Shown: one piece after another, positions 1 to 64,000 of the stretch | Layout: each line of letters starts with the position of its first letter | Numbering within the stretch: position 1 is the first letter of the stretch | Assembly (NCBI GenBank): GCA_022571845.1 | Contig: JACZXB010000009.1 | Location: 62,001-126,000 of the forward strand | DNA: 64,000 nt | Direction of reading: 5' to 3' | Source: Candidatus Zixiibacteriota bacterium | GTDB taxonomy: Bacteria > Zixibacteria > MSB-5A5 > GN15 > FEB-12 | Position numbers and translations under genes: made by a program | Notes under the pieces: generated by a model | What the model saw: only the letters and a program-made list of their open reading frames with translations | What the model was told of the DNA's origin: nothing | The model's database searches: none

Positions 1-1146
1 CCGTTTAAGGTAACATTTGAGAATGGCAAGTGGACAATTCCTTCGCATTATAATTATCCGGCAGATGGCGCCGAGCGTCTGGCCAATACTGCGGCTGCCA
101 TGATACAGATAAAAAAAGATGACTACCGTTCCTCGATTATTTCCGACCACGAACAATTTTCTTTGATAGATCCCTTAAGTGACGATGTTTCGTTAAAAGG
201 AAAAGGTCAGCGCATAACAATCAAGGGGCGCGGCGGCTCGGTGCTGGCTGATTTGATAATTGGCAGGGAAGTTGAAAAGAAAAACGGATATAGGTATGTC
301 CGCTCACCTGGGCAATCCAGAGTATATGCTGCCAGGACAGATATTGAAGTATCGACAAAGTTCGAAGACTGGATAGAATCTGACCTCCTGAAAGTTACTA
401 CCGCAAAAATAGAAAGAGTCGTGATTAACGATTACACTATAAACGAGCGAACTCTGTCAGTAGAAAGAAGAGACAATCTAGCCCTTTCAAGAGGAGATAA
501 CGACCTCTGGAGTGCCGATAAGATGAAATCTACGCAGAAAGTAGACGATGTCAGAATGCTCGAACTGTTGAACTCGCTGGTCGGGCTGAAAATTGTTGAC
601 GTTCGCCCAAAGCCGCAGGGGTTGTCGAAGAGCTTAAAGAGTAAATCATCGGATGGGAAAAAAATAAGCTCGCAGGACAGATTTTCTTTGCAGTCGAAAG
701 GGTTTTATTTTACGGCAGGCGGGCAGCTGCTTTCTAACGAAGGTGAGATGCTTATTTATACCGACGACGGAGTTAAGTATACTTTACGCTTTGGAGAAAT
801 AGCCGGCAGTGAAATATCGGGCGGAGAGGGAAGAACTATTGAAAACCGCTACCTGTTTATCTCGGCCGTGTTTGACTCGTCATCTTTTCCTGAACCTGCC
901 AAGCCAACTAACGATGATTGGCTGACTAAAGCAGACAGCTTGTTAACAAATATTGATTCAAGGAATAGACAGCTGGCAAACCAAAGAACGATCTGGCAGT
1001 CTGATATTGATAGCGGCAGAAAACTTTCAGTAGAACTAAACAATAGATTTGCAGACTGGTACTATGTGATTTCGTCGGAGAGCTATGACAAGCTTCAGAT
1101 GCGACGGGAAGAGTTAGTAATAAAAAAGAGTGGCAGCGAAAGTTAG
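1..1146 (+). CDS. DUF4340 domain protein, 5'-truncated by the window edge
   Basis: The reading frame is open from base 1, so the first in-frame ATG at 100 is internal and the gene begins before the window. The visible part shows the DUF4340 pattern: a segment with WTIP followed by a YPADG-type helix, an RSPGQSRVYAA motif and an FEDWIESDLLKV motif, then further repeats of the module. In known genomes DUF4340 genes follow GldF/GldG-like ABC-2 transporter genes, so an ABC transporter operon probably lies just upstream; that is inference. No membrane segment is visible in this part. The C-terminal 100 residues are hydrophilic and coiled-coil-like. It ends 126 bases before the next gene on the same strand. 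Confidence 0.75.
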   Translation, partial: PFKVTFENGKWTIPSHYNYPADGAERLANTAAAMIQIKKDDYRSSIISDHEQFSLIDPLSDDVSLKGKGQRITIKGRGGSVLADLIIGREVEKKNGYRYVRSPGQSRVYAARTDIEVSTKFEDWIESDLLKVTTAKIERVVINDYTINERTLSVERRDNLALSRGDNDLWSADKMKSTQKVDDVRMLELLNSLVGLKIVDVRPKPQGLSKSLKSKSSDGKKISSQDRFSLQSKGFYFTAGGQLLSNEGEMLIYTDDGVKYTLRFGEIAGSEISGGEGRTIENRYLFISAVFDSSSFPEPAKPTNDDWLTKADSLLTNIDSRNRQLANQRTIWQSDIDSGRKLSVELNNRFADWYYVISSESYDKLQMRREELVIKKSGSES

Positions 1147-1272
1147 CCTTTCGAGCCTGCGCCAATTCCAGACTAATTGCGCCAAATCAGACACAATTCA
1201 GCTTGCCATCCCCGCCTGCTATGCCTTAATATAGCAGCTACATTCTTAATCTACAAAAACGAAAGCTGAATA

Positions 1273-3171
1273 GTGAGTCTGAATTTGAGAAAAGCAGTAA
1301 GTTACTGGCCGATTATACCTGCTGTTGGTCTTTATGCTTACATTGCAGACTATTTGAAATTCATTCAAGACGATGCCTATATAACTTTCAGGTATGTGGC
1401 CAACTATCTTAACGGGGACGGCCTGGTATTCAACATTGGCGAGAGAATTGAAGGCTTTACCAATTTTGGCTGGACAATTTATCTCTTATTGTGGGGGAGT
1501 TTAGGATTTGATTACATTGCGATTGCAGCCTACAGCGGCTTAATTTTTGGGGGATTGTCGTTATTCTTGATTTTCATAATAGCGCGAGATCTTTTCGGAC
1601 CTGATGACAGATGGTTTTCGCTATTGGCTCTTTTTCTCGTAGCGGTTAACTTTTCTTTTGCGTATTGGTCGCCGGCCGGGCTGGAAACAGCAGCTTTTAC
1701 CTTTTTGACTTTGCTTTCAATCAGGTTTTACCTGAAACGCAATTGGCTTTTAGCAGCCGCGCTGGCTCTGGCTGTCTGGGTCAGGCCCGAAGGCGCCCTG
1801 TTGGCCATAATTTTTGTTTTTATCGAAGCGCTATTAGAAAAACGGCTGCCCAAATTTGCAATAACTGCCGGTGCGATTGCTTTTGTGATTTCAATTCCAT
1901 TTTTGATTTTCAAGGTTGCCTATTATGGCTCAATTTTACCCAATCCGTTCTATGCCAAAACAAGTTTTGATTTTGAACAACTAACAAGCGGTCTGGAATA
2001 TGCCAGCAGGTATTTCCTTGATTATGGATTTGTTGGCATTGGATTTTTGATCACGGCTTTAAACTTGAAGAGGCTGTCATATTCGGTCAAAGTTCTCTGG
2101 CTGTTTTCTTTTGCTTATCTTCTCTATATAGTTTTGGTGGGCGGAGATGTACTCAAAGTCCATCGATTCTTTCTGCCTATCTTTGGGATTACTGCTATGC
2201 TTGTAGCAGTTTCAGTCCGGCTTATTCTTGAACCATTCAGAGCCAAAAGCAGATATTTGCTGCTGGTTGTGGCAGCTATTCCTCTTTTGTGGCTTACTTA
2301 CCGGTTGCCGCTTGACTTTGTTACCTACTACAACGACACTGAAAAAACATTTGTATCCAAAATGGATTTCATCTCTAATGCAATGAAAAATAGTGACTCA
2401 ACCAACTTCTCTGTTGCTATCGCCACAATTGGCAAACTGGGCTATGAATTAGTTGGTCATGATGTCATTGATATAATCGGGCTGACCGATTCCACCATCG
2501 CCCGTCACAGCAATACCAACATTGAGGGGCTAAAGACTACCTGGAAAGAGCGCAAATATAACATACCGTATATATTAGCAAGGGCTCCGGACTATATTGT
2601 CTTTTCCACAGGAACTAAGCCATCCGCTCCGGCTGAAAAAGCATTGTATATGTATCCGGCTTTTTTCCTGTCTTATGTTCCTATTCCCTGGTCCAGAAAA
2701 GAGAACCCGAATCAGCTAATAGGAATTCCCAATATAGCTTTCAAAAGAGTAAGGCCGATTGTTCAGGATTTCGAAACTGTTTATGATTTGCAATATGTCG
2801 AATTTTACAAATTGGCAATCGAAGAGTATCTCAGCCGGGACTATGCGACTGCTCTTAGTTACTTAGATTCCGCTTTGCGTAAATCGCAGGAGCCTCACAA
2901 TCCTTTTCTCATGTACGAAATTGGCTTTTGCCTCGGCAAGCTGAATCAGATTGATGCCTCACAAAGAGTATTCGACGAAATCATAAAGAACGACTCTTTC
3001 TACGTTTTTGCCCACAGGGACTTATATGTTTTTTCATTTCATAAGAATGATTCAGCCAAGGGTGCTATTCACCGCAGATGGCTGGAAAGACTTGTTCCCT
3101 GGTACTGGCCGGAGATAAAAGCGGTAGTTGAATACGGGCAAAGCAAACGCCAATCTAAGCGCAATCCCTGA
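1273..3171 (+). CDS. GT-C-type glycosyltransferase-like membrane protein with TPR tail
   Basis: This is a 632-residue protein with about ten hydrophobic segments between residues 10 and 370. The first loop carries QDDAYITFRY and later ERIEGFTNFGW, the pattern of GT-C lipid-linked sugar transferases (ArnT/arabinofuranosyltransferase-like), whose catalytic Asp lies in that loop. A soluble region follows, and roughly residues 520-610 look like tetratricopeptide repeats (ALSYLDSALRK, MYEIGFCLGKLNQ). The start is GTG, reading V-S-L-N-L. The substrate cannot be told; transfer of a sugar from a polyprenyl carrier on the periplasmic face is the family role. A second membrane-plus-TPR protein lies at 35183-37213, but it lacks the DDAY loop. 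Confidence 0.7.
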   Translation: MSLNLRKAVSYWPIIPAVGLYAYIADYLKFIQDDAYITFRYVANYLNGDGLVFNIGERIEGFTNFGWTIYLLLWGSLGFDYIAIAAYSGLIFGGLSLFLIFIIARDLFGPDDRWFSLLALFLVAVNFSFAYWSPAGLETAAFTFLTLLSIRFYLKRNWLLAAALALAVWVRPEGALLAIIFVFIEALLEKRLPKFAITAGAIAFVISIPFLIFKVAYYGSILPNPFYAKTSFDFEQLTSGLEYASRYFLDYGFVGIGFLITALNLKRLSYSVKVLWLFSFAYLLYIVLVGGDVLKVHRFFLPIFGITAMLVAVSVRLILEPFRAKSRYLLLVVAAIPLLWLTYRLPLDFVTYYNDTEKTFVSKMDFISNAMKNSDSTNFSVAIATIGKLGYELVGHDVIDIIGLTDSTIARHSNTNIEGLKTTWKERKYNIPYILARAPDYIVFSTGTKPSAPAEKALYMYPAFFLSYVPIPWSRKENPNQLIGIPNIAFKRVRPIVQDFETVYDLQYVEFYKLAIEEYLSRDYATALSYLDSALRKSQEPHNPFLMYEIGFCLGKLNQIDASQRVFDEIIKNDSFYVFAHRDLYVFSFHKNDSAKGAIHRRWLERLVPWYWPEIKAVVEYGQSKRQSKRNP

Positions 3172-3203
3172 TCTGCCTGAACGCTATCTGAATCAAGCTC
3201 GCA

Positions 3204-3241
3204 TAAAAAAAGCCGGGGACTAAATAAGTCACCCGGCTTTT
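3204..3241. terminator. Bidirectional rho-independent terminator
   Basis: An inverted repeat (AAAGCCGGG on the left, CCCGGCTTT on the right) is flanked by an A-run on the left and T-rich DNA on the right. It sits between two convergent genes, the glycosyltransferase-like gene and the PorV-like gene, and can serve both. Confidence 0.8.
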
Positions 3242-3263
3242 GTGCTCTATTACTATACAGTTC

Positions 3264-4259
3264 TTAGAAACTGGCTATCATAGTAAAGTACTGGTTACTA
3301 TTGAATACTTCGGTATCGGTCCAGGAGTATTCAAATGTCAGTCTGGCATCTTCGCCAAGGTCGACAGAAACTCCTGCACCCAGCGAGAAGCCATATAGGA
3401 AGTTTTCATTGCTTGAATAAATATAGCCGGCTCTGAGTGAATACCGCTCGTCATAGACATATTCTAACCCTCCATTGAAATTGTCATTGGAAAGGTTATT
3501 TGAGCGGAAGTTGTATGACATAGTGGCTGAGTTGAGCCCTTCATTCAGGAAATTATAGGCCAGACCTAAATCGAACGATGTTGGCAGTTCTGCGCCGGCA
3601 TCACTTGAAGCTACTGGGCGATTGTTATCATCTAATCTCTCAAACCCACTGCCCGAAAACTTAATGTCTGGACCAAAATTGCGGATTGCCAACCCGAGTG
3701 TCAGTCCATAAATTCTGGGCTCATAAGTAAATCCAAAGTCAAATGACAGTCCGCTAGCTGATACTTCGAAAATATCCTCGCGAATATATCTTCCGGTCAT
3801 ACCGAAATTGACCTGGGTGCTGACAGCTTTGGCAAAGGTCAGGCCGATTACTGCCATGGTCGGCTCGAAAACGCTGCCGGTTCCATCCGGAAATGCTTCT
3901 GTAGTCTCTTCAATTTTGCCTGCACTGACAACTTTTACCGAAAGTGCCACGGCGCCGAAGTCTTCTAGCTGCTTGCCAATAGCAAAATATGTAACATCTA
4001 TATCAGCGATATAGGGCAGGAGAGAGGCCATTGCTTCGGTGCCTTCCAGCCAGGCAAGTCCGGCGGGGTTCCAGTATATAGCGTCAATGCCATAGGAGTT
4101 GGCTACTACTGCTCCTCCCATCGCTGTGCCACGGGAGCCGACCGATATCAAAAGCTCGGCCGCACCCGCTGTACCGATACGGTTTTCGTTGCCTGCCATT
4201 ACTGACTGAAAGGTCAATAAGAGCAGAGCAACTATAAGCAAAAATGTTTTGTTTCTCAT
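3264..4259 (-). CDS. PorV/PorQ-family outer-membrane protein (cassette A)
   Basis: A 331-residue outer-membrane beta-barrel of the UPF0164/PorV-PorQ family. A signal peptide (residues 1-22, ending VMA) is followed by the family hallmark: NRIGTAGAAELLISVGSRG, then MGGAVVANSYGIDAIYWNPAGLA. Alternating beta strands continue to a C-terminal Phe (MIASF), the usual BAM signal. PorV proteins in Bacteroidetes act as the outer-membrane receptor/shuttle of type IX secretion. The SD (GAGGATAG) lies about 9 bases before the ATG. It is last in a three-gene operon after the receptor and the long secreted protein, 18 bases downstream of the latter. A paralogue sits in the same position in cassette B. Family call is strong; its role with the neighbouring cargo is inference. 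Confidence 0.85.
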   Translation of the reverse strand: MRNKTFLLIVALLLLTFQSVMAGNENRIGTAGAAELLISVGSRGTAMGGAVVANSYGIDAIYWNPAGLAWLEGTEAMASLLPYIADIDVTYFAIGKQLEDFGAVALSVKVVSAGKIEETTEAFPDGTGSVFEPTMAVIGLTFAKAVSTQVNFGMTGRYIREDIFEVSASGLSFDFGFTYEPRIYGLTLGLAIRNFGPDIKFSGSGFERLDDNNRPVASSDAGAELPTSFDLGLAYNFLNEGLNSATMSYNFRSNNLSNDNFNGGLEYVYDERYSLRAGYIYSSNENFLYGFSLGAGVSVDLGEDARLTFEYSWTDTEVFNSNQYFTMIASF

Positions 4260-4277
4260 TTTATCTATCCTCTTTAA

Positions 4278-7200
4278 TTAGTATTGACCTAAAATTTCAA
4301 TTTCAGTAAATATGGCCATCTTGCCGATTTTCTGACCAAAACCAGGAGCATCCACAACGTAAATATAAATGCCTGATGCAACCGGCACATTAAAATCGTT
4401 GGCAATGTTCCACGCTATTTCTGACGTCAAGTCATCTTTCTCTAATGAGGTTATGAAGTCACCTGCCAAATTGTATATTGAAATAGTGCATTTCTCAGGT
4501 AGATTTCTGAACTTCAATACTCGATTAATCTTACTCGCATCATATCCTCCAAAAAGGTAATATGGATTCGGTGCGACATTGATGTCGGCTAAGAAATCTT
4601 CTCCAGAAGTAGAAACCGATGGCGCCGGAGCAGAAAATGTAAATACGTCGGTTGGTGTGTTGATGTGGTTTGAAAGAATCAAGAATTCGTCTTCTCCTGT
4701 ACCTCCAGGAGAAAACGGCACTACACCCCTTCTGTTAACCGTTAACCACCAAAGAATAGGCATTGAATCACCGATTGCGTCGCCCTGATAGGCCGCATTA
4801 GGAGTAGTCGAATAATCTTCGAGGAAAATCCAGAGCCACTCTCTGGGTCCGCTACCGGCAGTGTTGTCGTAATTACCAAACGAACCCGGGAACCACTTTC
4901 CATCAACTCTACCATCGACCTGATTGTTTTCCAAGTATCCAACTGCCAACCTCTGGGGAGGATTGACGTCGACATTCCAAGCTGATAAAGGTACACTCTG
5001 TGCAAAGTCCTGATAACGATAACCTCCAAGTGTCACGTCAATCATAAATGGCACGAATCCAGGTTGTGCGGGTGGACTCGTAAAGGCACGGCCATACCTA
5101 TATGCATACGAAACATTAACGTCATTTGGGTCAAACGCAAAGCTGCCGAGCGTATCAGAACCATCAAGAGTGTCTACTTGAGCTAATATAAGTAAGACAC
5201 TAACGTGCGAGCTTGGCGGCATTGGTGTATAAGATCCGAAAACATCGCCAGGTCCGCCCCAGCCTATGGCTCCATTGAAGCCTTCCCAGCCAAATCCGTC
5301 TGCATTGGCCCAGGTAAAGCGTCTTGTTCCATTGGGTATGTCCCAGTCTCTCATTCCTGGTACTGGGGGACCAGTGACCTTGAGCAGAAATCCATCGACG
5401 ATCTCATAATCATTATCTCCCGTCTGATTAAACTGCTTTACAACGAGCATCGTACTTTGTGTCACGTTTTCGAGATTCCAATAGACTGCATTTGTAAAAG
5501 TTGATTCTGGTCCCATGCCAGTATCTACCACTGTCACTAATACAGTATCGAAGAAAGTCACCATGTAAGAGTCCCCGGTTAAAGCCTCCGGGTCAACAAT
5601 GAATGGAATTACGGTACCATCCGATATTCCGGATACATGGGTAACGGCAAGTGTATCATTAAATACGTTACCTAATTCAATACCCGCAACCGGACGTTGA
5701 GGAGTTGCCGAAACGATAGTCGCTGATGTCAGCGTTTTTGGTGTTGCCACCGGATCACTGTTATATGAATAAGCCTCTACCTTAAAGAAATACTCAGTGG
5801 AATTGTTCAAAGGTCCAGCATTTATAATATCGTTACTTATTCCTATGAATCTCGTTACCCCATTGTCCGATCCGAATTTAATAGCACGTTGTTCGATAAC
5901 GCCGGTAAGTGGATCCAGTACTTCGTCGATAATAATGGCTACGCCATCGACGATGTCGAAATTAGCAATGCGAGTCCATGGATCGGTTGCAGCTGCTGAT
6001 ATTCCCTGAAAAACGGAATAACCCTGAAAAGGGTAATCACCCGGGCTAACTTCAGAAGTTTTTATCCATTCAAGCACAACTCTTCCGTCAAGCTGATGAA
6101 CTTCAACTGCTGGCGCTGCGGGTGGTTGCAATAGTTGGAAGTTGTTGTCATAGGCTTGCTGTGCGAACTTATCATTAAATTTCAAAACTGAGATAGATGA
6201 CAGTCTGTCTCCGCCTTGTCCCACTATTACAGCCGCCAGAATCTCGGTGCTGTCACCGGGAGCAAAATTAAAAGGACCAGTCGTAAGCATGTATCTTCTA
6301 TCTGAGGAGGCAAAATCAAGGTCGCCTACGCCAGTTGTCGGGTCACCGGGGCCGTAAAACTTGGTACCATTGGCGAGCGGTGCTCCATTCAGAGAAGCAT
6401 CCAGGCCGTTCATATACTGGTAGGTCCAGGTCAAGTTTTGCGGGTCAGTACCATTGATGTATTTGTTAAACGAAGTCATTCCCATATTCAGGTAGCCGAC
6501 AAAAGTAGTGTCCCACATCCTGGCAGTGTCTGCGTTATCACCTGTAAAAATCAGGGGACCCTGGAAGAAGTCAAATCCGACTGCCGGGGGATCACTGCCA
6601 TAATCGCTGTCGTTTCCTTCATTATAGCAATAACCAAGTGATAGTACTGTATCAGATCCAACAAGGTCATCACCGGCGTTACCCAAGTCAGGATCAGCCC
6701 AAAGCGAGACAAACATATCAGCTAGAGTAAGTGTACCCTTATTGTAAATCTGATATTTTACAAAAACTATGTTTGCCAGGGCATCAGTTCGATCAAATGC
6801 GAAAGTAGTCTGGCGAATTTCCAATCCCATACCAATCGCACTTGAAGCATCGTTAGTGTGCGGCGCCGGATTGGCGTCATTAAAGACAGACCAGAGCATC
6901 TGGTCACCCAGCATTGCGGGATTTCCATTAGAATCCACCGGAGCGCCGTCAGCTACCGGCCATTCTGTGTAATCCTGATTTGGATTACTTGCCAGACTGT
7001 CGGCATGCAGCTTGTAAACTCTATCCGCTGGATCCGTATCAGAGCCGGGATCGAAAGTGTTGCCGATCATCGGGCCGGGATACCAATCGTCGGCGTATTC
7101 TGCAATAGTTACCAGAGTATCGCCAGTAGCAACATCTACTGCTCCCACCCAGATCCCCGCTGCAAATATCACCGAAGTATTATTCGATTGATCCGCTATG

Positions 7201-7439
7201 TCTTCCAAGCTCGTGAACGGGAAATAAAGCCCGTCGTTTTTGCCTAACAGGCCACCCTGATCGTATGCGAAAGAGCCCTTGTTGGTTACAAACATCAAGA
7301 TCTGGTTCACGTCAATCCAGGTGCCGGTGTCTCTAATAAGAGACTCCTTCTGACTGAGCTTGCCGCCCAGTGGCGCCAGCGCAAAAGCCGACACCGCTAA
7401 GGCAAGCAAACTCAATACTATAATTGCTTTTTGTTTCAT
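4278..7439 (-). CDS. Large secreted protein with T9SS-like C-terminal sorting tail (cassette A)
   Basis: A 1053-residue protein with an N-terminal signal peptide (MKQKAIIVLSLLALAVSAFA). The ATG at 7439 is preferred because the SD GAGGA lies 8 bases upstream; upstream in-frame ATGs at 7445 and 7454 sit too close to or inside that SD. The long N-terminal half has repeated Asp/Gly-rich beta segments (WVGAVDVATGDTLV, FVKYQIYNKGTL) with no enzyme motif I recognise. A fibronectin III-like segment starts near residue 440. From about 950 there is a tail (VAPNPYYLFGG, FRNLPEKCTISIYNLAG, VASGIYIY, GKMAIF) that resembles FlgD-Ig/Por-secretion tails. It lies between the receptor and the PorV gene, 24 bases after the receptor stop, so it is the likely cargo of the adjacent PorV. 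The substrate is unknown. Confidence 0.8.
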   Translation of the reverse strand: MKQKAIIVLSLLALAVSAFALAPLGGKLSQKESLIRDTGTWIDVNQILMFVTNKGSFAYDQGGLLGKNDGLYFPFTSLEDIADQSNNTSVIFAAGIWVGAVDVATGDTLVTIAEYADDWYPGPMIGNTFDPGSDTDPADRVYKLHADSLASNPNQDYTEWPVADGAPVDSNGNPAMLGDQMLWSVFNDANPAPHTNDASSAIGMGLEIRQTTFAFDRTDALANIVFVKYQIYNKGTLTLADMFVSLWADPDLGNAGDDLVGSDTVLSLGYCYNEGNDSDYGSDPPAVGFDFFQGPLIFTGDNADTARMWDTTFVGYLNMGMTSFNKYINGTDPQNLTWTYQYMNGLDASLNGAPLANGTKFYGPGDPTTGVGDLDFASSDRRYMLTTGPFNFAPGDSTEILAAVIVGQGGDRLSSISVLKFNDKFAQQAYDNNFQLLQPPAAPAVEVHQLDGRVVLEWIKTSEVSPGDYPFQGYSVFQGISAAATDPWTRIANFDIVDGVAIIIDEVLDPLTGVIEQRAIKFGSDNGVTRFIGISNDIINAGPLNNSTEYFFKVEAYSYNSDPVATPKTLTSATIVSATPQRPVAGIELGNVFNDTLAVTHVSGISDGTVIPFIVDPEALTGDSYMVTFFDTVLVTVVDTGMGPESTFTNAVYWNLENVTQSTMLVVKQFNQTGDNDYEIVDGFLLKVTGPPVPGMRDWDIPNGTRRFTWANADGFGWEGFNGAIGWGGPGDVFGSYTPMPPSSHVSVLLILAQVDTLDGSDTLGSFAFDPNDVNVSYAYRYGRAFTSPPAQPGFVPFMIDVTLGGYRYQDFAQSVPLSAWNVDVNPPQRLAVGYLENNQVDGRVDGKWFPGSFGNYDNTAGSGPREWLWIFLEDYSTTPNAAYQGDAIGDSMPILWWLTVNRRGVVPFSPGGTGEDEFLILSNHINTPTDVFTFSAPAPSVSTSGEDFLADINVAPNPYYLFGGYDASKINRVLKFRNLPEKCTISIYNLAGDFITSLEKDDLTSEIAWNIANDFNVPVASGIYIYVVDAPGFGQKIGKMAIFTEIEILGQY

Positions 7440-7463
7440 TTTCATTTTCCTCATCGTTTTATC

Positions 7464-10430
7464 TTAAAATGATGCTCTTAATCCAAAGTATATCTGCCGC
7501 GGATTGGCATAGTTTAGAGGGTGATTCTGAGCAATTTGGTATTTCTCTTCACCCGTTAAGCCGGTGGCATCGTCAACGTCACTGGTATTATTTACGAAAG
7601 TCTGACCTTCGGGAGTTTCCAGCCAGCCGGTCGAATTGGGTCGGCCGCTGCCTTCCCAAACCTGAACGACATTGTCTCTGTCAAGGAGATTCTTTATCCA
7701 TAAATACGGAGCAATCTTGAAGTTGCCCACGTTAAATGATTTCTCGGCTTTCAAGTCTATCGATAATGTCCAGGGTCCTGTCTCAGAATTTCGCGTATCC
7801 AAAGCTATTGGAGCAAAAGCACCAAGAGTTGCTTCGTTCAATATCTGGACGGGGGTATAAGGAAGACCACTGGATGCTATCAGCAGCACGTTGACGCCGA
7901 AGTTTTCGAGCGGATAGATATCGCCGAAACGGGGCCCTTCCTGTGCGCTGTATCTGAGGTCAAAGTTTCCGATAAACTTGTGAGTCTGGTCAAACGCCAG
8001 CGGGGCAGTCTGTCTGGGAGCATTGGCATTTACCCAGGCAACGTTACCCTGTGAATTTGAATAAGAACCGGTACCTGTAGCAAACGACAAGGTGTACTTA
8101 AAGTCCAAGGCTATCTGGCTGGTTCTTCTGGTAGTGAGATGGAATTCAAGTCCCTTAATTGTGCCATAGTCCGAATTGCGATAAGTGGCAAATGAAGTGG
8201 GTTGCGACGGCTGATTAAAGACCTGAATGAGATTGGTAATATCTTTGTAGAAAATGTTTACGTCGATGGAAGTGTTGTCCCCCATCTGACGGGTTATACC
8301 AATTTCATAAGCGGTTGTTTTCGGCGGCTCCAGATTTGGATTACCGAATGAAACATAGTAACCACCGGTATTAATCTTGAAGTTCAGGAAGTCATAGCCC
8401 ACATACAGATTCTGCAACTCCGGTCGTTGGTAAAACCGGCCGTAGCTCAATCTCATCTGAGTCTTATCAGAAATCGGGAAAGCCACGCCTAAGCGGGGAG
8501 AAAGTCTGGTGAATTTCTCGCTCTCTTCGGTATCACCCAAATCGAGAACTGAGGCAAGGCTGTCAAGGCCTGGATTGCCAGGGAATCCTAATGAATCAGG
8601 ATTTAAAGGCAAGGCCGGGTTACGCAGTCGGAGCGCCTTGTAATCAAAGTAGTCAAATCTCAGGCCGCCAGTAATAATCAAGCCCTCATATTCCAGGCGG
8701 TCCTGCAAGAAGAAACCAATATCAATGGGGTGCTTGGTTTCATTCTGCCAGTCATCATCGTCAGACTCTTCCCCAAAAATGTCGTAGCCATAACGGTTAA
8801 CATCCTGGAAGCCACCGGTGCCGACACCTTTATATACGGATACCGGGAAGAAATGTTGATAAAACCTAAGTGTATGGCGATTGAATTCGAAGCCGCCTTT
8901 GATAGTGTGCTCAGATGTTATTTCGCTGGTAATCTGCCCCTTGAAGCCAACATAGGCCGACTTTCTCCTGAGATAATCATCCCAGACGTGTGCTTCATCT
9001 CCATCAGCAACAAATGTTCTGTCAAGTCCATCAGGAGTGCCAAGAGAGTCGCCAGCAATAGTTACGTACGTGACAGGCGTAATAATACGGTCACCAGTAA
9101 CAGAATCAATCTCGATATTATCAAACGACCTGAAAAGGTTTTCAACATCGTTTCTGGGATTGCCACCGGGACGCCCATAGGCCCAGATGTCTTCCCGATA
9201 AATCCCATCACCCCGGAATCTCTCTGTTACAAAATATGTTCCGCTGAAAGTCCAGAAAGTGCTGGCGCTCATGGTGTGCGTCAGCTTGGCATTAAAGCTG
9301 GTATTTTTGTCTTTATAGTAGGGCATATGCTCGGCATTAAAGAGGTATGAATGGGTATATCCACGCCATTCATCATTTGAGCCGGTTCCGGAAAGCTGTA
9401 ACTGCAAGTTGTCAGTAAACTGATAGTCAATCTTTCCCTGATACGCCCAGCCGTCAAGGCTGTTATTAGGAAGTCTGACAGAAGCGGAAGGCAGCACATC
9501 ATCAGTAATTGCTGAGGGCATTCTGTCTCCGTGGTAGCGACGCTCAACCGAGCCGAAGAAAAAGCCGTCTTCGACTCCTGGAATCGGTCCGCTCAGGTCG
9601 AGCGAATACCAGTTCTGGTCATAGGTGTGCTTGAAGCTGTCACCCCAATTATCGGTTACAACTTCAGCGTTACCGTGGTATTCATTTCCGCCGGACATGG
9701 TCGTCACATTTACAATACCCGACGCTACGTGCCCGTATTCGGCCGGGAATCCGCCGGAAGTAATTGATATTTCCTTGATAGCGTTGTTACTGATATTAGT
9801 AGTCGATGTCCCAGAAAGCGGGTCCTGCTGTGAAAAGCCATCTACATAATAGGCAACTTCGCTGGGTCGACCGCCCCTGATATTTAATTCAGGACTGTTG
9901 CTGGCTTCACGCGCTCCTCTAAGACCTCTTGGTCCGAGGTTTGGTGTGACCTTTACTACACCTGTCTGAATTCCAACAACGTCTGCAAAACCTCGTGTCG
10001 GTAATGCCAAAAGCTCATCGCGTCTGACAATACTTATCGAGGCTACTTTGTCTCTAATAACCAGCGGCGTTTCTGCCGTGACGCGAATCACATCACCCAG
10101 TTCTTCAGTCGTCGGGGCGACTGTGTGATCCTGAAACGAGGCCAGGTCAACAGAGACCAATACGTTACTAACTTCGAGTGTCGTAAAACCGACTGAACTT
10201 ACACGTATTGTATAAGTGCCAACCGGAACGTTCAAAATGGTATACTTACCATTTGCGTCAGTTACCCCGCCAAGCGATGTGCCTACGACAGACACGTTGG
10301 CGCCGGGTACTGCATCGCCTGTTTCAGAGCTTGTTATGACACCCGTGATGCGGCCTGATACCGCTGAGAACACAGTGCCTGAAACAAGGCAGATAAAAAC
10401 TGTGAGTACTACGAGTAATTTAGATTTCAT
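7464..10430 (-). CDS. TonB-dependent receptor with carboxypeptidase-regulatory-like domain (cassette A)
   Basis: A 988-residue outer-membrane receptor. The ATG at 10430 (MKSKLLVV) is chosen because an AGGAGG SD precedes it and a signal peptide follows directly; the longer frame from 10463 would include the SD. Order: signal peptide (1-22), CarboxypepD_reg-like domain (about 24-105, GRITGVITSSETGDAVPGA and PVGTYTIRVSSVGF), plug (about 115-250, LNIRGGRPSEVAYYVDGF and ITSGGFPAEYG), then a 22-strand-type barrel with typical repeats (RLSPRLGVAFPISDKTQMRL, NPNLEPPKTTAYEIG) ending GLRASF with terminal Phe. The family imports or binds ligands with TonB energy; no tonB or exbBD gene is visible here. 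First gene of cassette A. Confidence 0.9.
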   Translation of the reverse strand: MKSKLLVVLTVFICLVSGTVFSAVSGRITGVITSSETGDAVPGANVSVVGTSLGGVTDANGKYTILNVPVGTYTIRVSSVGFTTLEVSNVLVSVDLASFQDHTVAPTTEELGDVIRVTAETPLVIRDKVASISIVRRDELLALPTRGFADVVGIQTGVVKVTPNLGPRGLRGAREASNSPELNIRGGRPSEVAYYVDGFSQQDPLSGTSTTNISNNAIKEISITSGGFPAEYGHVASGIVNVTTMSGGNEYHGNAEVVTDNWGDSFKHTYDQNWYSLDLSGPIPGVEDGFFFGSVERRYHGDRMPSAITDDVLPSASVRLPNNSLDGWAYQGKIDYQFTDNLQLQLSGTGSNDEWRGYTHSYLFNAEHMPYYKDKNTSFNAKLTHTMSASTFWTFSGTYFVTERFRGDGIYREDIWAYGRPGGNPRNDVENLFRSFDNIEIDSVTGDRIITPVTYVTIAGDSLGTPDGLDRTFVADGDEAHVWDDYLRRKSAYVGFKGQITSEITSEHTIKGGFEFNRHTLRFYQHFFPVSVYKGVGTGGFQDVNRYGYDIFGEESDDDDWQNETKHPIDIGFFLQDRLEYEGLIITGGLRFDYFDYKALRLRNPALPLNPDSLGFPGNPGLDSLASVLDLGDTEESEKFTRLSPRLGVAFPISDKTQMRLSYGRFYQRPELQNLYVGYDFLNFKINTGGYYVSFGNPNLEPPKTTAYEIGITRQMGDNTSIDVNIFYKDITNLIQVFNQPSQPTSFATYRNSDYGTIKGLEFHLTTRRTSQIALDFKYTLSFATGTGSYSNSQGNVAWVNANAPRQTAPLAFDQTHKFIGNFDLRYSAQEGPRFGDIYPLENFGVNVLLIASSGLPYTPVQILNEATLGAFAPIALDTRNSETGPWTLSIDLKAEKSFNVGNFKIAPYLWIKNLLDRDNVVQVWEGSGRPNSTGWLETPEGQTFVNNTSDVDDATGLTGEEKYQIAQNHPLNYANPRQIYFGLRASF

Positions 10431-10602
10431 TACTCCTCCTTGTAATGTTGTATGATTTCGCAACTGTTTTGTTTATCATATTTTCAATCAGGAAAGCTAT
10501 TCTAATTCTATCAAATAGGCAAGGCCATTCTCCGTCATCGGCATTGACCGCAAAACTTGCTCAAAAAGTCCCAAAAAGGCCGAAAACAGTCAACAAAAAC
10601 AG

Positions 10603-10631
10603 ATTATAAGTAATTATTTTTTTGACTTTAA
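10603..10631 (-). promoter_or_regulatory. Candidate promoter for the cassette A operon
   Basis: On the minus strand a perfect TATAAT (10603-10608) lies 17 bases downstream of TTAAAG (10626-10631), a weak -35. It is about 170 bases upstream of the receptor start. Spacing and the -10 are good; the -35 matches consensus at only three of six positions. Confidence 0.3.
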
Positions 10632-10982
10632 TTTGCCGATTACTGATAGAAATTTCGGTCGCTTACTCCAAAGAGATCTGGAGGTTCACTTCGTGACTTT
10701 CTGCTTACAAATCTTTTAGATAAACAGGTGCATCGCATTTTACTTTCATTCCACGATTGTCCTCGAAAAGCAAAGCGTTGTTAAACAAGAGCTTAGGTCG
10801 CGCGGTGGCACGCTTAAAGTGCTGGTGATGTTGATAACTCTTTGGCTCCTGTGTGATCTATCAACTGTCAGTTTTTGCTCAAACAGGTCCTTCGCAAAGT
10901 GTAGACGATTTACCAGGCCGGATTGTTTAATCAAATGCAAAAAAAAAGAATTTATTTTAATATCAGAGTTTGGATTTTTCTC

Positions 10983-11016
10983 AAAATATTGACCGCCAAC
11001 CATCTGATTGGCGGTC
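10983..11016 (-). terminator. Rho-independent terminator after tRNA-Leu
   Basis: Perfect 9-base inverted repeat GACCGCCAA / TTGGCGGTC with an 8-base loop, followed on the minus strand by the T-rich AATATTTT. It lies 11 bases beyond the tRNA-Leu 3' end and would end the gap-pgk-tpiA-secG-tRNA transcript. Confidence 0.75.
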
Positions 11017-11026
11017 TCATCCCAAA

Positions 11027-11108
11027 TGCGGATGGCCGGACTCGAACCGGCACGGATTGCTCCACTACCCCCTCAAGATAGCGTGTCTACCAATTTCACC
11101 ACATCCGC
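11027..11108 (-). tRNA. tRNA-Leu (anticodon GAG)
   Basis: An 82-base class II tRNA. The acceptor stem pairs GCGGATG with CATCCGC, the D-arm contains GGTAGAC, the anticodon stem CTATC/GGTAG encloses the loop TTGAGGG (anticodon GAG), a variable arm is present, and the T-arm holds GGTTCGAGTCC. The CCA end is not encoded, so a CCA-adding enzyme is needed. It lies 27 bases downstream of secG and is probably co-transcribed with it, a common secG-tRNA-Leu arrangement. Confidence 0.95.
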
Positions 11109-11135
11109 TAATCTTTCTGAAGTCGCGTTCCGAAA

Positions 11136-11558
11136 TCAGTTTCCAGAAGTGTCACCGGTCTGATCACTGGTTGTAGTTTTTATTTCAATCGGAGTAATTT
11201 GAAAGCTGTCACTAAAAGTTGCCTGCCGCTGCTGTTGTTGCAAGGCTTGCTCTCTTTCCTGCTGGGCCTGGCGGGTTACAACTGATTCACCCGGTTGCCC
11301 GCTAACATTCGAGGCAGTAGGTCCGCCGCTTGAAATAAGAGCCAGGGCACCGCTGTTCAGCATAAACAAGGCTGCCAGGACTGAGGTTGCCTTGGACAAA
11401 AAGGAGGCTGCCCCGCGACCGCCAAAGACCGCCCCGGAAACGCCGCCGCCGCCAAATGCAGAACCGGCCAGACCTTCGCCTTTACTTGACTGCATCAAAA
11501 CTACAAGTACCAATGAAAATGAAATCAGAATGTGAGTAACTACTAAAATTGCAAACAA
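11136..11558 (-). CDS. secG: Preprotein translocase subunit SecG
   Basis: 140 residues with the SecG layout: a first membrane helix (LVVTHILISFSLVLVVLMQ), the conserved cytoplasmic loop QSSKGEGLAGSAFGGG, then a second helix (VLAALFMLNSGALALI). SecG is the small non-essential subunit of SecYEG. The C-terminal 60 residues are Gln-rich and hydrophilic, longer than in many SecG proteins. The start is TTG with AAGGAG upstream. It follows tpiA in the same operon by 22 bases, a widespread gene order. Confidence 0.95.
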   Translation of the reverse strand: MFAILVVTHILISFSLVLVVLMQSSKGEGLAGSAFGGGGVSGAVFGGRGAASFLSKATSVLAALFMLNSGALALISSGGPTASNVSGQPGESVVTRQAQQEREQALQQQQRQATFSDSFQITPIEIKTTTSDQTGDTSGN

Positions 11559-11580
11559 AATTATTCTCCTTATTTAAAAC

Positions 11581-12333
11581 TCAAGCTGCTTCTATTATCT
11601 TCATAAAGCTATCGGCGCTAAGCGATGCTCCGCCAACCAGAGCCCCATCAATGTCGGGCTGGTTTAATAGTCCGGCAGCGTTATCCGGCTTAACCGATCC
11701 ACCATACAAAATAGGGGTCGAATTCGCAATAGCTGGTTCAATTTTGGCCATATTCTCTCGTATAAACTTATGCATATCCTGGGCCATTTCAGGAGTTGCC
11801 GTTTTGCCTGTCCCAATAGCCCAAACCGGCTCATAAGCGACAGTCAGATTTTTCAGATTTTCTACACTCAGGCCGTTGACCCCGTTTAATAATTGTCCCG
11901 AAACCACTTCCTGGCTGTTCCCGGCTTCTCTTTCTTCGAGGGTCTCTCCGACACAAAAGATAGGGAAAAGGCCGGTATTAATGGCTATTTTCAGCTTTGC
12001 GTTTATCAGACTATCAGTTTCATAATAATATTGACGCCGCTCTGAATGTCCGATTATTACATATTTGACGCCGGTAGCAACCAGCATACTAGCCGATATT
12101 TCAGCGGTATAGGCTCCGGATTCATGCTCAGAAAGATTCTGAGCGCCGAGCACAATGCTGCTCTTTGATAATAGCTCAGATGCCGCTGACAAAGAGGTGA
12201 AAGGAGGACAGACAATTGTAACAACCTCAGTATCAGATCTTTCGCTGGCAACCAAGCTTGTGATTAGCTCTTTAGTTTCGGCCGGAGTACAGTTCATCTT
12301 CCAGTTGCCGGCAATTATTTTTGGCCGGGACAT
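11581..12333 (-). CDS. tpiA: Triosephosphate isomerase
   Basis: 250 residues, the normal family length. It interconverts dihydroxyacetone phosphate and glyceraldehyde 3-phosphate in the cytoplasm. Visible are the N-terminal IIAGNWKMNCT (catalytic Lys), VIIGHSERR (catalytic His), VAYEPVWAIGTGKTATPEMA (catalytic Glu and loop 6) and the phosphate-binding YGGSVKPDNA. Its ATG overlaps the pgk stop by one base (TGATG), so translation is probably coupled. Confidence 0.97.
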   Translation of the reverse strand: MSRPKIIAGNWKMNCTPAETKELITSLVASERSDTEVVTIVCPPFTSLSAASELLSKSSIVLGAQNLSEHESGAYTAEISASMLVATGVKYVIIGHSERRQYYYETDSLINAKLKIAINTGLFPIFCVGETLEEREAGNSQEVVSGQLLNGVNGLSVENLKNLTVAYEPVWAIGTGKTATPEMAQDMHKFIRENMAKIEPAIANSTPILYGGSVKPDNAAGLLNQPDIDGALVGGASLSADSFMKIIEAA

Positions 12334-13547
12334 CAGACTGTCTGAACTCTGGGTTGGTCTGTCAGAACTTCCACTCCCGGGAGTTTTTTCCCCTCAAGAA
12401 ATTCCAGCGAAGCTCCCCCGCCGGTGGAAATATGTGTGAACTTATTTTCAAGGTCTAGACCGGATATGACAGCAGCTGTATCACCGCCTGCAATAATAGT
12501 CTTGGCGCCACTGGAAGTCAGCTCTGCAAGTTTTCTGGCGATCTCGAGTGTGCCAGTTTCAAACGGCTTATATTCGAATACGCCCATGGGGCCGTTCCAT
12601 ATAGCAGTCCGGGCATCTTTGAGGGAATCCTTAAACAGTTTCACCGATTCAGGACCGATATCAAGTCCTTTCATGCCATCCGGGATTGTTTCAATCGAGA
12701 CAACTTCTGTCTTAGCTGAGTCAGAGATTTCTGTGGCCACTACAATATCGGTCGGAAAGACTACGGTAGTTTCAGAGCGTTTAAATTCATCAATCAATTT
12801 TTCGGCCAGTTCTATCTTGTTATTTTCAACAAGCGAATCCCCGATTTTGTGGCCCATTGCTTTGACAAAAGTAAAGACCATGCCGCCGCCGATCAAAAGC
12901 AGATCAACATTACCCAGCAGGTTTTCAATCAGATCTATTTTTCCGGCTACTTTGGCTCCGCCGATAATAGCTGCCAGCGGACGGACCGGGCTGTCAAGGA
13001 CTTTGCCTAAAAAGTGAAGTTCTTTTTCCATCAAAAGTCCGGCTACGGCCTGCGGGAAAAATTTGGTAACGGCTGCTGTTGAAGCGTGTGTCCGGTGTGC
13101 CGAACCGAAAGCGTCATTGACGTAGATGTCAGCCAGTGAAGATAGTTTTTGGGCGAACTCATCATCGTTAGCTTCTTCTTCCTTATGAAAGCGCAGGTTT
13201 TCCAGTAGCAGGCAGTCGCCTTCTGATAGTTTGTCGGCCAGATTGGATGCTTCGGGACCGATACAATCTTCTGCAAAGAGAACGTTTTTACCTAAAAGTT
13301 CAGACAATCTCTTAGCGACCGGTTTCAATGACAACTCTCTTACTGCTTTTCCCTTTGGACGTCCCATATGTGAGCAGGCCACAACTATGCCGCCATCGTT
13401 TAGGATTTTGTTAATGGTGGAGATAGTGCTGGTGAGGCGGCGATCGTCAGTAATATTACCTGCCTTATCGACTGGAACATTAAAATCAACTCTCAAAAGA
13501 GCTTTTCGTCCGCGGAAATTAATATCTGAAACTGAAATCTTTTGCAT
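12333..13547 (-). CDS. pgk: Phosphoglycerate kinase
   Basis: 404 residues, full length. It transfers phosphate from 1,3-bisphosphoglycerate to ADP. Hallmarks: LLRVDFNVP near the N terminus, LLENLRFHKEEEANDDEFA, the substrate motif SHMGRPKG, and in the C-terminal nucleotide domain NGPMGVFEYKPFETGT and IAGGDTAAVI. It sits between gap and tpiA, 25 bases after gap, in the usual glycolytic order. Confidence 0.97.
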   Translation of the reverse strand: MQKISVSDINFRGRKALLRVDFNVPVDKAGNITDDRRLTSTISTINKILNDGGIVVACSHMGRPKGKAVRELSLKPVAKRLSELLGKNVLFAEDCIGPEASNLADKLSEGDCLLLENLRFHKEEEANDDEFAQKLSSLADIYVNDAFGSAHRTHASTAAVTKFFPQAVAGLLMEKELHFLGKVLDSPVRPLAAIIGGAKVAGKIDLIENLLGNVDLLLIGGGMVFTFVKAMGHKIGDSLVENNKIELAEKLIDEFKRSETTVVFPTDIVVATEISDSAKTEVVSIETIPDGMKGLDIGPESVKLFKDSLKDARTAIWNGPMGVFEYKPFETGTLEIARKLAELTSSGAKTIIAGGDTAAVISGLDLENKFTHISTGGGASLEFLEGKKLPGVEVLTDQPRVQTV

Positions 13548-13572
13548 TGATATTATTTACTCTTCAAAAAAT

Positions 13573-14556
13573 TTACATAATTTTCAGCATATCAATCATG
13601 CGGCAGGAGAAACCCCACTCGTTGTCATACCAGCTGAAAAGCTTGACCATTTTTCCTTTGGCCCAGGTCATCTTCGAATCAAGAATCGAGCCATGGGGAT
13701 TGCCCAGAACGTCAACTGATACAATCGGGTCCTGGCAGTACTCAAGTGCCGCCGAAAGATTTGGGTCTGCCGCGGCAGCTTTGAAAGCTTCGTTAACTTC
13801 TTCAGTCGTCACCTCTTTTTCCACTATCGCCGAAAGGTCAACCAGTGAGCCGCAAATTGTTGGCACTCGCACAGCGGTGCCGTCCATTCTGCCTTTTAGC
13901 TCAGGGAAAATTTCGCTGATAGCTTTGGCCGCACCGGTTGTTGTCGGTATCATTGATACGGCAGCAGCTCTGGCACGACGCAAATCTTTGTGAGGCGTAT
14001 CCTGCAATCTTTGATCTGAGGTATAGGCATGAATAGTTGTCATATAACCCTGTACCAGTCCAAAGTTTTCTAAGAGAACTTTTACCAAAGGCGCCAGGCA
14101 GTTGGTGGTACAGGAACCGATTGAGATTACATGGTGATTAGCTCTGTCATATTTATCACTGTTGATGCCCGGTATAAAAGTGCCATCGTGGTCTTTTGCC
14201 GGGGCTGAGATTAAAACTTTTTTGGCGCCGGCCTGGATATGTTTTGATGCCTCTTGTTTAGTGCGAAACAGCCCGGTACACTCCAGTATCACTTCGGCAC
14301 CAAGCTTGTCCCAGTCCAATTTCGAGGGGTCTCTTTCTGAGCTGACCGGGATTTTCTTACCGTCAACTGACAGAGAGTTTCCATCGGAACTTACCTCGCC
14401 GTCAAAACGACCGTGAATAGAATCATACTTGAGTAAGTAGGCCAGTGTTTCAGAGTCGGTAATGTCGTTTATCCCGACAACTTCCATGTTTTCTTTTAAT
14501 GCCGCTCTTAGCGCAAGTCTGCCGATACGTCCAAATCCGTTAATACCTATTTTCAC
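13573..14556 (-). CDS. gap: Glyceraldehyde-3-phosphate dehydrogenase
   Basis: 327 residues from a GTG start that gives the family N terminus VKIGINGFGRIGRLALRAAL. The GTG has a GGAAAGG SD 8 bases upstream; a longer frame to 14640 adds residues not typical of the family. It oxidises glyceraldehyde 3-phosphate with NAD(P). The catalytic Cys is in SIGSCTTNCLAPL and the His in TTIHAYTSDQ; the C-terminal SWYDNEWGFSCRM is intact. The start overlaps the end of the upstream outer-membrane protein gene by 17 bases, so the glycolytic genes may be coupled to that gene. Confidence 0.95.
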   Translation of the reverse strand: MKIGINGFGRIGRLALRAALKENMEVVGINDITDSETLAYLLKYDSIHGRFDGEVSSDGNSLSVDGKKIPVSSERDPSKLDWDKLGAEVILECTGLFRTKQEASKHIQAGAKKVLISAPAKDHDGTFIPGINSDKYDRANHHVISIGSCTTNCLAPLVKVLLENFGLVQGYMTTIHAYTSDQRLQDTPHKDLRRARAAAVSMIPTTTGAAKAISEIFPELKGRMDGTAVRVPTICGSLVDLSAIVEKEVTTEEVNEAFKAAAADPNLSAALEYCQDPIVSVDVLGNPHGSILDSKMTWAKGKMVKLFSWYDNEWGFSCRMIDMLKIM

Positions 14557-15262
14557 GATGACGACCTTTCCGTGTTTTGCCATCTTTGTTGTATAAATAT
14601 TTAATTCCAATAGTAATACTAAGACCATCGTACTTTTCAATAGTGATCAGTGATTTAGAAAAATTTATAGGCATATACTTGGCGTTAAGCTCCAGCCCCA
14701 AAGAATTCGCCAGCGGCATATCAATACCGCCGCCTATTGAATAGTAAAAGTCTGTACCAGATTCGTCGCGTGTGACGAGAAATCTGGTAGTAGAAATCTG
14801 GGTGCTCCTTCTGCCGTAGTACATGCCGCCACCGCCGGTCAGGTAGGGTTGGAAGTGGCTGTGAATCATTGAGAAAGGATAAAACTTTGCTTGAACCAGC
14901 AAAGGGTAAAGTATGAGATTCCCAATATTGGTTGTTCCGGATTCGGTCAAGGTGACAGAGCCTCTGTTTGACATTCCGAAAGAGAGTTCCATCATTATAA
15001 GAGGGCTGAATCGATAAGCGAAATACCCTTCGAAATAGAAATTAGAATTTGCTATTTTGCTGGCCAGAGTTGAATTGTTGTTTGGATCAACCAGCAGCCT
15101 GGGTGGAATATCACCCATATTGGTCCAAACACCCATACGGACTCCGAGCTGATGGCTCTTAAAGAACCGCTTGAGCAAGTTGGTTTCACCAGTTTGACTC
15201 CAGCCGTTGGCAGTACCAAGAATCAAAGCGAAGAGCAGAAAGACAATTCTTTTAAACATCAT
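14540..15262 (-). CDS. Outer-membrane beta-barrel protein, unknown function
   Basis: 240 residues with a signal peptide (residues 1-22, ending GWS) and alternating amphipathic strands typical of small OMPs: FYFEGYFAYRFSPLIMMELSFG, YLTGGGGMYYG, FYYSIGGGIDMPL, LSITIGIKYLYN. An SD (GAGG) precedes two adjacent ATGs. The basic tail (KDGKTRKGRHRENRY) after the last strand is unusual for a barrel, which usually ends at the strand. The 3' end overlaps the gap start. Related in style to the OMP at 40103. Function unknown. Confidence 0.65.
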   Translation of the reverse strand: MMFKRIVFLLFALILGTANGWSQTGETNLLKRFFKSHQLGVRMGVWTNMGDIPPRLLVDPNNNSTLASKIANSNFYFEGYFAYRFSPLIMMELSFGMSNRGSVTLTESGTTNIGNLILYPLLVQAKFYPFSMIHSHFQPYLTGGGGMYYGRRSTQISTTRFLVTRDESGTDFYYSIGGGIDMPLANSLGLELNAKYMPINFSKSLITIEKYDGLSITIGIKYLYNKDGKTRKGRHRENRY

Positions 15263-15338
15263 AATCCTCTATTAGTCAACAAGTTGTATCTTCTAATATA
15301 CCTGCAAACCGAAAACTGTCAATAGCCTCTTTTGGCCA

Positions 15339-16925
15339 TTAGTGGGGTTTAAATGGAGAACTGCCTGGCTCAAAGAGAAATAGCCTGCTATTTGCGTAAT
15401 CAAAGAGGATTTGGTAATTCTCAAGTATCTTGGTACCAATATTTCCTGAGATATACCTGGACCCAATAATGCCTGAGCCGGAATCTGCAAGCAGTCCTTC
15501 TGATACTCTTATCTCAAGATCTTCTAACATAAGGCTGGCAATACTGAACGTACTGCTCCCAACTCCTTCCCCTACTCCTCCCAAATAGGAACTTGAAGAG
15601 CTATCAATTTTGAGTTGCCCGGCATTTGCCAGTCTCCGGCCGAAATTCTGATGGATGATAAGTCCAAAGGCATTGCCAAGATCAATCAGGAAACCACCCC
15701 GGACACCATTAACTGTGGCCCTAACAGTTGGTATTTTCATAGTCAGTTGAAACGGAATTGCATACTGGGAGTTTTCAATCTCAAATTTTTGAGGATCAAA
15801 TATCGTAAGCGTCTGGCGTCTGAAATTAATAAGCAGAGGAAACCTGACAAAAAAGTCATAGCCCAAAAGCCCCCCAAACGTCATTTTGCTCTGAATCTGT
15901 CTGGCCAGAATATCCAGCGGCATAACCCCGGCAATCTGGTTATACAAAGTCACCGGACCAACCGATATAGAATCAAACTTTGTTAACTCAAGGCTTTGGA
16001 AACCACCAAGACCCATAGCCGGGATTTCTCCAAAGCGTTCTAATTTCATTTCTGCGACGAATTTTTTGTCATAAAAACTTGCCGAGGTGCCTGTATCAAG
16101 TATGAACCAGCCAAACTTCCTGCCGTTTACTTTTAAGCGCACAAGGACATGGCCGTTTCTAAAAAGAAATGGGATAGTTACAGAATGAGAATCTTCGGGG
16201 AAATGAAAATCGGAAAGTGGCTTTCTTTGAAAGGTGAATAGTGAAGAGTCAATAATCACATCAAATTGAATTTCTTTTGTAAGGAGCTCAGTTCTGATAG
16301 GGACAACAGGGCTGGTGGTAACTGACTTGAATGGAATGATTATTCCTTCGATTTCACTGTAATCATGAAAGGAAGTATTGACCGGCAGGTTGTCTACTGT
16401 CTTGTTGATATATGCCAGGCGGGAATTATCTTTTCCAAATACTAAAGTTAGATTTTCTTCCTCTTGGGCTAAGCAATTAATATAATGGTATGAACTGTCG
16501 TCACTGCCTGTCGTTTGTAAATATTCACAATCTCTATCTGAGTTTTGGTTGAGTAAGTACTGGTATGATAAGAGATAGAGATCGCGAATAATCTCTTGTT
16601 TCTCAAAACCAGATAGTTTTGAATTCGATCCATCGAGATCTTTTTGCCATGCGATTTCACCGTCATAGCCCTGAGCCATTATGAATTGGCCGAAGTCTGA
16701 AGTTGTAATAAATTTGTTGGGTGCTTGATATACTGTTGTGAAGTTCCCCTCAATTCCGTTCCAGTTTATTTCGCCTGTTATTTTAAATGACTTTAGTTTT
16801 TTGAGTCTCTCAAATGCTTTCTGTCCGCCGACCGATTCGATAAAGATTGAATCTATATCGGCTGTTCGAGCGTTTGCAGATAAGAATAATAAGAGAGAAA
16901 AAATTAATGAAAGCCGCCTAGTCAT
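15339..16925 (-). CDS. Secreted LolA-like / retropepsin-type aspartic protease fusion
   Basis: 528 residues from the ATG that opens the signal peptide (MTRRLSLIFSLLLFLSANA). A GTG 36 bases upstream is possible but adds residues before the signal. Residues about 22-230 resemble the LolA-like/outer-membrane lipoprotein-sorting fold (VGGQKAFERLKKLKSFKITG, AQGYDGEIAWQKDLDG). From about 255 comes a double retropepsin-like domain: first motif FILDTGTSASFY, second motif FLIDLGNAFGLI. In a single-chain aspartic protease both Asp residues act; the second motif reads D-L-G-N rather than D-S/T-G. Periplasmic or surface proteolysis is likely; the substrate is unknown. Confidence 0.7.
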   Translation of the reverse strand: MTRRLSLIFSLLLFLSANARTADIDSIFIESVGGQKAFERLKKLKSFKITGEINWNGIEGNFTTVYQAPNKFITTSDFGQFIMAQGYDGEIAWQKDLDGSNSKLSGFEKQEIIRDLYLLSYQYLLNQNSDRDCEYLQTTGSDDSSYHYINCLAQEEENLTLVFGKDNSRLAYINKTVDNLPVNTSFHDYSEIEGIIIPFKSVTTSPVVPIRTELLTKEIQFDVIIDSSLFTFQRKPLSDFHFPEDSHSVTIPFLFRNGHVLVRLKVNGRKFGWFILDTGTSASFYDKKFVAEMKLERFGEIPAMGLGGFQSLELTKFDSISVGPVTLYNQIAGVMPLDILARQIQSKMTFGGLLGYDFFVRFPLLINFRRQTLTIFDPQKFEIENSQYAIPFQLTMKIPTVRATVNGVRGGFLIDLGNAFGLIIHQNFGRRLANAGQLKIDSSSSSYLGGVGEGVGSSTFSIASLMLEDLEIRVSEGLLADSGSGIIGSRYISGNIGTKILENYQILFDYANSRLFLFEPGSSPFKPH

Positions 16926-17063
16926 CTGCACATTATACAGCTGTAGATTGGAAATGCCCACTCAATAGTGTCTCCCAAAATGCAGACTCCGACCAAATGA
17001 ATCAATTCAAGCTGATTTGATTCAAGCGTAAGACTAAGAATGTCGCACTAATTAAAACGAAAT

Positions 17064-17432
17064 TTAGTGATGAACATACTTGCCCAGAATCTTGTTCATC
17101 CGGGATGACATCCGCGAGTTGGAATAGACTTCGTTTGCTCCGGCCATCCGGGCAGCATCCATCTGGTCTTTTAACGTCTTCGGAGAATAGCAAACTATAG
17201 GAATCTTCTTGGTTGAACCGTAGGAGCGAAGTTTATTGATAAGCGAGGGTGCTTCTATGCCATTAAGGTTTAAGTCGATAATTATCAAGTCCGGGCTCAG
17301 TTCCTGAGCCTTTACAAAAATTTCGTCAGATCGAATAGCCTTGATGCCTTCAGCTTCCATGCCATCAAGGATAGTCATAATCTTGGAAGTGAAAATCATG
17401 TTGTTAGCAGCAATTAACACTTTCCTGTTCAT
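17064..17432 (-). CDS. Degenerate stand-alone receiver domain
   Basis: 122 residues with the beta-alpha receiver fold and nothing else. The phosphoacceptor Asp is present at about residue 53 (LIIIDLNLNG). The acidic pair near the N terminus is replaced by Asn-Asn (IAANNM), the Thr/Ser position reads CYSP, and the conserved Lys is lost (VYSNSRM). It may signal without standard phosphorylation, as atypical receivers do. The second ATG is preferred because GGATGGGAA lies before it; the first is 9 bases upstream. No kinase is adjacent. Confidence 0.7.
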   Translation of the reverse strand: MNRKVLIAANNMIFTSKIMTILDGMEAEGIKAIRSDEIFVKAQELSPDLIIIDLNLNGIEAPSLINKLRSYGSTKKIPIVCYSPKTLKDQMDAARMAGANEVYSNSRMSSRMNKILGKYVHH

Positions 17433-17737
17433 TGTTCCCATCCTGTTCTAACTTTATGCCTTCTACTAAGTTAGCGGCAAGCCCAGCCACTTCTATACTT
17501 AGTCAATATAGTATATTTTACGCTATTTTCAAAGCAGAGATTCAAATATTTTTTAGAACTAACCTTAATATCTGCTTAACTTGTTGTTATTCAATAACTA
17601 AATATATTCCTGCTGCTGTTCGGGGCTAATAGAGAGAGGCCTATTCAGCCTTTTTGGTTGATTTCAGCTGAGTTCACAGCTAAAAAGTGTGAAATTATAA
17701 GTTTTCTCTCGAATTTCAGCAAACTAAGAGGCCAGAA
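17433..17737. other. Divergent intergenic region
   Basis: About 305 AT-rich bases between the degenerate receiver gene (minus) and the deacetylase-like gene (plus). A short AGGC/GCCT hairpin followed by five T lies near 17637-17663. No gene or known RNA is seen. Promoters for both directions presumably lie here, but none is convincing. Confidence 0.4.
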
Positions 17738-18640
17738 GTGAATCTCGCAGCTTTCAAAAATATAATGACCCTGATGTTGGGATTGGCTATTCTGTCTTTT
17801 TTTATTGCTCCCGTTGGCCAGGCACAGTCGAAAAAAAAATCGAAAGAAATGTGCATTACTTTTGATGAGCTGCCGGCCAGCCGGGCGTTTGGGGAGGTCG
17901 ATGCTGAAGCTCTAAATTATCTTATTTTACAGGGTTTGAGAAATCACCAGATCAAAGCGGCCGGGTTTGTGGTGGGCAGCTATGTTGAAGGGAGCTTTGA
18001 TATTTTGGGGCAGTGGCTAAACGAAGGGCACACTCTGGGAAATTTGACCAATTCCAATCAGGATTACCACCAGATAGATATAAAAAGTTTCATTTCCGAT
18101 ATTGCCAAAGGCTATGACATGCTTGAGCCGATGCTGTCAGGGTTTGGCCAGAAAAAACAGTATTTCCGCTTTCCCTATCTGCATTATGGAACCAAGCTTA
18201 AAACCAAAGAAGCAATTAATATTTACTTAGAAGATCAGAATATTCTGACTGTTCATGCTACAATAGTAGTAGATGATTATCTTTATAATCTGTCCATGGA
18301 AAAGTTAGGGAAAATCCCGGATTCAAATTCTTTGAAACAACTCCGTTACGAATACATCGAACATATTATTTTTAGGATACAGGATGCAGAGTTGAAATCG
18401 AAACAGGTACTCGGTCGCAGCTGCCGGCAGATTATGCAGTTTCGCGCCAACCGTATTAACGCAGTTTTGCTTGAGGAAATTTTGACTGCGATAGAAAATC
18501 TCGATTACAAGTTTGTATCACTTGAGCGGGCACTTGAAGATGAATTGTATAGCCGGGCCGAAGCCTATTATGGCGCCCGCGGTGTTGGCTTTCTTGATAT
18601 GATTTTAGAGAGCGACCCCGACCATCTGCCCGCGGAGTAG
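17738..18640 (+). CDS. Polysaccharide deacetylase-like protein with degenerate active site
   Basis: 300 residues from a GTG start with AGAGG 7 bases upstream. Signal peptide about 1-29 (VGQAQ). The NodB-like core is recognisable: CITFDELPAS (residues 39-48), EGHTLGNLTNSN (96-107) and RFPYLHYG (144-151). In active family-4 esterases motif 1 reads TFDDG and motif 2 reads HTxxH. Here the second Asp is Glu44, and the two metal-binding His are Leu103 and Asn107. Metal-dependent deacetylation is therefore doubtful; a binding or structural role is possible. The C-terminal 130 residues include a YEYIEHIIFR helix. The neighbours give no pathway. Confidence 0.7.
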   Translation: MNLAAFKNIMTLMLGLAILSFFIAPVGQAQSKKKSKEMCITFDELPASRAFGEVDAEALNYLILQGLRNHQIKAAGFVVGSYVEGSFDILGQWLNEGHTLGNLTNSNQDYHQIDIKSFISDIAKGYDMLEPMLSGFGQKKQYFRFPYLHYGTKLKTKEAINIYLEDQNILTVHATIVVDDYLYNLSMEKLGKIPDSNSLKQLRYEYIEHIIFRIQDAELKSKQVLGRSCRQIMQFRANRINAVLLEEILTAIENLDYKFVSLERALEDELYSRAEAYYGARGVGFLDMILESDPDHLPAE

Positions 18641-19326
18641 AGGCCGCCACTATCGTATAATTTAAATTTTCCCATTTTGAACAAATTCTTAGTGTAAGTA
18701 ATCCGACCGGCGGAGTAGGGGGGATATGGCATATAAATTGGGTTCGTTTTGTTATATTTAACATCTTTTTTTGAGTTCTCTCCGGCTGGAGGGTTGCCCA
18801 GAAATGGTCCACGGACCTTCGACGCTACGCGCGAATGGGTTCGTTTCGTCATATTTTAGTTTTCGGCCATTAAGTTTTGTAGTCATTTTGTAACAGCACT
18901 AATTGGTTTTTGCTCTCGGTTTTGGTTATTGCTTTTTATTGTGGCTTGGAATAGTAATTTGAATAAATTTAGTAGTGTTTTTGTGACTGGGAATCAATTC
19001 TTGCAGAAATCGTCTGGAAAGTAGTCCAGCCGGTTCCGCAGCTGACAGCCTGAATGGAACCTGTCCTGAGTCCGCCTCGGCGGAAAGGGCCGGCAAATCG
19101 CTTGTCCAAATAAACTGACTAAACAAAATACCCGACGGACACGTCTATATTTTAGTTGACCCTTAAATGCAGGACATTTAGAGTTAATTCTAGTAGTGAG
19201 CAACTCGCACGATTCTCTTTGAGCAGGATGACAAACAGTTATAGATCTGAAAAAAACAGGGAAGAAATTCATCTTTGAGATGTAAGATTAATTGAACCCT
19301 AAAATAACTTATGAAAGGAGAATAAA
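18641..19326. other. Repeat-rich intergenic region
   Basis: Almost 700 bases without a credible gene. It contains the paired TGGGTTCG direct repeats (18738-18857), a TCCGCC/GGCGGA hairpin near 19070, and a stretch near 19185-19235 that resembles the gagcAGGATGAC-type dispersed repeat. Frames here are short and consist of translated repeat DNA. Confidence 0.6.
18738..18857. repeat. Paired TGGGTTCG direct repeats around a GGTCC/GGACC palindrome (locus 1)
   Basis: A left copy (from 18738, ending in a T-run) and a right copy (18834-18857) of a ~27-base element beginning TGGGTTCGTTTTGT and continuing CATATTTAACAT flank about 60 bases that contain the short palindrome GGTCCACGGACC and TCGACGCTACGCGC. 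The right copy diverges at its end. The same arrangement occurs at 52976-53170, so this is a dispersed family. Confidence 0.75.
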
Positions 19327-20346
19327 ATGTTCAAGACTTTTATCTGTTATGCCACGTTGGCGGCGTGTATTGTCACCCTGGCAGCCTTTGTTCCGGGTGC
19401 CAACACTTATGCGGGAACGTCACCGCCGCGTTCAGTTCACGTCAAATTTGCTCCTGTCGAAATGCCGAAAGGAGCTGGGCCGGTTTCGTTGGAACTGGCC
19501 TTCAAATCAAAGATTTGGAAAAATGAATTTGAAAACCAAGGTAACTATTGCAAAGAAGCCGAGGTCAGGGTGACGGCAATAGATAATTTGCAGTACTTCG
19601 GCGACTCCGTTTGGACCGTAAAAGTCGACAGCGGAGTATGGTCCAGCACGATCATTAACGTAATCATACCTCCAAACGACATCAGTGGGATAAGACTACG
19701 CATAAAATGTGGCCGAATGCCAAATGACGTCGCCGCTTACTTTGTTACGACTGGAGATACTGTAGAGTTCTATCCAGGGAGGCCAAGTGCTCATGAGCCA
19801 ACGCCTCCCCGACGGACCATTGCATCCTTTGTTGATACCTTAACAGAAGAGCAACTTCAGACAAAATATGAGGTAGCTCTTGACTTAAAGGAATCTGCTG
19901 ATCTGAAATTTGTGGAAGAGCTTGTTGGACAATTGGCTGATTCAAACATCTTTGATGCAAATCGAAGCTATTATCGCCTATGGATGTCGTTAGAGAATAT
20001 AATTGAGATTAGAAAAAGACACATTGAGTGCGGATTCATTGATCCGCCTCTGTGGACACCGGAGGGTCGTGCGAAAAGGGACTCCACTAAACATCGAGGT
20101 TCTTTGCCAAGTCCGGAATCAAAAACAGCCACCGAGCTTGTTGGTGGTATTTCGTTGGACCATGTAGACGGAGCCAGTTTATCCGGGACAAGTCTATTTA
20201 TTGGACCCACCATCAGGTTTTACCTGAGATTGAACAATAATAGCGGTCAAGATATTTTTACATCATTGAAACAGACAATTAATGTTCAAAAAGAGATTGA
20301 TAAAATCTATCCAGAAGTAGAAAAAGATGTAATTTCTTTTTCGTAG
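19327..20346 (+). CDS. Secreted protein of unknown function
   Basis: 339 residues with a strong SD (AAGGAG) 7 bases before the ATG and a signal peptide (about 1-30, VPGANTYAG). The first 150 residues are beta-rich (SVHVKFAPVEMPKGAGPVSL, VWSSTIINVIIPPNDISGI), as in an Ig-like or adhesin fold. The second half is helical, charged and without recognised motifs. I do not recognise a family. It is isolated between two repeat-rich spacers and co-directional with the deacetylase-like gene 690 bases upstream. Confidence 0.65.
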   Translation: MFKTFICYATLAACIVTLAAFVPGANTYAGTSPPRSVHVKFAPVEMPKGAGPVSLELAFKSKIWKNEFENQGNYCKEAEVRVTAIDNLQYFGDSVWTVKVDSGVWSSTIINVIIPPNDISGIRLRIKCGRMPNDVAAYFVTTGDTVEFYPGRPSAHEPTPPRRTIASFVDTLTEEQLQTKYEVALDLKESADLKFVEELVGQLADSNIFDANRSYYRLWMSLENIIEIRKRHIECGFIDPPLWTPEGRAKRDSTKHRGSLPSPESKTATELVGGISLDHVDGASLSGTSLFIGPTIRFYLRLNNNSGQDIFTSLKQTINVQKEIDKIYPEVEKDVISFS

Positions 20347-20390
20347 TTTCTTTTTGCAATCTAAACATTTCTGCTTGTATTACCGGCTGG

Positions 20391-20510
20391 ATTCCACGTC
20401 AAGCGTGGAATGACGGCAAGATGGCTTCCCGACTACTCGGGAATGACAATTAGGGCAGGGAATGACAAGTAGGGCAAGGAATGACAAGAAGGCAGGGAAT
20501 GACAGCGGCA
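20391..20510. repeat. Hairpin plus short tandem GGAATGACA repeats
   Basis: A perfect hairpin (ATTCCACG, 5-base loop, CGTGGAAT; 20391-20411) is followed by about four degenerate copies of a ~19-base unit, GGGAATGACAAGTAGGGCA and variants. This resembles the GGAATGACA-type dispersed repeats common in many environmental bacterial genomes. It lies between two genes of unknown function. Confidence 0.7.
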
Positions 20511-20607
20511 AATTCCACCTTCTAAAAGGCAGTAAGCCAAACTATTCCAGCCGCTAATTTTGTCGATATAAACAAGATAAACCATTAAATTGGCCCATAA
20601 ATAAGAT

Positions 20608-21252
20608 ATGTCTACGACAGAATTCATACCATCCGGAAGGACTTCGCTCGTTAACAGAAACGGGACGGCCTTGCAGATACAGACCGAATACGCTTACCGG
20701 CCGTACCCCAGGGTGACGACTACTATTTTGGATGAGGGCAGAGTTCTCCATAAAGTAGAAAAGAAACTTGAGAAATGTGTTGATTCCCCTGAAGAACAGG
20801 CCGCCATGGAAGAAATCATCAAGCACCAGCATTCTCAGGTAATGCTTCTTGTCAAGGATCAAAAACCAGAGAAGGTAGCCAGTACTCAGACTCAGAGAAT
20901 AAGAGTATTGACCGAGCCAACTTTTAAGAGCGAGCTAAAGGCAATTACCGGGGTTGAGAGAGTATTCTTTTTGGATAAGGGCGGGGCGTTTGAAAACGAT
21001 GAGGACGCTATTAATTTCAAGAAATACTTCCCGTCCTTGTTCAAAGGGCTCACTGATTTGTTAGAAATGTTTATGAGGCTGCCGGGGGCAGAGGTCAACC
21101 GTGAAATAGGAGTTTTGGAAATCAAAAAAGACCGCTTATACTTTATTTCTTCAGGATTTTCTTTTGCCTTTGCCATTACAGTCAAAAAAGAAGAACAGAC
21201 GAATTTCGAAAAGATATTCAAAGATTTGATAGATCCAAGTCCGCTGGGCTAA
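20608..21252 (+). CDS. Roadblock/LC7-like domain protein
   Basis: 214 residues, cytoplasmic. The N-terminal 100 residues hold a conserved-looking segment (TALQIQTEYAYRPYPRVTTT, EEQAAMEEIIKHQHSQV). Residues about 105-205 match the roadblock/LC7 pattern: TFKSELKAITGVERVFFLDK, a central helix, IGVLEIKKDRLYFISSG and FAFAITVKKEEQTNFEKI. Such domains often regulate small GTPases such as MglA, but no GTPase gene is seen nearby. There is no strong SD before the ATG. Domain assignment is moderate; function unknown. Confidence 0.6.
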   Translation: MSTTEFIPSGRTSLVNRNGTALQIQTEYAYRPYPRVTTTILDEGRVLHKVEKKLEKCVDSPEEQAAMEEIIKHQHSQVMLLVKDQKPEKVASTQTQRIRVLTEPTFKSELKAITGVERVFFLDKGGAFENDEDAINFKKYFPSLFKGLTDLLEMFMRLPGAEVNREIGVLEIKKDRLYFISSGFSFAFAITVKKEEQTNFEKIFKDLIDPSPLG

Positions 21253-21298
21253 AGAAGCTCTTTTTTGTACTCGTCCGATAAATTCAAGTCCAAAAAAA

Positions 21299-21328
21299 AA
21301 ATCCCGCTGAGTCGCGGGATTATTTTTT
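21299..21328 (+). terminator. Rho-independent terminator
   Basis: AATCCCGC / GCGGGATT hairpin with a 6-base loop followed by ATTTTTT. It ends the roadblock-like gene and separates it from the candidate RNA and acpS downstream. An A-run on the left side makes it potentially bidirectional. Confidence 0.85.
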
Positions 21329-21519
21329 GGAGCGGGGTAGCAATTTGAATTAACTCCGTAACGAATACGGTAAAGGGTTTTTACAACCGCTCACTGCATG
21401 TTGATATCGCTATCGTTAATAAAAACGGGTCACGGCGAAAGCTCAGCAGAAAAGAAATGACCTTCATTAGTTAAGTGTTAGAGATTTTCAAATGGCGTCC
21501 CCGCCCTAACACTTTTTTC
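21329..21519 (+). ncRNA. Candidate structured small RNA with its own terminator
   Basis: About 190 bases between two terminators. Visible pairings: GCGGGG (21332-21337) with CCCCGC (21499-21504), hairpins CCGT/ACGG (21356-21370), CGTT/AACG (21414-21427) and GGTCA/TGACC (21428-21462), and a terminator AGTGTTAG/CTAACACT (21474-21513) with six T. The length would suit a 6S-like or other regulatory RNA, but no conserved signature of 6S, tmRNA, RNase P or SRP RNA is seen. It could instead be the leader of acpS, although the terminator stands 120 bases before that gene. Confidence 0.35.
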
Positions 21520-21639
21520 TGTTGTCGCTGTTTAAGATAACTGATTAAATGCTATTGGCAACAGTTTTCGGCGCTGTTGCCGTAGAGCCGGGAATTGCTT
21601 ATTATCAGCCGGTTATGAATATTTGTCAGGAGGTAGAAA

Positions 21640-22014
21640 TTGACTGAGTCAATTGGAATTGATCTGGTTGAAACAAACAGAATCAGAAAAACCCTGAAAA
21701 GACATGGCACCAGATTCGTAAATCGCATACTTGGGCAAAGAGAATTGGTGACTTACGCTCAAAGAGGCGACAAGGTTAATTTTCTGGCCGGCAGGTTTGC
21801 TGCCAAAGAAGCAGTGATAAAAAGTCTTGGCCGGTTTTTGACGAACCGTCCGGCTTACAGCAGCTTAGAAATCATAAACGATGAGACGGGGAATCCATAT
21901 TTGGATTTTGGCGTTCTGGCCGGAGAAAAGCTCAGGCACAAAAAGTGTCTCATTTCAATCAGCCATGAGAAACATTATGCTACAGCGGTAGCGATTATTA
22001 CAGCGGAAAAATGA
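21640..22014 (+). CDS. acpS: Holo-[acyl-carrier-protein] synthase
   Basis: 124 residues, normal length. It transfers 4'-phosphopantetheine from CoA to ACP. Motifs: SIGIDLVETNRI (Mg-binding Asp), FLAGRFAAKEAVIKSLG (Glu-Lys pair) and LISISHEKHYATAVAII. The start is TTG with a perfect AGGAGGT SD 5 bases upstream. The stop overlaps the pyrE ATG (ATGA), so the two are translationally coupled. Confidence 0.95.
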   Translation: MTESIGIDLVETNRIRKTLKRHGTRFVNRILGQRELVTYAQRGDKVNFLAGRFAAKEAVIKSLGRFLTNRPAYSSLEIINDETGNPYLDFGVLAGEKLRHKKCLISISHEKHYATAVAIITAEK

Positions 22015-22583
22015 ACAACTCAGAAATTTTGAAGATATTTGAAGATTCCGGGGCGCTTTTGAGCGGGCATTTCAAGCTGACCTCGGGCAGACACTCCGAC
22101 ATCTACTATGAAAAATTCACGCTACTCAAAAACCCCAAGGTTTGCACAAAAATCTGCAAAATGATAGCAGATGAGTTTAGTGACAAGAATATCCAGACAA
22201 TAGTAGGACCTACCTTGGGAGGAGTGATAATAGCCTACGAAGTTGCCCGGTATCTGGGAATTGAAGCAGTCTATTCTGAACCGGGGGAGGCCGGCAGAAC
22301 TCTCAAACGTGGCTTTGAAATAAGCCCCGATGAAAAAGTTTTGATTGTAGATGATATTTTAACTACCGGCCGGTCGATTAAAGAAATGATAGAACTTTGT
22401 AAATCCAGAAATGTCGATATTTGCGGAATAGGATTGATACTGGACCGCTCGGGCGGGCAAATAAAATTTGATTATCCGCAGTATTCAGTGGGTTCAATTG
22501 ATGCAGTTTCTTGGTCGCCGGAAGAATGTCCGATGTGCAAAAAAGATGAGCCTCTCACTCAAAGAGGCAGCAGAGTTCATTAA
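22011..22583 (+). CDS. pyrE: Orotate phosphoribosyltransferase
   Basis: 190 residues. It joins orotate and PRPP to give orotidine 5'-phosphate in pyrimidine synthesis. Motifs: FKLTSGRHSDIYYEKF at the N terminus, IVGPTLGGVIIAYEVA, and the PRPP loop VLIVDDILTTGRSI. The C-terminal ECPMCKKDEPLTQRGSR is typical of this subtype. The start overlaps acpS by 4 bases. The gene converges with the response-regulator gene, overlapping it by 4 bases. Confidence 0.95.
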   Translation: MNNSEILKIFEDSGALLSGHFKLTSGRHSDIYYEKFTLLKNPKVCTKICKMIADEFSDKNIQTIVGPTLGGVIIAYEVARYLGIEAVYSEPGEAGRTLKRGFEISPDEKVLIVDDILTTGRSIKEMIELCKSRNVDICGIGLILDRSGGQIKFDYPQYSVGSIDAVSWSPEECPMCKKDEPLTQRGSRVH

Positions 22584-22963
22584 GATGCTTTAGCGTCGCT
22601 CAGGCAGTCAGCTACTGTCTGCATCAGTTCTTTAATGCTGAAAGGTTTAGACAAAAAAGCGCTGGCGCCATGGTTGGCTGATTTGCTGACAGAGTATAAA
22701 CTCGAGTAGCCTGTAATAACAATGACTTTGGCCGTGGGGTCTGATTGTACGGCAAATTTAACAACTTCGTCACCGGAAACACGCGGCATTTTAAGGTCTG
22801 TTATGACCAGGTCATAACTTTGCTCTTTTAGCTTGTCAATAGCCTCGTCACCGTCGCTAGCGGTGCTGACTTCAAAATCATCATTTAAGACTTCGAACAA
22901 AAAGTCTCTGATTATTTCTTCGTCATCTACTACCAGAACGGTTTTCTTATCCATTTTGCTCAT
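22580..22963 (-). CDS. Response regulator, receiver domain only
   Basis: 127 residues with a complete receiver: acidic pair VVDDEE (13-14), phosphoacceptor Asp56 (LVITDLKMP), Thr84 (VITGYSS) and Lys106 (LSKPFS). There is no output domain, so it probably works in a phosphorelay or by protein contact rather than by binding DNA. It follows the histidine kinase gene by 12 bases and is its likely partner. An alternative start lies 9 bases downstream. Confidence 0.9.
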   Translation of the reverse strand: MSKMDKKTVLVVDDEEIIRDFLFEVLNDDFEVSTASDGDEAIDKLKEQSYDLVITDLKMPRVSGDEVVKFAVQSDPTAKVIVITGYSSLYSVSKSANHGASAFLSKPFSIKELMQTVADCLSDAKAS

Positions 22964-22975
22964 TTTCCAATTCGT

Positions 22976-24655
22976 TCAGCCAGGAAAGTTAGGGGCTTTC
23001 TGCTTATTCAGGTTATCGGCTTCCAGAGTCGGTTTCTGAAGAGGTAGAACTATGATGAAGGTAGTTCCTTTTTCTTCATTAGAAGTCACCTTTATTTCTC
23101 CTCCGTGATTTCTTATTATACCGTAACTTACGGATAATCCCAGGCCGGTTCCTTTGCCCAGTTCTTTAGTAGTAAAGAAGGGCTCGAATATTCTCTTCAT
23201 ATTCTCTGAAGGGATTCCGCAGCCGTTATCAATAAACATAATTTCAATAGCTCCACCAAAATCGCCAAGAGCAGGGCTTGACTGAGTTTTTATCTTTATG
23301 CAGTTGCCGGATTCGGATGCATGCATTGCATTTATTATCAGATTCGTAAATACCTGCTGCAGCTGTCCGGCATTTCCGTTAATTTCGGGGATACTTTCAT
23401 TTAATTCAAGTTTTAGTTCAATCTGGTGCATATTGAGCTGGTGCTCGATAAACGTCACAGTATCTTTGATAATATGATTAATGCTGATTCGTTCAAATTC
23501 TATTTTCTCGGGCAATCTTGAGAATTTCAACAAATTCTGTACTATATTCTTACAGCGACGCGCCTGCTTTTCTATTTCTGACAGATAACGCAGGTAATCT
23601 TGATGTTGTTTTTCATCAATCTCAGTAGCCCCGGTATGGCTCATTTTCTCGAGGGCAATTTGTGCATAACCGAGAATACCGCCCAGAGGATTGTTAAGCT
23701 CGTGGGCCACTCCTGCCGCCAGCTGACCTATGGCACCCATTTTTTCGGATTGCAGTAACTGTGCCTGAGCTTCTTCCAGTTCTATAGTCCTTTGTACAAT
23801 CTTGTGTTCAAGATTTCTGTTATATTCTTCAATTTCGTTTCGGGACTGTCTCAATGAGTCCACCATCTTGTTAAATGTATCAGCCAGATGTCCTATTTCA
23901 TCACCCGAATGAATATCAACGCTCTGTGTCAGATCGCCGCGGCTGATCCGGTCCGTTGCAGTAAGCAATACCCGTATCGGTCTGGTTACAAATCGTACCA
24001 GAAAGGCGATAGTCAATATACCAAAAAGCAGGATAGCCGCTGTTACCAACAAGGCCGCCTTTTGAGCTTCTGTTATGGCCTTATTAACGTTGGCTAATGA
24101 TAGTACCAGTTTTATTGATCCAACTTTTTCGATAACTAGATCATCCCTGTTTGCTTTGTCATAGCCAGCGGTCATACCCAGCAGCTCTCTGTCCAGTGAT
24201 TCTCTCCGGGTTGTAATCGGATAATTGAGAACAATGAATTCATCACCGTTATTTAACCTGACCTGGTAATCATGATGCGCCAAATCATCTGTAAAGGCCG
24301 TCTTTATTCTCTTGCTGTCAGCAATAGCATTATTATTCCATTCACCTGCTTCGGACAGCAGCCTGTTATCAATTGAGTAAATAGCGGCATAGCGCACTAC
24401 ATTAAAGCCGTGCAAGAGCGTAAGCATTTCATCGAGTTCATATTGTGATTCCAGAATTACTCCGGTCTCGGCATTAACAGCCAGCATTCTAATCATTGTT
24501 TCGCCGGCGGTCTCCAGTTCGCGTCTGATTCCGTGTGCTTGTCTGTTGATCATATAGGTACTGGTGACCAAACTGCTAATTAAGAGAATAACAACAATTG
24601 GAAGGAGCACTTTGGTGCGCAGCTTGGCGTTGTAAAACCATTTACGGAGGTTCAT
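22976..24655 (-). CDS. Membrane sensor histidine kinase (HAMP-HisKA-HATPase)
   Basis: 559 residues. Membrane helix about 15-36, a periplasmic sensor region to about 195, a second helix about 200-222, HAMP about 223-275 (RPIRVLLTATDRISRGDL), a coiled coil, then HisKA with phospho-acceptor His318 (AAGVAHELNNPLGGILGY). The ATPase domain follows, with N box (QVFTNLIINAMHA), G1 (DNGCGIP) and G2 (GKGTGLGLSVSYGI). Its ATG overlaps the stop of the upstream binding-protein gene (ATGA). The binding protein therefore probably supplies the signal, inferred from gene order. The cognate receiver follows. Confidence 0.93.
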   Translation of the reverse strand: MNLRKWFYNAKLRTKVLLPIVVILLISSLVTSTYMINRQAHGIRRELETAGETMIRMLAVNAETGVILESQYELDEMLTLLHGFNVVRYAAIYSIDNRLLSEAGEWNNNAIADSKRIKTAFTDDLAHHDYQVRLNNGDEFIVLNYPITTRRESLDRELLGMTAGYDKANRDDLVIEKVGSIKLVLSLANVNKAITEAQKAALLVTAAILLFGILTIAFLVRFVTRPIRVLLTATDRISRGDLTQSVDIHSGDEIGHLADTFNKMVDSLRQSRNEIEEYNRNLEHKIVQRTIELEEAQAQLLQSEKMGAIGQLAAGVAHELNNPLGGILGYAQIALEKMSHTGATEIDEKQHQDYLRYLSEIEKQARRCKNIVQNLLKFSRLPEKIEFERISINHIIKDTVTFIEHQLNMHQIELKLELNESIPEINGNAGQLQQVFTNLIINAMHASESGNCIKIKTQSSPALGDFGGAIEIMFIDNGCGIPSENMKRIFEPFFTTKELGKGTGLGLSVSYGIIRNHGGEIKVTSNEEKGTTFIIVLPLQKPTLEADNLNKQKAPNFPG

Positions 24656-25626
24656 TTGTAAACCTCCCGGGCTACCGCTATAAGCTCAGGCGGAATTTTG
24701 ATTTTGATGTAATTGGCAGTTTTTTGGTTGTAGTGAAAATAGATTACGTCGCTTGAAGTCACTCTGATTTCTGAAGCATCGGCTCCATCTATCAGCTTAT
24801 TTACGATTTCTCCGGCTTGAAATCCTATCGCTTTGTAATCAAAGTCCAGAGCAAACAAGGCACCAGACTCCACCACGTGGCGGGAAAATCCCATGAACGG
24901 AATCATTTTGCGTAAAGTCGTTTTTAAAATGTATCTGGTTGACTGTGGACCAAAAAGTTCCGGATCAGCAACTGACCAAAGACCTTGAGTTATATTTGCC
25001 AGTGAATCGAGCGCTTTGGGGAGTTCCTTAGGTTCCTTGATTAACACCGGCACCAGGGTCATGCCAAGTTCGCGCGCCACGATTTTTGCAGAAGGTATAA
25101 GCGGGGCGGTACTTTCTGTATAGAGGACGCCGATTTTTTCTAACTTAGGTAATATCTGTTTGAAATATGAGAATTGAACATTTAGAGGAATATCCAGTGA
25201 AGCGCCGGTAATATTGTTTCCAGTGCCTGATGAACTGTTAACAAAACCTGAAAGCGCCGGATATTTTACGCTCGAAAATACAATGGGAATTTTCTTAAAG
25301 TTTCTCTTGGCGAACTCAGTCGCCGATGAGCCTACGGTTAGTATGATGTCCGTTTTATTAGCCAGACAACTGTTGACAACCGCAGTATCTTTCAGAATAC
25401 CACGTTTGATAACGTATTTGTCAAACTGTGCTTCGGGGTGTTCCCGTTTGATAATGTTCTTGGCGCCACTTAAAGTCCTGGCCGTAGAAGTAAGGCTGTC
25501 GCTTACAAAAATTGCAATTCTGGTTCGGCTTTTCTGTGGAAAAGCATGTTCCGGAGAAAGGACAGTAAACGCAATTATAGCCCAACTGATTAATAGAAAT
25601 AGTGTCCTGTTCATGCCAAATTTCAT
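24652..25626 (-). CDS. ABC_sub_bind-type periplasmic substrate-binding protein
   Basis: 324 residues, with a signal peptide (about 1-30, SPEHAFPQ) and the two-lobed fold of the ABC_sub_bind/TrpX-like family: TRIAIFVSDSLTSTARTL, DIILTVGSSATEFAKRN, IPIVFSSVKYPALSGFV, NITGASLDIPLNVQFSYF and IGVLYTESTAPLIPSAKIVA. In classical use such proteins feed an importer, but no permease or ATPase gene is here. Instead it is first in an operon with a histidine kinase and a receiver, so it is probably the ligand-sensing arm. An internal ATG at residue 5 is an alternative start. It is divergent from the cassette B receptor. Confidence 0.85.
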   Translation of the reverse strand: MKFGMNRTLFLLISWAIIAFTVLSPEHAFPQKSRTRIAIFVSDSLTSTARTLSGAKNIIKREHPEAQFDKYVIKRGILKDTAVVNSCLANKTDIILTVGSSATEFAKRNFKKIPIVFSSVKYPALSGFVNSSSGTGNNITGASLDIPLNVQFSYFKQILPKLEKIGVLYTESTAPLIPSAKIVARELGMTLVPVLIKEPKELPKALDSLANITQGLWSVADPELFGPQSTRYILKTTLRKMIPFMGFSRHVVESGALFALDFDYKAIGFQAGEIVNKLIDGADASEIRVTSSDVIYFHYNQKTANYIKIKIPPELIAVAREVYK

Positions 25627-25879
25627 ACGAACAAAGTTGCTTTCTATTTTTTCCCTTACCTGCTTAATCCATGTTTTTGCCCCATTGCTGAGCCTGCAGA
25701 CAGACTGGTAGCCCTGCGTATTAGTTGGATATCGGAAAACCTCGATAAATCTTGAGATTATACCTATTCCACTTATCTGGAGCGGGAAAATAATTCCGTT
25801 TTAATCTTATCCAAAAGAGTCAAGTTTTTTACAAGGGCTCCGATAAAATACCAGACGCTTGCTAAAAGGGCTGTACTAA

Positions 25880-28606
25880 ATGCCGATAAAAAGATTTATG
25901 ACTAATAGGAATGTCATATATGATAGAGACAAGTTTTTTCAAAAGGTAAAATTCTTGAGTCGTTTGACTAAAATATTACCGCTGCTGATTTCGTTACTAT
26001 TAGTGTTTTTCAGCGCAGCATTAGTCCAGGCGGGAGTTGTCGGAAAAATTTCTGGTCTGGTCGAAGATAGCAAGACCGGAAAACCGATAGTCGGAGCGAC
26101 AGTAAGAATTAACGGAACTTCGCTGGTGACTAAAACCGATGTAGACGGGGAATTTTTCGTTATCAATCTGCCGGTAGGAAAGTACGATATTTCCGTCAGC
26201 AGTGTCGGTTACGAAAGAATAGTTCATAAGAATGTTCTGGTTTTAATAGACCTTACGACACCAGTCAATTTTGAAATCAATCAATCTACTCTTCGGTTGC
26301 AAGAAGAAGTAGTTGTAACGGCAGAAAATCCGGTAATACAAAAAGATTTGACAGCTTCAAAAGTAATTTTTACGGCTGATCATTTAAAACTTCTCCCAAA
26401 TATCATTACAGTGAAATCCGTATTGATCAATTATCCCGGCGTAGTGGTCGATCGTGACAACGACCTGCATATAAGAGGCGGTCGCGCCGGACAAGTAGCC
26501 TATTATTTTGACGGCTTTTCGGTACAGGATCCATTTATATCCCAGTCGGGAATCAAGATTATGCCCAGCTCTTTAGAGCAGCTGTCTTTGACTTCCGGTG
26601 GTTATACGGCGGAGTATGGCGAGGCTCTTTCCGGTGTTGTCAGCGCTATTACTCGTGAGGGCGGCGAGTCTTATCACGGCGGATTTAAAATGTATGAAGG
26701 CCTGACGCATCCTTATAATGTACGAAGTGGAGAATGGGCCGGCCTAAACAGAGTTGGCAATCGTGCTACCAGCTTCAATCTGTCAGGTCCGATTCCGGGC
26801 GCAGGTTTTTCGCGTAACACTTTTTTTGTAGCCGGCGAATATTTGCATGAGCCATCATATTTGCCTCATAATGGTTCGGTCTCTTATACAGGTACGACCA
26901 AATTGTCGCTGCAGCCCAGCCAGAGATTCAAAATCAAAGCGAATTTCACTTTCCATGATGAATCCGGCGAAGAGTATATACACCGCGACGTTAACGGAGT
27001 CTCCTACGACTTCAATCTCGACGGACTGCCCTCGTTTAAAAAGAACTCGTTTCTGGCCGGTATCAGCGGATTATATTCTGTCAGTGAAAGATTGATTATA
27101 ACAAACTCTTTTAACTATTTCATGACCAATTACAAATCAGCTCCGGGAGCTCTGTTTGACTTGTACTGGGATCAGTGGCCAGGCTATACCGAAGGGACCA
27201 TTGATGATGATAATTATCTCGGCAATAGAGATTTTGCCGATGTCCTTCAGGCCACAGGATTTACAGTTGGCAACGACTTTAAACCTACATACAGATGGCG
27301 GGAGTCAATCTACAGCGCCTATAAGTTAAATGTTATCGGTCAAGTCAACAAGACCAATCAGATAAAAGCGGGCTTTGAGTGGAGAAAATACAAGATAGAC
27401 TGGGATTACAAGCTATTTTTTAACGACAATCCTTATGGCGAAAAATATAATAGCAGTCCCAGCTATATCTCCGGTTTTGTGCAGGATAAGATGGAATATA
27501 AAGAATTCATCATAAATCTGGGCCTGCGAGTTGATTATCGTGATGCTGATATTTCTTATAATGTTAACCCCGGCGGCTTTACCCCGGTTTATAAACGAGC
27601 TGACTCCAAAACACGCTGGGCTCCACGTCTTGGAATTTCATTCCCGATATCCTCAAGATCTAAAATGCATTTCAACTACGGACTGTTTTATCAAGAGCCT
27701 AGTTTCAGATATCTTTATACTAATTTGGAAGGGGATGTTTCAACAGGTTATCCGCTATTGGGTAATCCTGATCTTAATCCCGAGCAGACAACTTCATACG
27801 AACTGGGCCTTGACCATTTGATTGACAGAAATTTAAGGCTGAAAGTAGTTACCTATTTCAAAGATATCAACGATCTGGTAACTACACGTTCTTCATTCCA
27901 GGTAGCAGGCTTACCGGTCACTCACTTTGACAATGATGATTATGGTTCTGTAAAAGGCATCGACTTGACTATTGAAAAGTTTCCGGGCGGCGGATATTTG
28001 AGCGGATCTATCTCTTATAGCTATCAGATTGCAACCGGTATCGGCTCTACGGCGCTTGAACCTTACTATACCTATATCACTTCAGTAACTGACACCCTGG
28101 CCCCGGTCTCCGAATATCCATTAGATTTTGACCAGCGCCATACAGTTATAGCGCTTATGTCATTTCGGGCTCCAAGAAACTGGGATGCCAAGTTTCTTGG
28201 TATGCAAATGCCCGGCGCCTGGAATCTTAGCCTTGTCGGAAGTTATGGTTCGGGTCTGCCATACACTTCAACGGATAATCTGGGCGCCAGATTGGGTGAA
28301 CGCAACGAAGCCAGACTGCCTTCGAATTACCGGGTCGACATGAGGTTTAATAAAGACTTCGCACTTGGCGCCTTTAATTCGCGCCGTATGAGTTTCTTTG
28401 TGGAAGTAGACAATCTCTTTAATAAGAGAAATATTCTGGGTGTTTACACCAATACCGGCCGGCCGGATAACGACGGTAATGCCATCGGCGCCGGGTTTAC
28501 TCTGAATGCCAACGAGATAAGCTTTTATGACAGGTTATACGACCATGACCCGCAGAATTTTTCACCGCCGCGGACTATTAGAACCGGTATAGAGTTTAGT
28601 TTTTAA
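25880..28606 (+). CDS. TonB-dependent receptor with carboxypeptidase-regulatory-like domain (cassette B)
   Basis: 908 residues. The signal/anchor segment is LPLLISLLLVFFSAALVQA (about 35-53); the 30 residues before it are charged, so a downstream TTG start is possible. CarboxypepD_reg-like domain about 55-140 (GKISGLVEDSKTGKPIVGA, PVGKYDISVSSVGY), plug about 145-260 (DLHIRGGRAGQVAYYFDGF, LTSGGYTAEYG), then a barrel (RWAPRLGISFPISSRSKMHF, NPDLNPEQTTSYELG) ending GIEFSF with terminal Phe. Paralogue of the cassette A receptor at 7464-10430 and first gene of the second receptor-cargo-PorV set. Outer-membrane uptake or binding; ligand unknown. Confidence 0.9.
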   Translation: MPIKRFMTNRNVIYDRDKFFQKVKFLSRLTKILPLLISLLLVFFSAALVQAGVVGKISGLVEDSKTGKPIVGATVRINGTSLVTKTDVDGEFFVINLPVGKYDISVSSVGYERIVHKNVLVLIDLTTPVNFEINQSTLRLQEEVVVTAENPVIQKDLTASKVIFTADHLKLLPNIITVKSVLINYPGVVVDRDNDLHIRGGRAGQVAYYFDGFSVQDPFISQSGIKIMPSSLEQLSLTSGGYTAEYGEALSGVVSAITREGGESYHGGFKMYEGLTHPYNVRSGEWAGLNRVGNRATSFNLSGPIPGAGFSRNTFFVAGEYLHEPSYLPHNGSVSYTGTTKLSLQPSQRFKIKANFTFHDESGEEYIHRDVNGVSYDFNLDGLPSFKKNSFLAGISGLYSVSERLIITNSFNYFMTNYKSAPGALFDLYWDQWPGYTEGTIDDDNYLGNRDFADVLQATGFTVGNDFKPTYRWRESIYSAYKLNVIGQVNKTNQIKAGFEWRKYKIDWDYKLFFNDNPYGEKYNSSPSYISGFVQDKMEYKEFIINLGLRVDYRDADISYNVNPGGFTPVYKRADSKTRWAPRLGISFPISSRSKMHFNYGLFYQEPSFRYLYTNLEGDVSTGYPLLGNPDLNPEQTTSYELGLDHLIDRNLRLKVVTYFKDINDLVTTRSSFQVAGLPVTHFDNDDYGSVKGIDLTIEKFPGGGYLSGSISYSYQIATGIGSTALEPYYTYITSVTDTLAPVSEYPLDFDQRHTVIALMSFRAPRNWDAKFLGMQMPGAWNLSLVGSYGSGLPYTSTDNLGARLGERNEARLPSNYRVDMRFNKDFALGAFNSRRMSFFVEVDNLFNKRNILGVYTNTGRPDNDGNAIGAGFTLNANEISFYDRLYDHDPQNFSPPRTIRTGIEFSF

Positions 28607-28621
28607 TAGGAGTTAAAGCAG

Positions 28622-31381
28622 ATGCCACAGACAGGAAAAAATATCAGAATTTTTCAAATGAGTATAGTGTTAGTTCTGGCACTTTGTACGGCAGCTTTCT
28701 CCAGGCCGATGTATCAGCCGGGTCCTCCGACTGGAAACAACGGTCCACAGCTGGCTCCCAAGCCCTCGACTGTTGACCAGATTATACATAATGTTGGTAA
28801 CATTGCTACTACCGTTGATAACTGGGGCTATATAGGCGGCTATATGTTTTTTGGCCTGCCTTCAGGGGAATGGCCGCGTGGTTCAGGGCATGACTACCTT
28901 GCCGAAATACGTTATTGGATTGGCGGAGTTAACTCAGCAGGTGACACCATTGTAGCCAACTCTTATGACGATTTTCAGGCACTGGAAACTGATCCAACTG
29001 CTGCTAATCCCTACATGATTCTTCTGTCGACCGACACAAACAGATATATTTTAGAATATGATACCGTTCTTAACGATTTTTTTCGATATAACCCTAATGA
29101 TACAGTCGGTTTTGGCTTTGGCAGTCCTGCTTATGGCTGGAGAACCTGGGATGCCGACTCGAACAGTTTTGTTTACAACAGAGTTTATAATTCCTTGTCA
29201 GCAAGCTTTTTACCGGGTGGGCCAACATCACTTCAGGATTCTCATTACCGTCTGGGTGATGCTGCCAGCGACACTTCGGTACTCGGACTTGAACTGACTC
29301 ACACCATCCTGCAATGGAACTACTGTTATAACGAAGATTTCATGTTTGTTATTTTGGAAATTACGAACACTTCATCAACGACTTACGACAGCCTGGCTTT
29401 CGGGCTTTATATTGACATAGATGTAGGCGGACCGGACGGAAGCGGAGAGAACGGCAGGCTCGAGGATTTGGTAGCCTTTGATTCGCTGGAAAATTTGGCC
29501 TGGATTTATGACAACATAGGTGTCGATCCCGGCTGGGGACCAACTACCCAGACAGGGATTTTGGGAACAAAGCTTCTGGAGACTCCCAATAATATCGGCA
29601 TGACGGCGTTTCGTACCGATGATTGGGCCTTTCTGCCGAATACCGACCCTGGTCGTTATGCCATGATAAACTCTACGCAGTTTGATGTTTCGCTGCCGCC
29701 GACTGATCAGTTCTATATCCAGTGTGTAAACGGTATTTCGATGACACCGGGACAAACTGTACGGGTAGTCTTTGCACTTATTGCCGGAGAGGACGAAGCT
29801 GATTTCAGGGATAATGCTTCGCTGGCACAGTCCTTATATGACGCCAACTTTATCGGGCCACAACCACCCGCTACGCCGCTTATAAGCGCTCGCGCTGGCG
29901 ATGAAAAAATTTATCTGTTTTGGAATGACACAGCCGAAGTCAGCACTGATCCGTTGACAGGAATTCAGGATTTTGTCGGCTATAAACTTTATAGAAGTGA
30001 TAATCAGGGCAAAACCTGGGGAGTTACCAATTATAATACCGGCAACAGCTGTCTTACTCTGGATTATTCTACGCTGTCTACGTACACTGTCTTAAATCCC
30101 GGAGACCCCATACAGCATTCATATATAGATACAGGTCTCTATAACGGTGTCGAATACTGGTACTGTTTAGCGGCTTTTGACGAGGGTGATACTGCCACCG
30201 GCGTTGATCCTCTGCAGTCTGGTTTTGGCCAGCCGGAAATCAATCCAAATGTTATCAGAGTTACGCCGACTACCGACCCGGCTGGGTTCTATGATGCTGT
30301 CAGCACAGTTGAACACAACTATAGCGGAACTGGTTTGCCTTCCGATGGTACTGTCTCGCCTCTTATTTTTGATGCTGACGCTCTTAGTAGTTCCGATTAT
30401 CAGGTTGTATTCGAAGACAGGCCGGAAAAGACTTACTGGCATGTGTTAAACATGACTACCAATGATACAGTCCTGGCTAATCAGACTATAACAACCGGCG
30501 ACCCCGGTTTTTATGAAGTTGCCGAGGGAATCAGAGTTGTAGTCCGTGACGGCGACCATGACCCGCGCGGCTGGGGACAAACTGTGCTGGGTGGTGCCGA
30601 CACCAATTTGGTCATGGGGACGTTTTACGGACCTACCCTGCCGGCATTTACCGGTGATGACAATGACGTTTATGGCAATCAGCATTTCAGTTCAACCTTT
30701 GAATTGAGATATACAGGTGATTCCACCCGGGCCAATTGGGTGTTGGATGGTTTTAATGGTAGCGACAATATATTTTGGGTGCCCTTTGAGGCCTGGAATA
30801 CGACCACCAACGAAAGAATCTCTCTGGCAGTATATGATTTTGACGGAAATGATGTCTGGGATCCTTACGACTTGTTTGCGATTGTAAACTATCCCTATGA
30901 TTCGGTAACATCGGTGACATCATTCGCATTTCCAGAATACTACGGCTGGCTGTTTGCATTTGATGATACATTATATAGTCCTTCTGTTGGCGATGTCTTT
31001 GAAATACAGGGAGCGCCGCTAAATAACTCATCGGATAATTTTACTTTTGCGGCCGACGGTATCAATGCCGGCGCTGCCGCCAACGAATTGGATGATATTA
31101 GAGTAGTTCCGAATCCCTACATAGCCCAGTACTCGGCCTTGGTTGAGATAGCTGAAGGCGAGTCTGTACTTGAGTTTCAGAATCTACCGGAAGAGTGCAC
31201 TATCCGCATTTACAATTTGTCGGGCGGCTTAGTACAAACTCTGGTACATAACGATAACACTGGCTCGGAAAGATGGAACTTGATGTCTACCAGCCGTCAG
31301 CAGATAGCTTCCGGGACTTACATATTCCATGTCGAGTCTCCTTTCGGAGAACATTTGGGCCGGTTTGCCATAATAAAGTAG
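28622..31381 (+). CDS. Large secreted protein with T9SS-like C-terminal sorting tail (cassette B)
   Basis: 919 residues, with AGGAG upstream and a signal peptide (about 1-28, LALCTAAFS). The long beta-rich N-terminal part has a layout like the cassette A cargo (WIGGVNSAGDTIV compared with WVGAVDVATGDTLV). A fibronectin III-like segment starts about residue 416 (SARAGDEKIYLFWND, FVGYKLYRSD). A sorting-like tail starts about 824 (VVPNPYIAQ, FQNLPEECTIRIYNLSG, IASGTYIFHVE). It lies 15 bases after the receptor and 9 bases before the PorV-like gene. No catalytic motif recognised; a surface-exposed binding or structural role is inferred. Confidence 0.8.
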   Translation: MPQTGKNIRIFQMSIVLVLALCTAAFSRPMYQPGPPTGNNGPQLAPKPSTVDQIIHNVGNIATTVDNWGYIGGYMFFGLPSGEWPRGSGHDYLAEIRYWIGGVNSAGDTIVANSYDDFQALETDPTAANPYMILLSTDTNRYILEYDTVLNDFFRYNPNDTVGFGFGSPAYGWRTWDADSNSFVYNRVYNSLSASFLPGGPTSLQDSHYRLGDAASDTSVLGLELTHTILQWNYCYNEDFMFVILEITNTSSTTYDSLAFGLYIDIDVGGPDGSGENGRLEDLVAFDSLENLAWIYDNIGVDPGWGPTTQTGILGTKLLETPNNIGMTAFRTDDWAFLPNTDPGRYAMINSTQFDVSLPPTDQFYIQCVNGISMTPGQTVRVVFALIAGEDEADFRDNASLAQSLYDANFIGPQPPATPLISARAGDEKIYLFWNDTAEVSTDPLTGIQDFVGYKLYRSDNQGKTWGVTNYNTGNSCLTLDYSTLSTYTVLNPGDPIQHSYIDTGLYNGVEYWYCLAAFDEGDTATGVDPLQSGFGQPEINPNVIRVTPTTDPAGFYDAVSTVEHNYSGTGLPSDGTVSPLIFDADALSSSDYQVVFEDRPEKTYWHVLNMTTNDTVLANQTITTGDPGFYEVAEGIRVVVRDGDHDPRGWGQTVLGGADTNLVMGTFYGPTLPAFTGDDNDVYGNQHFSSTFELRYTGDSTRANWVLDGFNGSDNIFWVPFEAWNTTTNERISLAVYDFDGNDVWDPYDLFAIVNYPYDSVTSVTSFAFPEYYGWLFAFDDTLYSPSVGDVFEIQGAPLNNSSDNFTFAADGINAGAAANELDDIRVVPNPYIAQYSALVEIAEGESVLEFQNLPEECTIRIYNLSGGLVQTLVHNDNTGSERWNLMSTSRQQIASGTYIFHVESPFGEHLGRFAIIK

Positions 31382-31390
31382 AGGTTGAAA

Positions 31391-32392
31391 GTGAAACGCC
31401 TGTTTGTCATAATTGTTGTTGTCCAAATGCTGGCCATGAGCGCAAGTGCCAGCGAGTCTCGAATCGGCGCCAGCGGTGCTCAATTCTTAAAGATTGGTGT
31501 TGGCTCCCGTTATCAGGGACTTGGTGAAGCCTCAACGGCAGTAGTAAACGATGTTTACAGTATGTACTGGAATCCGGCCGGGCTCAGCGAGGTCGAGCAA
31601 TCCTCAGTAAGTTTTACGAATGTTGACTGGTTGCTGGATATCAAATTGAACTACTTTGCTTTCGCCAAGAATTTTGAAGATGTCGGAGTATTCGGAATTT
31701 CTGCGACTATGTTGTCGATGGGCGACCAGGAAGTAACTACTTTTGCCGATCAGGGCGGTACCGGTGAAACATTTACAGCTTCATCATATGCTGTTGGAAT
31801 TACTTATGCCAAGCATTTGACTACCAGGTTTTCGTTCGGGGTGACCGCCAAGTATATTGGCGAAAGAATATATAACGAAAGTTCGCAGGGCTTTGCCTTT
31901 GATTTTGGAACATTGCTTTATACCGGGTTCAGGAATCTTCGCCTTGGTATGAGTATCACCAATATGGGGCCGGAGCTCAAATTTACAGGTCCGGACTTAA
32001 CTGTCGGCTATGATCCTCTTGACGGCAGCGGCGCCAATAACGCGGTCGGGGCGGAGCTGAAAACCACACCTTATGACCTTCCCTTAACTTTCCGTTTTGG
32101 GGCGGCCTATGATTTTGATTTTGGTGATAACAGCATTCTTACAGTAGCATCGGAGCTAAAACATCCTAACGACTTTTCGCAGCAGGGCGCCATGGGTTTT
32201 GAGTACGCCTATTCCGAGAAGTTTTTTCTGCGCTCAGGCTATAAGATAAATTATGAAGAACAGGGTTTAACTTTCGGTGGCGGCCTGTCTACTAACATTT
32301 CAAACGATACTAAAGTGATCATAGATTATGCCTGGCAGGAATTTGGCAGGCTGCAGTCTACTCATCGCTTTTCCGTTGGCTTTACTTTTTGA
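31391..32392 (+). CDS. PorV/PorQ-family outer-membrane protein (cassette B)
   Basis: 333 residues from the GTG that has GAGG 6 bases upstream; a TTG 6 bases earlier is the alternative. Signal peptide RLFVIIVVVQMLAMSASA, then the family motif SRIGASGAQFLKIGVGSRY and YSMYWNPAGLSEVE, continuing as beta strands to VGFTF with terminal Phe. Closest relative in the window is the cassette A PorV at 3264-4259, in the same relative position. A strong terminator follows, closing the operon. Confidence 0.85.
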   Translation: MKRLFVIIVVVQMLAMSASASESRIGASGAQFLKIGVGSRYQGLGEASTAVVNDVYSMYWNPAGLSEVEQSSVSFTNVDWLLDIKLNYFAFAKNFEDVGVFGISATMLSMGDQEVTTFADQGGTGETFTASSYAVGITYAKHLTTRFSFGVTAKYIGERIYNESSQGFAFDFGTLLYTGFRNLRLGMSITNMGPELKFTGPDLTVGYDPLDGSGANNAVGAELKTTPYDLPLTFRFGAAYDFDFGDNSILTVASELKHPNDFSQQGAMGFEYAYSEKFFLRSGYKINYEEQGLTFGGGLSTNISNDTKVIIDYAWQEFGRLQSTHRFSVGFTF

Positions 32393-32415
32393 TAAAAACA
32401 ATCTGTATTGACTTC

Positions 32416-32444
32416 AAAAAGGCCGCTAAGCGGCCTTTTTTTTT
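32416..32444 (+). terminator. Rho-independent terminator after cassette B
   Basis: AAGGCCGC / GCGGCCTT hairpin with a 3-base loop followed by nine T. It lies 24 bases after the PorV-like stop and clearly ends the cassette B operon. Confidence 0.9.
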
Positions 32445-32514
32445 GGCCATTAGTAGACATTAAATGTAAAATAGAATATATATTATCCCATGAAATTGAA
32501 ACCGGAGAAACTAA

Positions 32515-34101
32515 ATGATATTTAGAATGCATAGGCGTTTTCTAACAGCTTTCTGTTTTTCTATTTTGATATGGTCAGCTGCTGAGGCTCAAGTAAGCTC
32601 TGGCATACCAACTATAACATCCTATTTTGAACTACTGGTGACCGGAAACAGTGAGTCGGCAGGTTTGATGTGGACCCAGGCAGTACAGGAAAGATCTGCC
32701 CGTTTTGGAATCAAGTATGCTAATATTCCCTTAAAATCAGATGCTGCTTCTCCAATCGTCCAGAATCTGGAACTGATGCGTAATTATCTGAAGCCTGCGG
32801 TAAAGAGTTACCAAGACTTGTTTGACGGAGCTTATCAAGAACTTCATTATCTGGCTATTGTCGAAGGAAAAAAAGTAGAACATACGTATTATGCCGAATT
32901 TGATGGACGCAACTACTGGCTGACTTATCCTCAGGATATTTATGCCAGAGACTGGCCGGTATTGGAAACGGAATATTTGAGAATACATGTTCATCCTGAC
33001 GTTCAAAAATTTATTAATAAAATAAATCTTGAAGAAGCAGATAAATTTGTGGAGAGAATGATTGACTCGCTTAAGCTGGGCGATTACGATACCCGGCATC
33101 TGGCATCTGTGAAAATAGAATACTTTTACTGCAACTCCGACAAAACTGTTAAAACTATTACCGGGCGCAGAACCATAGGGATCTATGATAAAGCTTCAAG
33201 TGATATAATAAGTTCCTTTTTCCCGCACTATCATGAGATTGTTCACCTGCTGACAGACTACAAGATGCGCAGTCTGCCGCTTTTTGTACATCCTCTTTTT
33301 GAAGAAGGACTGGCGGTGTATCTGGGCGGGCGCTGGGGGAAATCTATGGAAGCCCTGTCTCCTCTGGGTATTTTCCTCTATAAGGAGGACATTACTCCGC
33401 TGGATTCACTGCTTGACTATAGCAGTTTTAAGAGCAATGCCGAGTCCGACCTTGCTTATCCTCTGGCAGGAATATTTACACGCTTTCTTGTCGAAAGGAT
33501 CGGGCAGACCAGCTACCTGGCTTTATATCGAAAAATGTCGGGGAGTTTTGACCAGGTTTCGGCTATGCCTGTTGATTCAGTCAAAGCCAGGGTGCTAAGA
33601 GCGCTTGATATCAGCGGCTGGGACAAGTTTGCTGAAATCTTTGACAAATATATATCAGAGCTGCAGCTCAAGCACCAGCTGGGCCGGCCGGGGACTATCG
33701 CATCTGGTAACGTTACCATAGCGGCAAATGGAATTACAGTAAAAGAAACAGATGACTGGCTAATTTTTGAAATCGACACCCAAAAAGCCGGCAGCAGCAG
33801 AGGAACCTTATTTTTTGGGCAGGTCAAGGAATTGATAGAAGTAGCTTCTGTCATGTATTTAGAACATTACCCGGAAAGAGAAAGTTTGGGAGGCTATCGC
33901 TATGCCATCCGTTTTGATTCCAATGAAGCGGGTGTTTATGACTATGCCACCAGCCATCTGCTGGGGAAAATTATCAATAGCCTGGCGCCATCTCCGGAGT
34001 ACTATAATGAGGAGAAGCAGATACTGGCCTTCCGCTTCAAAAAAAGCTTGACCAACGGGGTCTCTCCTTCTAATGATGATTACAAATTTGTAGCAGAATA
34101 G
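32515..34101 (+). CDS. Secreted gluzincin-like (peptidase MA-like) protein
   Basis: 528 residues, with a signal peptide (about 1-25, SAAEA). The zincin motif HEIVH is at residues 240-244, followed after about 19 residues by LFEEGLAVYL, which offers the Glu third ligand as in gluzincin/peptidase-MA-like families. Around it are PLAGIFTRFLVERIGQTSYL and a C-terminal beta domain. It is a probable periplasmic or surface metallopeptidase; the substrate is unknown. It begins 70 bases after the cassette B terminator, so it is a separate unit, perhaps co-transcribed with the following rmuC (15-base gap). Confidence 0.75.
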   Translation: MIFRMHRRFLTAFCFSILIWSAAEAQVSSGIPTITSYFELLVTGNSESAGLMWTQAVQERSARFGIKYANIPLKSDAASPIVQNLELMRNYLKPAVKSYQDLFDGAYQELHYLAIVEGKKVEHTYYAEFDGRNYWLTYPQDIYARDWPVLETEYLRIHVHPDVQKFINKINLEEADKFVERMIDSLKLGDYDTRHLASVKIEYFYCNSDKTVKTITGRRTIGIYDKASSDIISSFFPHYHEIVHLLTDYKMRSLPLFVHPLFEEGLAVYLGGRWGKSMEALSPLGIFLYKEDITPLDSLLDYSSFKSNAESDLAYPLAGIFTRFLVERIGQTSYLALYRKMSGSFDQVSAMPVDSVKARVLRALDISGWDKFAEIFDKYISELQLKHQLGRPGTIASGNVTIAANGITVKETDDWLIFEIDTQKAGSSRGTLFFGQVKELIEVASVMYLEHYPERESLGGYRYAIRFDSNEAGVYDYATSHLLGKIINSLAPSPEYYNEEKQILAFRFKKSLTNGVSPSNDDYKFVAE

Positions 34102-34116
34102 CAGAAAGAACTAAAC

Positions 34117-35175
34117 TTGGAATCAAACGGGCTGCTCATAGCCATAATCATCGCAGGCACATCATTGGCGGCTGTTGTCATCTGGCTGATTTTTCAGGCG
34201 GCCAGCAGCAAGAAGTCATCAGAATCCGAACTAAAACAGTCCTTTCAGACTCTGTCAGCCGAGCTGATCGCCAAGCAGATGGAAGGCATGTTGGCTTTGA
34301 GAGATTCAATTGACCAGGCCAATAAGATAGTAAATGAGCGGCTGGCTGAGGGAAATCGTTCACTGGACCAGAAAGTTGCAGTATTCGGCGAGATAAAGAC
34401 AAAATTAGGTGAGTTGGAAATTCAGGCGAAAAATATGGAGAGCATAGGCCAGAATATTCAGTCACTTTCTGATCTTTTGCGGCCGCCAAAACTAAGAGGG
34501 CAGCTCGGTGAAACATTTCTGGAAAATATTCTGACTCAAATTTTACCCAGAGCGCATTTTGAATTGCAGCATAAGTTTCCATCGGGCCAGACTGTTGATG
34601 CCGTCATAAAGATCGGTTCAAAACTACTGGCGATAGATTCAAAATTCCCGCTGGAATCATTTAACAGGCACATGGATCATCCCGACAATGAATCGTATCA
34701 CAAAGAGTTCAGTAAATCGCTGAAAAAACATGTCGATGATATCAGTTCGCGATACATAAGACCCGAAGAGGAGACTCTGGAAATTGCGGTAATGTATATT
34801 CCTGCTGAAGCAATATACTATCAGTTTATTTCGGCCGAGCAGACAGTATTTGACTACGCACTTTCAAAAAAAGTAATACCAAGTTCTCCCGGTCATCTCT
34901 ATGCATTCTTAGCGGCACTTTTGTCTGTCTATCTGGAGATTGGTCTGGTAAATCAGGGTAGGCAGCTGTCGTCCTGTGTCAATAACATCTCTGAATCAGT
35001 TGCCAAACTTTCCCGCAGCCATGAACGAATGGACGGCTCGGTACGAAATCTTGTAGCCAGTTTAGGCAAAGCCCGCCTTGAACTCCGGGAGATTGATTCA
35101 AATATCAACCGCATAAAAGAACCGACCGAAGAAACAGAAGAACTGGTAGAAGAACCCTGGAGAGAGAGACTATAA
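34117..35175 (+). CDS. rmuC: RmuC-family DNA recombination protein
   Basis: 352 residues. N-terminal membrane helix (LLIAIIIAGTSLAAVVIWLIF), a long coiled coil (about 35-120), then the RmuC core: LRGQLGETFLENILTQIL, LAIDSKFPLESFNRH, and MYIPAEAIYYQFISAE. RmuC proteins are linked to limiting inversions between short inverted repeats and have a restriction-endonuclease-like fold. The start is TTG with only a weak SD. It is co-directional with the zincin gene and convergent with the membrane/TPR gene. Confidence 0.9.
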   Translation: MESNGLLIAIIIAGTSLAAVVIWLIFQAASSKKSSESELKQSFQTLSAELIAKQMEGMLALRDSIDQANKIVNERLAEGNRSLDQKVAVFGEIKTKLGELEIQAKNMESIGQNIQSLSDLLRPPKLRGQLGETFLENILTQILPRAHFELQHKFPSGQTVDAVIKIGSKLLAIDSKFPLESFNRHMDHPDNESYHKEFSKSLKKHVDDISSRYIRPEEETLEIAVMYIPAEAIYYQFISAEQTVFDYALSKKVIPSSPGHLYAFLAALLSVYLEIGLVNQGRQLSSCVNNISESVAKLSRSHERMDGSVRNLVASLGKARLELREIDSNINRIKEPTEETEELVEEPWRERL

Positions 35176-35182
35176 CATAGCT

Positions 35183-37213
35183 TTATTCTTCTTCATTTTC
35201 CTTTAGGACAAGATCGTTTAGTTTCTTACGTATGGCAGGCGTATCAGGGCTGTCGGGCCACAATTTTACGAACTTCTGATAATTTCTTATTGCTCCCGCA
35301 AAGTTATTTCTTTGTTCCATAATAAGTCCTCTGAACATATAGGGGTAGGGCAGGAGCGAGTCAATCCTGATAATTTCCCTGGCCAATGAATCAGCGACGG
35401 CATCGTTTCTGGTATAGAATAAGGCGGTCATTTTGTCCACCAGCAGCTGCTTGTCATCAGGAAATATTTTCAGGGAATTATCGGCTGTCTCAAGCGCCTG
35501 AAGATAGTAACGTTGCCCATAAAAATAATTAAAAAGAGTCCGATGGTGTTTCTTATGGTAAGGCTGGAGCATCAGCAAGGTATCGATCTCCGCCTTGGCT
35601 TCCTTAAACTGTCCCAGTCGCCGCAATACTGCCGCAATTAAAATTCTTGGCTCTGTCCATGTGGGATACTTTGTTTTAAGGCGGAATAGTTCTTCCAGGG
35701 CAGGTGTGAATTCTCCATTTTCCACCAGAGTATTGGCACCGCTGTAGGCTAAGTAATCTGTCGATTTTATGCGCATGCCTATGTCCCACTTATTGGCATT
35801 ATCTAAGTCTTTCTTAAGAAAGTAAGCGTCCCTGAAAGCCAGACCTGTCCTGGTATAATAGGCGGGGTATTTTTTAAAATAGCTGGAAATAACTTTATCC
35901 GATAAAGTAATACTGGAATAAACAGGCAAATATGAAAACAAGAAAGCCGCCGATAAAACCGCGACTAACGCCAGGAGCCGGGTGGGGTTGGTCTGCTTTT
36001 CATCAGATGTCTTAATAGCTGTGCAGGCCCAGATTGAGCCGGACATAAAATATACAGCAAATGCCGGCAGCTCCATTACCACAGAATTTGCGGGGTTAGC
36101 TATAAACACAAAGACCAAACCGGTCAGAAACATTACACCGGAAAAAACAAAGGCAAAAGCATTGTTGCCCTCTCTTTTCGTTTTCAGTCCCAGAAAAATC
36201 AGTAGTAGAATCTGCGGGAAAATCAAAAACAACATCTGAATCATATCGCCAAGATGTCTTTGTGAAAACAGACCGTAAGAAAGAAAAGGATTGGTGCCTT
36301 TAAAATGCAGTAGTTTAAAAGAAAGCTCATAATCATAGCCGGCATACAGGTAATAAGAAAACAGCAGAACGAAAGTCATAAGCAGCGATATCAGCAGAGA
36401 CAGCTGCGAAAATTTGCCTGGACGCAAAAAGTGTCTTAGCGAAACATAGACAGCCGCCGGAAAAAGGATAGCCGCCGAATAGTGAAACAGAACGCTTGCA
36501 ATAAGAATTATCCAGATAGCGACAAGCGATGTTACACTTTTTTGTCTGAAAGTTCTGATGGCAAACAATCCGAACCAGATTGTTCCCGGTATTACTATAA
36601 GTTCAGTTCCTATTAGTCCGAATAGGGCCAGCGACTGGGGACCAAAAAATATTATTAAGAAATACCAGAAGCGGTGAGCGGCTCTGCTTGACAGTTCAGC
36701 TGTTAAGAGCAGAGTACCAAGCATCGAAACGATTACTGTTATAAATAAGAAAGTCTTCAAAGCGTACAGGCTGGCTTCGTTTGCTTCCATTCCTAAAAAA
36801 ACATAGAGCTTATAAAGTTCATAAATTATAAACGAGCTGCCGAATTCATACCATCTGTGAATAACGTAATCGGTCTGAGAGAATTGCGCAATCGTCAGAT
36901 TGCCGCCGGCATGAACCACCGAATCAAACTGCATTAAGACTATGATTAAGATAATAAATAGAAGGCCAGAGATAATTCTTAGACGGGAATTAAAAAATGA
37001 AGCAATCTGGTCGCTTTTAAGAAATACGAACGTTATGGCAGTTATAAACATCAGTAGCCAGCCAAGGCTGTACCATATCGGCAGGAGTCTCCACTGCTCA
37101 AGGGACCAACTGTCGCCGAAAAAACCGCTTCCAAATATTCTGGCGGAGATAAAAAGCAGAGCTATTAAGAATACTACAATCAGTTCGCTTCTGTTGGAGC
37201 CGGCAGCAGTCAT
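35183..37213 (-). CDS. Multi-pass membrane protein with C-terminal TPRs
   Basis: 676 residues with about a dozen hydrophobic segments in residues 10-430 and tetratricopeptide-like repeats from about 490 to the end (FKEAKAEIDTLLMLQPYHKK, ALETADNSLKIFPDDKQLL, AGAIRNYQKFVKLWPD). The layout recalls GT-C glycosyltransferases with TPR tails, like the protein at 1273-3171, but no DD motif is seen in the first loop. It may be a glycan-related membrane protein; this is uncertain. It lies 12 bases downstream of recR on the same strand. Confidence 0.6.
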   Translation of the reverse strand: MTAAGSNRSELIVVFLIALLFISARIFGSGFFGDSWSLEQWRLLPIWYSLGWLLMFITAITFVFLKSDQIASFFNSRLRIISGLLFIILIIVLMQFDSVVHAGGNLTIAQFSQTDYVIHRWYEFGSSFIIYELYKLYVFLGMEANEASLYALKTFLFITVIVSMLGTLLLTAELSSRAAHRFWYFLIIFFGPQSLALFGLIGTELIVIPGTIWFGLFAIRTFRQKSVTSLVAIWIILIASVLFHYSAAILFPAAVYVSLRHFLRPGKFSQLSLLISLLMTFVLLFSYYLYAGYDYELSFKLLHFKGTNPFLSYGLFSQRHLGDMIQMLFLIFPQILLLIFLGLKTKREGNNAFAFVFSGVMFLTGLVFVFIANPANSVVMELPAFAVYFMSGSIWACTAIKTSDEKQTNPTRLLALVAVLSAAFLFSYLPVYSSITLSDKVISSYFKKYPAYYTRTGLAFRDAYFLKKDLDNANKWDIGMRIKSTDYLAYSGANTLVENGEFTPALEELFRLKTKYPTWTEPRILIAAVLRRLGQFKEAKAEIDTLLMLQPYHKKHHRTLFNYFYGQRYYLQALETADNSLKIFPDDKQLLVDKMTALFYTRNDAVADSLAREIIRIDSLLPYPYMFRGLIMEQRNNFAGAIRNYQKFVKLWPDSPDTPAIRKKLNDLVLKENEEE

Positions 37214-37225
37214 AGTAGCTACCGC

Positions 37226-37822
37226 TTAAAACTCCTGGCGGCCCTCGAGCGCTCTTGAGAGAGTGGCAGAGTCGGCATACTCAAGGTCCGAACCGACGGG
37301 CAGACCTCTGGCAATACGGGTAACTTTGATACTCATCGGCTTGATAAGTTTTGAGAGATAGACAGCGGTGGCCTCACCTTCGACATCAGGATTGGTGGCG
37401 ATTATAACTTCTTTTATATCGTCTTTCAATCTTGTCATCAGTTCTTTGATTTTTAAATCATCCGGTCCGATTCCATCCAGTGGCGAAAGACAGCCGCCCA
37501 GGACATGGAACATGCCGTTAAATCCCTCGGCTCTGTCCATGGCAGCGGCGTCCGAAGAATCTTCGACCACGCAAATAATTTCCTGGTTGCGTCTGTTGTC
37601 GCTGCAGACAAAACAGGGGTCGGACTCGGAAATATTGTAACAAGTAGTGCAGAAGCCAACTTTCTCTTTGACTTCTTTAATCGCTTCGGCGATATCATTG
37701 GCTTCGTCTTTTGACATTTTCAAAATATGAAATGTCAGACGCGAGGCAGACTTGCGTCCGATTCCCGGCAGGCGGGCCAGCTGATTGGCTAAGCGTTCTA
37801 CTGAAGCTGCTGACTTAAACAT
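37226..37822 (-). CDS. recR: Recombination mediator RecR
   Basis: 198 residues, standard length. HhH region LARLPGIGRKSASRLTFHIL, the zinc finger CTTCYNISESDPCFVC, and the Toprim domain ICVVEDSSDAAAMDRAEGF with LGGCLSPLDGIGPDDL. RecR acts with RecF/RecO in loading RecA at gaps. It is third in the widespread dnaX-ybaB-recR order, 9 bases after ybaB. Confidence 0.96.
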   Translation of the reverse strand: MFKSAASVERLANQLARLPGIGRKSASRLTFHILKMSKDEANDIAEAIKEVKEKVGFCTTCYNISESDPCFVCSDNRRNQEIICVVEDSSDAAAMDRAEGFNGMFHVLGGCLSPLDGIGPDDLKIKELMTRLKDDIKEVIIATNPDVEGEATAVYLSKLIKPMSIKVTRIARGLPVGSDLEYADSATLSRALEGRQEF

Positions 37823-37831
37823 AGTTTGTAC

Positions 37832-38158
37832 TTAGAAAGGCAGATTAAGTCCCGGAATATTCATACCACCCGTCAGGCCGGACATTTTTTCAGACTGCAT
37901 CTCCTGAACTTTTTCACGAGCCTGATTGACCGCGGCAACTATCAAATCCTGAAGCATCTCTACGTCATCTTTGTCAACAACTTCGGGGTCAATTACAACC
38001 GACACGATTTCGTTTTTGCCGTTGGCAACTACTTTAACCATGCCTCCGCCCGATGAGCCTTCAACTTTGGTGCTCTCAAGTTCGGTCTGAACTTCCTGCA
38101 TTTTTGACTGAAGCTGCTGCATCTGTTTGAGCATTTGTCCTATATTTCCTTTGTTCAT
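37832..38158 (-). CDS. YbaB/EbfC nucleoid-associated protein
   Basis: 108 residues. N-terminal helix IGQMLKQMQQLQSKMQEVQ, followed by VEGSSGGGMVKVVANGKNEI and VDKDDVEMLQDLIVAAVNQA, the signature of this DNA-binding dimer family. It sits between dnaX and recR as in most bacteria. Confidence 0.95.
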   Translation of the reverse strand: MNKGNIGQMLKQMQQLQSKMQEVQTELESTKVEGSSGGGMVKVVANGKNEIVSVVIDPEVVDKDDVEMLQDLIVAAVNQAREKVQEMQSEKMSGLTGGMNIPGLNLPF

Positions 38159-38203
38159 CTATATTCATTCTCCTCTTATCATTTTATCATTAATCAGAAA
38201 ATT

Positions 38204-39889
38204 CTAATCCAATTTCTTAACGCCAATAATCTCTCCATCTACATCTTCAATCAACTTTTTTAATCTGGGTGAATTGCTGACCAGTTTTTCAACTTCATCC
38301 CGGGTTATGCCTCTCTTTTCTGCCGGTAAGGCAGCTGGAGCCGCGCTCAGGCAGTCATCAATCTCCAGTTTCAAACTGACGTTGCTATTGAAGAAAGTTC
38401 TCAAATCTTCGGTAATCAATCTAAAATTATCCGGCCGTTCAATAATTTCTCTGGAATTTGCCGCCGATGTTGCAAAGGCAATTGTAATAATATTCTCTTT
38501 AACATCCTTTATACTGCCCATCCGAATTTGTGACGAAAGCATGGCGCTTTTGGAGCGCAGATGATTTAGGTACTGGCTCCAGTCTTTCTGAACTATAGGC
38601 AGATTGACCGTGCGGTTAAAGCTTTTTGTGGATGGTGAGGCAGGCTCCGTTTTTTCTTCCGGGCTTTTGATTAATGACAGCCGGCTGATTGGATCGCTTG
38701 GGTGGTTACTGTTTTTTTTTTCGGTCAGACCAAAAAGATTGCCGGACCCTGGCAGCTCTATCTTTTTTAGCTGCTCCAAGACTTCTTCAAATTTTACAGT
38801 TGCTTCCATCTCGGCCATCCGGACAGCAGTAACCTCAAGCGCCATCCGTTCATTTAATCCAAACTTTATATCAGCGTTCAGTTCACCGGCCATTTTTATC
38901 AAGCGGATAACATCTCCCAAAGAAAAACAGCCAGCCTGTTCTTTATACTGAGTAGTCTCCTCGATGGTAAAGCCAAGTTCATCGGCAGCGCTTTGGTCGG
39001 CTGTAAGAATCATCAGAATTCGGAAATGCTCCATAAGTTCGCTGGTGAAATCTAATACATCGGTGCCGGCCTCAACCACCCGTCCGATTATTTTAAGTGA
39101 TTCCCGGCTGTCATGGGAGGCGATGGCATTAGTAAAATCGAACAGTAAAGCCTTGTCAACCAGTCCCAGAGCATCGACAATATCAGCTGCCCTGATTTTG
39201 TCACCGGCAAAAGCAGTTATCTGGTCCAGCAGCGACAGAGCGTCACGAATAGAGCCGTCGGCTTTTCGAGCCAGAATGCGCAGAGCTTCTTCATCTATTT
39301 GGATTTTTTCCAAGCCGGCTATTTTTTTGAGATGATTCGAAATATCTGTCGGGGAAATTCGCTTGAAATCGAAGCGCTGCGTTCTTGATAAAATCGTATC
39401 GGGCACTTTGAGCGGGTCGGTGGTGGCACAAATAAAGACAACATGGGCAGGAGGTTCTTCGAGCGTTTTTAAGAGCGCATCAAAGGCCGCGCCGGAAAGC
39501 CTATGCACTTCGTCGATTATATAAATTCTCTTGTGTCCGCCGGTGGCCATGTAACGCACGTTTTCCCGCAGGACTCTGATATCGTCAACACCGGTATTGG
39601 AAGCGGCGTCGATTTCCAGAACATCCAGAGATGAGCCGGCAGTAATATCTTTGCAGGCAGCGCACTGGCCGCAGGGAGTCGGGGTAGGGCCTTTTTCGCA
39701 GTTGAGGCATTTGGCCAAAATCCGGGCGGTGGTTGTTTTGCCGGTGCCTCTGGGTCCGCAAAAAAGATAGGCCGAGCCGACCCGGTCATTTTTGATACTG
39801 TTGGCCAGGGTTCTGGAGACATGCTCCTGAGCCACCAGATCTTCAAACTGCTGAGGCCGGTATTTTCGGGCGAATACGAGATAACTCAT
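38204..39889 (-). CDS. dnaX: DNA polymerase III subunit gamma/tau
   Basis: 561 residues. The AAA+ clamp-loader domain has Walker A FCGPRGTGKTTTARIL, a zinc-binding set (CLNCEKGPTPTPCGQCAAC), Walker B IYIIDEVHRL and sensor 1 FICATTDPLKVPDTILSRTQ. DNA pol III gamma domain III follows to about residue 360, then a variable tail. It opens the dnaX-ybaB-recR operon. No frameshift site to produce gamma was evident. Confidence 0.96.
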   Translation of the reverse strand: MSYLVFARKYRPQQFEDLVAQEHVSRTLANSIKNDRVGSAYLFCGPRGTGKTTTARILAKCLNCEKGPTPTPCGQCAACKDITAGSSLDVLEIDAASNTGVDDIRVLRENVRYMATGGHKRIYIIDEVHRLSGAAFDALLKTLEEPPAHVVFICATTDPLKVPDTILSRTQRFDFKRISPTDISNHLKKIAGLEKIQIDEEALRILARKADGSIRDALSLLDQITAFAGDKIRAADIVDALGLVDKALLFDFTNAIASHDSRESLKIIGRVVEAGTDVLDFTSELMEHFRILMILTADQSAADELGFTIEETTQYKEQAGCFSLGDVIRLIKMAGELNADIKFGLNERMALEVTAVRMAEMEATVKFEEVLEQLKKIELPGSGNLFGLTEKKNSNHPSDPISRLSLIKSPEEKTEPASPSTKSFNRTVNLPIVQKDWSQYLNHLRSKSAMLSSQIRMGSIKDVKENIITIAFATSAANSREIIERPDNFRLITEDLRTFFNSNVSLKLEIDDCLSAAPAALPAEKRGITRDEVEKLVSNSPRLKKLIEDVDGEIIGVKKLD

Positions 39890-40102
39890 AAACCTAAGTA
39901 TAGGTAAAAAATTGGGCGGCCGGAATCATATTCTTTGGGGATTTTGAGCATGGTGCTTGGTTTGCCAAGAACCCACCCTTCGGCTTCGCTCAGGACCATG
40001 CCATAAATGGCAGGGCACTCGGAGATTTTATAAATTGCCATAGATTTTCGTATAAACTATGATTCAGCAGATACCAACCCTTGATATAAGGAGTTACGCG
40101 AT

Positions 40103-40726
40103 ATGAAAAGATTATTACTAATTTTCTGCTGCTTCTGCTTTCTGCTTTTAGCGCAGAGCAGTTTTGGGGTCAGTTTTGGAGTGAAAATGGGTTTTAACAC
40201 GACCTCGCAGGATTTCACTTTTTCTCAATTCGGTGATCTGGGCAAACTCAACAAGACCGGCGCCGAATTCGGTGTTTTTCTCGAATTTCCATTAGTCTCC
40301 ACTTTTTCGTTCACTACTGAAATCCGATACCTGCAGAAAGGTGAGCAGTTTGATTATTTCAGCTGGGGCGGAAATCTGACCAATCCTGATCCAGCCGTAT
40401 TAGGCAGGCTTTCGTATGTTTCATTTATCGCCCTGGCCAAGCTGAAAATTCCGCTGAGCAGTTTCAATCTCTATGGTCTGATGGGGCCGAGATTTGACTT
40501 TAAGGTTGGGCCGAAAGAAGTGGTTGGCTTTGAAATTTACACCAACAGCTATGAATCACCGATTGCCGGCAGCATTATAGGCGCTGGCCTGGAATTTAAG
40601 CTCGGTGGTCTGGGCTGGCTTTTGGTCGAAAGCTACTACGGCTTCGACTGGAAAAAATTGTACGATTCCGCAGACTTGGTAATCGACAGCCGGACAGTCG
40701 GTTTTTTGATAGGGCTCAGGACTTAG
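40103..40726 (+). CDS. PorT-like outer-membrane beta-barrel protein
   Basis: 207 residues. Signal peptide (LLLIFCCFCFLLLAQSSFG), then GVKMGFNTTSQDF, GAEFGVFLEFPL, FSFTTEIRYLQKG and LYGLMGPRFDF, the pattern of small eight-stranded barrels of the OmpA/PorT type. SD AAGGAG 10 bases before the ATG. It is isolated, with no obvious operon partner. Function unknown. Confidence 0.7.
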   Translation: MKRLLLIFCCFCFLLLAQSSFGVSFGVKMGFNTTSQDFTFSQFGDLGKLNKTGAEFGVFLEFPLVSTFSFTTEIRYLQKGEQFDYFSWGGNLTNPDPAVLGRLSYVSFIALAKLKIPLSSFNLYGLMGPRFDFKVGPKEVVGFEIYTNSYESPIAGSIIGAGLEFKLGGLGWLLVESYYGFDWKKLYDSADLVIDSRTVGFLIGLRT

Positions 40727-40807
40727 GTACGAGTTGTTCGGATATAGCTCTTGGCGATTTGGCCCGAATTTGTTATTTTGGAGGCGAAAGTTCTGTTGGG
40801 TCTTGTT

Positions 40808-40876
40808 CTCCGCCTCTGGCGGAGGATGTGACCCGACAGTCTGATTCGTACGGTCACACCCCCCGACAAGTCGGGG
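40808..40876. repeat. Pair of dispersed hairpins upstream of tRNA-Ala
   Basis: CTCCGCC/GGCGGAG with a 3-base loop (40808-40824) and CCCCGA/TCGGGG with a 4-base loop (40861-40876). Similar hairpins recur in other spacers of the window, so they belong to repeat families rather than to the tRNA. Confidence 0.6.
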
Positions 40877-40916
40877 CGCAAGACCATGCGTAACTTTGAA
40901 GTATCAATACGTGACT

Positions 40917-40989
40917 GGGGCAGTAGCTCAATTGGGAGAGCGCCACGTTCGCAACGTGGAGGTCGTCGGTTCGATCCCGATCTGCTCCA
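40917..40989 (+). tRNA. tRNA-Ala (anticodon CGC)
   Basis: 73 bases. The acceptor stem GGGGCAG/CTGCTCC carries the G3-U70 identity pair of alanine tRNAs, the D-arm has AGCTCAATTGGGAGAGC, the anticodon stem CCACG/CGTGG encloses TTCGCAA (anticodon CGC), and the T-arm has GGTTCGATCC. The CCA end is not encoded. Confidence 0.96.
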
Positions 40990-41026
40990 TTTTAAATATT
41001 ATTGAAGGACTAAATTGAGGTAAGCT

Positions 41027-41299
41027 ATGCCGCACTTATTAGTGATGCACGGAGTCGAAAACTTCGAGCGTTGGTTCTCTGTTTTCCAATCTCAAGAGGA
41101 TGCCCATGAGCAGTACGGGTTGAAGCTGGAAATGCTGATGCGAGATATTGACAAACCAAATGTTGTTGTATTTATGTTCGAAGTGGATAGTATTGCCAAA
41201 GCTCAGGAATTCATGAGCCGACCGGGGACAGAAAATATTGCAGCAGAAGCCGGCGTAACCGGCGAGCCTTTGATAATGTTTCTGGACACGATCAAGTAA
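41027..41299 (+). CDS. Small ferredoxin-like-fold (ABM/Dabb-like) protein
   Basis: 90 residues with GAGGTAAG just upstream of the ATG. MPHLLVMHGVENFERWFSVF, VVVFMFEVDSIAKAQEFM and a C-terminal strand fit the dimeric alpha-beta barrel family that includes antibiotic-biosynthesis monooxygenase-like and related small proteins. No catalytic residues can be assigned. It lies 37 bases after tRNA-Ala. Confidence 0.65.
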   Translation: MPHLLVMHGVENFERWFSVFQSQEDAHEQYGLKLEMLMRDIDKPNVVVFMFEVDSIAKAQEFMSRPGTENIAAEAGVTGEPLIMFLDTIK

Positions 41300-41324
41300 T
41301 TTGTAATTCCCCTTTTTATTGTCA

Positions 41325-41430
41325 TTCCCGCGTTTTAATCCCGAGGCTAAGCTCGGGACTATAGTCAGGGTGACTCGTATTCGAATTTTTCTAACCCTCA
41401 GAAGCGTCATACTGAGCGGAGTCGAAGTAG
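41325..41430. repeat. Dispersed hairpin repeat (CCCGAG...CTCGGG type)
   Basis: Contains GTCATTCCCG, the hairpin CCCGAGGCTAAGCTCGGGA (41340-41358) with ACTATAGTCAGGGTGACT after it, and a CATACTGAGCGGAGTCGAAG motif. The hairpin and its right flank recur at 53069-53104, and in part at 52880, so it is a mobile-like intergenic repeat. Confidence 0.7.
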
Positions 41431-41515
41431 GCGCTTCTATGTTCGGGTATGACCCAAAAGCAACTTGCCCGCAGTCCTTTCCAAGCGTATATAGAAATCA
41501 GAAGCAGACTTTAGT

Positions 41516-41788
41516 CCTGTGTGCTAGATGGGGAGTTAGCGGTGCCCTGTAGCCCGGAATCCGCTCTACCGGGGTCGAACTCCCACCCGAGGGCAGTGCT
41601 TGTTTTGGCTGGCCGTTGGTTAAGTGGTGTTGAAGGCTGGGTCCTGTACAACAGAAACCTGTGAACTCCGTCAGGACCGGGAGGTAGCAGCGGTAGACAG
41701 ATTTTTCTGTGTGTTGCAGGAGTGCCCGGCCGGAGCCGGCTGACTTTTCGACCACTGAAACAGCCGTTCAAGGGTGGGTGCACATGGG
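41516..41788 (+). ncRNA. ffs: Signal recognition particle RNA, bacterial large type
   Basis: About 273 bases with the full large-type SRP RNA pattern. The 5' Alu-like region reads GGGGAGTTAGCGGTGCCCTGTA, AATCCGCTCTA and GGTCGAACTCCC. The long helix includes AAGTGGTGTTGA and GGGTCCTGTACAACAG. Domain IV is GTCAGGACC, the GGGA (GNRA) tetraloop, then GGTAGCAGC, which binds Ffh. The ends pair: CCTGTGTGC (41516-41524) with GCACATGGG (41780-41788). The exact ends are estimated from that pairing. It is followed after 45 bases by the KAP NTPase gene. Confidence 0.9.
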
Positions 41789-41833
41789 GTTTGTGATTGA
41801 TTTTATCGTAGGGTTTGGTATCTTTATTAAAAT

Positions 41834-43207
41834 ATGAATCAAGAGCAAAAAGACACAAAACAAACTGAAATAGCTGAAATCTATGCGTCTGATTCTCCAA
41901 TTAATGATGCGAAAGAAGATTTACTTGGTTGGAGTAAGTTTGCGGATCGAATTGCAAACGCTCTAATAGATAACAAGTCTCATAAAGGTTTCGTAATAGG
42001 GATTCAAGGCAAATGGGGTTCAGGAAAATCTTCACTCTTGAATCTGGTAGCCAACAGACTTGAGAAATGCAATAATGTAGAAATTCTTCGATATAATCCT
42101 TGGATGCTACCCGACATTAATCATCTTAGCTTTTTTTTCAGCGAATTGGCGAAAGTCGCTAAATTCAAAGCCAAAGAGGAAGAATATTCAGATAAGCTTC
42201 TCAGATATGGAGCGTTACTCCGAATAACGGAAGGTGCGAAAGAAACGGGAAAAAGTTTTTATGATGTTTTGTTGGCTCTTTTTGCAGGCGGGGCATTAGT
42301 GACTGCTCCCGAAACGGTTCCCAATTGGATAGGCAATCTTTCAATCATTCTATTGATTACAACTTTAATAGCAAAATTAGTACATCCTTGGCTTGAGTCT
42401 AAATTTGAGAGAGTTAAGAATCAATTGGAAGAGAAACAAACTTTAAGTGAATTTAAGAAAGATTTGAATTCGTATTTGCCCAGCAACGGTACTCTCTACG
42501 TTGTGCTGGTTGATGATATTGATAGGTTACCACCACATCAAATCTGTGAAATATTTCAACTTGTCAAGAATAACGGTGATTTAGCAAATATTAGTTATGT
42601 TCTAGCGTATGATAAGCAAGTCGTTCGTAAAGTTTTGAGGGATTACTACAATTCCAAAGCGTATGAAAGTTTTACTGAAAAGATTGTGCAAATTGAATTT
42701 GATTTACCTTATCCGGATTCAGTGATTTTGAGCGAATATTTCTTAAAAGAGTTGGACAAAATCTTAAAGGACAAATTGCCAGAGTCTGCGGAAAGATATT
42801 GGGATGCAGAAAGATGGACAAATCATTACGAATTGTATTTAAGGAGCATGATTAAAACACTTCGCCAATCAAAGAGAATATTAAATGCCATTCGATTTAA
42901 CATCCATCACGTTGTGAATGAAGACGATGTGGAAGTTAATCCGATTGACTTTATTGTAATAGAGATGCTAAGAATTCAATTTCCTAAGACATATGATTTC
43001 ATTCGTGATAATAAGGACGTTTTTGTGCCGATTTCCAGACCCACCGAGTTATTCGGTATTTCTAAAGAGGATAAAAAGAAACTATATAGAGCGCTTGAAG
43101 ATGAGTTGGCTACAATTAAAGATGAGAGGATCAGGGAGAACTTACAATCAATTTTAGTTGAGTTGTTCCCGCAAATCAAGGAACTGGAGTCAAAAAATGA
43201 ACTCTGA
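41834..43207 (+). CDS. KAP-family P-loop NTPase, N-terminal part
   Basis: 457 residues. Walker A GKWGSGKSS (59-67), a LRYNPWML motif typical of KAP NTPases (85-92), a hydrophobic insert about 141-185 that may form two membrane helices, and Walker B LYVVLVDDIDRLPP (221-234). KAP NTPases are membrane-associated and often plasmid- or defence-related (the family includes PifA). Full-length members usually run to 600-800 residues; this frame stops early, and the next gene looks like the missing C-terminal part. The region is more AT-rich than its neighbours, which hints at acquisition. Confidence 0.8.
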   Translation: MNQEQKDTKQTEIAEIYASDSPINDAKEDLLGWSKFADRIANALIDNKSHKGFVIGIQGKWGSGKSSLLNLVANRLEKCNNVEILRYNPWMLPDINHLSFFFSELAKVAKFKAKEEEYSDKLLRYGALLRITEGAKETGKSFYDVLLALFAGGALVTAPETVPNWIGNLSIILLITTLIAKLVHPWLESKFERVKNQLEEKQTLSEFKKDLNSYLPSNGTLYVVLVDDIDRLPPHQICEIFQLVKNNGDLANISYVLAYDKQVVRKVLRDYYNSKAYESFTEKIVQIEFDLPYPDSVILSEYFLKELDKILKDKLPESAERYWDAERWTNHYELYLRSMIKTLRQSKRILNAIRFNIHHVVNEDDVEVNPIDFIVIEMLRIQFPKTYDFIRDNKDVFVPISRPTELFGISKEDKKKLYRALEDELATIKDERIRENLQSILVELFPQIKELESKNEL

Positions 43208-44165
43208 TTATTCTGACGATAAAACGAGAAGCGAATTGAGAATAGGCACCGAAGAGGCATTTGACCGTTATTTCTTGTATGGAAATTACGAAGGAGATAT
43301 CCCAAATTCCCTAATTATGAAAGTCGTAAATAATATTACACAACCGGAGAGCTACCGGAAAACCTTAGAGCCGTTTTATTATTCTCCAAAGCTTAGAAGA
43401 ATTTTGGATTATGTGAGGTTTAATTCAGATTATATTCAGGCTGAGCGGGGTCGTTTATCAGATATTGTAACTTTAATATTTGATATGTCTGACTTTTTAA
43501 AGGAAGACATTTCAACCAGCTTTACATCACCGATAAGGTTTTATGCTACAAACGCTATTCAAGATTTGCTTAGAGACACAGACCCTGAACGCAGAGCGAA
43601 TATTATTTTTAATGCAATCAATCAAACACAATCTGTTGCGGGATTTCTTATGACAGTTACAATCCTCAAAGAAGAACAAGAAAAAGAGCCCCCAAAAAAG
43701 GAGTTTATACCTAAAGATAGATTGGTTGAATTATTGGTTGAAGCAGATGAGAGAGGCTTGAGGTGGTTGGGTTCCGATGAATGTTTAGACCATCCTGAGT
43801 TCAGGACAGTTATATGGCTTGTAAATAAGCTGACAAATGTTAAACACTTTGAATCAACTCTTTTGGTTTTAATTCAAAAAGAGCTGGAGAATTATAAGAA
43901 ATTCCTAAAGAACTATCTTGTAGATAGAGGTCCAATTGAATACGGAAAAGTTACAGGAAAAGAGAAGATAGAGTTTGATTTCAAAGGGCTACAATTCATA
44001 ATCGACCCAAAGCAATTGGATAAAATTGGTTATAAATTGAAAATACATTTCCTGCATGATGAACCACCCTTATACAAGACTGCATGGGATTTATTTCAGG
44101 AAAAATTACGTAAAAATCCTAATTCAAGTCTTTCCAGTCAGAATAGCGTACAAAACGAAGACTGA
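43197..44165 (+). CDS. KAP-associated protein, probable C-terminal half of a split KAP NTPase
   Basis: 322 residues from the ATG that overlaps the end of the KAP gene by 11 bases. An earlier in-frame ATG at 43158 lies deeper inside it. The N-terminal RSELRIGTEEAFDRYF segment resembles what normally follows the NTPase domain inside a single KAP protein. The rest is helical and charged with no catalytic motif. The two frames meet at a run of six A (43192-43197); removing one A would fuse them. It may be a natural split, a programmed frameshift or an indel. Confidence 0.65.
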   Translation: MNSDYSDDKTRSELRIGTEEAFDRYFLYGNYEGDIPNSLIMKVVNNITQPESYRKTLEPFYYSPKLRRILDYVRFNSDYIQAERGRLSDIVTLIFDMSDFLKEDISTSFTSPIRFYATNAIQDLLRDTDPERRANIIFNAINQTQSVAGFLMTVTILKEEQEKEPPKKEFIPKDRLVELLVEADERGLRWLGSDECLDHPEFRTVIWLVNKLTNVKHFESTLLVLIQKELENYKKFLKNYLVDRGPIEYGKVTGKEKIEFDFKGLQFIIDPKQLDKIGYKLKIHFLHDEPPLYKTAWDLFQEKLRKNPNSSLSSQNSVQNED

Positions 44166-44239
44166 AAGCCAGCTCAATTTAGGGCACGAATTCTCTTCGC
44201 TTGTTTTTTGTGCTGCATAACTGTTGATTAGATGGCATT

Positions 44240-45130
44240 ATGCGGCGCTCGTCAATGTTTCTGTTGTTCCCGGTTGTTTTCTGGGGGATATCGTATATTG
44301 CAATCAAAGTCGTCCTGAGCGAACTTGAACCGGTCGAAATGATTTCAGTCCGCTTTCTGCTGGCCGCACCGACACTTTATTTAATCATCAGACTAAAAGG
44401 GTTACAAATTTGGCCGGTAGCTGAATTCGGCAAACTGGTCCTGGCGGCGTTCATGATATTTCTGCATTTCTGGGTGATGGCGGTGGGGATGAAAGAGACT
44501 ACCGCCTCAAACACCGCCTGGATTTTGACCACCGCCCCGATTTTCATAGCGATTCTGTCATGGATATACTTGAAAGAAAAATTCAGCGGCTGGCAGTGGT
44601 TGGGATTGTTTGTGGCCTGTTCGGGGGTTTGGTTTCTGACCTACAACGGTGACTTCGCAAATTTCCAGTGGACAAACTCGCGCGGCGATGTCATCGTACT
44701 CGGTTCGTGTGTCACCTGGGCGATTTACACAGTGGGCACGCGCGACATTACCAAAAAAGTCAACCCGTTAGTGGCCACATTCTGGATGACCAGCTTAGCC
44801 GGCTTGGTTTTCATACCGTACACTCTTATGACTAGCGGCATTGAGCGTTTCATGAATTTGCAGGACAATACCTACATCAGTCTTTTATTCTTAGGCATTT
44901 TCTGTCTGGCGATTGCCTTTTGGTTGTGGTCTGAAGGCTTAGCGAGGCAGACCGCCGCCGAGGTAGGCATATATTTGTATGTCGAGCCGCTGATAACGGT
45001 TGTGGGTGCCTGGGCCTTGATAGACGAGAGCATAACGATTTGGTTAGTGGTGGGGGCGGTCTTGATTTCTGCCGGTGTTTATATTGCTGAGAAGTATGGC
45101 GCAGTCAAAGTGGCGGAGCATGATGTTTAA
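44240..45130 (+). CDS. EamA/DMT-family transporter
   Basis: 296 residues with ten membrane helices in two EamA repeats: an early PVVFWGISYIAIKVVLS and SVRFLLAAPTLYLII, then ASNTAWILTTAPIFIAILSW, and in the second half VLGSCVTWAIYTVGTR and AEVGIYLYVEPLITVVGAW. This family exports amino acids or other metabolites; the substrate cannot be told. Confidence 0.88.
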   Translation: MRRSSMFLLFPVVFWGISYIAIKVVLSELEPVEMISVRFLLAAPTLYLIIRLKGLQIWPVAEFGKLVLAAFMIFLHFWVMAVGMKETTASNTAWILTTAPIFIAILSWIYLKEKFSGWQWLGLFVACSGVWFLTYNGDFANFQWTNSRGDVIVLGSCVTWAIYTVGTRDITKKVNPLVATFWMTSLAGLVFIPYTLMTSGIERFMNLQDNTYISLLFLGIFCLAIAFWLWSEGLARQTAAEVGIYLYVEPLITVVGAWALIDESITIWLVVGAVLISAGVYIAEKYGAVKVAEHDV

Positions 45131-45188
45131 TGTGTTGAGTCGATGGGGCAGATGAGGACACGCCTAAGCGGCCGCCCACGAAAATAGT

Positions 45189-45263
45189 GTTAGTCATCCT
45201 GAGCTTGTCGAAGGGTGACTAACAGAATATTTTAATGGGGATGGATTCCAGCCTTCGCTGGAA
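45189..45263. repeat. Two convergent-gene hairpins
   Basis: GTTAGTCA/TGACTAAC perfect inverted repeat (45189-45223) enclosing a CCTGAGCTTGTCGAAG motif, followed by TTCCAGC/GCTGGAA (45246-45263). They lie between two convergent genes and may act as terminators. The motif is a commonly dispersed repeat. Confidence 0.65.
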
Positions 45264-45277
45264 AGACAAGTTATAGT

Positions 45278-45778
45278 TCACTCATACGAGCGGATAGCGC
45301 GGATGATTTCGCCGGGGCTTTGCACTTCTAAAAGTTCATCGCGCAACGATTCATATTGCAGAATTTCTGAGAGACTCTTAAAAACCCGCAAATACAGATT
45401 GTCGTCATAGGGGGGTGCGGCCATGATAAAAAACATACGTGCCGGCTCATCGTCGGGGCAGTCGAAATCGTAGCCTTCACTTGAACGGGCAAATGCGATC
45501 ATAAACTCTTTGGCCTGCATCGAGCGTATATGCGGAAAAGCCAGGCCGTGCCCGATAGCGGTAGTTGCTTTTTTTTCGCGATTGACAAAATCTTCGTAAA
45601 GTTTCTTGCGGTTACCAATGCGGGAGTCGGTTTCCAGAAGACCTACCAGTTCATCGAGAATCTTTTCTTTCCCATCGCTGCGCCAGCGCACTAAAGAATG
45701 TGATTCTTCAGACGGCTCGATAATAGTTTCCATCTCGAGCTTGATTAAGTCTTCTGTTAAGTATCGCGATATATTCAT
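45278..45778 (-). CDS. PTS EIIA-type 2 (nitrogen/fructose) domain protein
   Basis: 166 residues. The EIIA-2 active-site His is in GHGLAFPHIRS; VGLLETDSRIGNRKKLYEDF and the C-terminal LSEILQYESLRDELLEVQS complete the domain. Without other PTS genes nearby, it probably has a regulatory (PtsN-like) role rather than sugar transport. Divergent from aspS. Confidence 0.85.
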   Translation of the reverse strand: MNISRYLTEDLIKLEMETIIEPSEESHSLVRWRSDGKEKILDELVGLLETDSRIGNRKKLYEDFVNREKKATTAIGHGLAFPHIRSMQAKEFMIAFARSSEGYDFDCPDDEPARMFFIMAAPPYDDNLYLRVFKSLSEILQYESLRDELLEVQSPGEIIRAIRSYE

Positions 45779-46000
45779 AATGCTATTATTCTATTTTCGT
45801 CATTTTTGAATATAGTTTGATGTCTCTAAATTCACAATGTCAAGAGCGCCTTGTTCAAAGCCTGTGCAGTAGTTGTCAGCTTGACTTATTATGGCCGTTT
45901 ATATAGCTTTATTTTGATAAAATATGATGTCTCAAATCCTTGAATATTTTACGGCTAAGGCCGATAATTGTATATACGGCAATTAGTTAGAGGAGATTTA

Positions 46001-47830
46001 TTGACCTCGTTTTCTGAGCTTAAACGAACACATACCTGCGGTGAACTCAGGCCGTCCGATATTGGCGCCGATATCCGGTTGAACGGCTGGGTGAATGCCA
46101 ATCGAAATCTGGGCGGCGTTCTTTTTGTAGACCTGCGCGACCGCTACGGAATTACTCAAGTCGTAATCAATCCCCAATCAATTGACCAAAAGATGATGGC
46201 CGATGCCGAGCGCTGTCGCAACGAATTCGTGGTGGCAGTAAAAGGCAAAGTGGCTGAGCGTCCCAAAGGCACCAAAAACGACAGATTGGAAACCGGCGAG
46301 ATTGAAATCAATGTCAAAGAATTTCATATTCTGTCGGCCTCAAAAACTCCGCCGTTTGAAATTACAGACGACTGCAAAGCCAACGAACAGCTGCGGCTTG
46401 AGTACCGCTATCTCGATCTGAGGCGCGGTCCGCTGCAGCATAACATTCAGCTGAGACACAAAGTTGCCCTGGCAGTGCGCTGTCATCTGGATAGTGTCGG
46501 TTTCTATGAAATCGAAACCCCGATGCTGATTCGTTCTACTCCCGAAGGCGCCCGCGATTATGTAGTTCCGAGCAGGACCTACAACGGCAAATTTTATGCC
46601 CTGCCGCAATCGCCCCAGCTAATGAAACAGATTCTGATGGTATCTGGCTTTGACAAATATTTTCAGATTGCAAGATGTTTGCGGGATGAAGATTTACGTT
46701 CCGACCGTCAGCCCGAGCATACTCAGATAGATCTGGAAATGTCTTTTGCTACCCCTGACGATGTTTTTGCCGTCATAGAGAAGATGGCGGCGGCTTTATT
46801 TGACGAAATTATGGATATCAAAATCAAAACCCCGTTTCCGCAGTTTACTTATGAAGAAGTAATGAATCGCTGGGGGATAGATAAACCGGACCTTCGTTTC
46901 GATATGGAATTAGTTGATTTGACTGATATTGTCAAAGACTGTGATTTTAAAGTTTTTGCAGAAAACGTTTCAAAAGGCGGTGTTGTTAAGGGTATAGTTT
47001 TAAAAGGAGGCGGCAGTTATTCGCGCAAAGAAGTCGATGACCTGACCGACAAAGCCAAAGAACTTGGCGCCGCCGGCCTGGCGTATATTTTAAGAACTGA
47101 AAGCGAAGATAAGTCACCGATTCTCAAATTGATCGGTGAGTCAGTCAAAGACAAACTCTGTGAAAAAGCTAAAGCGGCCAAAGGCGATGCCTTATTTATT
47201 GTTTCAGATAAGAAATATAGGACAGAATCGGTTTTGGGGCAGATTCGTTTGCATTTAGGCCGCCAGCATGACTTGATAGACAAGAGCCGCTGGGAATTTT
47301 TGTGGGTCAAAGATTTCCCGCTCTTTGACTATAACGAAGAAGAAAAAACATTCGATGCCATGCACAATATTGTCTCACATCCCCACGAAAGCGATTTGAA
47401 ACTGATAGACGAAGGCTTTGAAACGGACATTGCGACTGACAGTCCTGACCATCCCTGGCGCCGAGCCAGAGCCTTACAATATGACTGGGTCATAAATGGC
47501 TGGGAGATTGCCTCTGGCGGACAGAGAATCAATCGCAGAGATTTGCAGGAGAAAGTCTTAAACATCTTAGGTATTGATAACCAGCGCGCCGAGAAGATGT
47601 TCGGCTTTTTGCTGCGGGCGTTCGAATACGGCGCCCCTCCGCATGCCGGAATTGCAGCAGGACTTGACCGCTTGGTAGCGCTTATGACCGGCAGTGATTC
47701 AATCCGCGATGTAATTGCATTTCCGAAAACAGCCAATGCAGTTTCGCCGATGGACGGTTCCCCGACAGAATTAGACGCCGAGCAGCTCGAGGAGCTGGGC
47801 TTGACCATTAAATCTTCACAGGAGAATTAG
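46001..47830 (+). CDS. aspS: Aspartate--tRNA ligase
   Basis: 609 residues from a TTG with AGAGGAG about 6 bases upstream. The longer frame from 45968 adds an atypical leader that covers the SD. OB-fold anticodon domain (about 10-110), class II motif 2 RCLRDEDLRSDRQPEHTQID, bacterial GAD insert about 290-420, and motif 3 GAPPHAGIAAGLDRLVALM. It charges tRNA-Asp in the cytoplasm. Full length and intact. Confidence 0.96.
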   Translation: MTSFSELKRTHTCGELRPSDIGADIRLNGWVNANRNLGGVLFVDLRDRYGITQVVINPQSIDQKMMADAERCRNEFVVAVKGKVAERPKGTKNDRLETGEIEINVKEFHILSASKTPPFEITDDCKANEQLRLEYRYLDLRRGPLQHNIQLRHKVALAVRCHLDSVGFYEIETPMLIRSTPEGARDYVVPSRTYNGKFYALPQSPQLMKQILMVSGFDKYFQIARCLRDEDLRSDRQPEHTQIDLEMSFATPDDVFAVIEKMAAALFDEIMDIKIKTPFPQFTYEEVMNRWGIDKPDLRFDMELVDLTDIVKDCDFKVFAENVSKGGVVKGIVLKGGGSYSRKEVDDLTDKAKELGAAGLAYILRTESEDKSPILKLIGESVKDKLCEKAKAAKGDALFIVSDKKYRTESVLGQIRLHLGRQHDLIDKSRWEFLWVKDFPLFDYNEEEKTFDAMHNIVSHPHESDLKLIDEGFETDIATDSPDHPWRRARALQYDWVINGWEIASGGQRINRRDLQEKVLNILGIDNQRAEKMFGFLLRAFEYGAPPHAGIAAGLDRLVALMTGSDSIRDVIAFPKTANAVSPMDGSPTELDAEQLEELGLTIKSSQEN

Positions 47831-47841
47831 CAGGGCAAATT

Positions 47842-48828
47842 ATGATTGTTGATACAAGCGAAAGTATACAAAGAAATTTTGTAGTCGAAGGCATCGACCA
47901 GCGGCTGCTCTTTGGCCAGAATGACGTAATCCTGCGGATCATTGAATCCCGAGTGGGTACCAGGATAATAGCGCGCGGTGACAAGATAGTTGTCGAGGGC
48001 CCGCCTCCCGATGTAGAAAAAACGCTGAGAATCTTAAGCGATCTGGTGACGCGCATCAAGCAAGAGGAAAATATAACTGAACAGTATGTCAACTACGCTA
48101 TCGGGATGGTTCAGGAAAATGGTATTGGTCCGGCTGATTTTATTGCCACAGAATCATTACTCTCAAGCTCGCTTAAGAAAAATATAAAGCCGAAAACAAT
48201 CGGACAAAAAGAATATGTCGAGCTGGTTGACAAAAACGATATCGTCTTTGCAATCGGCCCGGCCGGCACGGGCAAGACCTATCTGGCCGTGGCTATGGCG
48301 CTGGCTGAACTTAAGGCCAAAAAAGTAGAGCGAATCGTCTTTACCCGTCCGGCTGTAGAAGCCGGTGAATCACTTGGTTTTTTACCAGGTGATGTGCGCG
48401 CCAAAGTTGACCCTTATTTGCGGCCGGTCTACGATGCCTTATATGATATGATGCCCCCGGATAAAATCAGGAAACTTCTTGAAATTGGTATTATCGAAAT
48501 TGCTCCCTTGGCTTTTATGCGGGGCAGGACATTAAATGAGTCCTTTTTGGTCCTGGACGAAGCTCAGAACACCACCAGCCCCCAGATGCAAATGTTCTTA
48601 ACAAGGCTGGGTGAGAAGTCAAAAGCCGTTATTACAGGCGATATTACACAGATTGATCTGGATGCGGGCAAAGCCTCGGGTTTGGTAAAGGTTCAGAAAA
48701 TACTTGGAAATACGCCCGGTATAGGATTTGTTTATCTTACCGAAAGGGATGTTGTAAGGCACCGTTTGGTGCAGAGTATTATTAAAGCATATGAGAAGCA
48801 CGAATCAAAGTCCAGGAAAAATCGCTAA
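47842..48828 (+). CDS. PhoH-family ATPase
   Basis: 328 residues. N-terminal KH-like part (about 1-110), then the PhoH domain: Walker A AIGPAGTGKTYLAVAMAL, VFTRPAVEAGESLGFLPGD and Walker B SFLVLDEAQNTT with MQMFLTRLGEKSKAVITGD. It is linked to RNA metabolism and 16S rRNA maturation with YbeY. It opens the phoH-7TM/HD-ybeY-corC operon, 11 bases after aspS. Confidence 0.93.
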   Translation: MIVDTSESIQRNFVVEGIDQRLLFGQNDVILRIIESRVGTRIIARGDKIVVEGPPPDVEKTLRILSDLVTRIKQEENITEQYVNYAIGMVQENGIGPADFIATESLLSSSLKKNIKPKTIGQKEYVELVDKNDIVFAIGPAGTGKTYLAVAMALAELKAKKVERIVFTRPAVEAGESLGFLPGDVRAKVDPYLRPVYDALYDMMPPDKIRKLLEIGIIEIAPLAFMRGRTLNESFLVLDEAQNTTSPQMQMFLTRLGEKSKAVITGDITQIDLDAGKASGLVKVQKILGNTPGIGFVYLTERDVVRHRLVQSIIKAYEKHESKSRKNR

Positions 48829-48847
48829 AATCAAATCAAAATAAACA

Positions 48848-51103
48848 ATGTTTTCATCTCCGCTTCTAAAATTAAAGAGAGCTATCAAGCGCGCTCTCAA
48901 AGTACAAAGCGCCAGCCGTCAGATTCATAAAGCGGATGCCCGGAGTAAATCTCAGAAGCTGGCTATCTTGCTTATTTCGGCAATACTGATAGGAGTGTTT
49001 TATCCGGGAGATGAACTTCTTGACCCACTTGATATGCCGCGCGCCGGCGATATTTCCTACGAAGATATTGAGGCTCCCTTTCGCATTCCGGTAACAAGAA
49101 CCGATAAAGAGATTCAGGAATTAAGGAACGAAGCCCGGCTGTCGGTGCCGTATGTTCTCGACTATGATACCGGTATCGTCACTAATACGATAGAACATCT
49201 GCACTTATTTTTCGGCATGATTGACTCTTTGAGCGCGAATTTGCGAAACCGGCCGGAAATCGCCGAAGATAAACTTGTCGAAACAGTTTCATCACGTTTC
49301 CCAATGATGAGCGAAACGGCTATAAGGCGGTCTATTCATATAGAATCATCGGAGATAGTCGCCTCAGCACTGGAGAACATATTCTTAAATAAATTCTATG
49401 AAATCGGAATGATTTCCGATAAGAGTGTTCTTTCGGACCCAAAGATAAAATTTGTCATTGTTAGAAAAGGCGAAAAAGAGTCACTTCATAACCGGAAAAG
49501 ATTAATAGATGTTGCTGAAGCACAGACGATATTGCTGCAGTCGCTGGAAAAATTGAACGACATTGAATCAATTGATGTAGAGTTATACAATCTGATAGGC
49601 CGCTCTTTTTTACATCCCAACCTGCATTATAACGCGTCGGAGTATCTGGCCAGGCTGGGGCAGGAGTTTGAGCAAATCTCTAATGTTAAAGAGGTCGTCA
49701 AACAGGGGGATATAATTGTTCGGGCAGGCGCCAGAATCACCAAAGACCAGGAACGAAAAATTGAAATAATGACCGGGATACTGCAAAGACAGGCTGTCAA
49801 AAATGGCTGGTTTTATGCAGCGGTGCCGGTGGCAGGAAGAATTTTATTAACCTTTTTGGCCTTAGGCCTTTTGTTTTTGTATCTGTTTTATTTCCGCAGC
49901 GATGTTTACAATTCAAATAAGAAACTTCTGGCAGTTCTCTTAGTTTTTGCAATCCAGCTGGTCTTCATAAAATTCGCAGCTAACTTTGATATACCAATTT
50001 ATGCTTTTCCGGTAGCAATGCTGCCAATTGTAATCACCGTCTTGTTTGACGCCCAGATTGGAATAATTTCTGCCATTGCTCTGGCTCTGTTGCTTGGTGT
50101 CATGCACCGTTTTGATTTCACCCTGACGTTTTTGACCATTTCAATGGGCACGGTGACAAGTTTGATATCAAGTGAAGTCCGCCGCCGCACGCAGTTTATA
50201 AGAATCGTGATGACAACTGTGCTGTCCTACATGATTTTCGTAATAATGATTGAGAGCCTCAAACTTAATCCGGCCGGAGATCTGCAAACTTTGCTGCTAT
50301 ATGCAGCAGGCTCTGGTTTTGTTTCTGTTGTACTAAGTATTTTCTTTATACCTTTTGTTGAGACTCTGTTCAGTATTACAACAGACTTGACTTTGCTTGA
50401 GCTGTCGGATTTAAATCACCCGCTTTTAAAACGGCTGGCCCTGGAAGCTCCGGGTACTTATCATCATTCGATATCAGTCGGCAATCTTTGTGAAGCCGCT
50501 GCCAAAGCCATAGATGCCAATCCACTTTTAGCAAGAGTCGGTGCTTATTTCCATGATATTGGAAAAATTGAAATTCCGGAATACTTTGTAGAAAACCAGC
50601 TAAGCATAAAATCCAAGCATGAGCAGCTGACACCAACTATGTCGGCTTTAATTCTTTCATCTCATGTAAAACGAGGCAGACAGCTTGGAGAAAAAGAGGA
50701 TATTCCGGACGATGTCTTAAACTTTATCGAAGAACACCATGGTACTATGGTGCAGACTTATTTCTATAACAAAGCTATTGAGCAGGGCAGCGATCCCAAA
50801 GAGATTGACAAGTTCCGCTATCCCGGACCAAAACCACAGATAAGAGAAACCGGAATCGCTATGCTGGCAGACGCCGTCGAAGCAGCCAGTCGTACTCTTG
50901 ATGACCCCAAACCGGCGCGTATAAATAATTTGATTCAGAGAATAATAAACGATCGTTTTGAGTCGGGCGAACTTGATGAGTGTCCGCTGACATTGCGTGA
51001 TCTGGCGAAAATCAGAGAAGCTTTCTCTCTGATATTGATAGCCGCTTTCCATCGCAGAATAGAATATCCAAAAAGGAAGGAGGCAACGGCTGAAGTCTCA
51101 TGA
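48848..51103 (+). CDS. 7TM receptor/HD-domain phosphodiesterase (PgpH-like)
   Basis: 751 residues. A membrane helix near residue 40, a large extracytoplasmic 7TMR-HDED region (about 70-320), seven membrane helices (about 325-510), then an HD phosphodiesterase domain: PGTYHHSISVGNL, YFHDIGKIEIPEYF and FIEEHHGTMVQTYFY. Relatives such as PgpH degrade cyclic di-AMP, so that activity is inferred. It overlaps ybeY by 4 bases. Confidence 0.92.
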   Translation: MFSSPLLKLKRAIKRALKVQSASRQIHKADARSKSQKLAILLISAILIGVFYPGDELLDPLDMPRAGDISYEDIEAPFRIPVTRTDKEIQELRNEARLSVPYVLDYDTGIVTNTIEHLHLFFGMIDSLSANLRNRPEIAEDKLVETVSSRFPMMSETAIRRSIHIESSEIVASALENIFLNKFYEIGMISDKSVLSDPKIKFVIVRKGEKESLHNRKRLIDVAEAQTILLQSLEKLNDIESIDVELYNLIGRSFLHPNLHYNASEYLARLGQEFEQISNVKEVVKQGDIIVRAGARITKDQERKIEIMTGILQRQAVKNGWFYAAVPVAGRILLTFLALGLLFLYLFYFRSDVYNSNKKLLAVLLVFAIQLVFIKFAANFDIPIYAFPVAMLPIVITVLFDAQIGIISAIALALLLGVMHRFDFTLTFLTISMGTVTSLISSEVRRRTQFIRIVMTTVLSYMIFVIMIESLKLNPAGDLQTLLLYAAGSGFVSVVLSIFFIPFVETLFSITTDLTLLELSDLNHPLLKRLALEAPGTYHHSISVGNLCEAAAKAIDANPLLARVGAYFHDIGKIEIPEYFVENQLSIKSKHEQLTPTMSALILSSHVKRGRQLGEKEDIPDDVLNFIEEHHGTMVQTYFYNKAIEQGSDPKEIDKFRYPGPKPQIRETGIAMLADAVEAASRTLDDPKPARINNLIQRIINDRFESGELDECPLTLRDLAKIREAFSLILIAAFHRRIEYPKRKEATAEVS

Positions 51104-51546
51104 TGAAGCTTTACATTTTTAAAGAAGTTTCAGCAAGAGTTCCCAGGCAAAAGATTTTCAATCTCTTTGACAAGATTATGAGCAAAGAAACCGAACCAGA
51201 CGCAGGCAGTAGAATCAATCTAGTTTTTACTACCAAAAAACGAATCCAGCAGCTAAATAAATCTCATCGGGGAAAAGATAACGCCACCGATGTCTTGTCG
51301 TTCAATCTGGGCGACTCAAACGGAGATGACTCAGTTTTCGGCGAGATATACATCTCTCCCGATATCGCCAGAGCGCAGGCCCCGCAGTTCGCGAATACTT
51401 TTAGCGACGAACTTTTGAAGCTCTGTTGTCACGGTCTCCTGCATCTTTTGGGGTATGACCATTTAAAAAAGAATGACGCTGTCAAAATGCGAAAGCGTGA
51501 AACATATTTCTTGTCACTTACAAAGTTAGAGGCAGGTGTTAGCTGA
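51100..51546 (+). CDS. ybeY: Endoribonuclease YbeY (rRNA maturation factor)
   Basis: 148 residues. The zinc motif HGLLHLLGYDH is intact and is preceded by KDNATDVLSFNL and FGEIYISPDIARAQ. It acts in 16S rRNA 3'-end maturation and ribosome quality control. The start overlaps the 7TM/HD gene and its end touches the next start, so the operon is tightly coupled. Confidence 0.96.
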   Translation: MMKLYIFKEVSARVPRQKIFNLFDKIMSKETEPDAGSRINLVFTTKKRIQQLNKSHRGKDNATDVLSFNLGDSNGDDSVFGEIYISPDIARAQAPQFANTFSDELLKLCCHGLLHLLGYDHLKKNDAVKMRKRETYFLSLTKLEAGVS

Positions 51547-52823
51547 TGTGGTACCAGTTGCTGTTCGCATTTTTGATAATACTCTTTTATAGTATTGCCT
51601 ATAGAGTTTCTCTTTACTCACTGGCTGTAAATCTTGACCCGGACGAATTAGAATCCCTTTATGACAAAGTCAGCCAGGGTCAGAAAAAGTTCCTTGAGCG
51701 TTTAGCCGCCGACCCGCAGGAATTTGTTCAGGTCGGTGTAGTCTATAAGGCCATTTCACTGGTCGCCATAACTGTCGCGGCAGTACTTTTTCTTATATTT
51801 ATCCCAATCGAGATGGCACTTGCAAGAATCGCAATTTGGTCGTTGTCGCTGCTGACAATCTGGATTGGTTATGTTTTGATAGTAGAGTATCTTCCGAGGC
51901 GCTCCTCGCGAACAGCAATCAATTCTAAAATGATAAGAAAACTCTGGTATCTGAGAATTATTACATTTTTGATGCTGCCTATCGTCAGAAAATACCGGAG
52001 CGTGATTATCAAAGCCAACGCTGCCGAACCGGTGACCGAAGAGGAAAAAGAAGAAATTGTCGAACGCGCTATCGAAGCGCTTGCAGAGCAGGCGGGTATT
52101 AGCGAGACGCTGGTTGAAGAAGACGAAAAGGAAATGATCGGTCAGATATTTCTCCTAGACCAGAAAGTTGTCCGCGAAGTAATGATTCCCAGAGTAGAAA
52201 TTACCGGTATCGAAAAATCTATGTCTTTTAGGAAAATTCGCGAAGTTATTTTACAAGACGGTCATTCGCGCTATCCGGTTTTTGACGAAGTGATAGACAA
52301 GGTCGTCGGCATGATTTATGTCAAGGACCTCTTTAATCAGATGCCGGGACGCGGCGAAACTTTCGACATCAGCCGATATTTACGCAAACCATATTTTGTC
52401 AACGAAACCAAAGTCATCGGCGACTTGCTGCAGGAATTTAAAGTCGGCAGACAGCATATTGCAATTGTGATGGACGATCTCGGCGGGGTAGCCGGCTTGA
52501 TTACTCTTGAGGATATTATCGAAGAGATAGTTGGTGAGATTCATGACGAACATGACACCGAAGAAGAAGAGTTCATCAAGCTGACCGATGGACGCTACCT
52601 GATTAATGCTACCATGAGAGTGGAGCGCCTGCAGGATTACCTGGATACCGACCATGACGAGGGGGACTATGAAACAGTCGGTGGTCTATTGTATAACCTG
52701 GCTGGAACAACTCCTGTTGTGGGACAAAAACTTAAATGGAACGATCTGGAATTTGAAATCGACAAGGTAGAAAAGCGCCGCATCAAACTTGTAAAAGTCT
52801 CGACCGACAACACCCAACATTAA
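51546..52823 (+). CDS. CorC/HlyC-family protein with CBS domains
   Basis: 425 residues. The N-terminal 140 residues contain three or four membrane helices but depart from the usual DUF21/CNNM layout. From about 200 there is a CBS pair (VREVMIPRVEITGIEKSM, HSRYPVFDEVIDKVVGMIYV, IAIVMDDLGGVAGLITLEDI) and a C-terminal CorC_HlyC transporter-associated domain (DTEEEEFIKLTDGRYLI). Possibly ion (Mg/Co) efflux. Classical ybeY-corC neighbourhood. Confidence 0.88.
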   Translation: MWYQLLFAFLIILFYSIAYRVSLYSLAVNLDPDELESLYDKVSQGQKKFLERLAADPQEFVQVGVVYKAISLVAITVAAVLFLIFIPIEMALARIAIWSLSLLTIWIGYVLIVEYLPRRSSRTAINSKMIRKLWYLRIITFLMLPIVRKYRSVIIKANAAEPVTEEEKEEIVERAIEALAEQAGISETLVEEDEKEMIGQIFLLDQKVVREVMIPRVEITGIEKSMSFRKIREVILQDGHSRYPVFDEVIDKVVGMIYVKDLFNQMPGRGETFDISRYLRKPYFVNETKVIGDLLQEFKVGRQHIAIVMDDLGGVAGLITLEDIIEEIVGEIHDEHDTEEEEFIKLTDGRYLINATMRVERLQDYLDTDHDEGDYETVGGLLYNLAGTTPVVGQKLKWNDLEFEIDKVEKRRIKLVKVSTDNTQH

Positions 52824-52868
52824 ATTGAAGATAGCAACTCGATTGACATTGGTATTTCCCTCTTGTCT

Positions 52869-52912
52869 TTCCAGCGGAGGCCCCGAGTCTTCGCTCGGGA
52901 CTAAAGCTGGGA
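52869..52912. repeat. Nested hairpin repeat
   Basis: Outer arms CCAGC/GCTGG (52871-52910) enclose CCGAG TCTTCG CTCGG. It is related to the CCCGAG...CTCGGGACTA elements at 41340 and 53069, followed by the same GACTAAAG flank. Confidence 0.65.
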
Positions 52913-52975
52913 ATCCATCTTTTCTTTGCATGTGACCGTGGTTCACAGCATTACGGCAATTCCGCCACGGCCACG

Positions 52976-53170
52976 AAATGGGTTCGTTTTGTCATATTTA
53001 ACATCTTTTTTTAAATTACTCCCGACTGGGGGCTGAAAATGGTCCACGGACCCTCGACGCTTCGCGCTCCCGAGGCTTTGCTCGGGACTAAAGTCAGGAC
53101 GACTTTGAAATGGACCACGGTCCCTCGGGTACGAATGGGTTCGTTTTGTCATATTTAACATCCTTTTTTC
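52976..53170. repeat. Paired TGGGTTCG direct repeats around hairpins (locus 2)
   Basis: Two matching copies of the ~27-base element (52976-53012 and 53132-53170), each followed by a T-run, flank about 120 bases. Those bases contain GGTCCACGGACC, TCGACGCTTCGCGC, the CCCGAG hairpin (53069-53087) and a second GGACCACGGTCC palindrome (53112-53123). Homologous to locus 1 (18738-18857) but longer. Confidence 0.75.
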
Positions 53171-53401
53171 TCTATTTCCCCATCCAAATTTCTGGATAGG
53201 TTTCATTTGCTAACAGGTATAGTCATAGACGCTTTATTTTAGGGTGGGAGAAGTATTGTGCAGTGAGATTGGAGTGAATTTGTGTGACCCTGAGAATCGA
53301 GTCAGCACTTGTAGGGCACCATGGCCCTTTAGCGGTTCAGCAATCAAAGCTAAATCTAAGCAATGCATAGACTTCCCCCCCCCATTGGTCTAAAAAAAGA
53401 C

Positions 53402-53430
53402 TTGACAACACGACTTTTTTGGCGCAGATT
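53402..53430 (+). promoter_or_regulatory. Candidate promoter for the FG-GAP gene
   Basis: A perfect TTGACA (53402-53407) with CAGATT 17 bases later, about 110 bases before the start. The -35 is consensus; the -10 matches at only three of six positions. Confidence 0.25.
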
Positions 53431-53542
53431 AAAAGGCATATTCTATTATTACAAATCTAGTGGGCTGCTGATTTTTCATCAGGAGCTACACCTTTGCAGC
53501 CTGCGATAGAGCATTAGGTAAACCTTAGAAGGAGGACTTTCT

Positions 53543-56104
53543 ATGAGATTCTCTAAACTTGGTTTCTCGCTATCCGTTATTATCCTCGTTGTGGCTGTTT
53601 CAACTGCCCATTCGCAGTTCCCGTTATTTGAGCAGCCAGTCAACTATGGGGTGGGAGATACCCCCCCTTACGTTGTTTCAGCCTATTTTGACGGTGACAG
53701 CGACATTGACCTGGCAGTAACAAACGAATTTGATGGCAATGTTTCCATTCTGCTGAACAATGGCGATGGGACCTTTGCGCCGGAGGTCAACTACCCGGTG
53801 GGGGCTGGTCCCCGCGGTGTTAGCTCTGCCGATTTTGACAATGACGGCGACTTTGATCTGGCCGTGGCACTACATGCCGCTAACCTTGTTGCCATCCTGT
53901 TGAACAATGGGGATGGGACGTTTGCTGGGCCTCTTTTGTATTCGGTAGGACTCAGACCCAATGCTGTTTCCTCAGCCGATTTTGACAATGACGGTGACAT
54001 CGACCTGGCGGTCGCAAACATCTTATCTGACAATGTTTCAATCCTGATGGGCAACGGCGACGGGACGTTTGCATCGGCGGTCGACTATGGGGTGGGGGAT
54101 AATCCGTTCTCTGTTTTCTCGGCCGACTTTGACAATGACGGCGACTCCGACCTGGTGACGGCAAACGTCTTATCTGACAATGTTTCAATCCTGATGGGCA
54201 ACGGCGACGGGACGTTTGCGTCGGCAGTCAACTATGGGACAGGCGACAGCGCCGCCTTTGCGAGCGCGGGCTACTTTGATAATGACACCAACCTTGACCT
54301 GGCAGTGGCAAACGCGGGTGATGACAATGTTTCCATTCTGATGGGCATCGGCGATGGAACTTTTGATCCGCCGGTCAATTATCCCGCGGGAAACGGTGCC
54401 GCTTATGTTGTCAATGCCGACTTTGACAGCGATGGAGACTTTGACCTGTCGGTATGCAACTTTTGGGCTGGTAATTTGTCAATTTTGTTGAACAACGGCA
54501 ACGGGACGTTCGCAGCGCCGGACGATTATGGAACTGGACTTAACCCCCTAGGTACTGCCGTGGCTGACTATGACAATGACGGTGACCTTGACCTGGCAGT
54601 CGCAAACTTAGGTTCCGACAATGTCTCCGTGCTGATGAATCTGACGACGGCCAATGACGCTGAGTGCCCGTTATTTGCGCCGGCCGTCAACTATGGGGTG
54701 GGAGATAGACCCTGGAGCGTTGTTTCAGCCGATTTTGACGGTGACAGCGCCATCGACCTGGCGGTAGCAATCTTCGGCGATGACCGTGTTAGGATTCTGA
54801 TGAACAACGGCGACGGTATGTTTACATTGGTGGCCGTATATGTGGTGGGGGCTGGTCCCACGAAACAAAACGCTGCCGATTTTGACAATGACGGCGACAT
54901 GGACCTGGCCGTGACACTAAGAACCGCTGGCTTTGTTGCCATCCTGTTGAACAACGGGGATGGGACGTTTGCGGACACTGTTCTGTATTCGGCAGGAGCC
55001 AGTCCAACTAGTGTTGCCTCAGCCGATTTTAACAATGACGGCAACCTTGACCTGGCGGTCACAAACCGCGCTTCTAACAATGTTTCTATCCTGCTAGGCA
55101 TCGGCGACGGGACGTTTGGGACGGCGGTCGACTATCCGGTGGGGGCTGGTCCGTCCTTAGTTTTCCCGGCCGACTTTAACGGTGACAGCGCCATCGACCT
55201 GGCAGTAACAAATCAAACTAGTGACAATGTTTCCATTTTGATGGGCGTCGGCGATGGAACTTTTGATCCGGCGGTCAACTACGCGGTGGGCGACTTTCCC
55301 TTGTTTTTGTCTGCGGCCGACTTTGACAAGGACGGCAACATTGACCTGGCTGTGTCAAAAGCGGGTGATGACAATGTTTCCATTCTGATGGGCGTCGGCG
55401 ATGGGACCTTTGCGGATACGGTCAATTATGCGGTGGGAGTTGGTCCCGGTGGTATTATCTCTGGCTACCTGGACGGCGATGGTAACATTGACCTGGCGGT
55501 CTCAAACGAATTTTCTGGTAGTATTTCCATCCTGCTGAATAACGGCGATGGGACGTTTGCGGCGCCGGACAACTATGGGGTGGGAAGTCAACCCCGAGTT
55601 TTATCCCTAGCTGACTATGACAATGACGGTGACCTTGACCTGGCGGTCCCAAACTTCGCTTCTGACAATGTTTCAATCCTGATGAATCTGACTATCGAAG
55701 CCATGATTGACACCGACGGTGACGGCATTCCGGATATATGTGATGAGTGCACCGATACCGATGGCGACAGCTATGGTAACCCGGGCTTTCCGTTCAACAC
55801 CTGTGAGGAAGACAACTGCGAGTTTGTCGCCAATCCGCTTCAGGAAGACTTTGATGGTAACGGAATCGGAGATGCCTGCTGCTGTGTTGGCAGACGAGGC
55901 GATTTAAACCTCAAGGGAAGTGATGTCGATATCGTTGATCTGGTTTTCCTTGTTAATTTCATATTCCGAGGCAGTAATGATCCCGGTGGCTGTCCTGATG
56001 AGTCGGACGTTAACGCCGATGGCTCAACTGCTGACATTGTTGACCTGACTTATCTGGTAGATTTTATTTTCCGTGGAGGGCCGCCACCGGGACCGTGTCC
56101 ATAA
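53543..56104 (+). CDS. Secreted FG-GAP double-propeller protein with dockerin-like C terminus
   Basis: 853 residues. SD AAGGAGG 7 bases before the ATG, signal peptide about 1-27 (STAHSQ). Fourteen FG-GAP/VCBS repeats of about 48 residues, each with a calcium-type DxDxDGDxDLAV loop, fall into two blocks of seven (about 30-370 and 375-715), enough for two seven-bladed beta-propellers. Next come thrombospondin-3-like Asp-rich loops (DTDGDGIPD, about 717-790) and two dockerin-like repeats at the C terminus (GDLNLKGSDVDIVDLVFL and DVNADGSTADIVDLTYL, each followed by an FIFRG segment). Calcium binding and surface adhesion or structure are likely. No cohesin partner is visible. Confidence 0.9.
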   Translation: MRFSKLGFSLSVIILVVAVSTAHSQFPLFEQPVNYGVGDTPPYVVSAYFDGDSDIDLAVTNEFDGNVSILLNNGDGTFAPEVNYPVGAGPRGVSSADFDNDGDFDLAVALHAANLVAILLNNGDGTFAGPLLYSVGLRPNAVSSADFDNDGDIDLAVANILSDNVSILMGNGDGTFASAVDYGVGDNPFSVFSADFDNDGDSDLVTANVLSDNVSILMGNGDGTFASAVNYGTGDSAAFASAGYFDNDTNLDLAVANAGDDNVSILMGIGDGTFDPPVNYPAGNGAAYVVNADFDSDGDFDLSVCNFWAGNLSILLNNGNGTFAAPDDYGTGLNPLGTAVADYDNDGDLDLAVANLGSDNVSVLMNLTTANDAECPLFAPAVNYGVGDRPWSVVSADFDGDSAIDLAVAIFGDDRVRILMNNGDGMFTLVAVYVVGAGPTKQNAADFDNDGDMDLAVTLRTAGFVAILLNNGDGTFADTVLYSAGASPTSVASADFNNDGNLDLAVTNRASNNVSILLGIGDGTFGTAVDYPVGAGPSLVFPADFNGDSAIDLAVTNQTSDNVSILMGVGDGTFDPAVNYAVGDFPLFLSAADFDKDGNIDLAVSKAGDDNVSILMGVGDGTFADTVNYAVGVGPGGIISGYLDGDGNIDLAVSNEFSGSISILLNNGDGTFAAPDNYGVGSQPRVLSLADYDNDGDLDLAVPNFASDNVSILMNLTIEAMIDTDGDGIPDICDECTDTDGDSYGNPGFPFNTCEEDNCEFVANPLQEDFDGNGIGDACCCVGRRGDLNLKGSDVDIVDLVFLVNFIFRGSNDPGGCPDESDVNADGSTADIVDLTYLVDFIFRGGPPPGPCP

Positions 56105-56111
56105 TATAATT

Positions 56112-56194
56112 GTAGGTCAGGAACCTCGTGTTCCTGACTATTGAGTCGGCCTATTCGTGTCAGGACCACGCCAAGGAGGCGGGTCCTGACCTAC
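56112..56194. repeat. Nested inverted repeats between convergent genes
   Basis: Hairpin GTCAGGAAC/GTTCCTGAC (56116-56138), hairpin GTCAGGACC/GGTCCTGAC (56159-56190), and outer arms GTAGGTCAGGA/TCCTGACCTAC (56112 and 56184-56194). The two hairpins could also pair with each other. Possible bidirectional terminator or REP-type element; there is no T-run. Confidence 0.65.
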
Positions 56195-56209
56195 AGTCAC
56201 AATAATTAA

Positions 56210-57958
56210 TCAGGTAACCCCAACTTTGGCAGGGAACTGAACTCCGGCGAACCATTCTAGTTCCAGTTCGGGAAACAGATTGTCGCGCTTTTGACAATCG
56301 TTAAAGAATTCTCTGTCATCAACAGTTAGTGATTCTCCGGCAATCTTTTTGTCGGCCAAAGCTGCAAGCTTTATGAAGTCTTCGTAATGTTCTTTCAGCC
56401 GTTGCTCGGCGTAGTCGCCTGCCGCTTTGGTTGAAATAAGAAACTGCCAGTCCGAAGCAGACATCAGCATCAGTTCACGCCCCAGCTGAAGTAAAATATC
56501 TTTCAGTTCGTTGTCTCTCTTGTCGGAGTTTTCAGTCCAGTAGCGGGCCAGCTCAACCATCTTTTCTTCAGATTCATAAACAAGTTTCCAGGTCCATTCG
56601 TTTTCCCGGTTCAGCCAGATAAAATGATGATTGCCTTCGCCCCAGCTGCCTTCGGGAAGGGATATAAGCCGACCTGGTTTTGTTTTTTCTAGATAGTCCG
56701 AAAGAAATACATTTTCGATTTCTGAGCTTTCTTCGATTTCCGAAAGTACATGTTTTAAGAACATTGGTCCTTCAAACCACCAGTGACCAAAAAGCTCAGT
56801 GTCATAAGGAGAGACTATTATCCCCGGTTTACCAGACTTGCTCTGGTACTCCCCCAAAAGCTCTTTAACTTTCGCAACAAAGTCTGAGGCGTTCTCGGCA
56901 ATGCAACCCAGTGCAGCCTCCCGGTTGTATTCTGATTTTTGATCCAGTTCGCTTTTGGACGAAGTTACCGCCCAGTATTTGTGACCGCTCGGCCAGCGTT
57001 TCTTGTGGAATTCAAGGTAGTCGCTTTCACCGGGGTAGCCATGCTTTCCTAACCAGACCAGCAGACCTGTTTCGGGGTTGCGGGAAAAAACAGCGACTGG
57101 TTTTTTCCGGGTGTCGGATGCCACCAGATATACTTCATAGGGAGTCTTGTCTTTTTCTTCGGGACGGCTCGCCACACTTTTTTGGTATTGGTCAAACAAT
57201 TTTTGCAGGCTTTCAAAGCGGTCAAGATAGGCGCCGATAGCTTCGCCGCCTTTTAGCAGGGCCGAATCGACAATGAAAAATTCAATACCGTTTTCGCTCA
57301 AAAATTCGTCGGCACCTTTGCGCCTTCTCGATTCTTGTTTCCCATTTATCGGCAGCGGCGGCGTCCAATCATACGCAGGACGATAGGCACACTCCGGCAG
57401 CCAGATTCCTTTTGGTTTGCGTCCGAAATGTTTTTCATAATTTTTGACCGCTGCCTTGGTCTGTACTTGCAGCGATTCATCTTTTGACAAAAGCGGATAG
57501 TAACCGTGGGTAGCACCACAGCTGATAATTTCGACAAGTCTGTCAGACTGCAATCTTTTGAACTCGTCAACGATGTTTTGATTTAGACTGTCAAAATTCT
57601 CTAACGTGGAACTGTACCAGTTCTCCCAAAACCGGGCTATGTTTAAAAGGCTATGCTGTTGTAAACCTAAAAATTCTTCAATATCATCGCGGGCAGATTT
57701 TAATTTTAAGTTTAAGTAACTGACAAACTCTGTTTTGAAAGTCTGGTCGCTTAACTGCTCGCACAGCACAGGTGACAAACCGATGGTAAGTTTGGGATTT
57801 TTGCCCTCAGCCTGAAGCTCCCGCAATATTTTGATAATCGGCAGGTAGGTTTCGGCTGCCGCTTCGCAAAGCCAGTCAGTGCCATGCGGCCAGCGGCCAT
57901 GCCATAAGACATAAGGCAAATGCGAATGTAAGACAAACGCAAAAGATCCCTTAGTCAC
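56210..57958 (-). CDS. Glycoside hydrolase family 57 (branching-enzyme-like)
   Basis: 582 residues from a GTG that overlaps the DUF3467 stop by 8 bases; a longer frame to 58027 adds residues that overlap DUF3467 further. Motifs: FAFVLHSHLPYVLWHGRW (region 1), GATHGYYPLL, WLPECAYRP with the nucleophile Glu, and SPYDTELFGHWWFEGP with the acid Asp, as in GH57 1,4-alpha-glucan branching enzymes. It acts on glycogen-like alpha-glucan in the cytoplasm. No other glycogen genes are in the window. Confidence 0.88.
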   Translation of the reverse strand: MTKGSFAFVLHSHLPYVLWHGRWPHGTDWLCEAAAETYLPIIKILRELQAEGKNPKLTIGLSPVLCEQLSDQTFKTEFVSYLNLKLKSARDDIEEFLGLQQHSLLNIARFWENWYSSTLENFDSLNQNIVDEFKRLQSDRLVEIISCGATHGYYPLLSKDESLQVQTKAAVKNYEKHFGRKPKGIWLPECAYRPAYDWTPPLPINGKQESRRRKGADEFLSENGIEFFIVDSALLKGGEAIGAYLDRFESLQKLFDQYQKSVASRPEEKDKTPYEVYLVASDTRKKPVAVFSRNPETGLLVWLGKHGYPGESDYLEFHKKRWPSGHKYWAVTSSKSELDQKSEYNREAALGCIAENASDFVAKVKELLGEYQSKSGKPGIIVSPYDTELFGHWWFEGPMFLKHVLSEIEESSEIENVFLSDYLEKTKPGRLISLPEGSWGEGNHHFIWLNRENEWTWKLVYESEEKMVELARYWTENSDKRDNELKDILLQLGRELMLMSASDWQFLISTKAAGDYAEQRLKEHYEDFIKLAALADKKIAGESLTVDDREFFNDCQKRDNLFPELELEWFAGVQFPAKVGVT

Positions 57959-58283
57959 CGCTTTTTTCCCCGGTGTCGGTTCTGGTCTCAAAACCAATAT
58001 TTCTGGCGTCCTGGCCGGGGATGCCATGGATTTTTATTTCTCCAAATTGCTTTTCAAATTTCTTGAGATTATCATCAAGCGCCTTTAAAAGCAGTTTAGC
58101 GTGCATTGGTGTCATGATAATCCGTGATAAGACCTTTGTTTTGGGCATTCTGGGCATTACCCGGGCGAAATCTATTATCATCTCGGTCGGTGAGTGCACA
58201 ATCATTACCAGATTGGCATAGATTCCTTCGGCTTCTTTATCTCCAAGCTCGACACTAATTTGTTGCGGACGAGGCTGTTCCAT
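57951..58283 (-). CDS. DUF3467 protein
   Basis: 110 residues matching the small DUF3467 family: EAEGIYANLVMIVHSPTEMI, DFARVMPRMPKTKVLSRI and MTPMHAKLLLKALDDNLKKF. Function unknown. Its stop overlaps the start of the GH57 gene, so the two are translationally coupled. Divergent from the heptose kinase gene. Confidence 0.85.
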   Translation of the reverse strand: MEQPRPQQISVELGDKEAEGIYANLVMIVHSPTEMIIDFARVMPRMPKTKVLSRIIMTPMHAKLLLKALDDNLKKFEKQFGEIKIHGIPGQDARNIGFETRTDTGEKSGD

Positions 58284-58343
58284 ATTTTATTGCCTTTCTA
58301 AACAATTGAATTCAATAGTTTTCTTTCTTGTACTAAAGTAACA

Positions 58344-58393
58344 GCTTCAGTCGTTTAGTCAAAGGCTTTTGCGGAAGCGTTTCGGACTGAAGC
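58344..58393. promoter_or_regulatory. Inverted repeat in the divergent hldE1/DUF3467 spacer
   Basis: Perfect 9-base arms GCTTCAGTC (58344-58352) and GACTGAAGC (58385-58393) with a 32-base spacer, ending just before the ribosome-binding region of the kinase gene. It could be a divided operator or a leader hairpin. No regulator gene is nearby. Confidence 0.35.
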
Positions 58394-58412
58394 AGCAAGG
58401 AAATAAAAAAAG

Positions 58413-59435
58413 TTGAACCTGCGGCGGATTACAGAGATTACCAGCGGCTTTGGTGATGCCAGAGTTCTGATACTGGGCGACATTATGCTTGATGAATATA
58501 TGTACGGTTCTGTCGACCGCATTTCGCCGGAAGCGCCGGTTCCCGTAGTAAATATTTCATCAAGCAAGATTCTCCTGGGCGGCGCTGCCAACGTGGCTGC
58601 TAATATTTGCAGTTTAGGTGGAGAGGCTCTGCTTTTGGGAACAGTCGGAGATGACGAGGCTGCTTCCAAAATATCACAACTATTAAAATCCGAAAAAATT
58701 TCCGATGACTTGTTAGTAACCGATTTGACACGACGTACTACTATTAAAACCAGAATCATCGCCCATAGCCAGCAGATAGTCAGAGCCGACAGAGAAGATC
58801 GTCATGAAGTTAATCCGGACATTGAAAAAGAAATATTCAGCAGGTTCATGTCGGTAGTTGACGATGTCCAGGCAGTTATAGTTTCTGATTATGGTAAGGG
58901 AGTTATCAACCAGTCTCTGCTTGAAAAGCTGATGTCTGTCTGTCTTCAAAAAAATATCTTTGTTGCTGTCGACCCCAAGGAAACTCATTTTAATAACTAC
59001 CAGAGGGTTTCACTGATAACACCAAACCATCATGAAGCCGGTTTCGCTTATGGCAGGCGCATTCATAATGAAAAAGACCTTCTTGAAGTAGGCAAGGGAC
59101 TGCTGAAGCGTCTGCAAGCCAAGTCTATTCTAATAACGCGCGGTCCCGATGGTATGTCGCTTTTTACAGAAAATTCCGAGCCAACCCATATTCCTACATT
59201 TGCGAAGAAAGTTTATGATGTTACCGGCGCCGGTGACACAGTTATTGCAGTCTTCGTAGCGGCCACCTGTGCCGGAGCGGATTTGGTGGAATCAGCAATC
59301 GTGGCCAATGCCGGAGCCGGACTTACTGTCGGAGAAATTGGAACTGCTACTGTAACCACAGACGATTTGCGGCAGGAGCTTGAGCATAATATCAAAGAAG
59401 GCAATCTCTTTCCGGAGACAGAAACAGCTAAATAA
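58413..59435 (+). CDS. D-glycero-beta-D-manno-heptose-7-phosphate kinase (RfaE1-like)
   Basis: 340 residues, PfkB/ribokinase family, with a TTG start preceded by AAGGAAAT. N-terminal RVLILGDIMLDEYMYG and LLGGAANVAANICSLGGEA; C-terminal PfkB signature VYDVTGAGDTVIAVFVAAT with the catalytic Asp. It belongs to ADP-heptose synthesis for lipopolysaccharide. In many bacteria the kinase is fused to the adenylyltransferase as HldE; here they are two genes 48 bases apart. Confidence 0.92.
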   Translation: MNLRRITEITSGFGDARVLILGDIMLDEYMYGSVDRISPEAPVPVVNISSSKILLGGAANVAANICSLGGEALLLGTVGDDEAASKISQLLKSEKISDDLLVTDLTRRTTIKTRIIAHSQQIVRADREDRHEVNPDIEKEIFSRFMSVVDDVQAVIVSDYGKGVINQSLLEKLMSVCLQKNIFVAVDPKETHFNNYQRVSLITPNHHEAGFAYGRRIHNEKDLLEVGKGLLKRLQAKSILITRGPDGMSLFTENSEPTHIPTFAKKVYDVTGAGDTVIAVFVAATCAGADLVESAIVANAGAGLTVGEIGTATVTTDDLRQELEHNIKEGNLFPETETAK

Positions 59436-59483
59436 TTTCACGCCTACGCGTATACGTAAAATAGAATTCGAAAATATTACCTG

Positions 59484-59954
59484 ATGAAAGCCGCCGCACC
59501 TGTTTCAAAAAAGAATCTTCCCGCACTCTTAGCTAAACTGAAGCAGCAGCGCCAATCGATAGTCTTCACTAATGGTGTTTTTGATATAATTCATCGCGGT
59601 CATATCGACTATCTGTACAAAGCCAGATCGTTCGGGCATATTCTTATTGTCGGGCTGAATTCTGATTCTTCGGTCAGACGACTCAAAGGGAATAAGAGGC
59701 CGCTTCAAAAACAAGCCGACCGGGCTGCCATCGTAGTTAGTTTCAAACCGGTCGATTATGTAGTATTTTTTGGCGAAGATACACCTGAGCGGCTGATTGA
59801 AGCTATCAGACCGGACATTCTGGTAAAGGGAGCCGATTACAAAGTCAGGGAGATAGTTGGCGCCAGGTTCGTCAAATCTTACGGCGGCAAAGTAAGGCGG
59901 GTACGGCTTTCGGCTGGCCGCTCCAGCAGCAAACTTATCAAAAAACTATCGTAA
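59484..59954 (+). CDS. D-glycero-beta-D-manno-heptose 1-phosphate adenylyltransferase (RfaE2-like)
   Basis: 156 residues, nucleotidyltransferase fold: FTNGVFDIIHRGHIDYLYKA (HxGH-type motif), LIVGLNSDSSVRRLKG, VDYVVFFGEDTPERLI, ILVKGADYK and the C-terminal RLSAGRSSSKLIKKL (SxxxxKI-type). It completes ADP-heptose synthesis with the preceding kinase. A hairpin AAAGTCT/AGACTTT (59986-60008) follows the gene. Confidence 0.92.
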   Translation: MKAAAPVSKKNLPALLAKLKQQRQSIVFTNGVFDIIHRGHIDYLYKARSFGHILIVGLNSDSSVRRLKGNKRPLQKQADRAAIVVSFKPVDYVVFFGEDTPERLIEAIRPDILVKGADYKVREIVGARFVKSYGGKVRRVRLSAGRSSSKLIKKLS

Positions 59955-60031
59955 GATAGCTAATCAGTCAGAGCAAGAATTCTGCAAAGTCTTGATTTTT
60001 GAGACTTTCACGGTAATATTGAAAATGACCA

Positions 60032-60682
60032 ATGTTTACTTTAGATAAATTTATCAATGCCGATTCAGATTTCGGCAACTTCGGCAACAATGATATTGAT
60101 TATTGGCTGCTGCAGGCAGAATCATTTCTTAATGACAAAGATTATAAGAGGACGATTGAAATATGTGAAGCGAATTTAAACGATTCGGAAGTTACTCTGT
60201 CGGGTCGGTTAATCTATGCTCTGGCACTCTATCATCTTAAAGATTTTGACCAAGCAGCGGAACAATTTTACAATGTTTTGACAAAAGACCCGGATAATCT
60301 TACTGCCCTAAAATGCTTAGGGGATATTTACTTCAAACAGGAAAATGTTGTTACTGCTTTAGCCAGCTATAGCCGGGTAATGGAACTGGATCCCAACACC
60401 CAGGGTTTAAAATGCGAGGTTGCCTTTGCCCGCACAGAAGAACCATCTTCGATCAAGATTGTAAAACCTCCCGAAACTAAACAGACCGTAAGTGAACTTC
60501 CGGCCGACTCGCCATTCATGACCGAGACAATGGGGGATCTGTACTTAAGACAAGGTCAGCCGAATTTGGCACTTGAAATATTTCGGGAGCTCAGCCGTCG
60601 CCACAACGATTCGCATTTTAGGATGAAACTGGCTGAGGTAGAAGAATTTATTTCCCTGAAGGAAAATGAGAATGTCAGTTAG
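60032..60682 (+). CDS. TPR-repeat protein
   Basis: 216 residues, cytoplasmic. Several tetratricopeptide repeats (YWLLQAESFLNDKDYKRTIE, LIYALALYHLKDFDQAAEQF, LTALKCLGDIYFKQENVVTA, MGDLYLRQGQPNLALEIFRE). No enzymatic domain. It overlaps the M24 peptidase gene by a few bases and may be co-transcribed with it. Role unknown; scaffolding is typical. Confidence 0.8.
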   Translation: MFTLDKFINADSDFGNFGNNDIDYWLLQAESFLNDKDYKRTIEICEANLNDSEVTLSGRLIYALALYHLKDFDQAAEQFYNVLTKDPDNLTALKCLGDIYFKQENVVTALASYSRVMELDPNTQGLKCEVAFARTEEPSSIKIVKPPETKQTVSELPADSPFMTETMGDLYLRQGQPNLALEIFRELSRRHNDSHFRMKLAEVEEFISLKENENVS

Positions 60683-61745
60683 CAGAATTTCTGCTCTAAG
60701 AAAAAAGATTAAGTCAGAGAATCTTGATGGTCTGGTGGTGAATCACCTTGATCATATCAGATATTTGACCGGTTTCAGCGGGTCGGCCGGGTTGCTGATA
60801 GTGATGCAAAAAGCAGCTTATTTTTTTACAGATTCCCGATATACTATTCAAGCTGCCAGGCAGGTTAAAGGGGCCAAAATACATACCGTTCAGTCGGAGC
60901 CAATCAGCTCACTTAATGGATTTAAGTGGCTGCAGCACAAAAACTTAAAGCTCGGAATCGACTCGGAGCACCTGTCTGTCGCAAAACAAAACGCGCTGCA
61001 GAAGAAAGTCCCGGGAGCCCTTTTGACCGAAAGTGAGTCTCTACTCGCAGATTTGGGCTGGGTTAAAGATTCTACCGAAATCAAAAATATTAAAAAAGCC
61101 TGCGAAATTGCAGATAAGGCCTTTGCCAGGATTCTTCAGCTGGTAAAGCCGGGCGTTTCAGAAAGAGAGCTGGCAGCAGAACTTGAATATCAAATGCTTA
61201 TGCTCGGCTCCGAAAAGCCGGCTTTTGAGAGTATTGTAGCTTCCGGATACCGTTCAGCTATGCCTCATGGATTAGCATCAGCAAAAAGGGTCAAGAAAGG
61301 TGATTTCATAACCTTTGATTTTGGGGCAACGGTGAATGGCTATGTGTCCGATATGACCAGGACTGTCGTAGTAGGCAAGGCAAGTTCAAGGCAGAAAAGG
61401 ATTTATAGCATCGTCCTCAGAGCTCAAATGGCCGGTGTAAAGAAAATAAGAGCTGGTATTGCAGCCAAACAGGTAGATAAAGCCTGCCGTGATATTATTG
61501 TTAAAGCAGGCTATGGCAAGAAGTTCGGCCATGGAACCGGGCATGGTATAGGCTATTACGTACATGTCGGACCAAGGCTATCACCTAAGTCCGATGATAG
61601 CCTGGCTGTCAACCAGGTAATAACTGTCGAGCCGGGCATATATATTTCTGGCTGGGGCGGAGTAAGAATAGAAGATGACGTAGTCGTAACCAGAAATGGC
61701 GGCAAAGTGCTGAACAAAACCTTAAAAAACTTGTTGGAACTCTGA
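60672..61745 (+). CDS. M24-family Xaa-Pro aminopeptidase/dipeptidase
   Basis: 357 residues from the second ATG, which has AAGGA about 8 bases upstream; the first ATG 6 bases earlier is too close. N-terminal creatinase-like domain (GLVVNHLDHIRYLTGFSGSA, FFTDSRYTIQA) and a pita-bread catalytic domain with the metal ligands in FITFDFGATVNGYVSDMTRT, FGHGTGHGIGYYVHVGP and TVEPGIYISGWGGVRIEDD. It hydrolyses Xaa-Pro bonds. The M24-accB neighbourhood is common. Confidence 0.93.
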   Translation: MSVSRISALRKKIKSENLDGLVVNHLDHIRYLTGFSGSAGLLIVMQKAAYFFTDSRYTIQAARQVKGAKIHTVQSEPISSLNGFKWLQHKNLKLGIDSEHLSVAKQNALQKKVPGALLTESESLLADLGWVKDSTEIKNIKKACEIADKAFARILQLVKPGVSERELAAELEYQMLMLGSEKPAFESIVASGYRSAMPHGLASAKRVKKGDFITFDFGATVNGYVSDMTRTVVVGKASSRQKRIYSIVLRAQMAGVKKIRAGIAAKQVDKACRDIIVKAGYGKKFGHGTGHGIGYYVHVGPRLSPKSDDSLAVNQVITVEPGIYISGWGGVRIEDDVVVTRNGGKVLNKTLKNLLEL

Positions 61746-61839
61746 GCCAAAAGCTATATAATTTTGTGCTGGCAAATCACGCTAATATTTATACGACAGG
61801 CAGATGCTTCCGATAAGATATCTAGCCGGGGATAAAAAA

Positions 61840-62313
61840 GTGAGAGAAAGTTACATTAAAAAATTAATCAGGCTGGTGGAAGAGTCTGATATTGAATCAC
61901 TCGAAGTTTCCAGCTGGGGCAGAAGAGTAAAAATTGTCCATTCCAATAATTCCTCCTCAAACGGCTTCAACCGTAATCCTGTTGCCCTTGAAGCGATAGT
62001 AAAGCCGTTACCGGTGCAGGCAGAAGCTGAAACTCCGGCAGAGCAGCCGGCGGCAGCCAAAGCTGTTTCAAATCTCAAAGCAATCAAGTCCCCTATGGTG
62101 GGTACTTTCTATTCCTCTCCAGCGCCCGATTCTGACCCATATGTTTCCGTTAACCAGAGGATTAATACAGGCCAGGTAGTCTGTATAGTCGAGGCCATGA
62201 AACTCATGAACGAAATAGAGTCTGAGTACGGCGGCCGGATAGCTAAAGTCCTGATAGAGAACGGTAAACCGGTTGAATTCGGCCAGGAGCTCTTTTTAGT
62301 AGAGCCAGATTAA
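61840..62313 (+). CDS. accB: Acetyl-CoA carboxylase biotin carboxyl carrier protein
   Basis: 157 residues from a GTG that gives the family N terminus RESYIKKLIRLVEES with GGGG 8 bases upstream; an ATG 36 bases earlier adds an atypical leader. A Pro/Ala-rich linker (about 70-85) leads to the biotinyl domain with IVEAMKLMNEIESE; the Lys is the biotinylation site. It works with AccC, whose gene starts after pilT. Confidence 0.94.
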   Translation: MRESYIKKLIRLVEESDIESLEVSSWGRRVKIVHSNNSSSNGFNRNPVALEAIVKPLPVQAEAETPAEQPAAAKAVSNLKAIKSPMVGTFYSSPAPDSDPYVSVNQRINTGQVVCIVEAMKLMNEIESEYGGRIAKVLIENGKPVEFGQELFLVEPD

Positions 62314-62368
62314 TCCTTCTTCGTTTCTGCCGATATTATCTACAAGCATTTAATTATCAGGGGAATCT

Positions 62369-63526
62369 ATGACTTTAAAGCAGATGCTGGTTGAAATGCT
62401 CAACCGCAAGGCCTCAGATTTACATATCCGCGTAGGTATCAGACCTCATCTGAGAGTAAATGGTTTGCTGGAGCAGATTAATACTGACCCGATCTCTATG
62501 GAGCAGATGGATAAGACAGTTTCCCAGATCTTAAACGAGAAACAGCAGGAAAGATTTCATAGAAAGCATGAGATTGATCTGGCGCTTTCCGTAGCCAAGC
62601 TCGGCCGTTTTCGTATCAACCTCTTTCGCCAGCGAGGAACAAGCGGTATAGCTATCCGGGCGGTCAATACGCAGGTTCCCAATTTTGACGAATTGCATCT
62701 GCCGGAAATTATGAAAAAGCTTACATCGGAGAGACGCGGTTTGATAGTTGTAACCGGTACGACCGGCTCGGGTAAGTCGACTACTCTGGCATCTCTTATA
62801 GAAGATATGAATAACAACCGTTCTGATAATATCATAACGATTGAAGACCCAATTGAGTATATCTACCGGGACAAGAAATGTATCATTGCCCAGCGCGAAG
62901 TAGGGGGGGACACCGAAACATTCGCGACTGCTCTTCGGCACGCTTTCAGGCAGGACCCGGATACGATTCTGATCGGAGAGGTGCGTGACCTGGAGACAAT
63001 ATCAATCGCCTTAACCGCCGCCGATACCGGTCACTTAGTGATGACTTCATTGCATACCTTAAATGTGGTCGAGACAATTACCAGAATTATCTCTTTTTTC
63101 CCGCCTCATCAGCATCAGCAAATACGTTTGCTTCTGGCAGGCACCCTTAAAGCAATTATCTGCCAAAGGCTCTTAAGACGAGCAGATTCGCCAGGACGTG
63201 TTCCGGCAGTAGAAGTAATGGTAGCCTCGGGGGCAATCCGGGAGTGTATAATTGATCCGGATAAAACGATAAATATTCCTGATTTTATTGAGCAGGGGGG
63301 CGTTCAGTACGGCATGCAGACTTTTGACCAGTCAATCATGAAACTTCACAAAGATGGTTTAGTATCGTTCGAAGAAGCTATGGCAAACGCAACCAATCCT
63401 GATGATTTCGACCTGCGCCTAAAAGGAATTACAGGTTCTTCCGACCGCTGGCAGGATGAAAAAGCAGATGGATCCTCCTTTGGCAGTTCCAGCAGCTCCG
63501 GTAAGCTTGATATGACTAAATATTAA
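62369..63526 (+). CDS. pilT: Type IV pilus retraction ATPase PilT
   Basis: 385 residues. N-terminal MTLKQMLVEMLNRKASDLHI, Walker A VVTGTTGSGKSTTLASLI, Asp box TIEDPIEYIYRDKKC, Walker B DTILIGEVRDLETI, and His box GHLVMTSLHTLNVVETITRI. It powers pilus retraction and twitching motility. No other pil gene is in the window. Located between accB and accC, which is unusual. The Ser/Gly-rich tail is flexible. Confidence 0.94.
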   Translation: MTLKQMLVEMLNRKASDLHIRVGIRPHLRVNGLLEQINTDPISMEQMDKTVSQILNEKQQERFHRKHEIDLALSVAKLGRFRINLFRQRGTSGIAIRAVNTQVPNFDELHLPEIMKKLTSERRGLIVVTGTTGSGKSTTLASLIEDMNNNRSDNIITIEDPIEYIYRDKKCIIAQREVGGDTETFATALRHAFRQDPDTILIGEVRDLETISIALTAADTGHLVMTSLHTLNVVETITRIISFFPPHQHQQIRLLLAGTLKAIICQRLLRRADSPGRVPAVEVMVASGAIRECIIDPDKTINIPDFIEQGGVQYGMQTFDQSIMKLHKDGLVSFEEAMANATNPDDFDLRLKGITGSSDRWQDEKADGSSFGSSSSSGKLDMTKY

Positions 63527-63751
63527 AGTAGTGGAACCGGAATCCTGATATAACCTTTCTGACAATTCAATATCTTATTTCGGCCTCGAAAAACCGATTT
63601 ATACGGGCTATTTCCAATAGCTTTCAAAGCCGTTTCCATATATTGCAGTTGATTGATATCCTCAATTAAGCTATACTAAAAAGTTATATAAGAATCTTGG
63701 TCTGCCCGGCCGAAACAGCCATTTGGGTTGCCATGTTAGGAGAAAACAGGT

Positions 63752-64000
63752 TTGTTTGACAAAGTTTTGATAGCCAACCGGGGTGAAATAGCCCTTCGGA
63801 TTATTCGTTCCTGCAAGGAATTAGACTTAAAGACTGTAGCAGTCTATTCCGAGGCAGACCGTGACGCCCTGCACGTCAGGTTTGCCGATGAGGATGTCTG
63901 TATTGGGCCTCCACAGCCAAATCTCTCATATCTGGACCCTAAGCGTATAATTGCTGCAGCCGAAGTTACCAATGCCGGCGCTATCCATCCGGGCTACGGC
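63752..64000 (+). CDS. accC: Biotin carboxylase AccC, 3'-truncated by the window edge
   Basis: The first 83 codons of the gene. A TTG start has AGGAG about 9 bases upstream. The translation begins [20 protein letters not shown], then [38 protein letters not shown] and AIHPGYG, which is the biotin carboxylase N-terminal domain. The rest lies beyond the window. Confidence 0.93.

Follow-up and report, generated by a model that had tools for sequence, protein, structure and literature searches.

What brings a TonB-dependent receptor, a long secreted protein and an outer-membrane barrel of the PorV/PorQ family together in one gene set, and what might the three do jointly? The 64-kb window (the whole stretch of DNA that was analysed, 64,000 nt) holds two such three-gene sets, copies A and B, each of which the first-pass annotation had read as a possible self-contained unit for surface display and ligand capture with a dedicated PorV shuttle.

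Layout and conservation of the cassettes

All six ORFs are found at their annotated positions (Table 1), in the same order and co-directional in both copies, with gaps of 9 bp (receptor/cargo) and 18 bp (cargo/barrel) in copy A and of 15 and 3 bp, respectively, in copy B. Matches to the Pfam models CarbopepD_reg_2, Plug and TonB_dep_Rec confirm the first gene as a CarboxypepD_reg-TonB receptor; the plug and 22-strand barrel domains (PF07715 and PF00593) score over cut-off in both receptors, and neither reaches the SusC subfamily model TIGR04056 (63 and 65 bits for A and B; cut-off 368). The ORF of receptor A opens at a TTG at 10463, a possible start, with an ATG at 10430.

Table 1. Features of the two cassettes and of the genes flanking copy B.
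Feature	Coordinates	Strand	Evidence and remarks
Copy A cassette	3264-10430	-	ORFs and profile matches
PorV/PorQ-family outer-membrane barrel A	3264..4259	-	NF033709, 173 bits (cut-off 90)
Secreted cargo A	4278..7454	-	1058 aa, Sec-type N-terminus; family common to copy B and other phyla
CTD of cargo A	4281..4610	-	Cassette class, C-terminal extension after GKMAIF; HMM and Foldseek
Predicted beta-supersandwich of cargo A	6132..7319	-	Residues ~46-441; AlphaFold2, low overall confidence
TonB-dependent receptor A (CarboxypepD_reg, plug and barrel)	7464..10430	-	PF13715, PF07715 and PF00593 over cut-off
Response regulator receiver protein	22580..22963	-	PF00072; beside kinase
sCache-HAMP histidine kinase	22976..24655	-	Adjoins copy B; kept in relatives
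ABC_sub_bind periplasmic protein	24652..25626	-	PF04392, 5.7e-34; divergent
Copy B cassette	25880-32392	+	ORFs and profile matches
TonB-dependent receptor B	25880..28606	+	Pfam; 28% identical to copy A
Secreted cargo B	28622..31381	+	919 aa; same family as cargo A
Predicted beta-supersandwich of cargo B	28760..29854	+	Residues ~47-411; AlphaFold2, pLDDT 72.6 overall
CTD of cargo B	31049..31378	+	Cassette class; HMM; NF052228 (PorZ) 1.5e-8 on tail alone
PorV/PorQ-family barrel B	31385..32392	+	TTG start; NF033709, 223 bits (cut-off 90)
Secreted peptidase-MA-like protein	32515..34101	+	Weak PF13485; accessory, uncertain

The two copies lie less than 16 kb apart. They share 28% identity in the receptor, 25% in the cargo and 34% in the barrel and are, judging from their sequences, old paralogs; recent duplication of one set is ruled out by these values. 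Chance adjacency, or a recent duplication within one genome, could appeal to the short distance between the sets, but is hardly credible for copies that are merely 25–34% identical and that are each separately conserved across the phylum. Additionally, genome-wide profile searches detected nine TonB plug matches and about nine PorV-family genes, three of which come after a receptor directly or with one intervening gene. This linkage, together with the preservation of gene order and strand in dozens of other genomes, indicates that the layout is more than chance.

The receptor-cargo-barrel arrangement is kept across Zixibacteria families, and cassette loci also occur in at least six other phyla (Gemmatimonadota, Calditrichota, KSB1, Cloacimonadota, Fermentibacteria and Coatesbacteria). 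Of the three outcomes that the first-pass annotation had listed as refuting its reading, none was obtained: the adjacency recurs in other genomes, the tails are related to T9SS tails and T9SS core genes are present, as detailed below. Among 80 surveyed PorV loci, 23 are direct triads, 19 contain ExbB-ExbD-TonB genes inside the cassette and 18 combine receptor, barrel and lipoprotein with no intervening CTD (C-terminal signal domain) protein; the 18 loci without a receptor all reach a contig end, and a receptor lies upstream in every uncut one. Median gaps in the cassettes are 15 and 16 bp. The pairwise distances of PorV, cargo and receptor also agree, covarying with r 0.88–0.93 over 74 sets, much of which is explicable by vertical inheritance alone. 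Around copy B, the ABC_sub_bind gene stays beside the cassette in most sampled relatives, and the peptidase-MA-like gene comes after the barrel gene in relatives too. Within the part of the literature covered, we found neither a paper joining 'type IX secretion' with 'Zixibacteria' nor a description of a receptor-CTD-PorV cassette.

Cargo tails and barrels

The T9SS-like tail ascribed to the long secreted protein was borne out: the cassette tails are homologous to the conventional T9SS tails of the same genome (hhalign 97.9%), and a PDB search with their profile found no match other than PorU (1.1e-4) and PorZ (0.026), although both cargos stay below the 23-bit cut-off of the type A CTD model TIGR04183, as whole proteins (16.6 and 19.1 bits for A and B) and as tails alone (19.3 and 22.3 bits). 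The type B model TIGR04131 gave no match at E ≤ 1 in either cargo, and the cassette tails are predicted to share a type A-like, Ig-like CTD fold. By their profiles, however, they are a CTD class distinct both from PorU tails and from the conventional type A ones. Tails A and B score 91 and 106 bits, respectively, with the cassette-tail HMM versus 30 and 27 with that of conventional tails, and the classification was correct for 34 of 34 Zixibacteria cassette tails and separated all held-out conventional (10/10) and PorU (15/15) tails. The profile of conventional tails, in contrast, also matches FlgD and the sorting-domain chain 8glj_D in the PDB. The C-terminal motif, which has been tied to PorV contact (PMC10202324), is of the GKFAIIK type in cassette tails versus KKMLLLK in conventional ones.

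The CTDs of PorU and PorZ remain uncleaved (PMC11285876) and are retained by PorV and PorQ, respectively (PMC5562754, PMC10202324). Since the cassette tails form their own class, most like these uncleaved tails, docking of the cargo is probable, and the resemblance favours a stationary dock, as for PorZ on PorQ or PorU on PorV, over the shuttle originally annotated. The tail of cargo A has a Foldseek match to PorZ (5m11, 24% identity), but its likeness to PorZ is weak (16.6 bits with the PorZ model versus 19.3 with TIGR04183), and in a control conventional tails matched the PorZ and PorU models too, which weakened PorZ-likeness as a decisive mark; the contrast between PDB profiles alone was retained. 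Because of these two results, the cassette tails may still be cleaved. At least six further proteins of the genome carry a tail of the same class with no adjacent barrel, so the pairing of tail and barrel is not strictly one to one.

Cleavage would fit a conventional T9SS with paralogous shuttles, in which the barrel takes the cargo from SprA to PorU, the tail is removed, the protein is either released or attached to LPS, and the receptor is merely co-regulated. The T9SS core genes, which support our preferred reading as well, are present in the genome: PorU scores 632 bits (cut-off 420) and SprA/Sov 560 bits (cut-off 200), PorU was matched in 129 of 129 Zixibacteria genomes, and of 25 cassette genomes 22 contain SprA. 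PorV-type barrels are established shuttles of type A CTDs (PMC5562754), to which the cassette tails are homologous, and type B CTDs have specialised shuttles of the SprF type (PMC12618676). We nevertheless consider this explanation rather unlikely, since the tails are a separate class with a different PorV-contact motif (PMC10202324), they match nothing in the PDB except uncleaved CTDs, and the tight three-gene linkage with the receptor is left unexplained. The docking that we prefer would not make either set self-contained, as had been suggested, because each still needs the shared SprA translocon.

The barrels belong to the PorV/PorQ family (NF033709), as annotated, but not to the PorV equivalog (NF033710, 81 and 101 bits for A and B, cut-off 250); the PorQ equivalog is not reached either (NF033711, 77 and 99 bits, cut-off 220), and the PorP/SprF family TIGR03519 gave no match at E ≤ 1 with either barrel. 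In the PorV tree, receptor-linked barrels are separated (91/80) from the PorU-linked barrels and the remaining own paralogs, but long branches meet there and the deep order was not used as evidence. Elsewhere in the genome, a further set (copy D, L028) combines two PorV genes with the gene of a propeller-like CTD protein; considered as a PorZ-PorQ pair, it gave no PorZ match in a profile search.

PorV, PorQ and FadL make up one superfamily, and barrel A also matches PF03349 (2.6e-8, over cut-off). The barrel could be a FadL-like channel that joins its two cassette partners in taking up a lipid-like or hydrophobic compound with no T9SS docking, and the receptor-barrel-lipoprotein sets free of CTD cargo would suit such a channel. 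This seems improbable, as the PorV/PorQ family model gives both barrels much higher scores, SprA co-occurs in 22 of the 25 cassette genomes and a CTD protein directly precedes the barrel in most sets; moreover, BamG, a FadL-family barrel of the same superphylum, docks a surface protein (PMC12578637). The 18 loci with no CTD protein between receptor and barrel do tie the barrel to the receptor and not to CTD cargo alone, implying a role beyond holding cargo.

Cargo fold and a proposed uptake unit

Neither cargo reached a curated family in Pfam or NCBIfam, and no GH family was matched in Pfam. Nonetheless, both carry a predicted beta-supersandwich as in GH15, GH65, GH94 and GH116 enzymes. The model of cargo A, which is poor (pLDDT 50.8) and of which the core and tail alone were used, aligned with the N-domain of glucodextranase (1ug9) with Z 16.0 (3.5 Å over 221 residues), and that of cargo B with Z 20.8 (2.9 Å over 235 residues). 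Where these enzymes have a catalytic helical barrel, the predicted secondary structure of both cargos gave just short helices after the sandwich. The fibronectin III-like segment of the first-pass annotation agrees with Foldseek matches of cargo A to FN3 tandems, although the Pfam fn3 models found no match in the long secreted protein. The ligand capture proposed there is compatible with a glycan-enzyme-like fold, which may point to a glycan-class ligand, although a fold in common need not mean a ligand in common.

The three-gene unit is strongly supported by genomics and predicted folds; we infer export via SprA, stable docking, the ligand class and a lid-like placement. Our preferred reading, to which we give an even chance, is an uptake unit in which a TonB receptor works with a T9SS-exported, glycan-capturing partner docked on its own PorV/Q-like barrel. 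The receptor would be the energised importer. The long protein would use its Sec signal first; its C-terminal Ig-like signal domain would then give it access to the SprA translocon and passage across the outer membrane, after which the barrel encoded just downstream would receive it. Its tail would probably stay docked there, like PorZ on PorQ, and keep the FN3 and supersandwich domains next to the receptor or on top of it, for which the cargo would capture a carbohydrate-type ligand. SusD-like or BtuG-like lipoproteins carry out ligand capture for Bacteroidota receptors; this genome and 128 of the 129 Zixibacteria genomes lacked SusD (PF07980), the Bacteroides control being positive.

In Cloacimonadota and Fermentibacteria, the receptor and cargo genes are separated by ExbB-ExbD-ExbD-TonB genes, and the operon is tight. 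Rather than import a nutrient, receptor and ExbB-ExbD-TonB might energise the assembly of the surface protein or its release. We hold this to be very unlikely: TonB receptors with a CarboxypepD_reg-type domain architecture are, where known, importers or signal transducers, the T9SS is already served by its own motor, PorL-PorM, and cassettes A and B contain no Exb genes.

Relation to known systems and significance

The proposed uptake unit resembles several known systems in part. Type B CTD proteins of Flavobacterium johnsoniae and Porphyromonas gingivalis are also encoded directly before their specific partner, a FadL-superfamily barrel that is a PorP/SprF-like shuttle (PMC12618676, PMC9143113), whereas the cassettes have a type A-like tail, a PorV/PorQ-family barrel and an operon led by a TonB receptor. 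In the T9SS attachment complex, PorZ-PorQ and PorU-PorV likewise place a CTD surface protein, with a similar tail, on a barrel of this family, as would the putative docking in the cassettes; the cassette cargo, however, is predicted to carry a supersandwich and an FN3 region where those proteins have propellers or a sortase, and its gene is linked to that of a TonB receptor. With SusCD/RagAB and BtuB-BtuG the cassettes share a TonB receptor encoded with a surface partner and proposed ligand capture, but that partner is a T9SS-type secreted protein and not a SusD-family lipoprotein, and the receptors fall short of the SusC cut-off. BamG-BamH of the Bacteroidota BAM complex also docks a surface protein on a FadL-family barrel (PMC12578637, PMC12611786), although BamH, a lipoprotein, forms part of an assembly machine, with neither a TonB receptor partner nor a CTD link.

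More tentatively, and at somewhat below an even chance, we propose that a separate class of T9SS signal domains and their own PorV/PorQ-family barrels build docked, ligand-capturing lids for TonB receptors, as a T9SS-based SusCD counterpart in Zixibacteria and the six other phyla named above that would be older than, or parallel to, the lipoprotein system. To our knowledge, work on the T9SS is almost confined to Bacteroidota. The system was called exclusive to that phylum in a recent paper (PMC12618676). With two sets in one genome and many across phyla, the cassettes would offer naturally occurring pairs of cognate CTD and barrel, useful for studying how a PorV-type barrel chooses among shuttling, docking and cleavage. 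If the proposal is true, many uncultured phyla would equip their nutrient receptors with surface partners via the T9SS, which would explain the uptake of large ligands without SusD in those phyla.

Paired receptor, cargo and barrel genes

The genome (G000; 2.75 Mb, 98.8% complete) belongs to the phylum Zixibacteria, and all six genes that the first-pass annotation had assigned to two cassettes of the window, copies A and B, were found as described. Intergenic gaps are only 9 and 18 bp in copy A and 15 and 3 bp in copy B, so that both look like operons. Identity between the copies is 28% for the receptor, 25% for the long secreted protein (hereafter cargo) and 34% for the barrel; they are therefore old paralogs. 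Both receptors contain CarboxypepD_reg, Plug and TonB_dep_Rec domains and score far below the cut-off of the SusC model. The barrels belong to the PorV/PorQ family NF033709 (173 bits for PorV-A and 223 bits for PorV-B; cut-off 90), falling below the cut-offs of both the PorV and the PorQ equivalog models; by model searches they are not PorP/SprF barrels, and the cargo tails are not of type B. No Pfam or NCBIfam family exceeded its cut-off for either cargo, the tails alone giving weak matches to C-terminal signal domains (CTDs) for type IX secretion (T9SS). Elsewhere in the window, a KAP-family P-loop NTPase (PF07693, 2.7e-44) is encoded amid housekeeping genes, and an 853-aa product with 12 FG-GAP repeat stretches is probably another secreted protein.

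Location of the cassette genes and other features (window positions unless a locus or contig is named)
Feature	Location	Strand
Copy A receptor	7464-10430	minus
Copy A secreted protein	4278-7454	minus
Copy A barrel	3264-4259	minus
Copy B receptor	25880-28606	plus
Copy B secreted protein	28622-31381	plus
Copy B barrel	31385-32392	plus
Copy A-type tail	4281-4610	
KAP-family NTPase	41834-43207	
FG-GAP protein	53543-56104	
PorU-adjacent PorV	L031:5978-8812 (G000:C1:475977-478811)	minus
Propeller-like CTD protein and two PorV/PorQ-family genes	L028:4585-10398 (G000:C6)	minus
Cargo A paralogs	L025:7982-13511 (G000:C1)	minus
Three solo cassette-tail proteins	L026:5645-13619	
SusD match of genome G098	G098:C252:15200-15598	

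Conservation and covariation of the cassette

The expected adjacency held in other genomes: in the stretches around PorV orthologs, the order and strand of receptor, cargo and barrel are kept for both copies across families and orders. About 91 of 132 Zixibacteria genomes have a PorV-B ortholog (best E <= 1e-80), and about 71 of 129 a PorV-A ortholog (best E <= 1e-60). Divergent genes upstream of copy B, also kept in relatives, code for an ABC_sub_bind protein, an sCache histidine kinase and response regulators, neighbours which suggest that expression of copy B is regulated.

Comparison of the barrel alignment with 84,980 species genomes identified 80 loci from Zixibacteria, Gemmatimonadota, Cloacimonadota, Fermentibacteria, Calditrichota, KSB1, Coatesbacteria and unassigned bins, picked on barrel similarity alone, so that receptor linkage was not built in, although the barrels used as queries were themselves taken from cassettes. 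A same-strand receptor gene lies upstream in 60 of the 78 loci with a barrel called, the other 18 reaching a contig end first. Direct receptor-cargo-barrel sets account for 23 of these 60 loci; another 19 (L119, L129 and 17 others), from the two phyla Cloacimonadota and Fermentibacteria, separate the receptor from the cargo by genes for ExbB and ExbD, in most cases with another ExbD and TonB (checked with Pfam). The remaining 18 are receptor-barrel sets, mostly with a downstream gene for a protein of 700-790 aa that in many cases bears a lipobox; G000 has one set of this lipoprotein type (L029). The barrel can thus stay tied to the receptor even where no CTD cargo gene lies between the two. 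Across 57 direct sets, the median gaps are 15 and 16 bp. Two loci labelled Actinomycetota and ANME-2 archaeon (L131 and L128) hold cassettes closely resembling those of Calditrichota and Fermentibacteria, and their taxon labels are probably binning errors.

Pairwise distances of the three proteins correlate over 74 sets (r 0.88-0.93; maximum of 499 permutations, 0.11), with an identical nearest neighbour in 44-50 of the 74. Much of this correlation is accounted for by descent of each set as a whole from a common ancestor; it does show that the cassette sets duplicate and diverge as units, their parts being seldom exchanged.

T9SS core and the cassette tail class

Both SprA/Sov (560 bits against a cut-off of 200) and PorU (632 bits against 420) are encoded in G000. 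The TIGR04183 cut-off is exceeded by 25 other tails, and the copy B cargo, one additional match, falls just short of it. PorU was matched in all 129 Zixibacteria genomes searched, over the cut-off in 114, the remainder being mostly fragments. G000 has no SusD, and the same holds for 128 of the 129 genomes; the sole match, in a bin 74% complete (G098), represents contamination or lateral gain.

In Zixibacteria, the PorV adjoining PorU (944 aa in G000) has a ~600-residue insertion after about barrel residue 75; in nearly all of 30 PorU loci (L205-L234) the neighbouring PorV likewise begins with these 70 N-terminal residues and then runs into long foreign sequence. Weak matches of the insert to LysM and propeller-like models point to a possible PorV-PorZ-like fusion. 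Another locus, L028, encodes a propeller-like CTD protein (869 aa, no match to the PorZ model) followed by two tandem PorV/PorQ-family genes, and may be a PorZ-PorQ counterpart.

Conventional tails of G000 contain NPFN (20/20) and mostly a KKMLLLK-like end (16/20); neither occurs in any of 74 cassette tails, which follow the pattern PNPY...NLPxxCTIRIxTLxGDL...WDLxSxNxQ...GKFAIIK (n=74). An HMM built on the tails of the barrel-scan loci (other phyla and some Zixibacteria) correctly placed all 34 cassette tails of a separate Zixibacteria group, among them those of copies A (91 bits against 30 for the next model) and B (106 bits against 27), and held-out conventional (10/10) and PorU (15/15) tails sorted to their own models. 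Judged by sequence, the cassette tails form a separate class that nonetheless shares homology with type A tails (hhalign 97.9%).

In the PDB, the cassette-tail profile matches PorU and PorZ only, and the conventional-tail profile matches FlgD and the sorting-domain chain 8glj_D as well. The CTDs of PorU and PorZ are not removed and keep both proteins on PorV and PorQ (PMC11285876, PMC5562754, PMC10202324), and protection of CTDs from cleavage by cognate PorV-like barrels has been suggested (PMC10202324). These matches therefore favour docking over shuttling for the cassette tail, a link weakened by the control, in which the PorZ and PorU models pick up conventional tails as well and the cargo A tail scores slightly better with TIGR04183. 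Copy A-type tails (L089-L104 and the window) have a conserved extension of ~10 residues, GKMAVFTEAEVLKIY-like, past the usual CTD end, possibly a specificity element. Locus L026 encodes three tandem solo proteins of the cassette-tail class, with no adjacent barrel or receptor.

Cargo fold and a putative capture mechanism

The AlphaFold2 model of cargo B (pLDDT 72.6, 31-sequence alignment) contains a predicted large beta-sandwich (residues 47-411) similar to the N-terminal domain of GH15 glucodextranase (1ug9; Z 20.8, 2.9 A, 235 residues) and to those of GH94, GH65 and GH116 enzymes. For cargo A the overall confidence of the model is low (pLDDT 50.8), yet its core shows the same similarity (1ug9; Z 16.0, 3.5 A, 221 residues). 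The model is not fully independent of that of cargo B, as their alignments share members; its modelled tail matches PorZ (24% identity). The helical catalytic barrel of the GH15, GH94, GH65 and GH116 enzymes is missing from both models. A sugar-associated fold without the catalytic part, in a secreted protein adjoining a TonB receptor, fits the ligand capture proposed in the first-pass annotation, with carbohydrate as the putative ligand class. In G000, locus L025 encodes cargo A paralogs whose N-terminal part is 50-66% identical to that of cargo A and whose C-terminus carries dockerin-like repeats in place of the CTD; a stop codon or frameshift interrupts one of them.

Each ingredient is already known: cognate FadL-family partners from type B CTD proteins with SprF, docked CTDs from PorZ-PorQ and PorU-PorV, receptor-lid systems from SusCD and BtuB-BtuG, and a FadL-family dock from BamG. 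Their combination in one three-gene set, with a tail class of its own and over many phyla, did not appear in the literature searched, of partial coverage.

At least six G000 proteins carry the same tail class without an adjacent barrel, so that some barrels may serve several proteins; in F. johnsoniae, orphan type B proteins likewise involve one partner serving several proteins (PMC12618676). The cargo would be exported via Sec, pass through SprA, be handed to the neighbouring barrel and dock stably through its uncleaved tail; it would then capture glycan and hand it to the receptor.

Follow-up and report, generated by a model that had tools for sequence, protein, structure and literature searches.

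A conserved three-gene cassette of Zixibacteria probably encodes an outer-membrane import gate, a surface capture protein and its PorV-family carrier

The three genes at positions 25880–32392 of the window, the 64,000-nucleotide stretch of a Zixibacteria genome analyzed here, probably make a gate for import through the outer membrane, a protein that captures food at the cell surface and a carrier that places this capture protein there. The reading favored in this study, somewhat more readily than its negation, is that this cassette (copy B) is an ancient TonB-driven uptake unit resembling SusCD, with a surface protein exported by the T9SS and carried by PorV in the place of SusD. The host phylum is little known. 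Copy B runs on the forward strand from TonB receptor through T9SS-type cargo to PorV-family barrel, and a related cassette (copy A) lies on the reverse strand:

25880–28606, forward strand: copy B TonB-dependent receptor, 908 aa (Pfam matches above cut-off; AlphaFold2 model)
28622–31381, forward strand: copy B putative cargo, 919 aa (structure model; C-terminal domain matches below cut-off)
31385–32392, forward strand: copy B PorV/PorQ-family outer-membrane barrel, 335 aa, TTG start (NF033709; phmmer)
About 32416–32440, forward strand: copy B intrinsic terminator hairpin, then a T run (read directly; folding)
10463–7464, reverse strand: copy A TonB-dependent receptor, 999 aa (pairwise alignment with B)
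7454–4278, reverse strand: copy A putative cargo, 1058 aa (class profile match to class B cargo)
4259–3264, reverse strand: copy A PorV/PorQ-family barrel, 331 aa (NF033709; pairwise alignment with B)

Consecutive genes are separated by 15 and 3 bp in copy B, and by 9 and 18 bp in copy A. A sequence-only reading made beforehand had the coordinates, the gene order and the sizes of the 919-residue cargo and 908-residue receptor exactly right, and the terminator that it saw closing copy B was confirmed as a hairpin with an 11-bp stem ending in T's, with a 61-nt stretch that folds at −16.2 kcal/mol (z −2.31; 5 of 200 shuffles were as good). The hairpin was not listed by a pattern scan for terminators, probably because its A-T pairs consume the T run.

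Receptor B belongs with the TonB-dependent transporters, as evidenced through matches to PF07715 (30.6 bits, cut-off 23.9) and PF00593 (84.8 bits, cut-off 27), and it consists of an N-terminal carboxypeptidase-regulatory-like domain (residues ∼54–135), a plug (∼150–262) and then the barrel. Structures were predicted for this receptor and for cargo B. The AlphaFold2 model of the receptor (pLDDT 85.5, pTM 0.85) has FecA as its top structural match (1kmo; Z 39.1, 3.5 Å over 597 residues) and also matches the BtuB1-BtuG1 structure 8blw (Z 34.4); a sequence search of solved structures returned nothing for receptor B or cargo B.

The model of cargo B (pLDDT 83.4) begins with a signal-like hydrophobic helix (residues 3–26), followed by a super-beta-sandwich (∼45–419), an FN3-like domain (∼420–545), a further beta domain (∼560–800) and a T9SS-like C-terminal domain (CTD, ∼825–919). 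In support of a role in capture, residues 45–419 are modeled as a super-beta-sandwich like that of GH15/GH94/GH116-type enzymes, lacking their catalytic barrel (Z 16–20), and residues 49–419 match dextran dextrinase (9ju0) with a Z of 20.3 and 3.0 Å over 249 residues. Counting against such a role, in those enzymes the super-sandwich mainly serves a structural purpose. The tails of both cargos fall below the TIGR04183 cut-off of 23 (B 19.1 bits, A 16.6 bits), and only 14 of 20 class B members match this model at E 0.01, the best at 8e-5, which also counts against the proposed unit. Matches of the cargo B CTD to PorZ models are also below cut-off, and the C-terminus of the model is beta-rich, with PorZ and PorU among the Foldseek matches but at a TM of only ∼0.1. 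SusD-fold proteins are not among the matches listed for the cargo B model, which is no test of their absence. Among class B cargos no part is better conserved than the super-sandwich body, with a mean pairwise identity of 62.8% vs 58.2% for the CTD, and this conservation suggests that they have one conserved ligand. The most plausible candidate for it is a glycan or oligosaccharide.

By the proposed mechanism, the cargo would use Sec first and, through its CTD, the type IX translocon second, with the PorV-family barrel handing it over and perhaps keeping hold of it. At the surface the cargo would serve the adjoining TonB receptor as a capture subunit or lid, as SusD does for SusC, and the receptor would pull the ligand in. 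SprA (547.5 bits with neighboring frames, cut-off 200) and PorU (631.6 bits, cut-off 420) are both encoded in the genome, and TonB_C was found in all ten genomes examined. GldM (TIGR03517) was found in none of the ten, and the control genomes were silent for it too.

Support for uptake by the cassette comes from how consistently its genes travel together. When loci were collected with the cargo as the only query, a TonB receptor adjoined the class B cargo at 20/20 loci with room and a PorV-family gene at 19/20, and the corresponding counts for class A were 18/18 and 19/19. This class B sample counts 20 of 21 loci, as L095 was left out (the ORF caller preferred antisense frames there; its genome, G009, has the plug and PorV at triplet distance), and the PorV of L093, the one locus counted as a miss, apparently lies in L146. 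A scan of named genomes found the receptor at 50/51 and PorV at 51/52 class B loci of Zixibacteria, and at 9/11 and 17/18 loci of other phyla; the two samples overlap in genomes, and their counts were not summed. The 57 triplets with no incomplete gene went into the trees, for which the third sample was thinned to 10 class B loci plus L184–L204. The receptor, cargo and PorV trees agree on four clades (A, B, C and D), with A, B, a third class and the other-phyla relatives each forming a clade in all three, which is in keeping with an uptake unit and indicates that whole cassettes were duplicated long ago. Counting against it, the cargo of class C groups with A and its receptor and PorV group with B, so that the partners are not strictly locked.

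The neighbors of copy B are also conserved, and bear on what the cassette may take up:

24652–25626, reverse strand: periplasmic binding protein, PF04392 (ABC_sub_bind), 118 bits; conserved divergent neighbor
22976–24655, reverse strand: histidine kinase with sCache_4, HAMP, HisKA and HATPase domains; conserved neighbor
22580–22963, reverse strand: single-domain response regulator receiver, PF00072, 94 bits; last gene of the divergent group
32515–34101, forward strand: secreted-looking metallopeptidase-like protein, HExxH plus a downstream E (weak Peptidase_MA_2 match, E 0.028)

At class B loci with room, the PF04392 gene occurs in 17/18 and 35/38 cases (two overlapping samples) and is always divergent, the histidine kinase in 9/9 and 34/35, and the metallopeptidase-like gene in 18/19 and 35/41; homologues of the receiver were found in 32 loci, and HExxH is present in 52 of 57 aligned metallopeptidase-like sequences, the window's included. 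The module of binding protein, histidine kinase and receiver is conserved beside B only, which fits an uptake unit, and it may sense the ligand in the periplasm. No glycosidase occurs among the Zixibacteria B neighbors, which speaks against a sugar ligand, and the PF04392 and metallopeptidase-like genes are equally suggestive of peptides or amino acids. Sugar ABC importers and glycosidases are frequent neighbors of the relatives in other FCB phyla, with sugar genes at 5 of 9 loci with flanks, again in favor of uptake. These include SBP_bac_1, two ABC permeases and a xylose-isomerase-like gene (L184), an SBP, two permeases and GH130 (L203), LacI, two GH16, CBM_4_9 and MFS (L199), and GH3 with an FGGY kinase (L198). 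Against the sugar reading, L202 is flanked by an M20 peptidase, DcuC and RpiR and L186 by an M16 peptidase; the flanks of L190 and L193 held nothing telling. Outside class B, 30 hand-picked larger ORFs were scanned, and short-flank loci such as L191, L194, L196, L200 and L204 were left out.

Several other functions could be imagined for these genes. The cargo may be a surface adhesin or coat protein, with the receptor co-encoded for expression or anchoring and nothing imported through the pair, and it is the case that SprF-linked T9SS cargos are often adhesins, according to a passage in PMC12618676, and that the cargo B model contains FN3-like and further beta domains. However, almost all cargo loci with room have an adjoining receptor, which retains its plug and N-domain, the relatives are flanked by sugar importers and glycosidases, and an alginate locus of Rhodothermus marinus, discussed below, has the same order of genes, making an adhesin unlikely.

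The barrels of both copies are PorV-family proteins, far above the cut-off of 90 for PorV_fam (NF033709; B 223.4 bits, A 173 bits), although neither reaches the cut-off of 250 for the T9SS PorV equivalog (NF033710; B 101 bits, A 81.2 bits), and PorV B matches the PorV of the SprA complex 6h3i (phmmer, E 4e-12). Such a barrel might instead act as a FadL-like channel, passing a hydrophobic ligand in partnership with the TonB receptor, with the cargo as an accessory. PorV A does exceed the cut-off for FadL/TodX (PF03349; 33.2 vs 29.7 bits), and a third receptor-PorV cassette, with no CTD cargo between its genes, is conserved in 10/10 genomes examined, which counts against the uptake unit in that PorV may there serve the receptor and not a cargo. 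PorV B, however, is below the same cut-off (17.4 bits), and PorV lies within a few bases 3′ of the cargo in nearly all triplets, all of which leaves a FadL-like channel rather improbable. PorV B is instead proposed to be the dedicated carrier or anchor of cargo B. This would help to explain why these genomes have so many PorV-family genes, with 8–10 above cut-off in each of the 10 examined.

The receptor could also be thought to aid export, moving or releasing the cargo across the outer membrane as Oar does for PopC, since a TonB-dependent transporter needed for protein secretion is known (PMC6434023) and receptor A also matches PF25183 (OMP_b-brl_4, 63 bits). Such a role is improbable: with a T9SS-like CTD on the cargo and SprA and PorU in the genome, there is no need for a second exporter, several CTD proteins of the source genome have no adjoining receptor, and the periplasmic binding proteins and ABC importers beside the relatives point inward.

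The uptake unit proposed here is most readily compared with SusCD of Bacteroidota (SusC/RagA with SusD/RagB), which likewise has a TonB receptor with a carboxypeptidase-regulatory-like N-domain and a large, probably surface-located, co-encoded partner, and relatives of copy B lie in sugar operons. Copy B differs in adding a PorV gene and in a partner with a T9SS-like CTD and another predicted fold; SusD_RagB (PF07980) was found in 0/10 genomes, with the Bacteroides control positive, and neither receptor reaches the cut-off of 368 for the SusC/RagA model TIGR04056 (B 65.2 bits, A 63.3 bits). The BtuB-BtuG system of Bacteroides, which is not known to have a PorV partner, also joins a TonB receptor to a surface capture subunit. 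BtuG, however, is a lipoprotein (title of 8blw). A carrier barrel gene directly 3′ of the cargo is also seen where T9SS type B cargos are paired with PorP/SprF (SprB-SprF, PG1035-PorP), and cognate pairing has been published for type B in PMC12618676 and PMC9143113, but in copy B the carrier is of the PorV family, the CTD is type A-like and a TonB receptor heads the unit. Type A cargos share one PorV according to a passage of PMC12618676, which counts against the uptake unit. Should the unit hold true, PorV-family proteins would each be devoted to a particular cargo with a type A-like tail, in the way that SprF serves type B cargos, and a single operon would combine secretion with uptake.

The closest published likeness is the tonB-hypA-hypB alginate locus of R. 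marinus, where, by the annotation in the Figure 2 legend of PMC9530828, a tonB gene, a T9SS type A sorting protein and a PorV/PorQ family protein stand beside alginate lyases in the gene order of copy B; the section concerned annotates the genes in that legend only and describes no such unit. The xylan locus of R. marinus has a TonB-dependent receptor, then a CTD protein and hypothetical genes (PMC6987092, Table 1), the table not stating whether a PorV is among them, and the Figure 1 legend of PMC12106395 includes T9SS, PorV/PorQ and S8-peptidase genes in Hmu-system clusters of Porphyromonas and other Bacteroidota. No description of receptor, CTD cargo and PorV as one unit was found in the portions of the open-licence literature searched, which is not proof. 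There is perhaps an even chance that these cassettes represent an unnamed, FCB-wide class of TonB uptake, in which a T9SS-delivered capture subunit with its own PorV-family carrier does the work of SusD where SusD is absent. This would be a testable answer to how SusD-poor FCB members capture large nutrients at the surface, and as R. marinus is cultured and has the same gene order, the idea can be tested now.

With regard to the two copies in the window, the sequence-only reading had taken B for a homologous copy of A on the same domain plan, about 15 kb away, and this holds: the cassettes are 15,416 bp apart and all three protein pairs align (receptor 28% identity, E 8e-91; cargo 25%, 1e-35; PorV 34%, 2e-56). 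Homology of the cargos confined to the C-terminal tail was rejected, as their pairwise alignment covers most of the length (A 203–1048, B 215–917) and the class A and B profiles align across 668 columns (E 5.6e-72). Divergence is uneven, as had been supposed, the N-domain and plug of the receptor being ∼40% identical and the CTD of the cargo 42%, vs 27% for the receptor barrel and 21–24% for the cargo body. Its attribution to ligand-facing parts is too specific, however, because the barrel loops (26% identity) and strands (27%) have diverged to a similar degree, and a concentration of divergence in the receptor loops was accordingly rejected.

Across the phylum, 76 of 110 genomes contain class B cargo, with a single match in 73 of them and two partial matches in the other three (class A counts for the phylum include proteins sharing only the first 430 residues of class A), and among ten genomes examined the B triplet occurs once in all ten and the A triplet once in five. 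On these sequence comparisons A and B are old, separately inherited paralogues, with B an orthologous cassette. The suggestion that two diverged copies 15.4 kb apart reflect a recent, still expanding family in this organism is very improbable and, provided the class labels are right, was rejected on trees, copy counts and synteny, given order-wide separate A and B clades in three gene trees, a B cassette that is mostly single-copy, and the same A and B pair on one contig in the sister genome G001.

The copy B cassette is real, ancient and widely conserved. Its three tightly packed genes, identified from gene calls and family profile matches, encode in order a TonB-dependent receptor (TBDR), a 919-aa beta-rich protein with a C-terminal domain (CTD), here termed the cargo, and a PorV/PorQ-family barrel, and a hairpin terminator ends the cassette. 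The cargo CTD is T9SS-like, with scores below curated cut-offs.

25880-32392, + strand: copy B, TBDR-cargo-PorV triplet
3264-10463, - strand (opposite to B): copy A, the same three genes

The second, opposite-strand copy proposed in the sequence-only reading was borne out, with all three genes present and the receptor, cargo and PorV pairs each homologous to those of copy A in pairwise comparison. The check for cargo homology beyond the C-terminal tail, made by comparing class profiles, showed similarity reaching far past it, and the paired-cassette idea holds. The suggestion that the family is expanding in this organism (home genome 2.75 Mb, 21 contigs, 98.8% complete) does not: A and B form separate clades in three gene trees, and at E 1e-100 the B cargo was found in 76 of 110 phylum genomes, as a single match in 73. 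Copy B is thus an orthologous cassette rather than a product of expansion.

Cargos A and B as queries matched 59 of 60 genomes, home genome included, and the closest named relatives are Candidatus Zixiibacteriota bacteria (cargo identity up to 91–94% in the best segment). Around these matches gene order was the same and every gene scored highest with its own class, with ORFs called by a simple script (which lost locus L095) and locus samples sharing genomes. In trees of 57 complete triplets, Zixibacteria classes A (18), B (28) and C (2) and the other-phyla class D (9) each appeared as a split in the receptor tree, the cargo tree and the PorV tree; support was 0.93–1.0 for A, B and C, and 0.94, 0.97 and 0.73, respectively, for D. 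Among ten genomes B occurred once in all ten and A once in five; the A cargo or its N-terminal part occurred in 68 of the 110. Proteins of 500–560 aa that match the class A cargo over its first ~430 residues only are found in many genomes (G036:C28, G038:C1:2708809, G041:C26 and others), indicating that this N-terminal domain also exists alone. Relations among classes vary by tree, C grouping with A for the cargo and with B for receptor and PorV; its triplets, L189 and L195 from other Zixibacteria, combine an A-like cargo with a B-like receptor and PorV, a possible partner exchange.

Between A and B, identity was 40% in the receptor N-domain, 39% in the plug and 27% in the barrel, 21–24% in the cargo body and 42% in its CTD, and 33% in PorV, such that similarity is greatest in the parts that should face the exporter or TonB. 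Within class B, conservation of the cargo super-sandwich (62.8%) and FN3-like part (58.6%) was at least that of the CTD (58.2%), with the beta domain at 48.5%, a sequence pattern consistent with one conserved ligand. The receptor B model is an ordinary TonB transporter. In the cargo B model (pLDDT 83.4), structure comparison matched the N-terminal domain to the super-beta-sandwich found in enzymes of the GH15, GH94 and GH116 types (Z up to 20.3, 249 residues, 11% identity); after it come FN3-like and beta regions, then the CTD, with no catalytic helical barrel. This likeness does not prove sugar binding by the cargo.

Three neighbours are limited to class B, counted in two genome-overlapping locus samples where the contig has room: a divergent PF04392 binding protein (17/18; 35/38), a histidine kinase (9/9; 34/35), followed by a stand-alone receiver gene, and a downstream HExxH protein (18/19; 35/41). 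At class A loci they numbered 0/17, 0/8 and 0/16, respectively. A large bacterial SRP RNA lies at 41519-41785 of the window (182 bits).

Scanning named genomes with the cargo also turned up relatives under the record labels Calditrichaceae, Ignavibacteriales, Neomarinimicrobiota, Rhodothermales and Balneola, among others. Among 18 other-phyla loci, a TBDR adjoins the cargo at 9 of the 11 where the contig leaves room, and a PorV gene does so at 17 of the 18; the misses are L185, where the receptor is present but separated by another ORF, L192 and L196. The same CTD ends all 11 class C and D cargos tested. Among hand-picked flanking ORFs, sugar-related genes occurred at five of nine other-phyla loci with flanks (L184, L185, L198, L199, L203; pooled, sugar ABC importers, GH130, GH3, GH16, a CBM_4_9 protein, LacI and an FGGY kinase), peptidases instead at L202 and L186, and no telling gene among those scanned at L190 and L193. 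There are hints toward both a sugar and a peptide ligand. Directly 3' of PorV in two triplets, of Bacteroidota and Balneola (L198:10921-12381, L199:11428-13131) lies a PPIC-type prolyl isomerase gene, a folding helper that may belong to the export route.

Profile searches found SprA, PorU and TonB encoded, and none of ten genomes gave a SusD_RagB match. A motor profile, GldM, matched none of the ten genomes, nor any control genome. In published work, type A CTDs are held by PorV loops inside the SprA pore (PMC10994853), and type B cargos use cognate carriers of the SprF type, whose genes lie immediately downstream of the cargo genes (PMC12618676, PMC9143113). Together these suggest the mechanism that we infer at every functional step: most simply, the PorV-family barrel would carry the product of the gene just ahead of its own, the cargo, which in turn would serve the adjacent receptor as surface capture subunit. 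The binding protein, kinase and receiver beside B may act as a sensing group that signals when ligand arrives. The best outside support is the Rhodothermus marinus alginate locus, where three genes bearing these annotations stand in this order (PMC9530828).

In the home genome, a PorV gene lies beside three of nine plug-bearing receptors. A third, different and ancient TBDR-PorV cassette (L042:6636-13390 and L208-L216) was present in nine of ten genomes by coordinates and in all ten by homology. It encodes a receptor of ~1140 aa, a PorV and a protein of 752 aa that matches no Pfam family; a subtilase with a CTD was found close by in nine of the ten stretches. Cargo-like proteins also occur without PorV or receptor at L048:7982-13511 (contig C1 of the home genome, ~16–21 kb), one with a C-terminal dockerin type I domain in place of the T9SS tail and the other split into two frames. 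At L049:5645-13619, two M16 peptidase genes precede three tandem cargo-like CTD proteins with no PorV nearby. Beside PorU at L041:8478-11312 (contig C1 of the home genome, ~476–479 kb), a 944-aa PorV frame has ~600 residues with a weak LysM match inserted between PorV positions 40 and 42; for the main T9SS carrier to contain a wall-binding insert, as this match hints, would be unusual. Such split long PorV proteins (819–946 aa) are present in all ten genomes examined.
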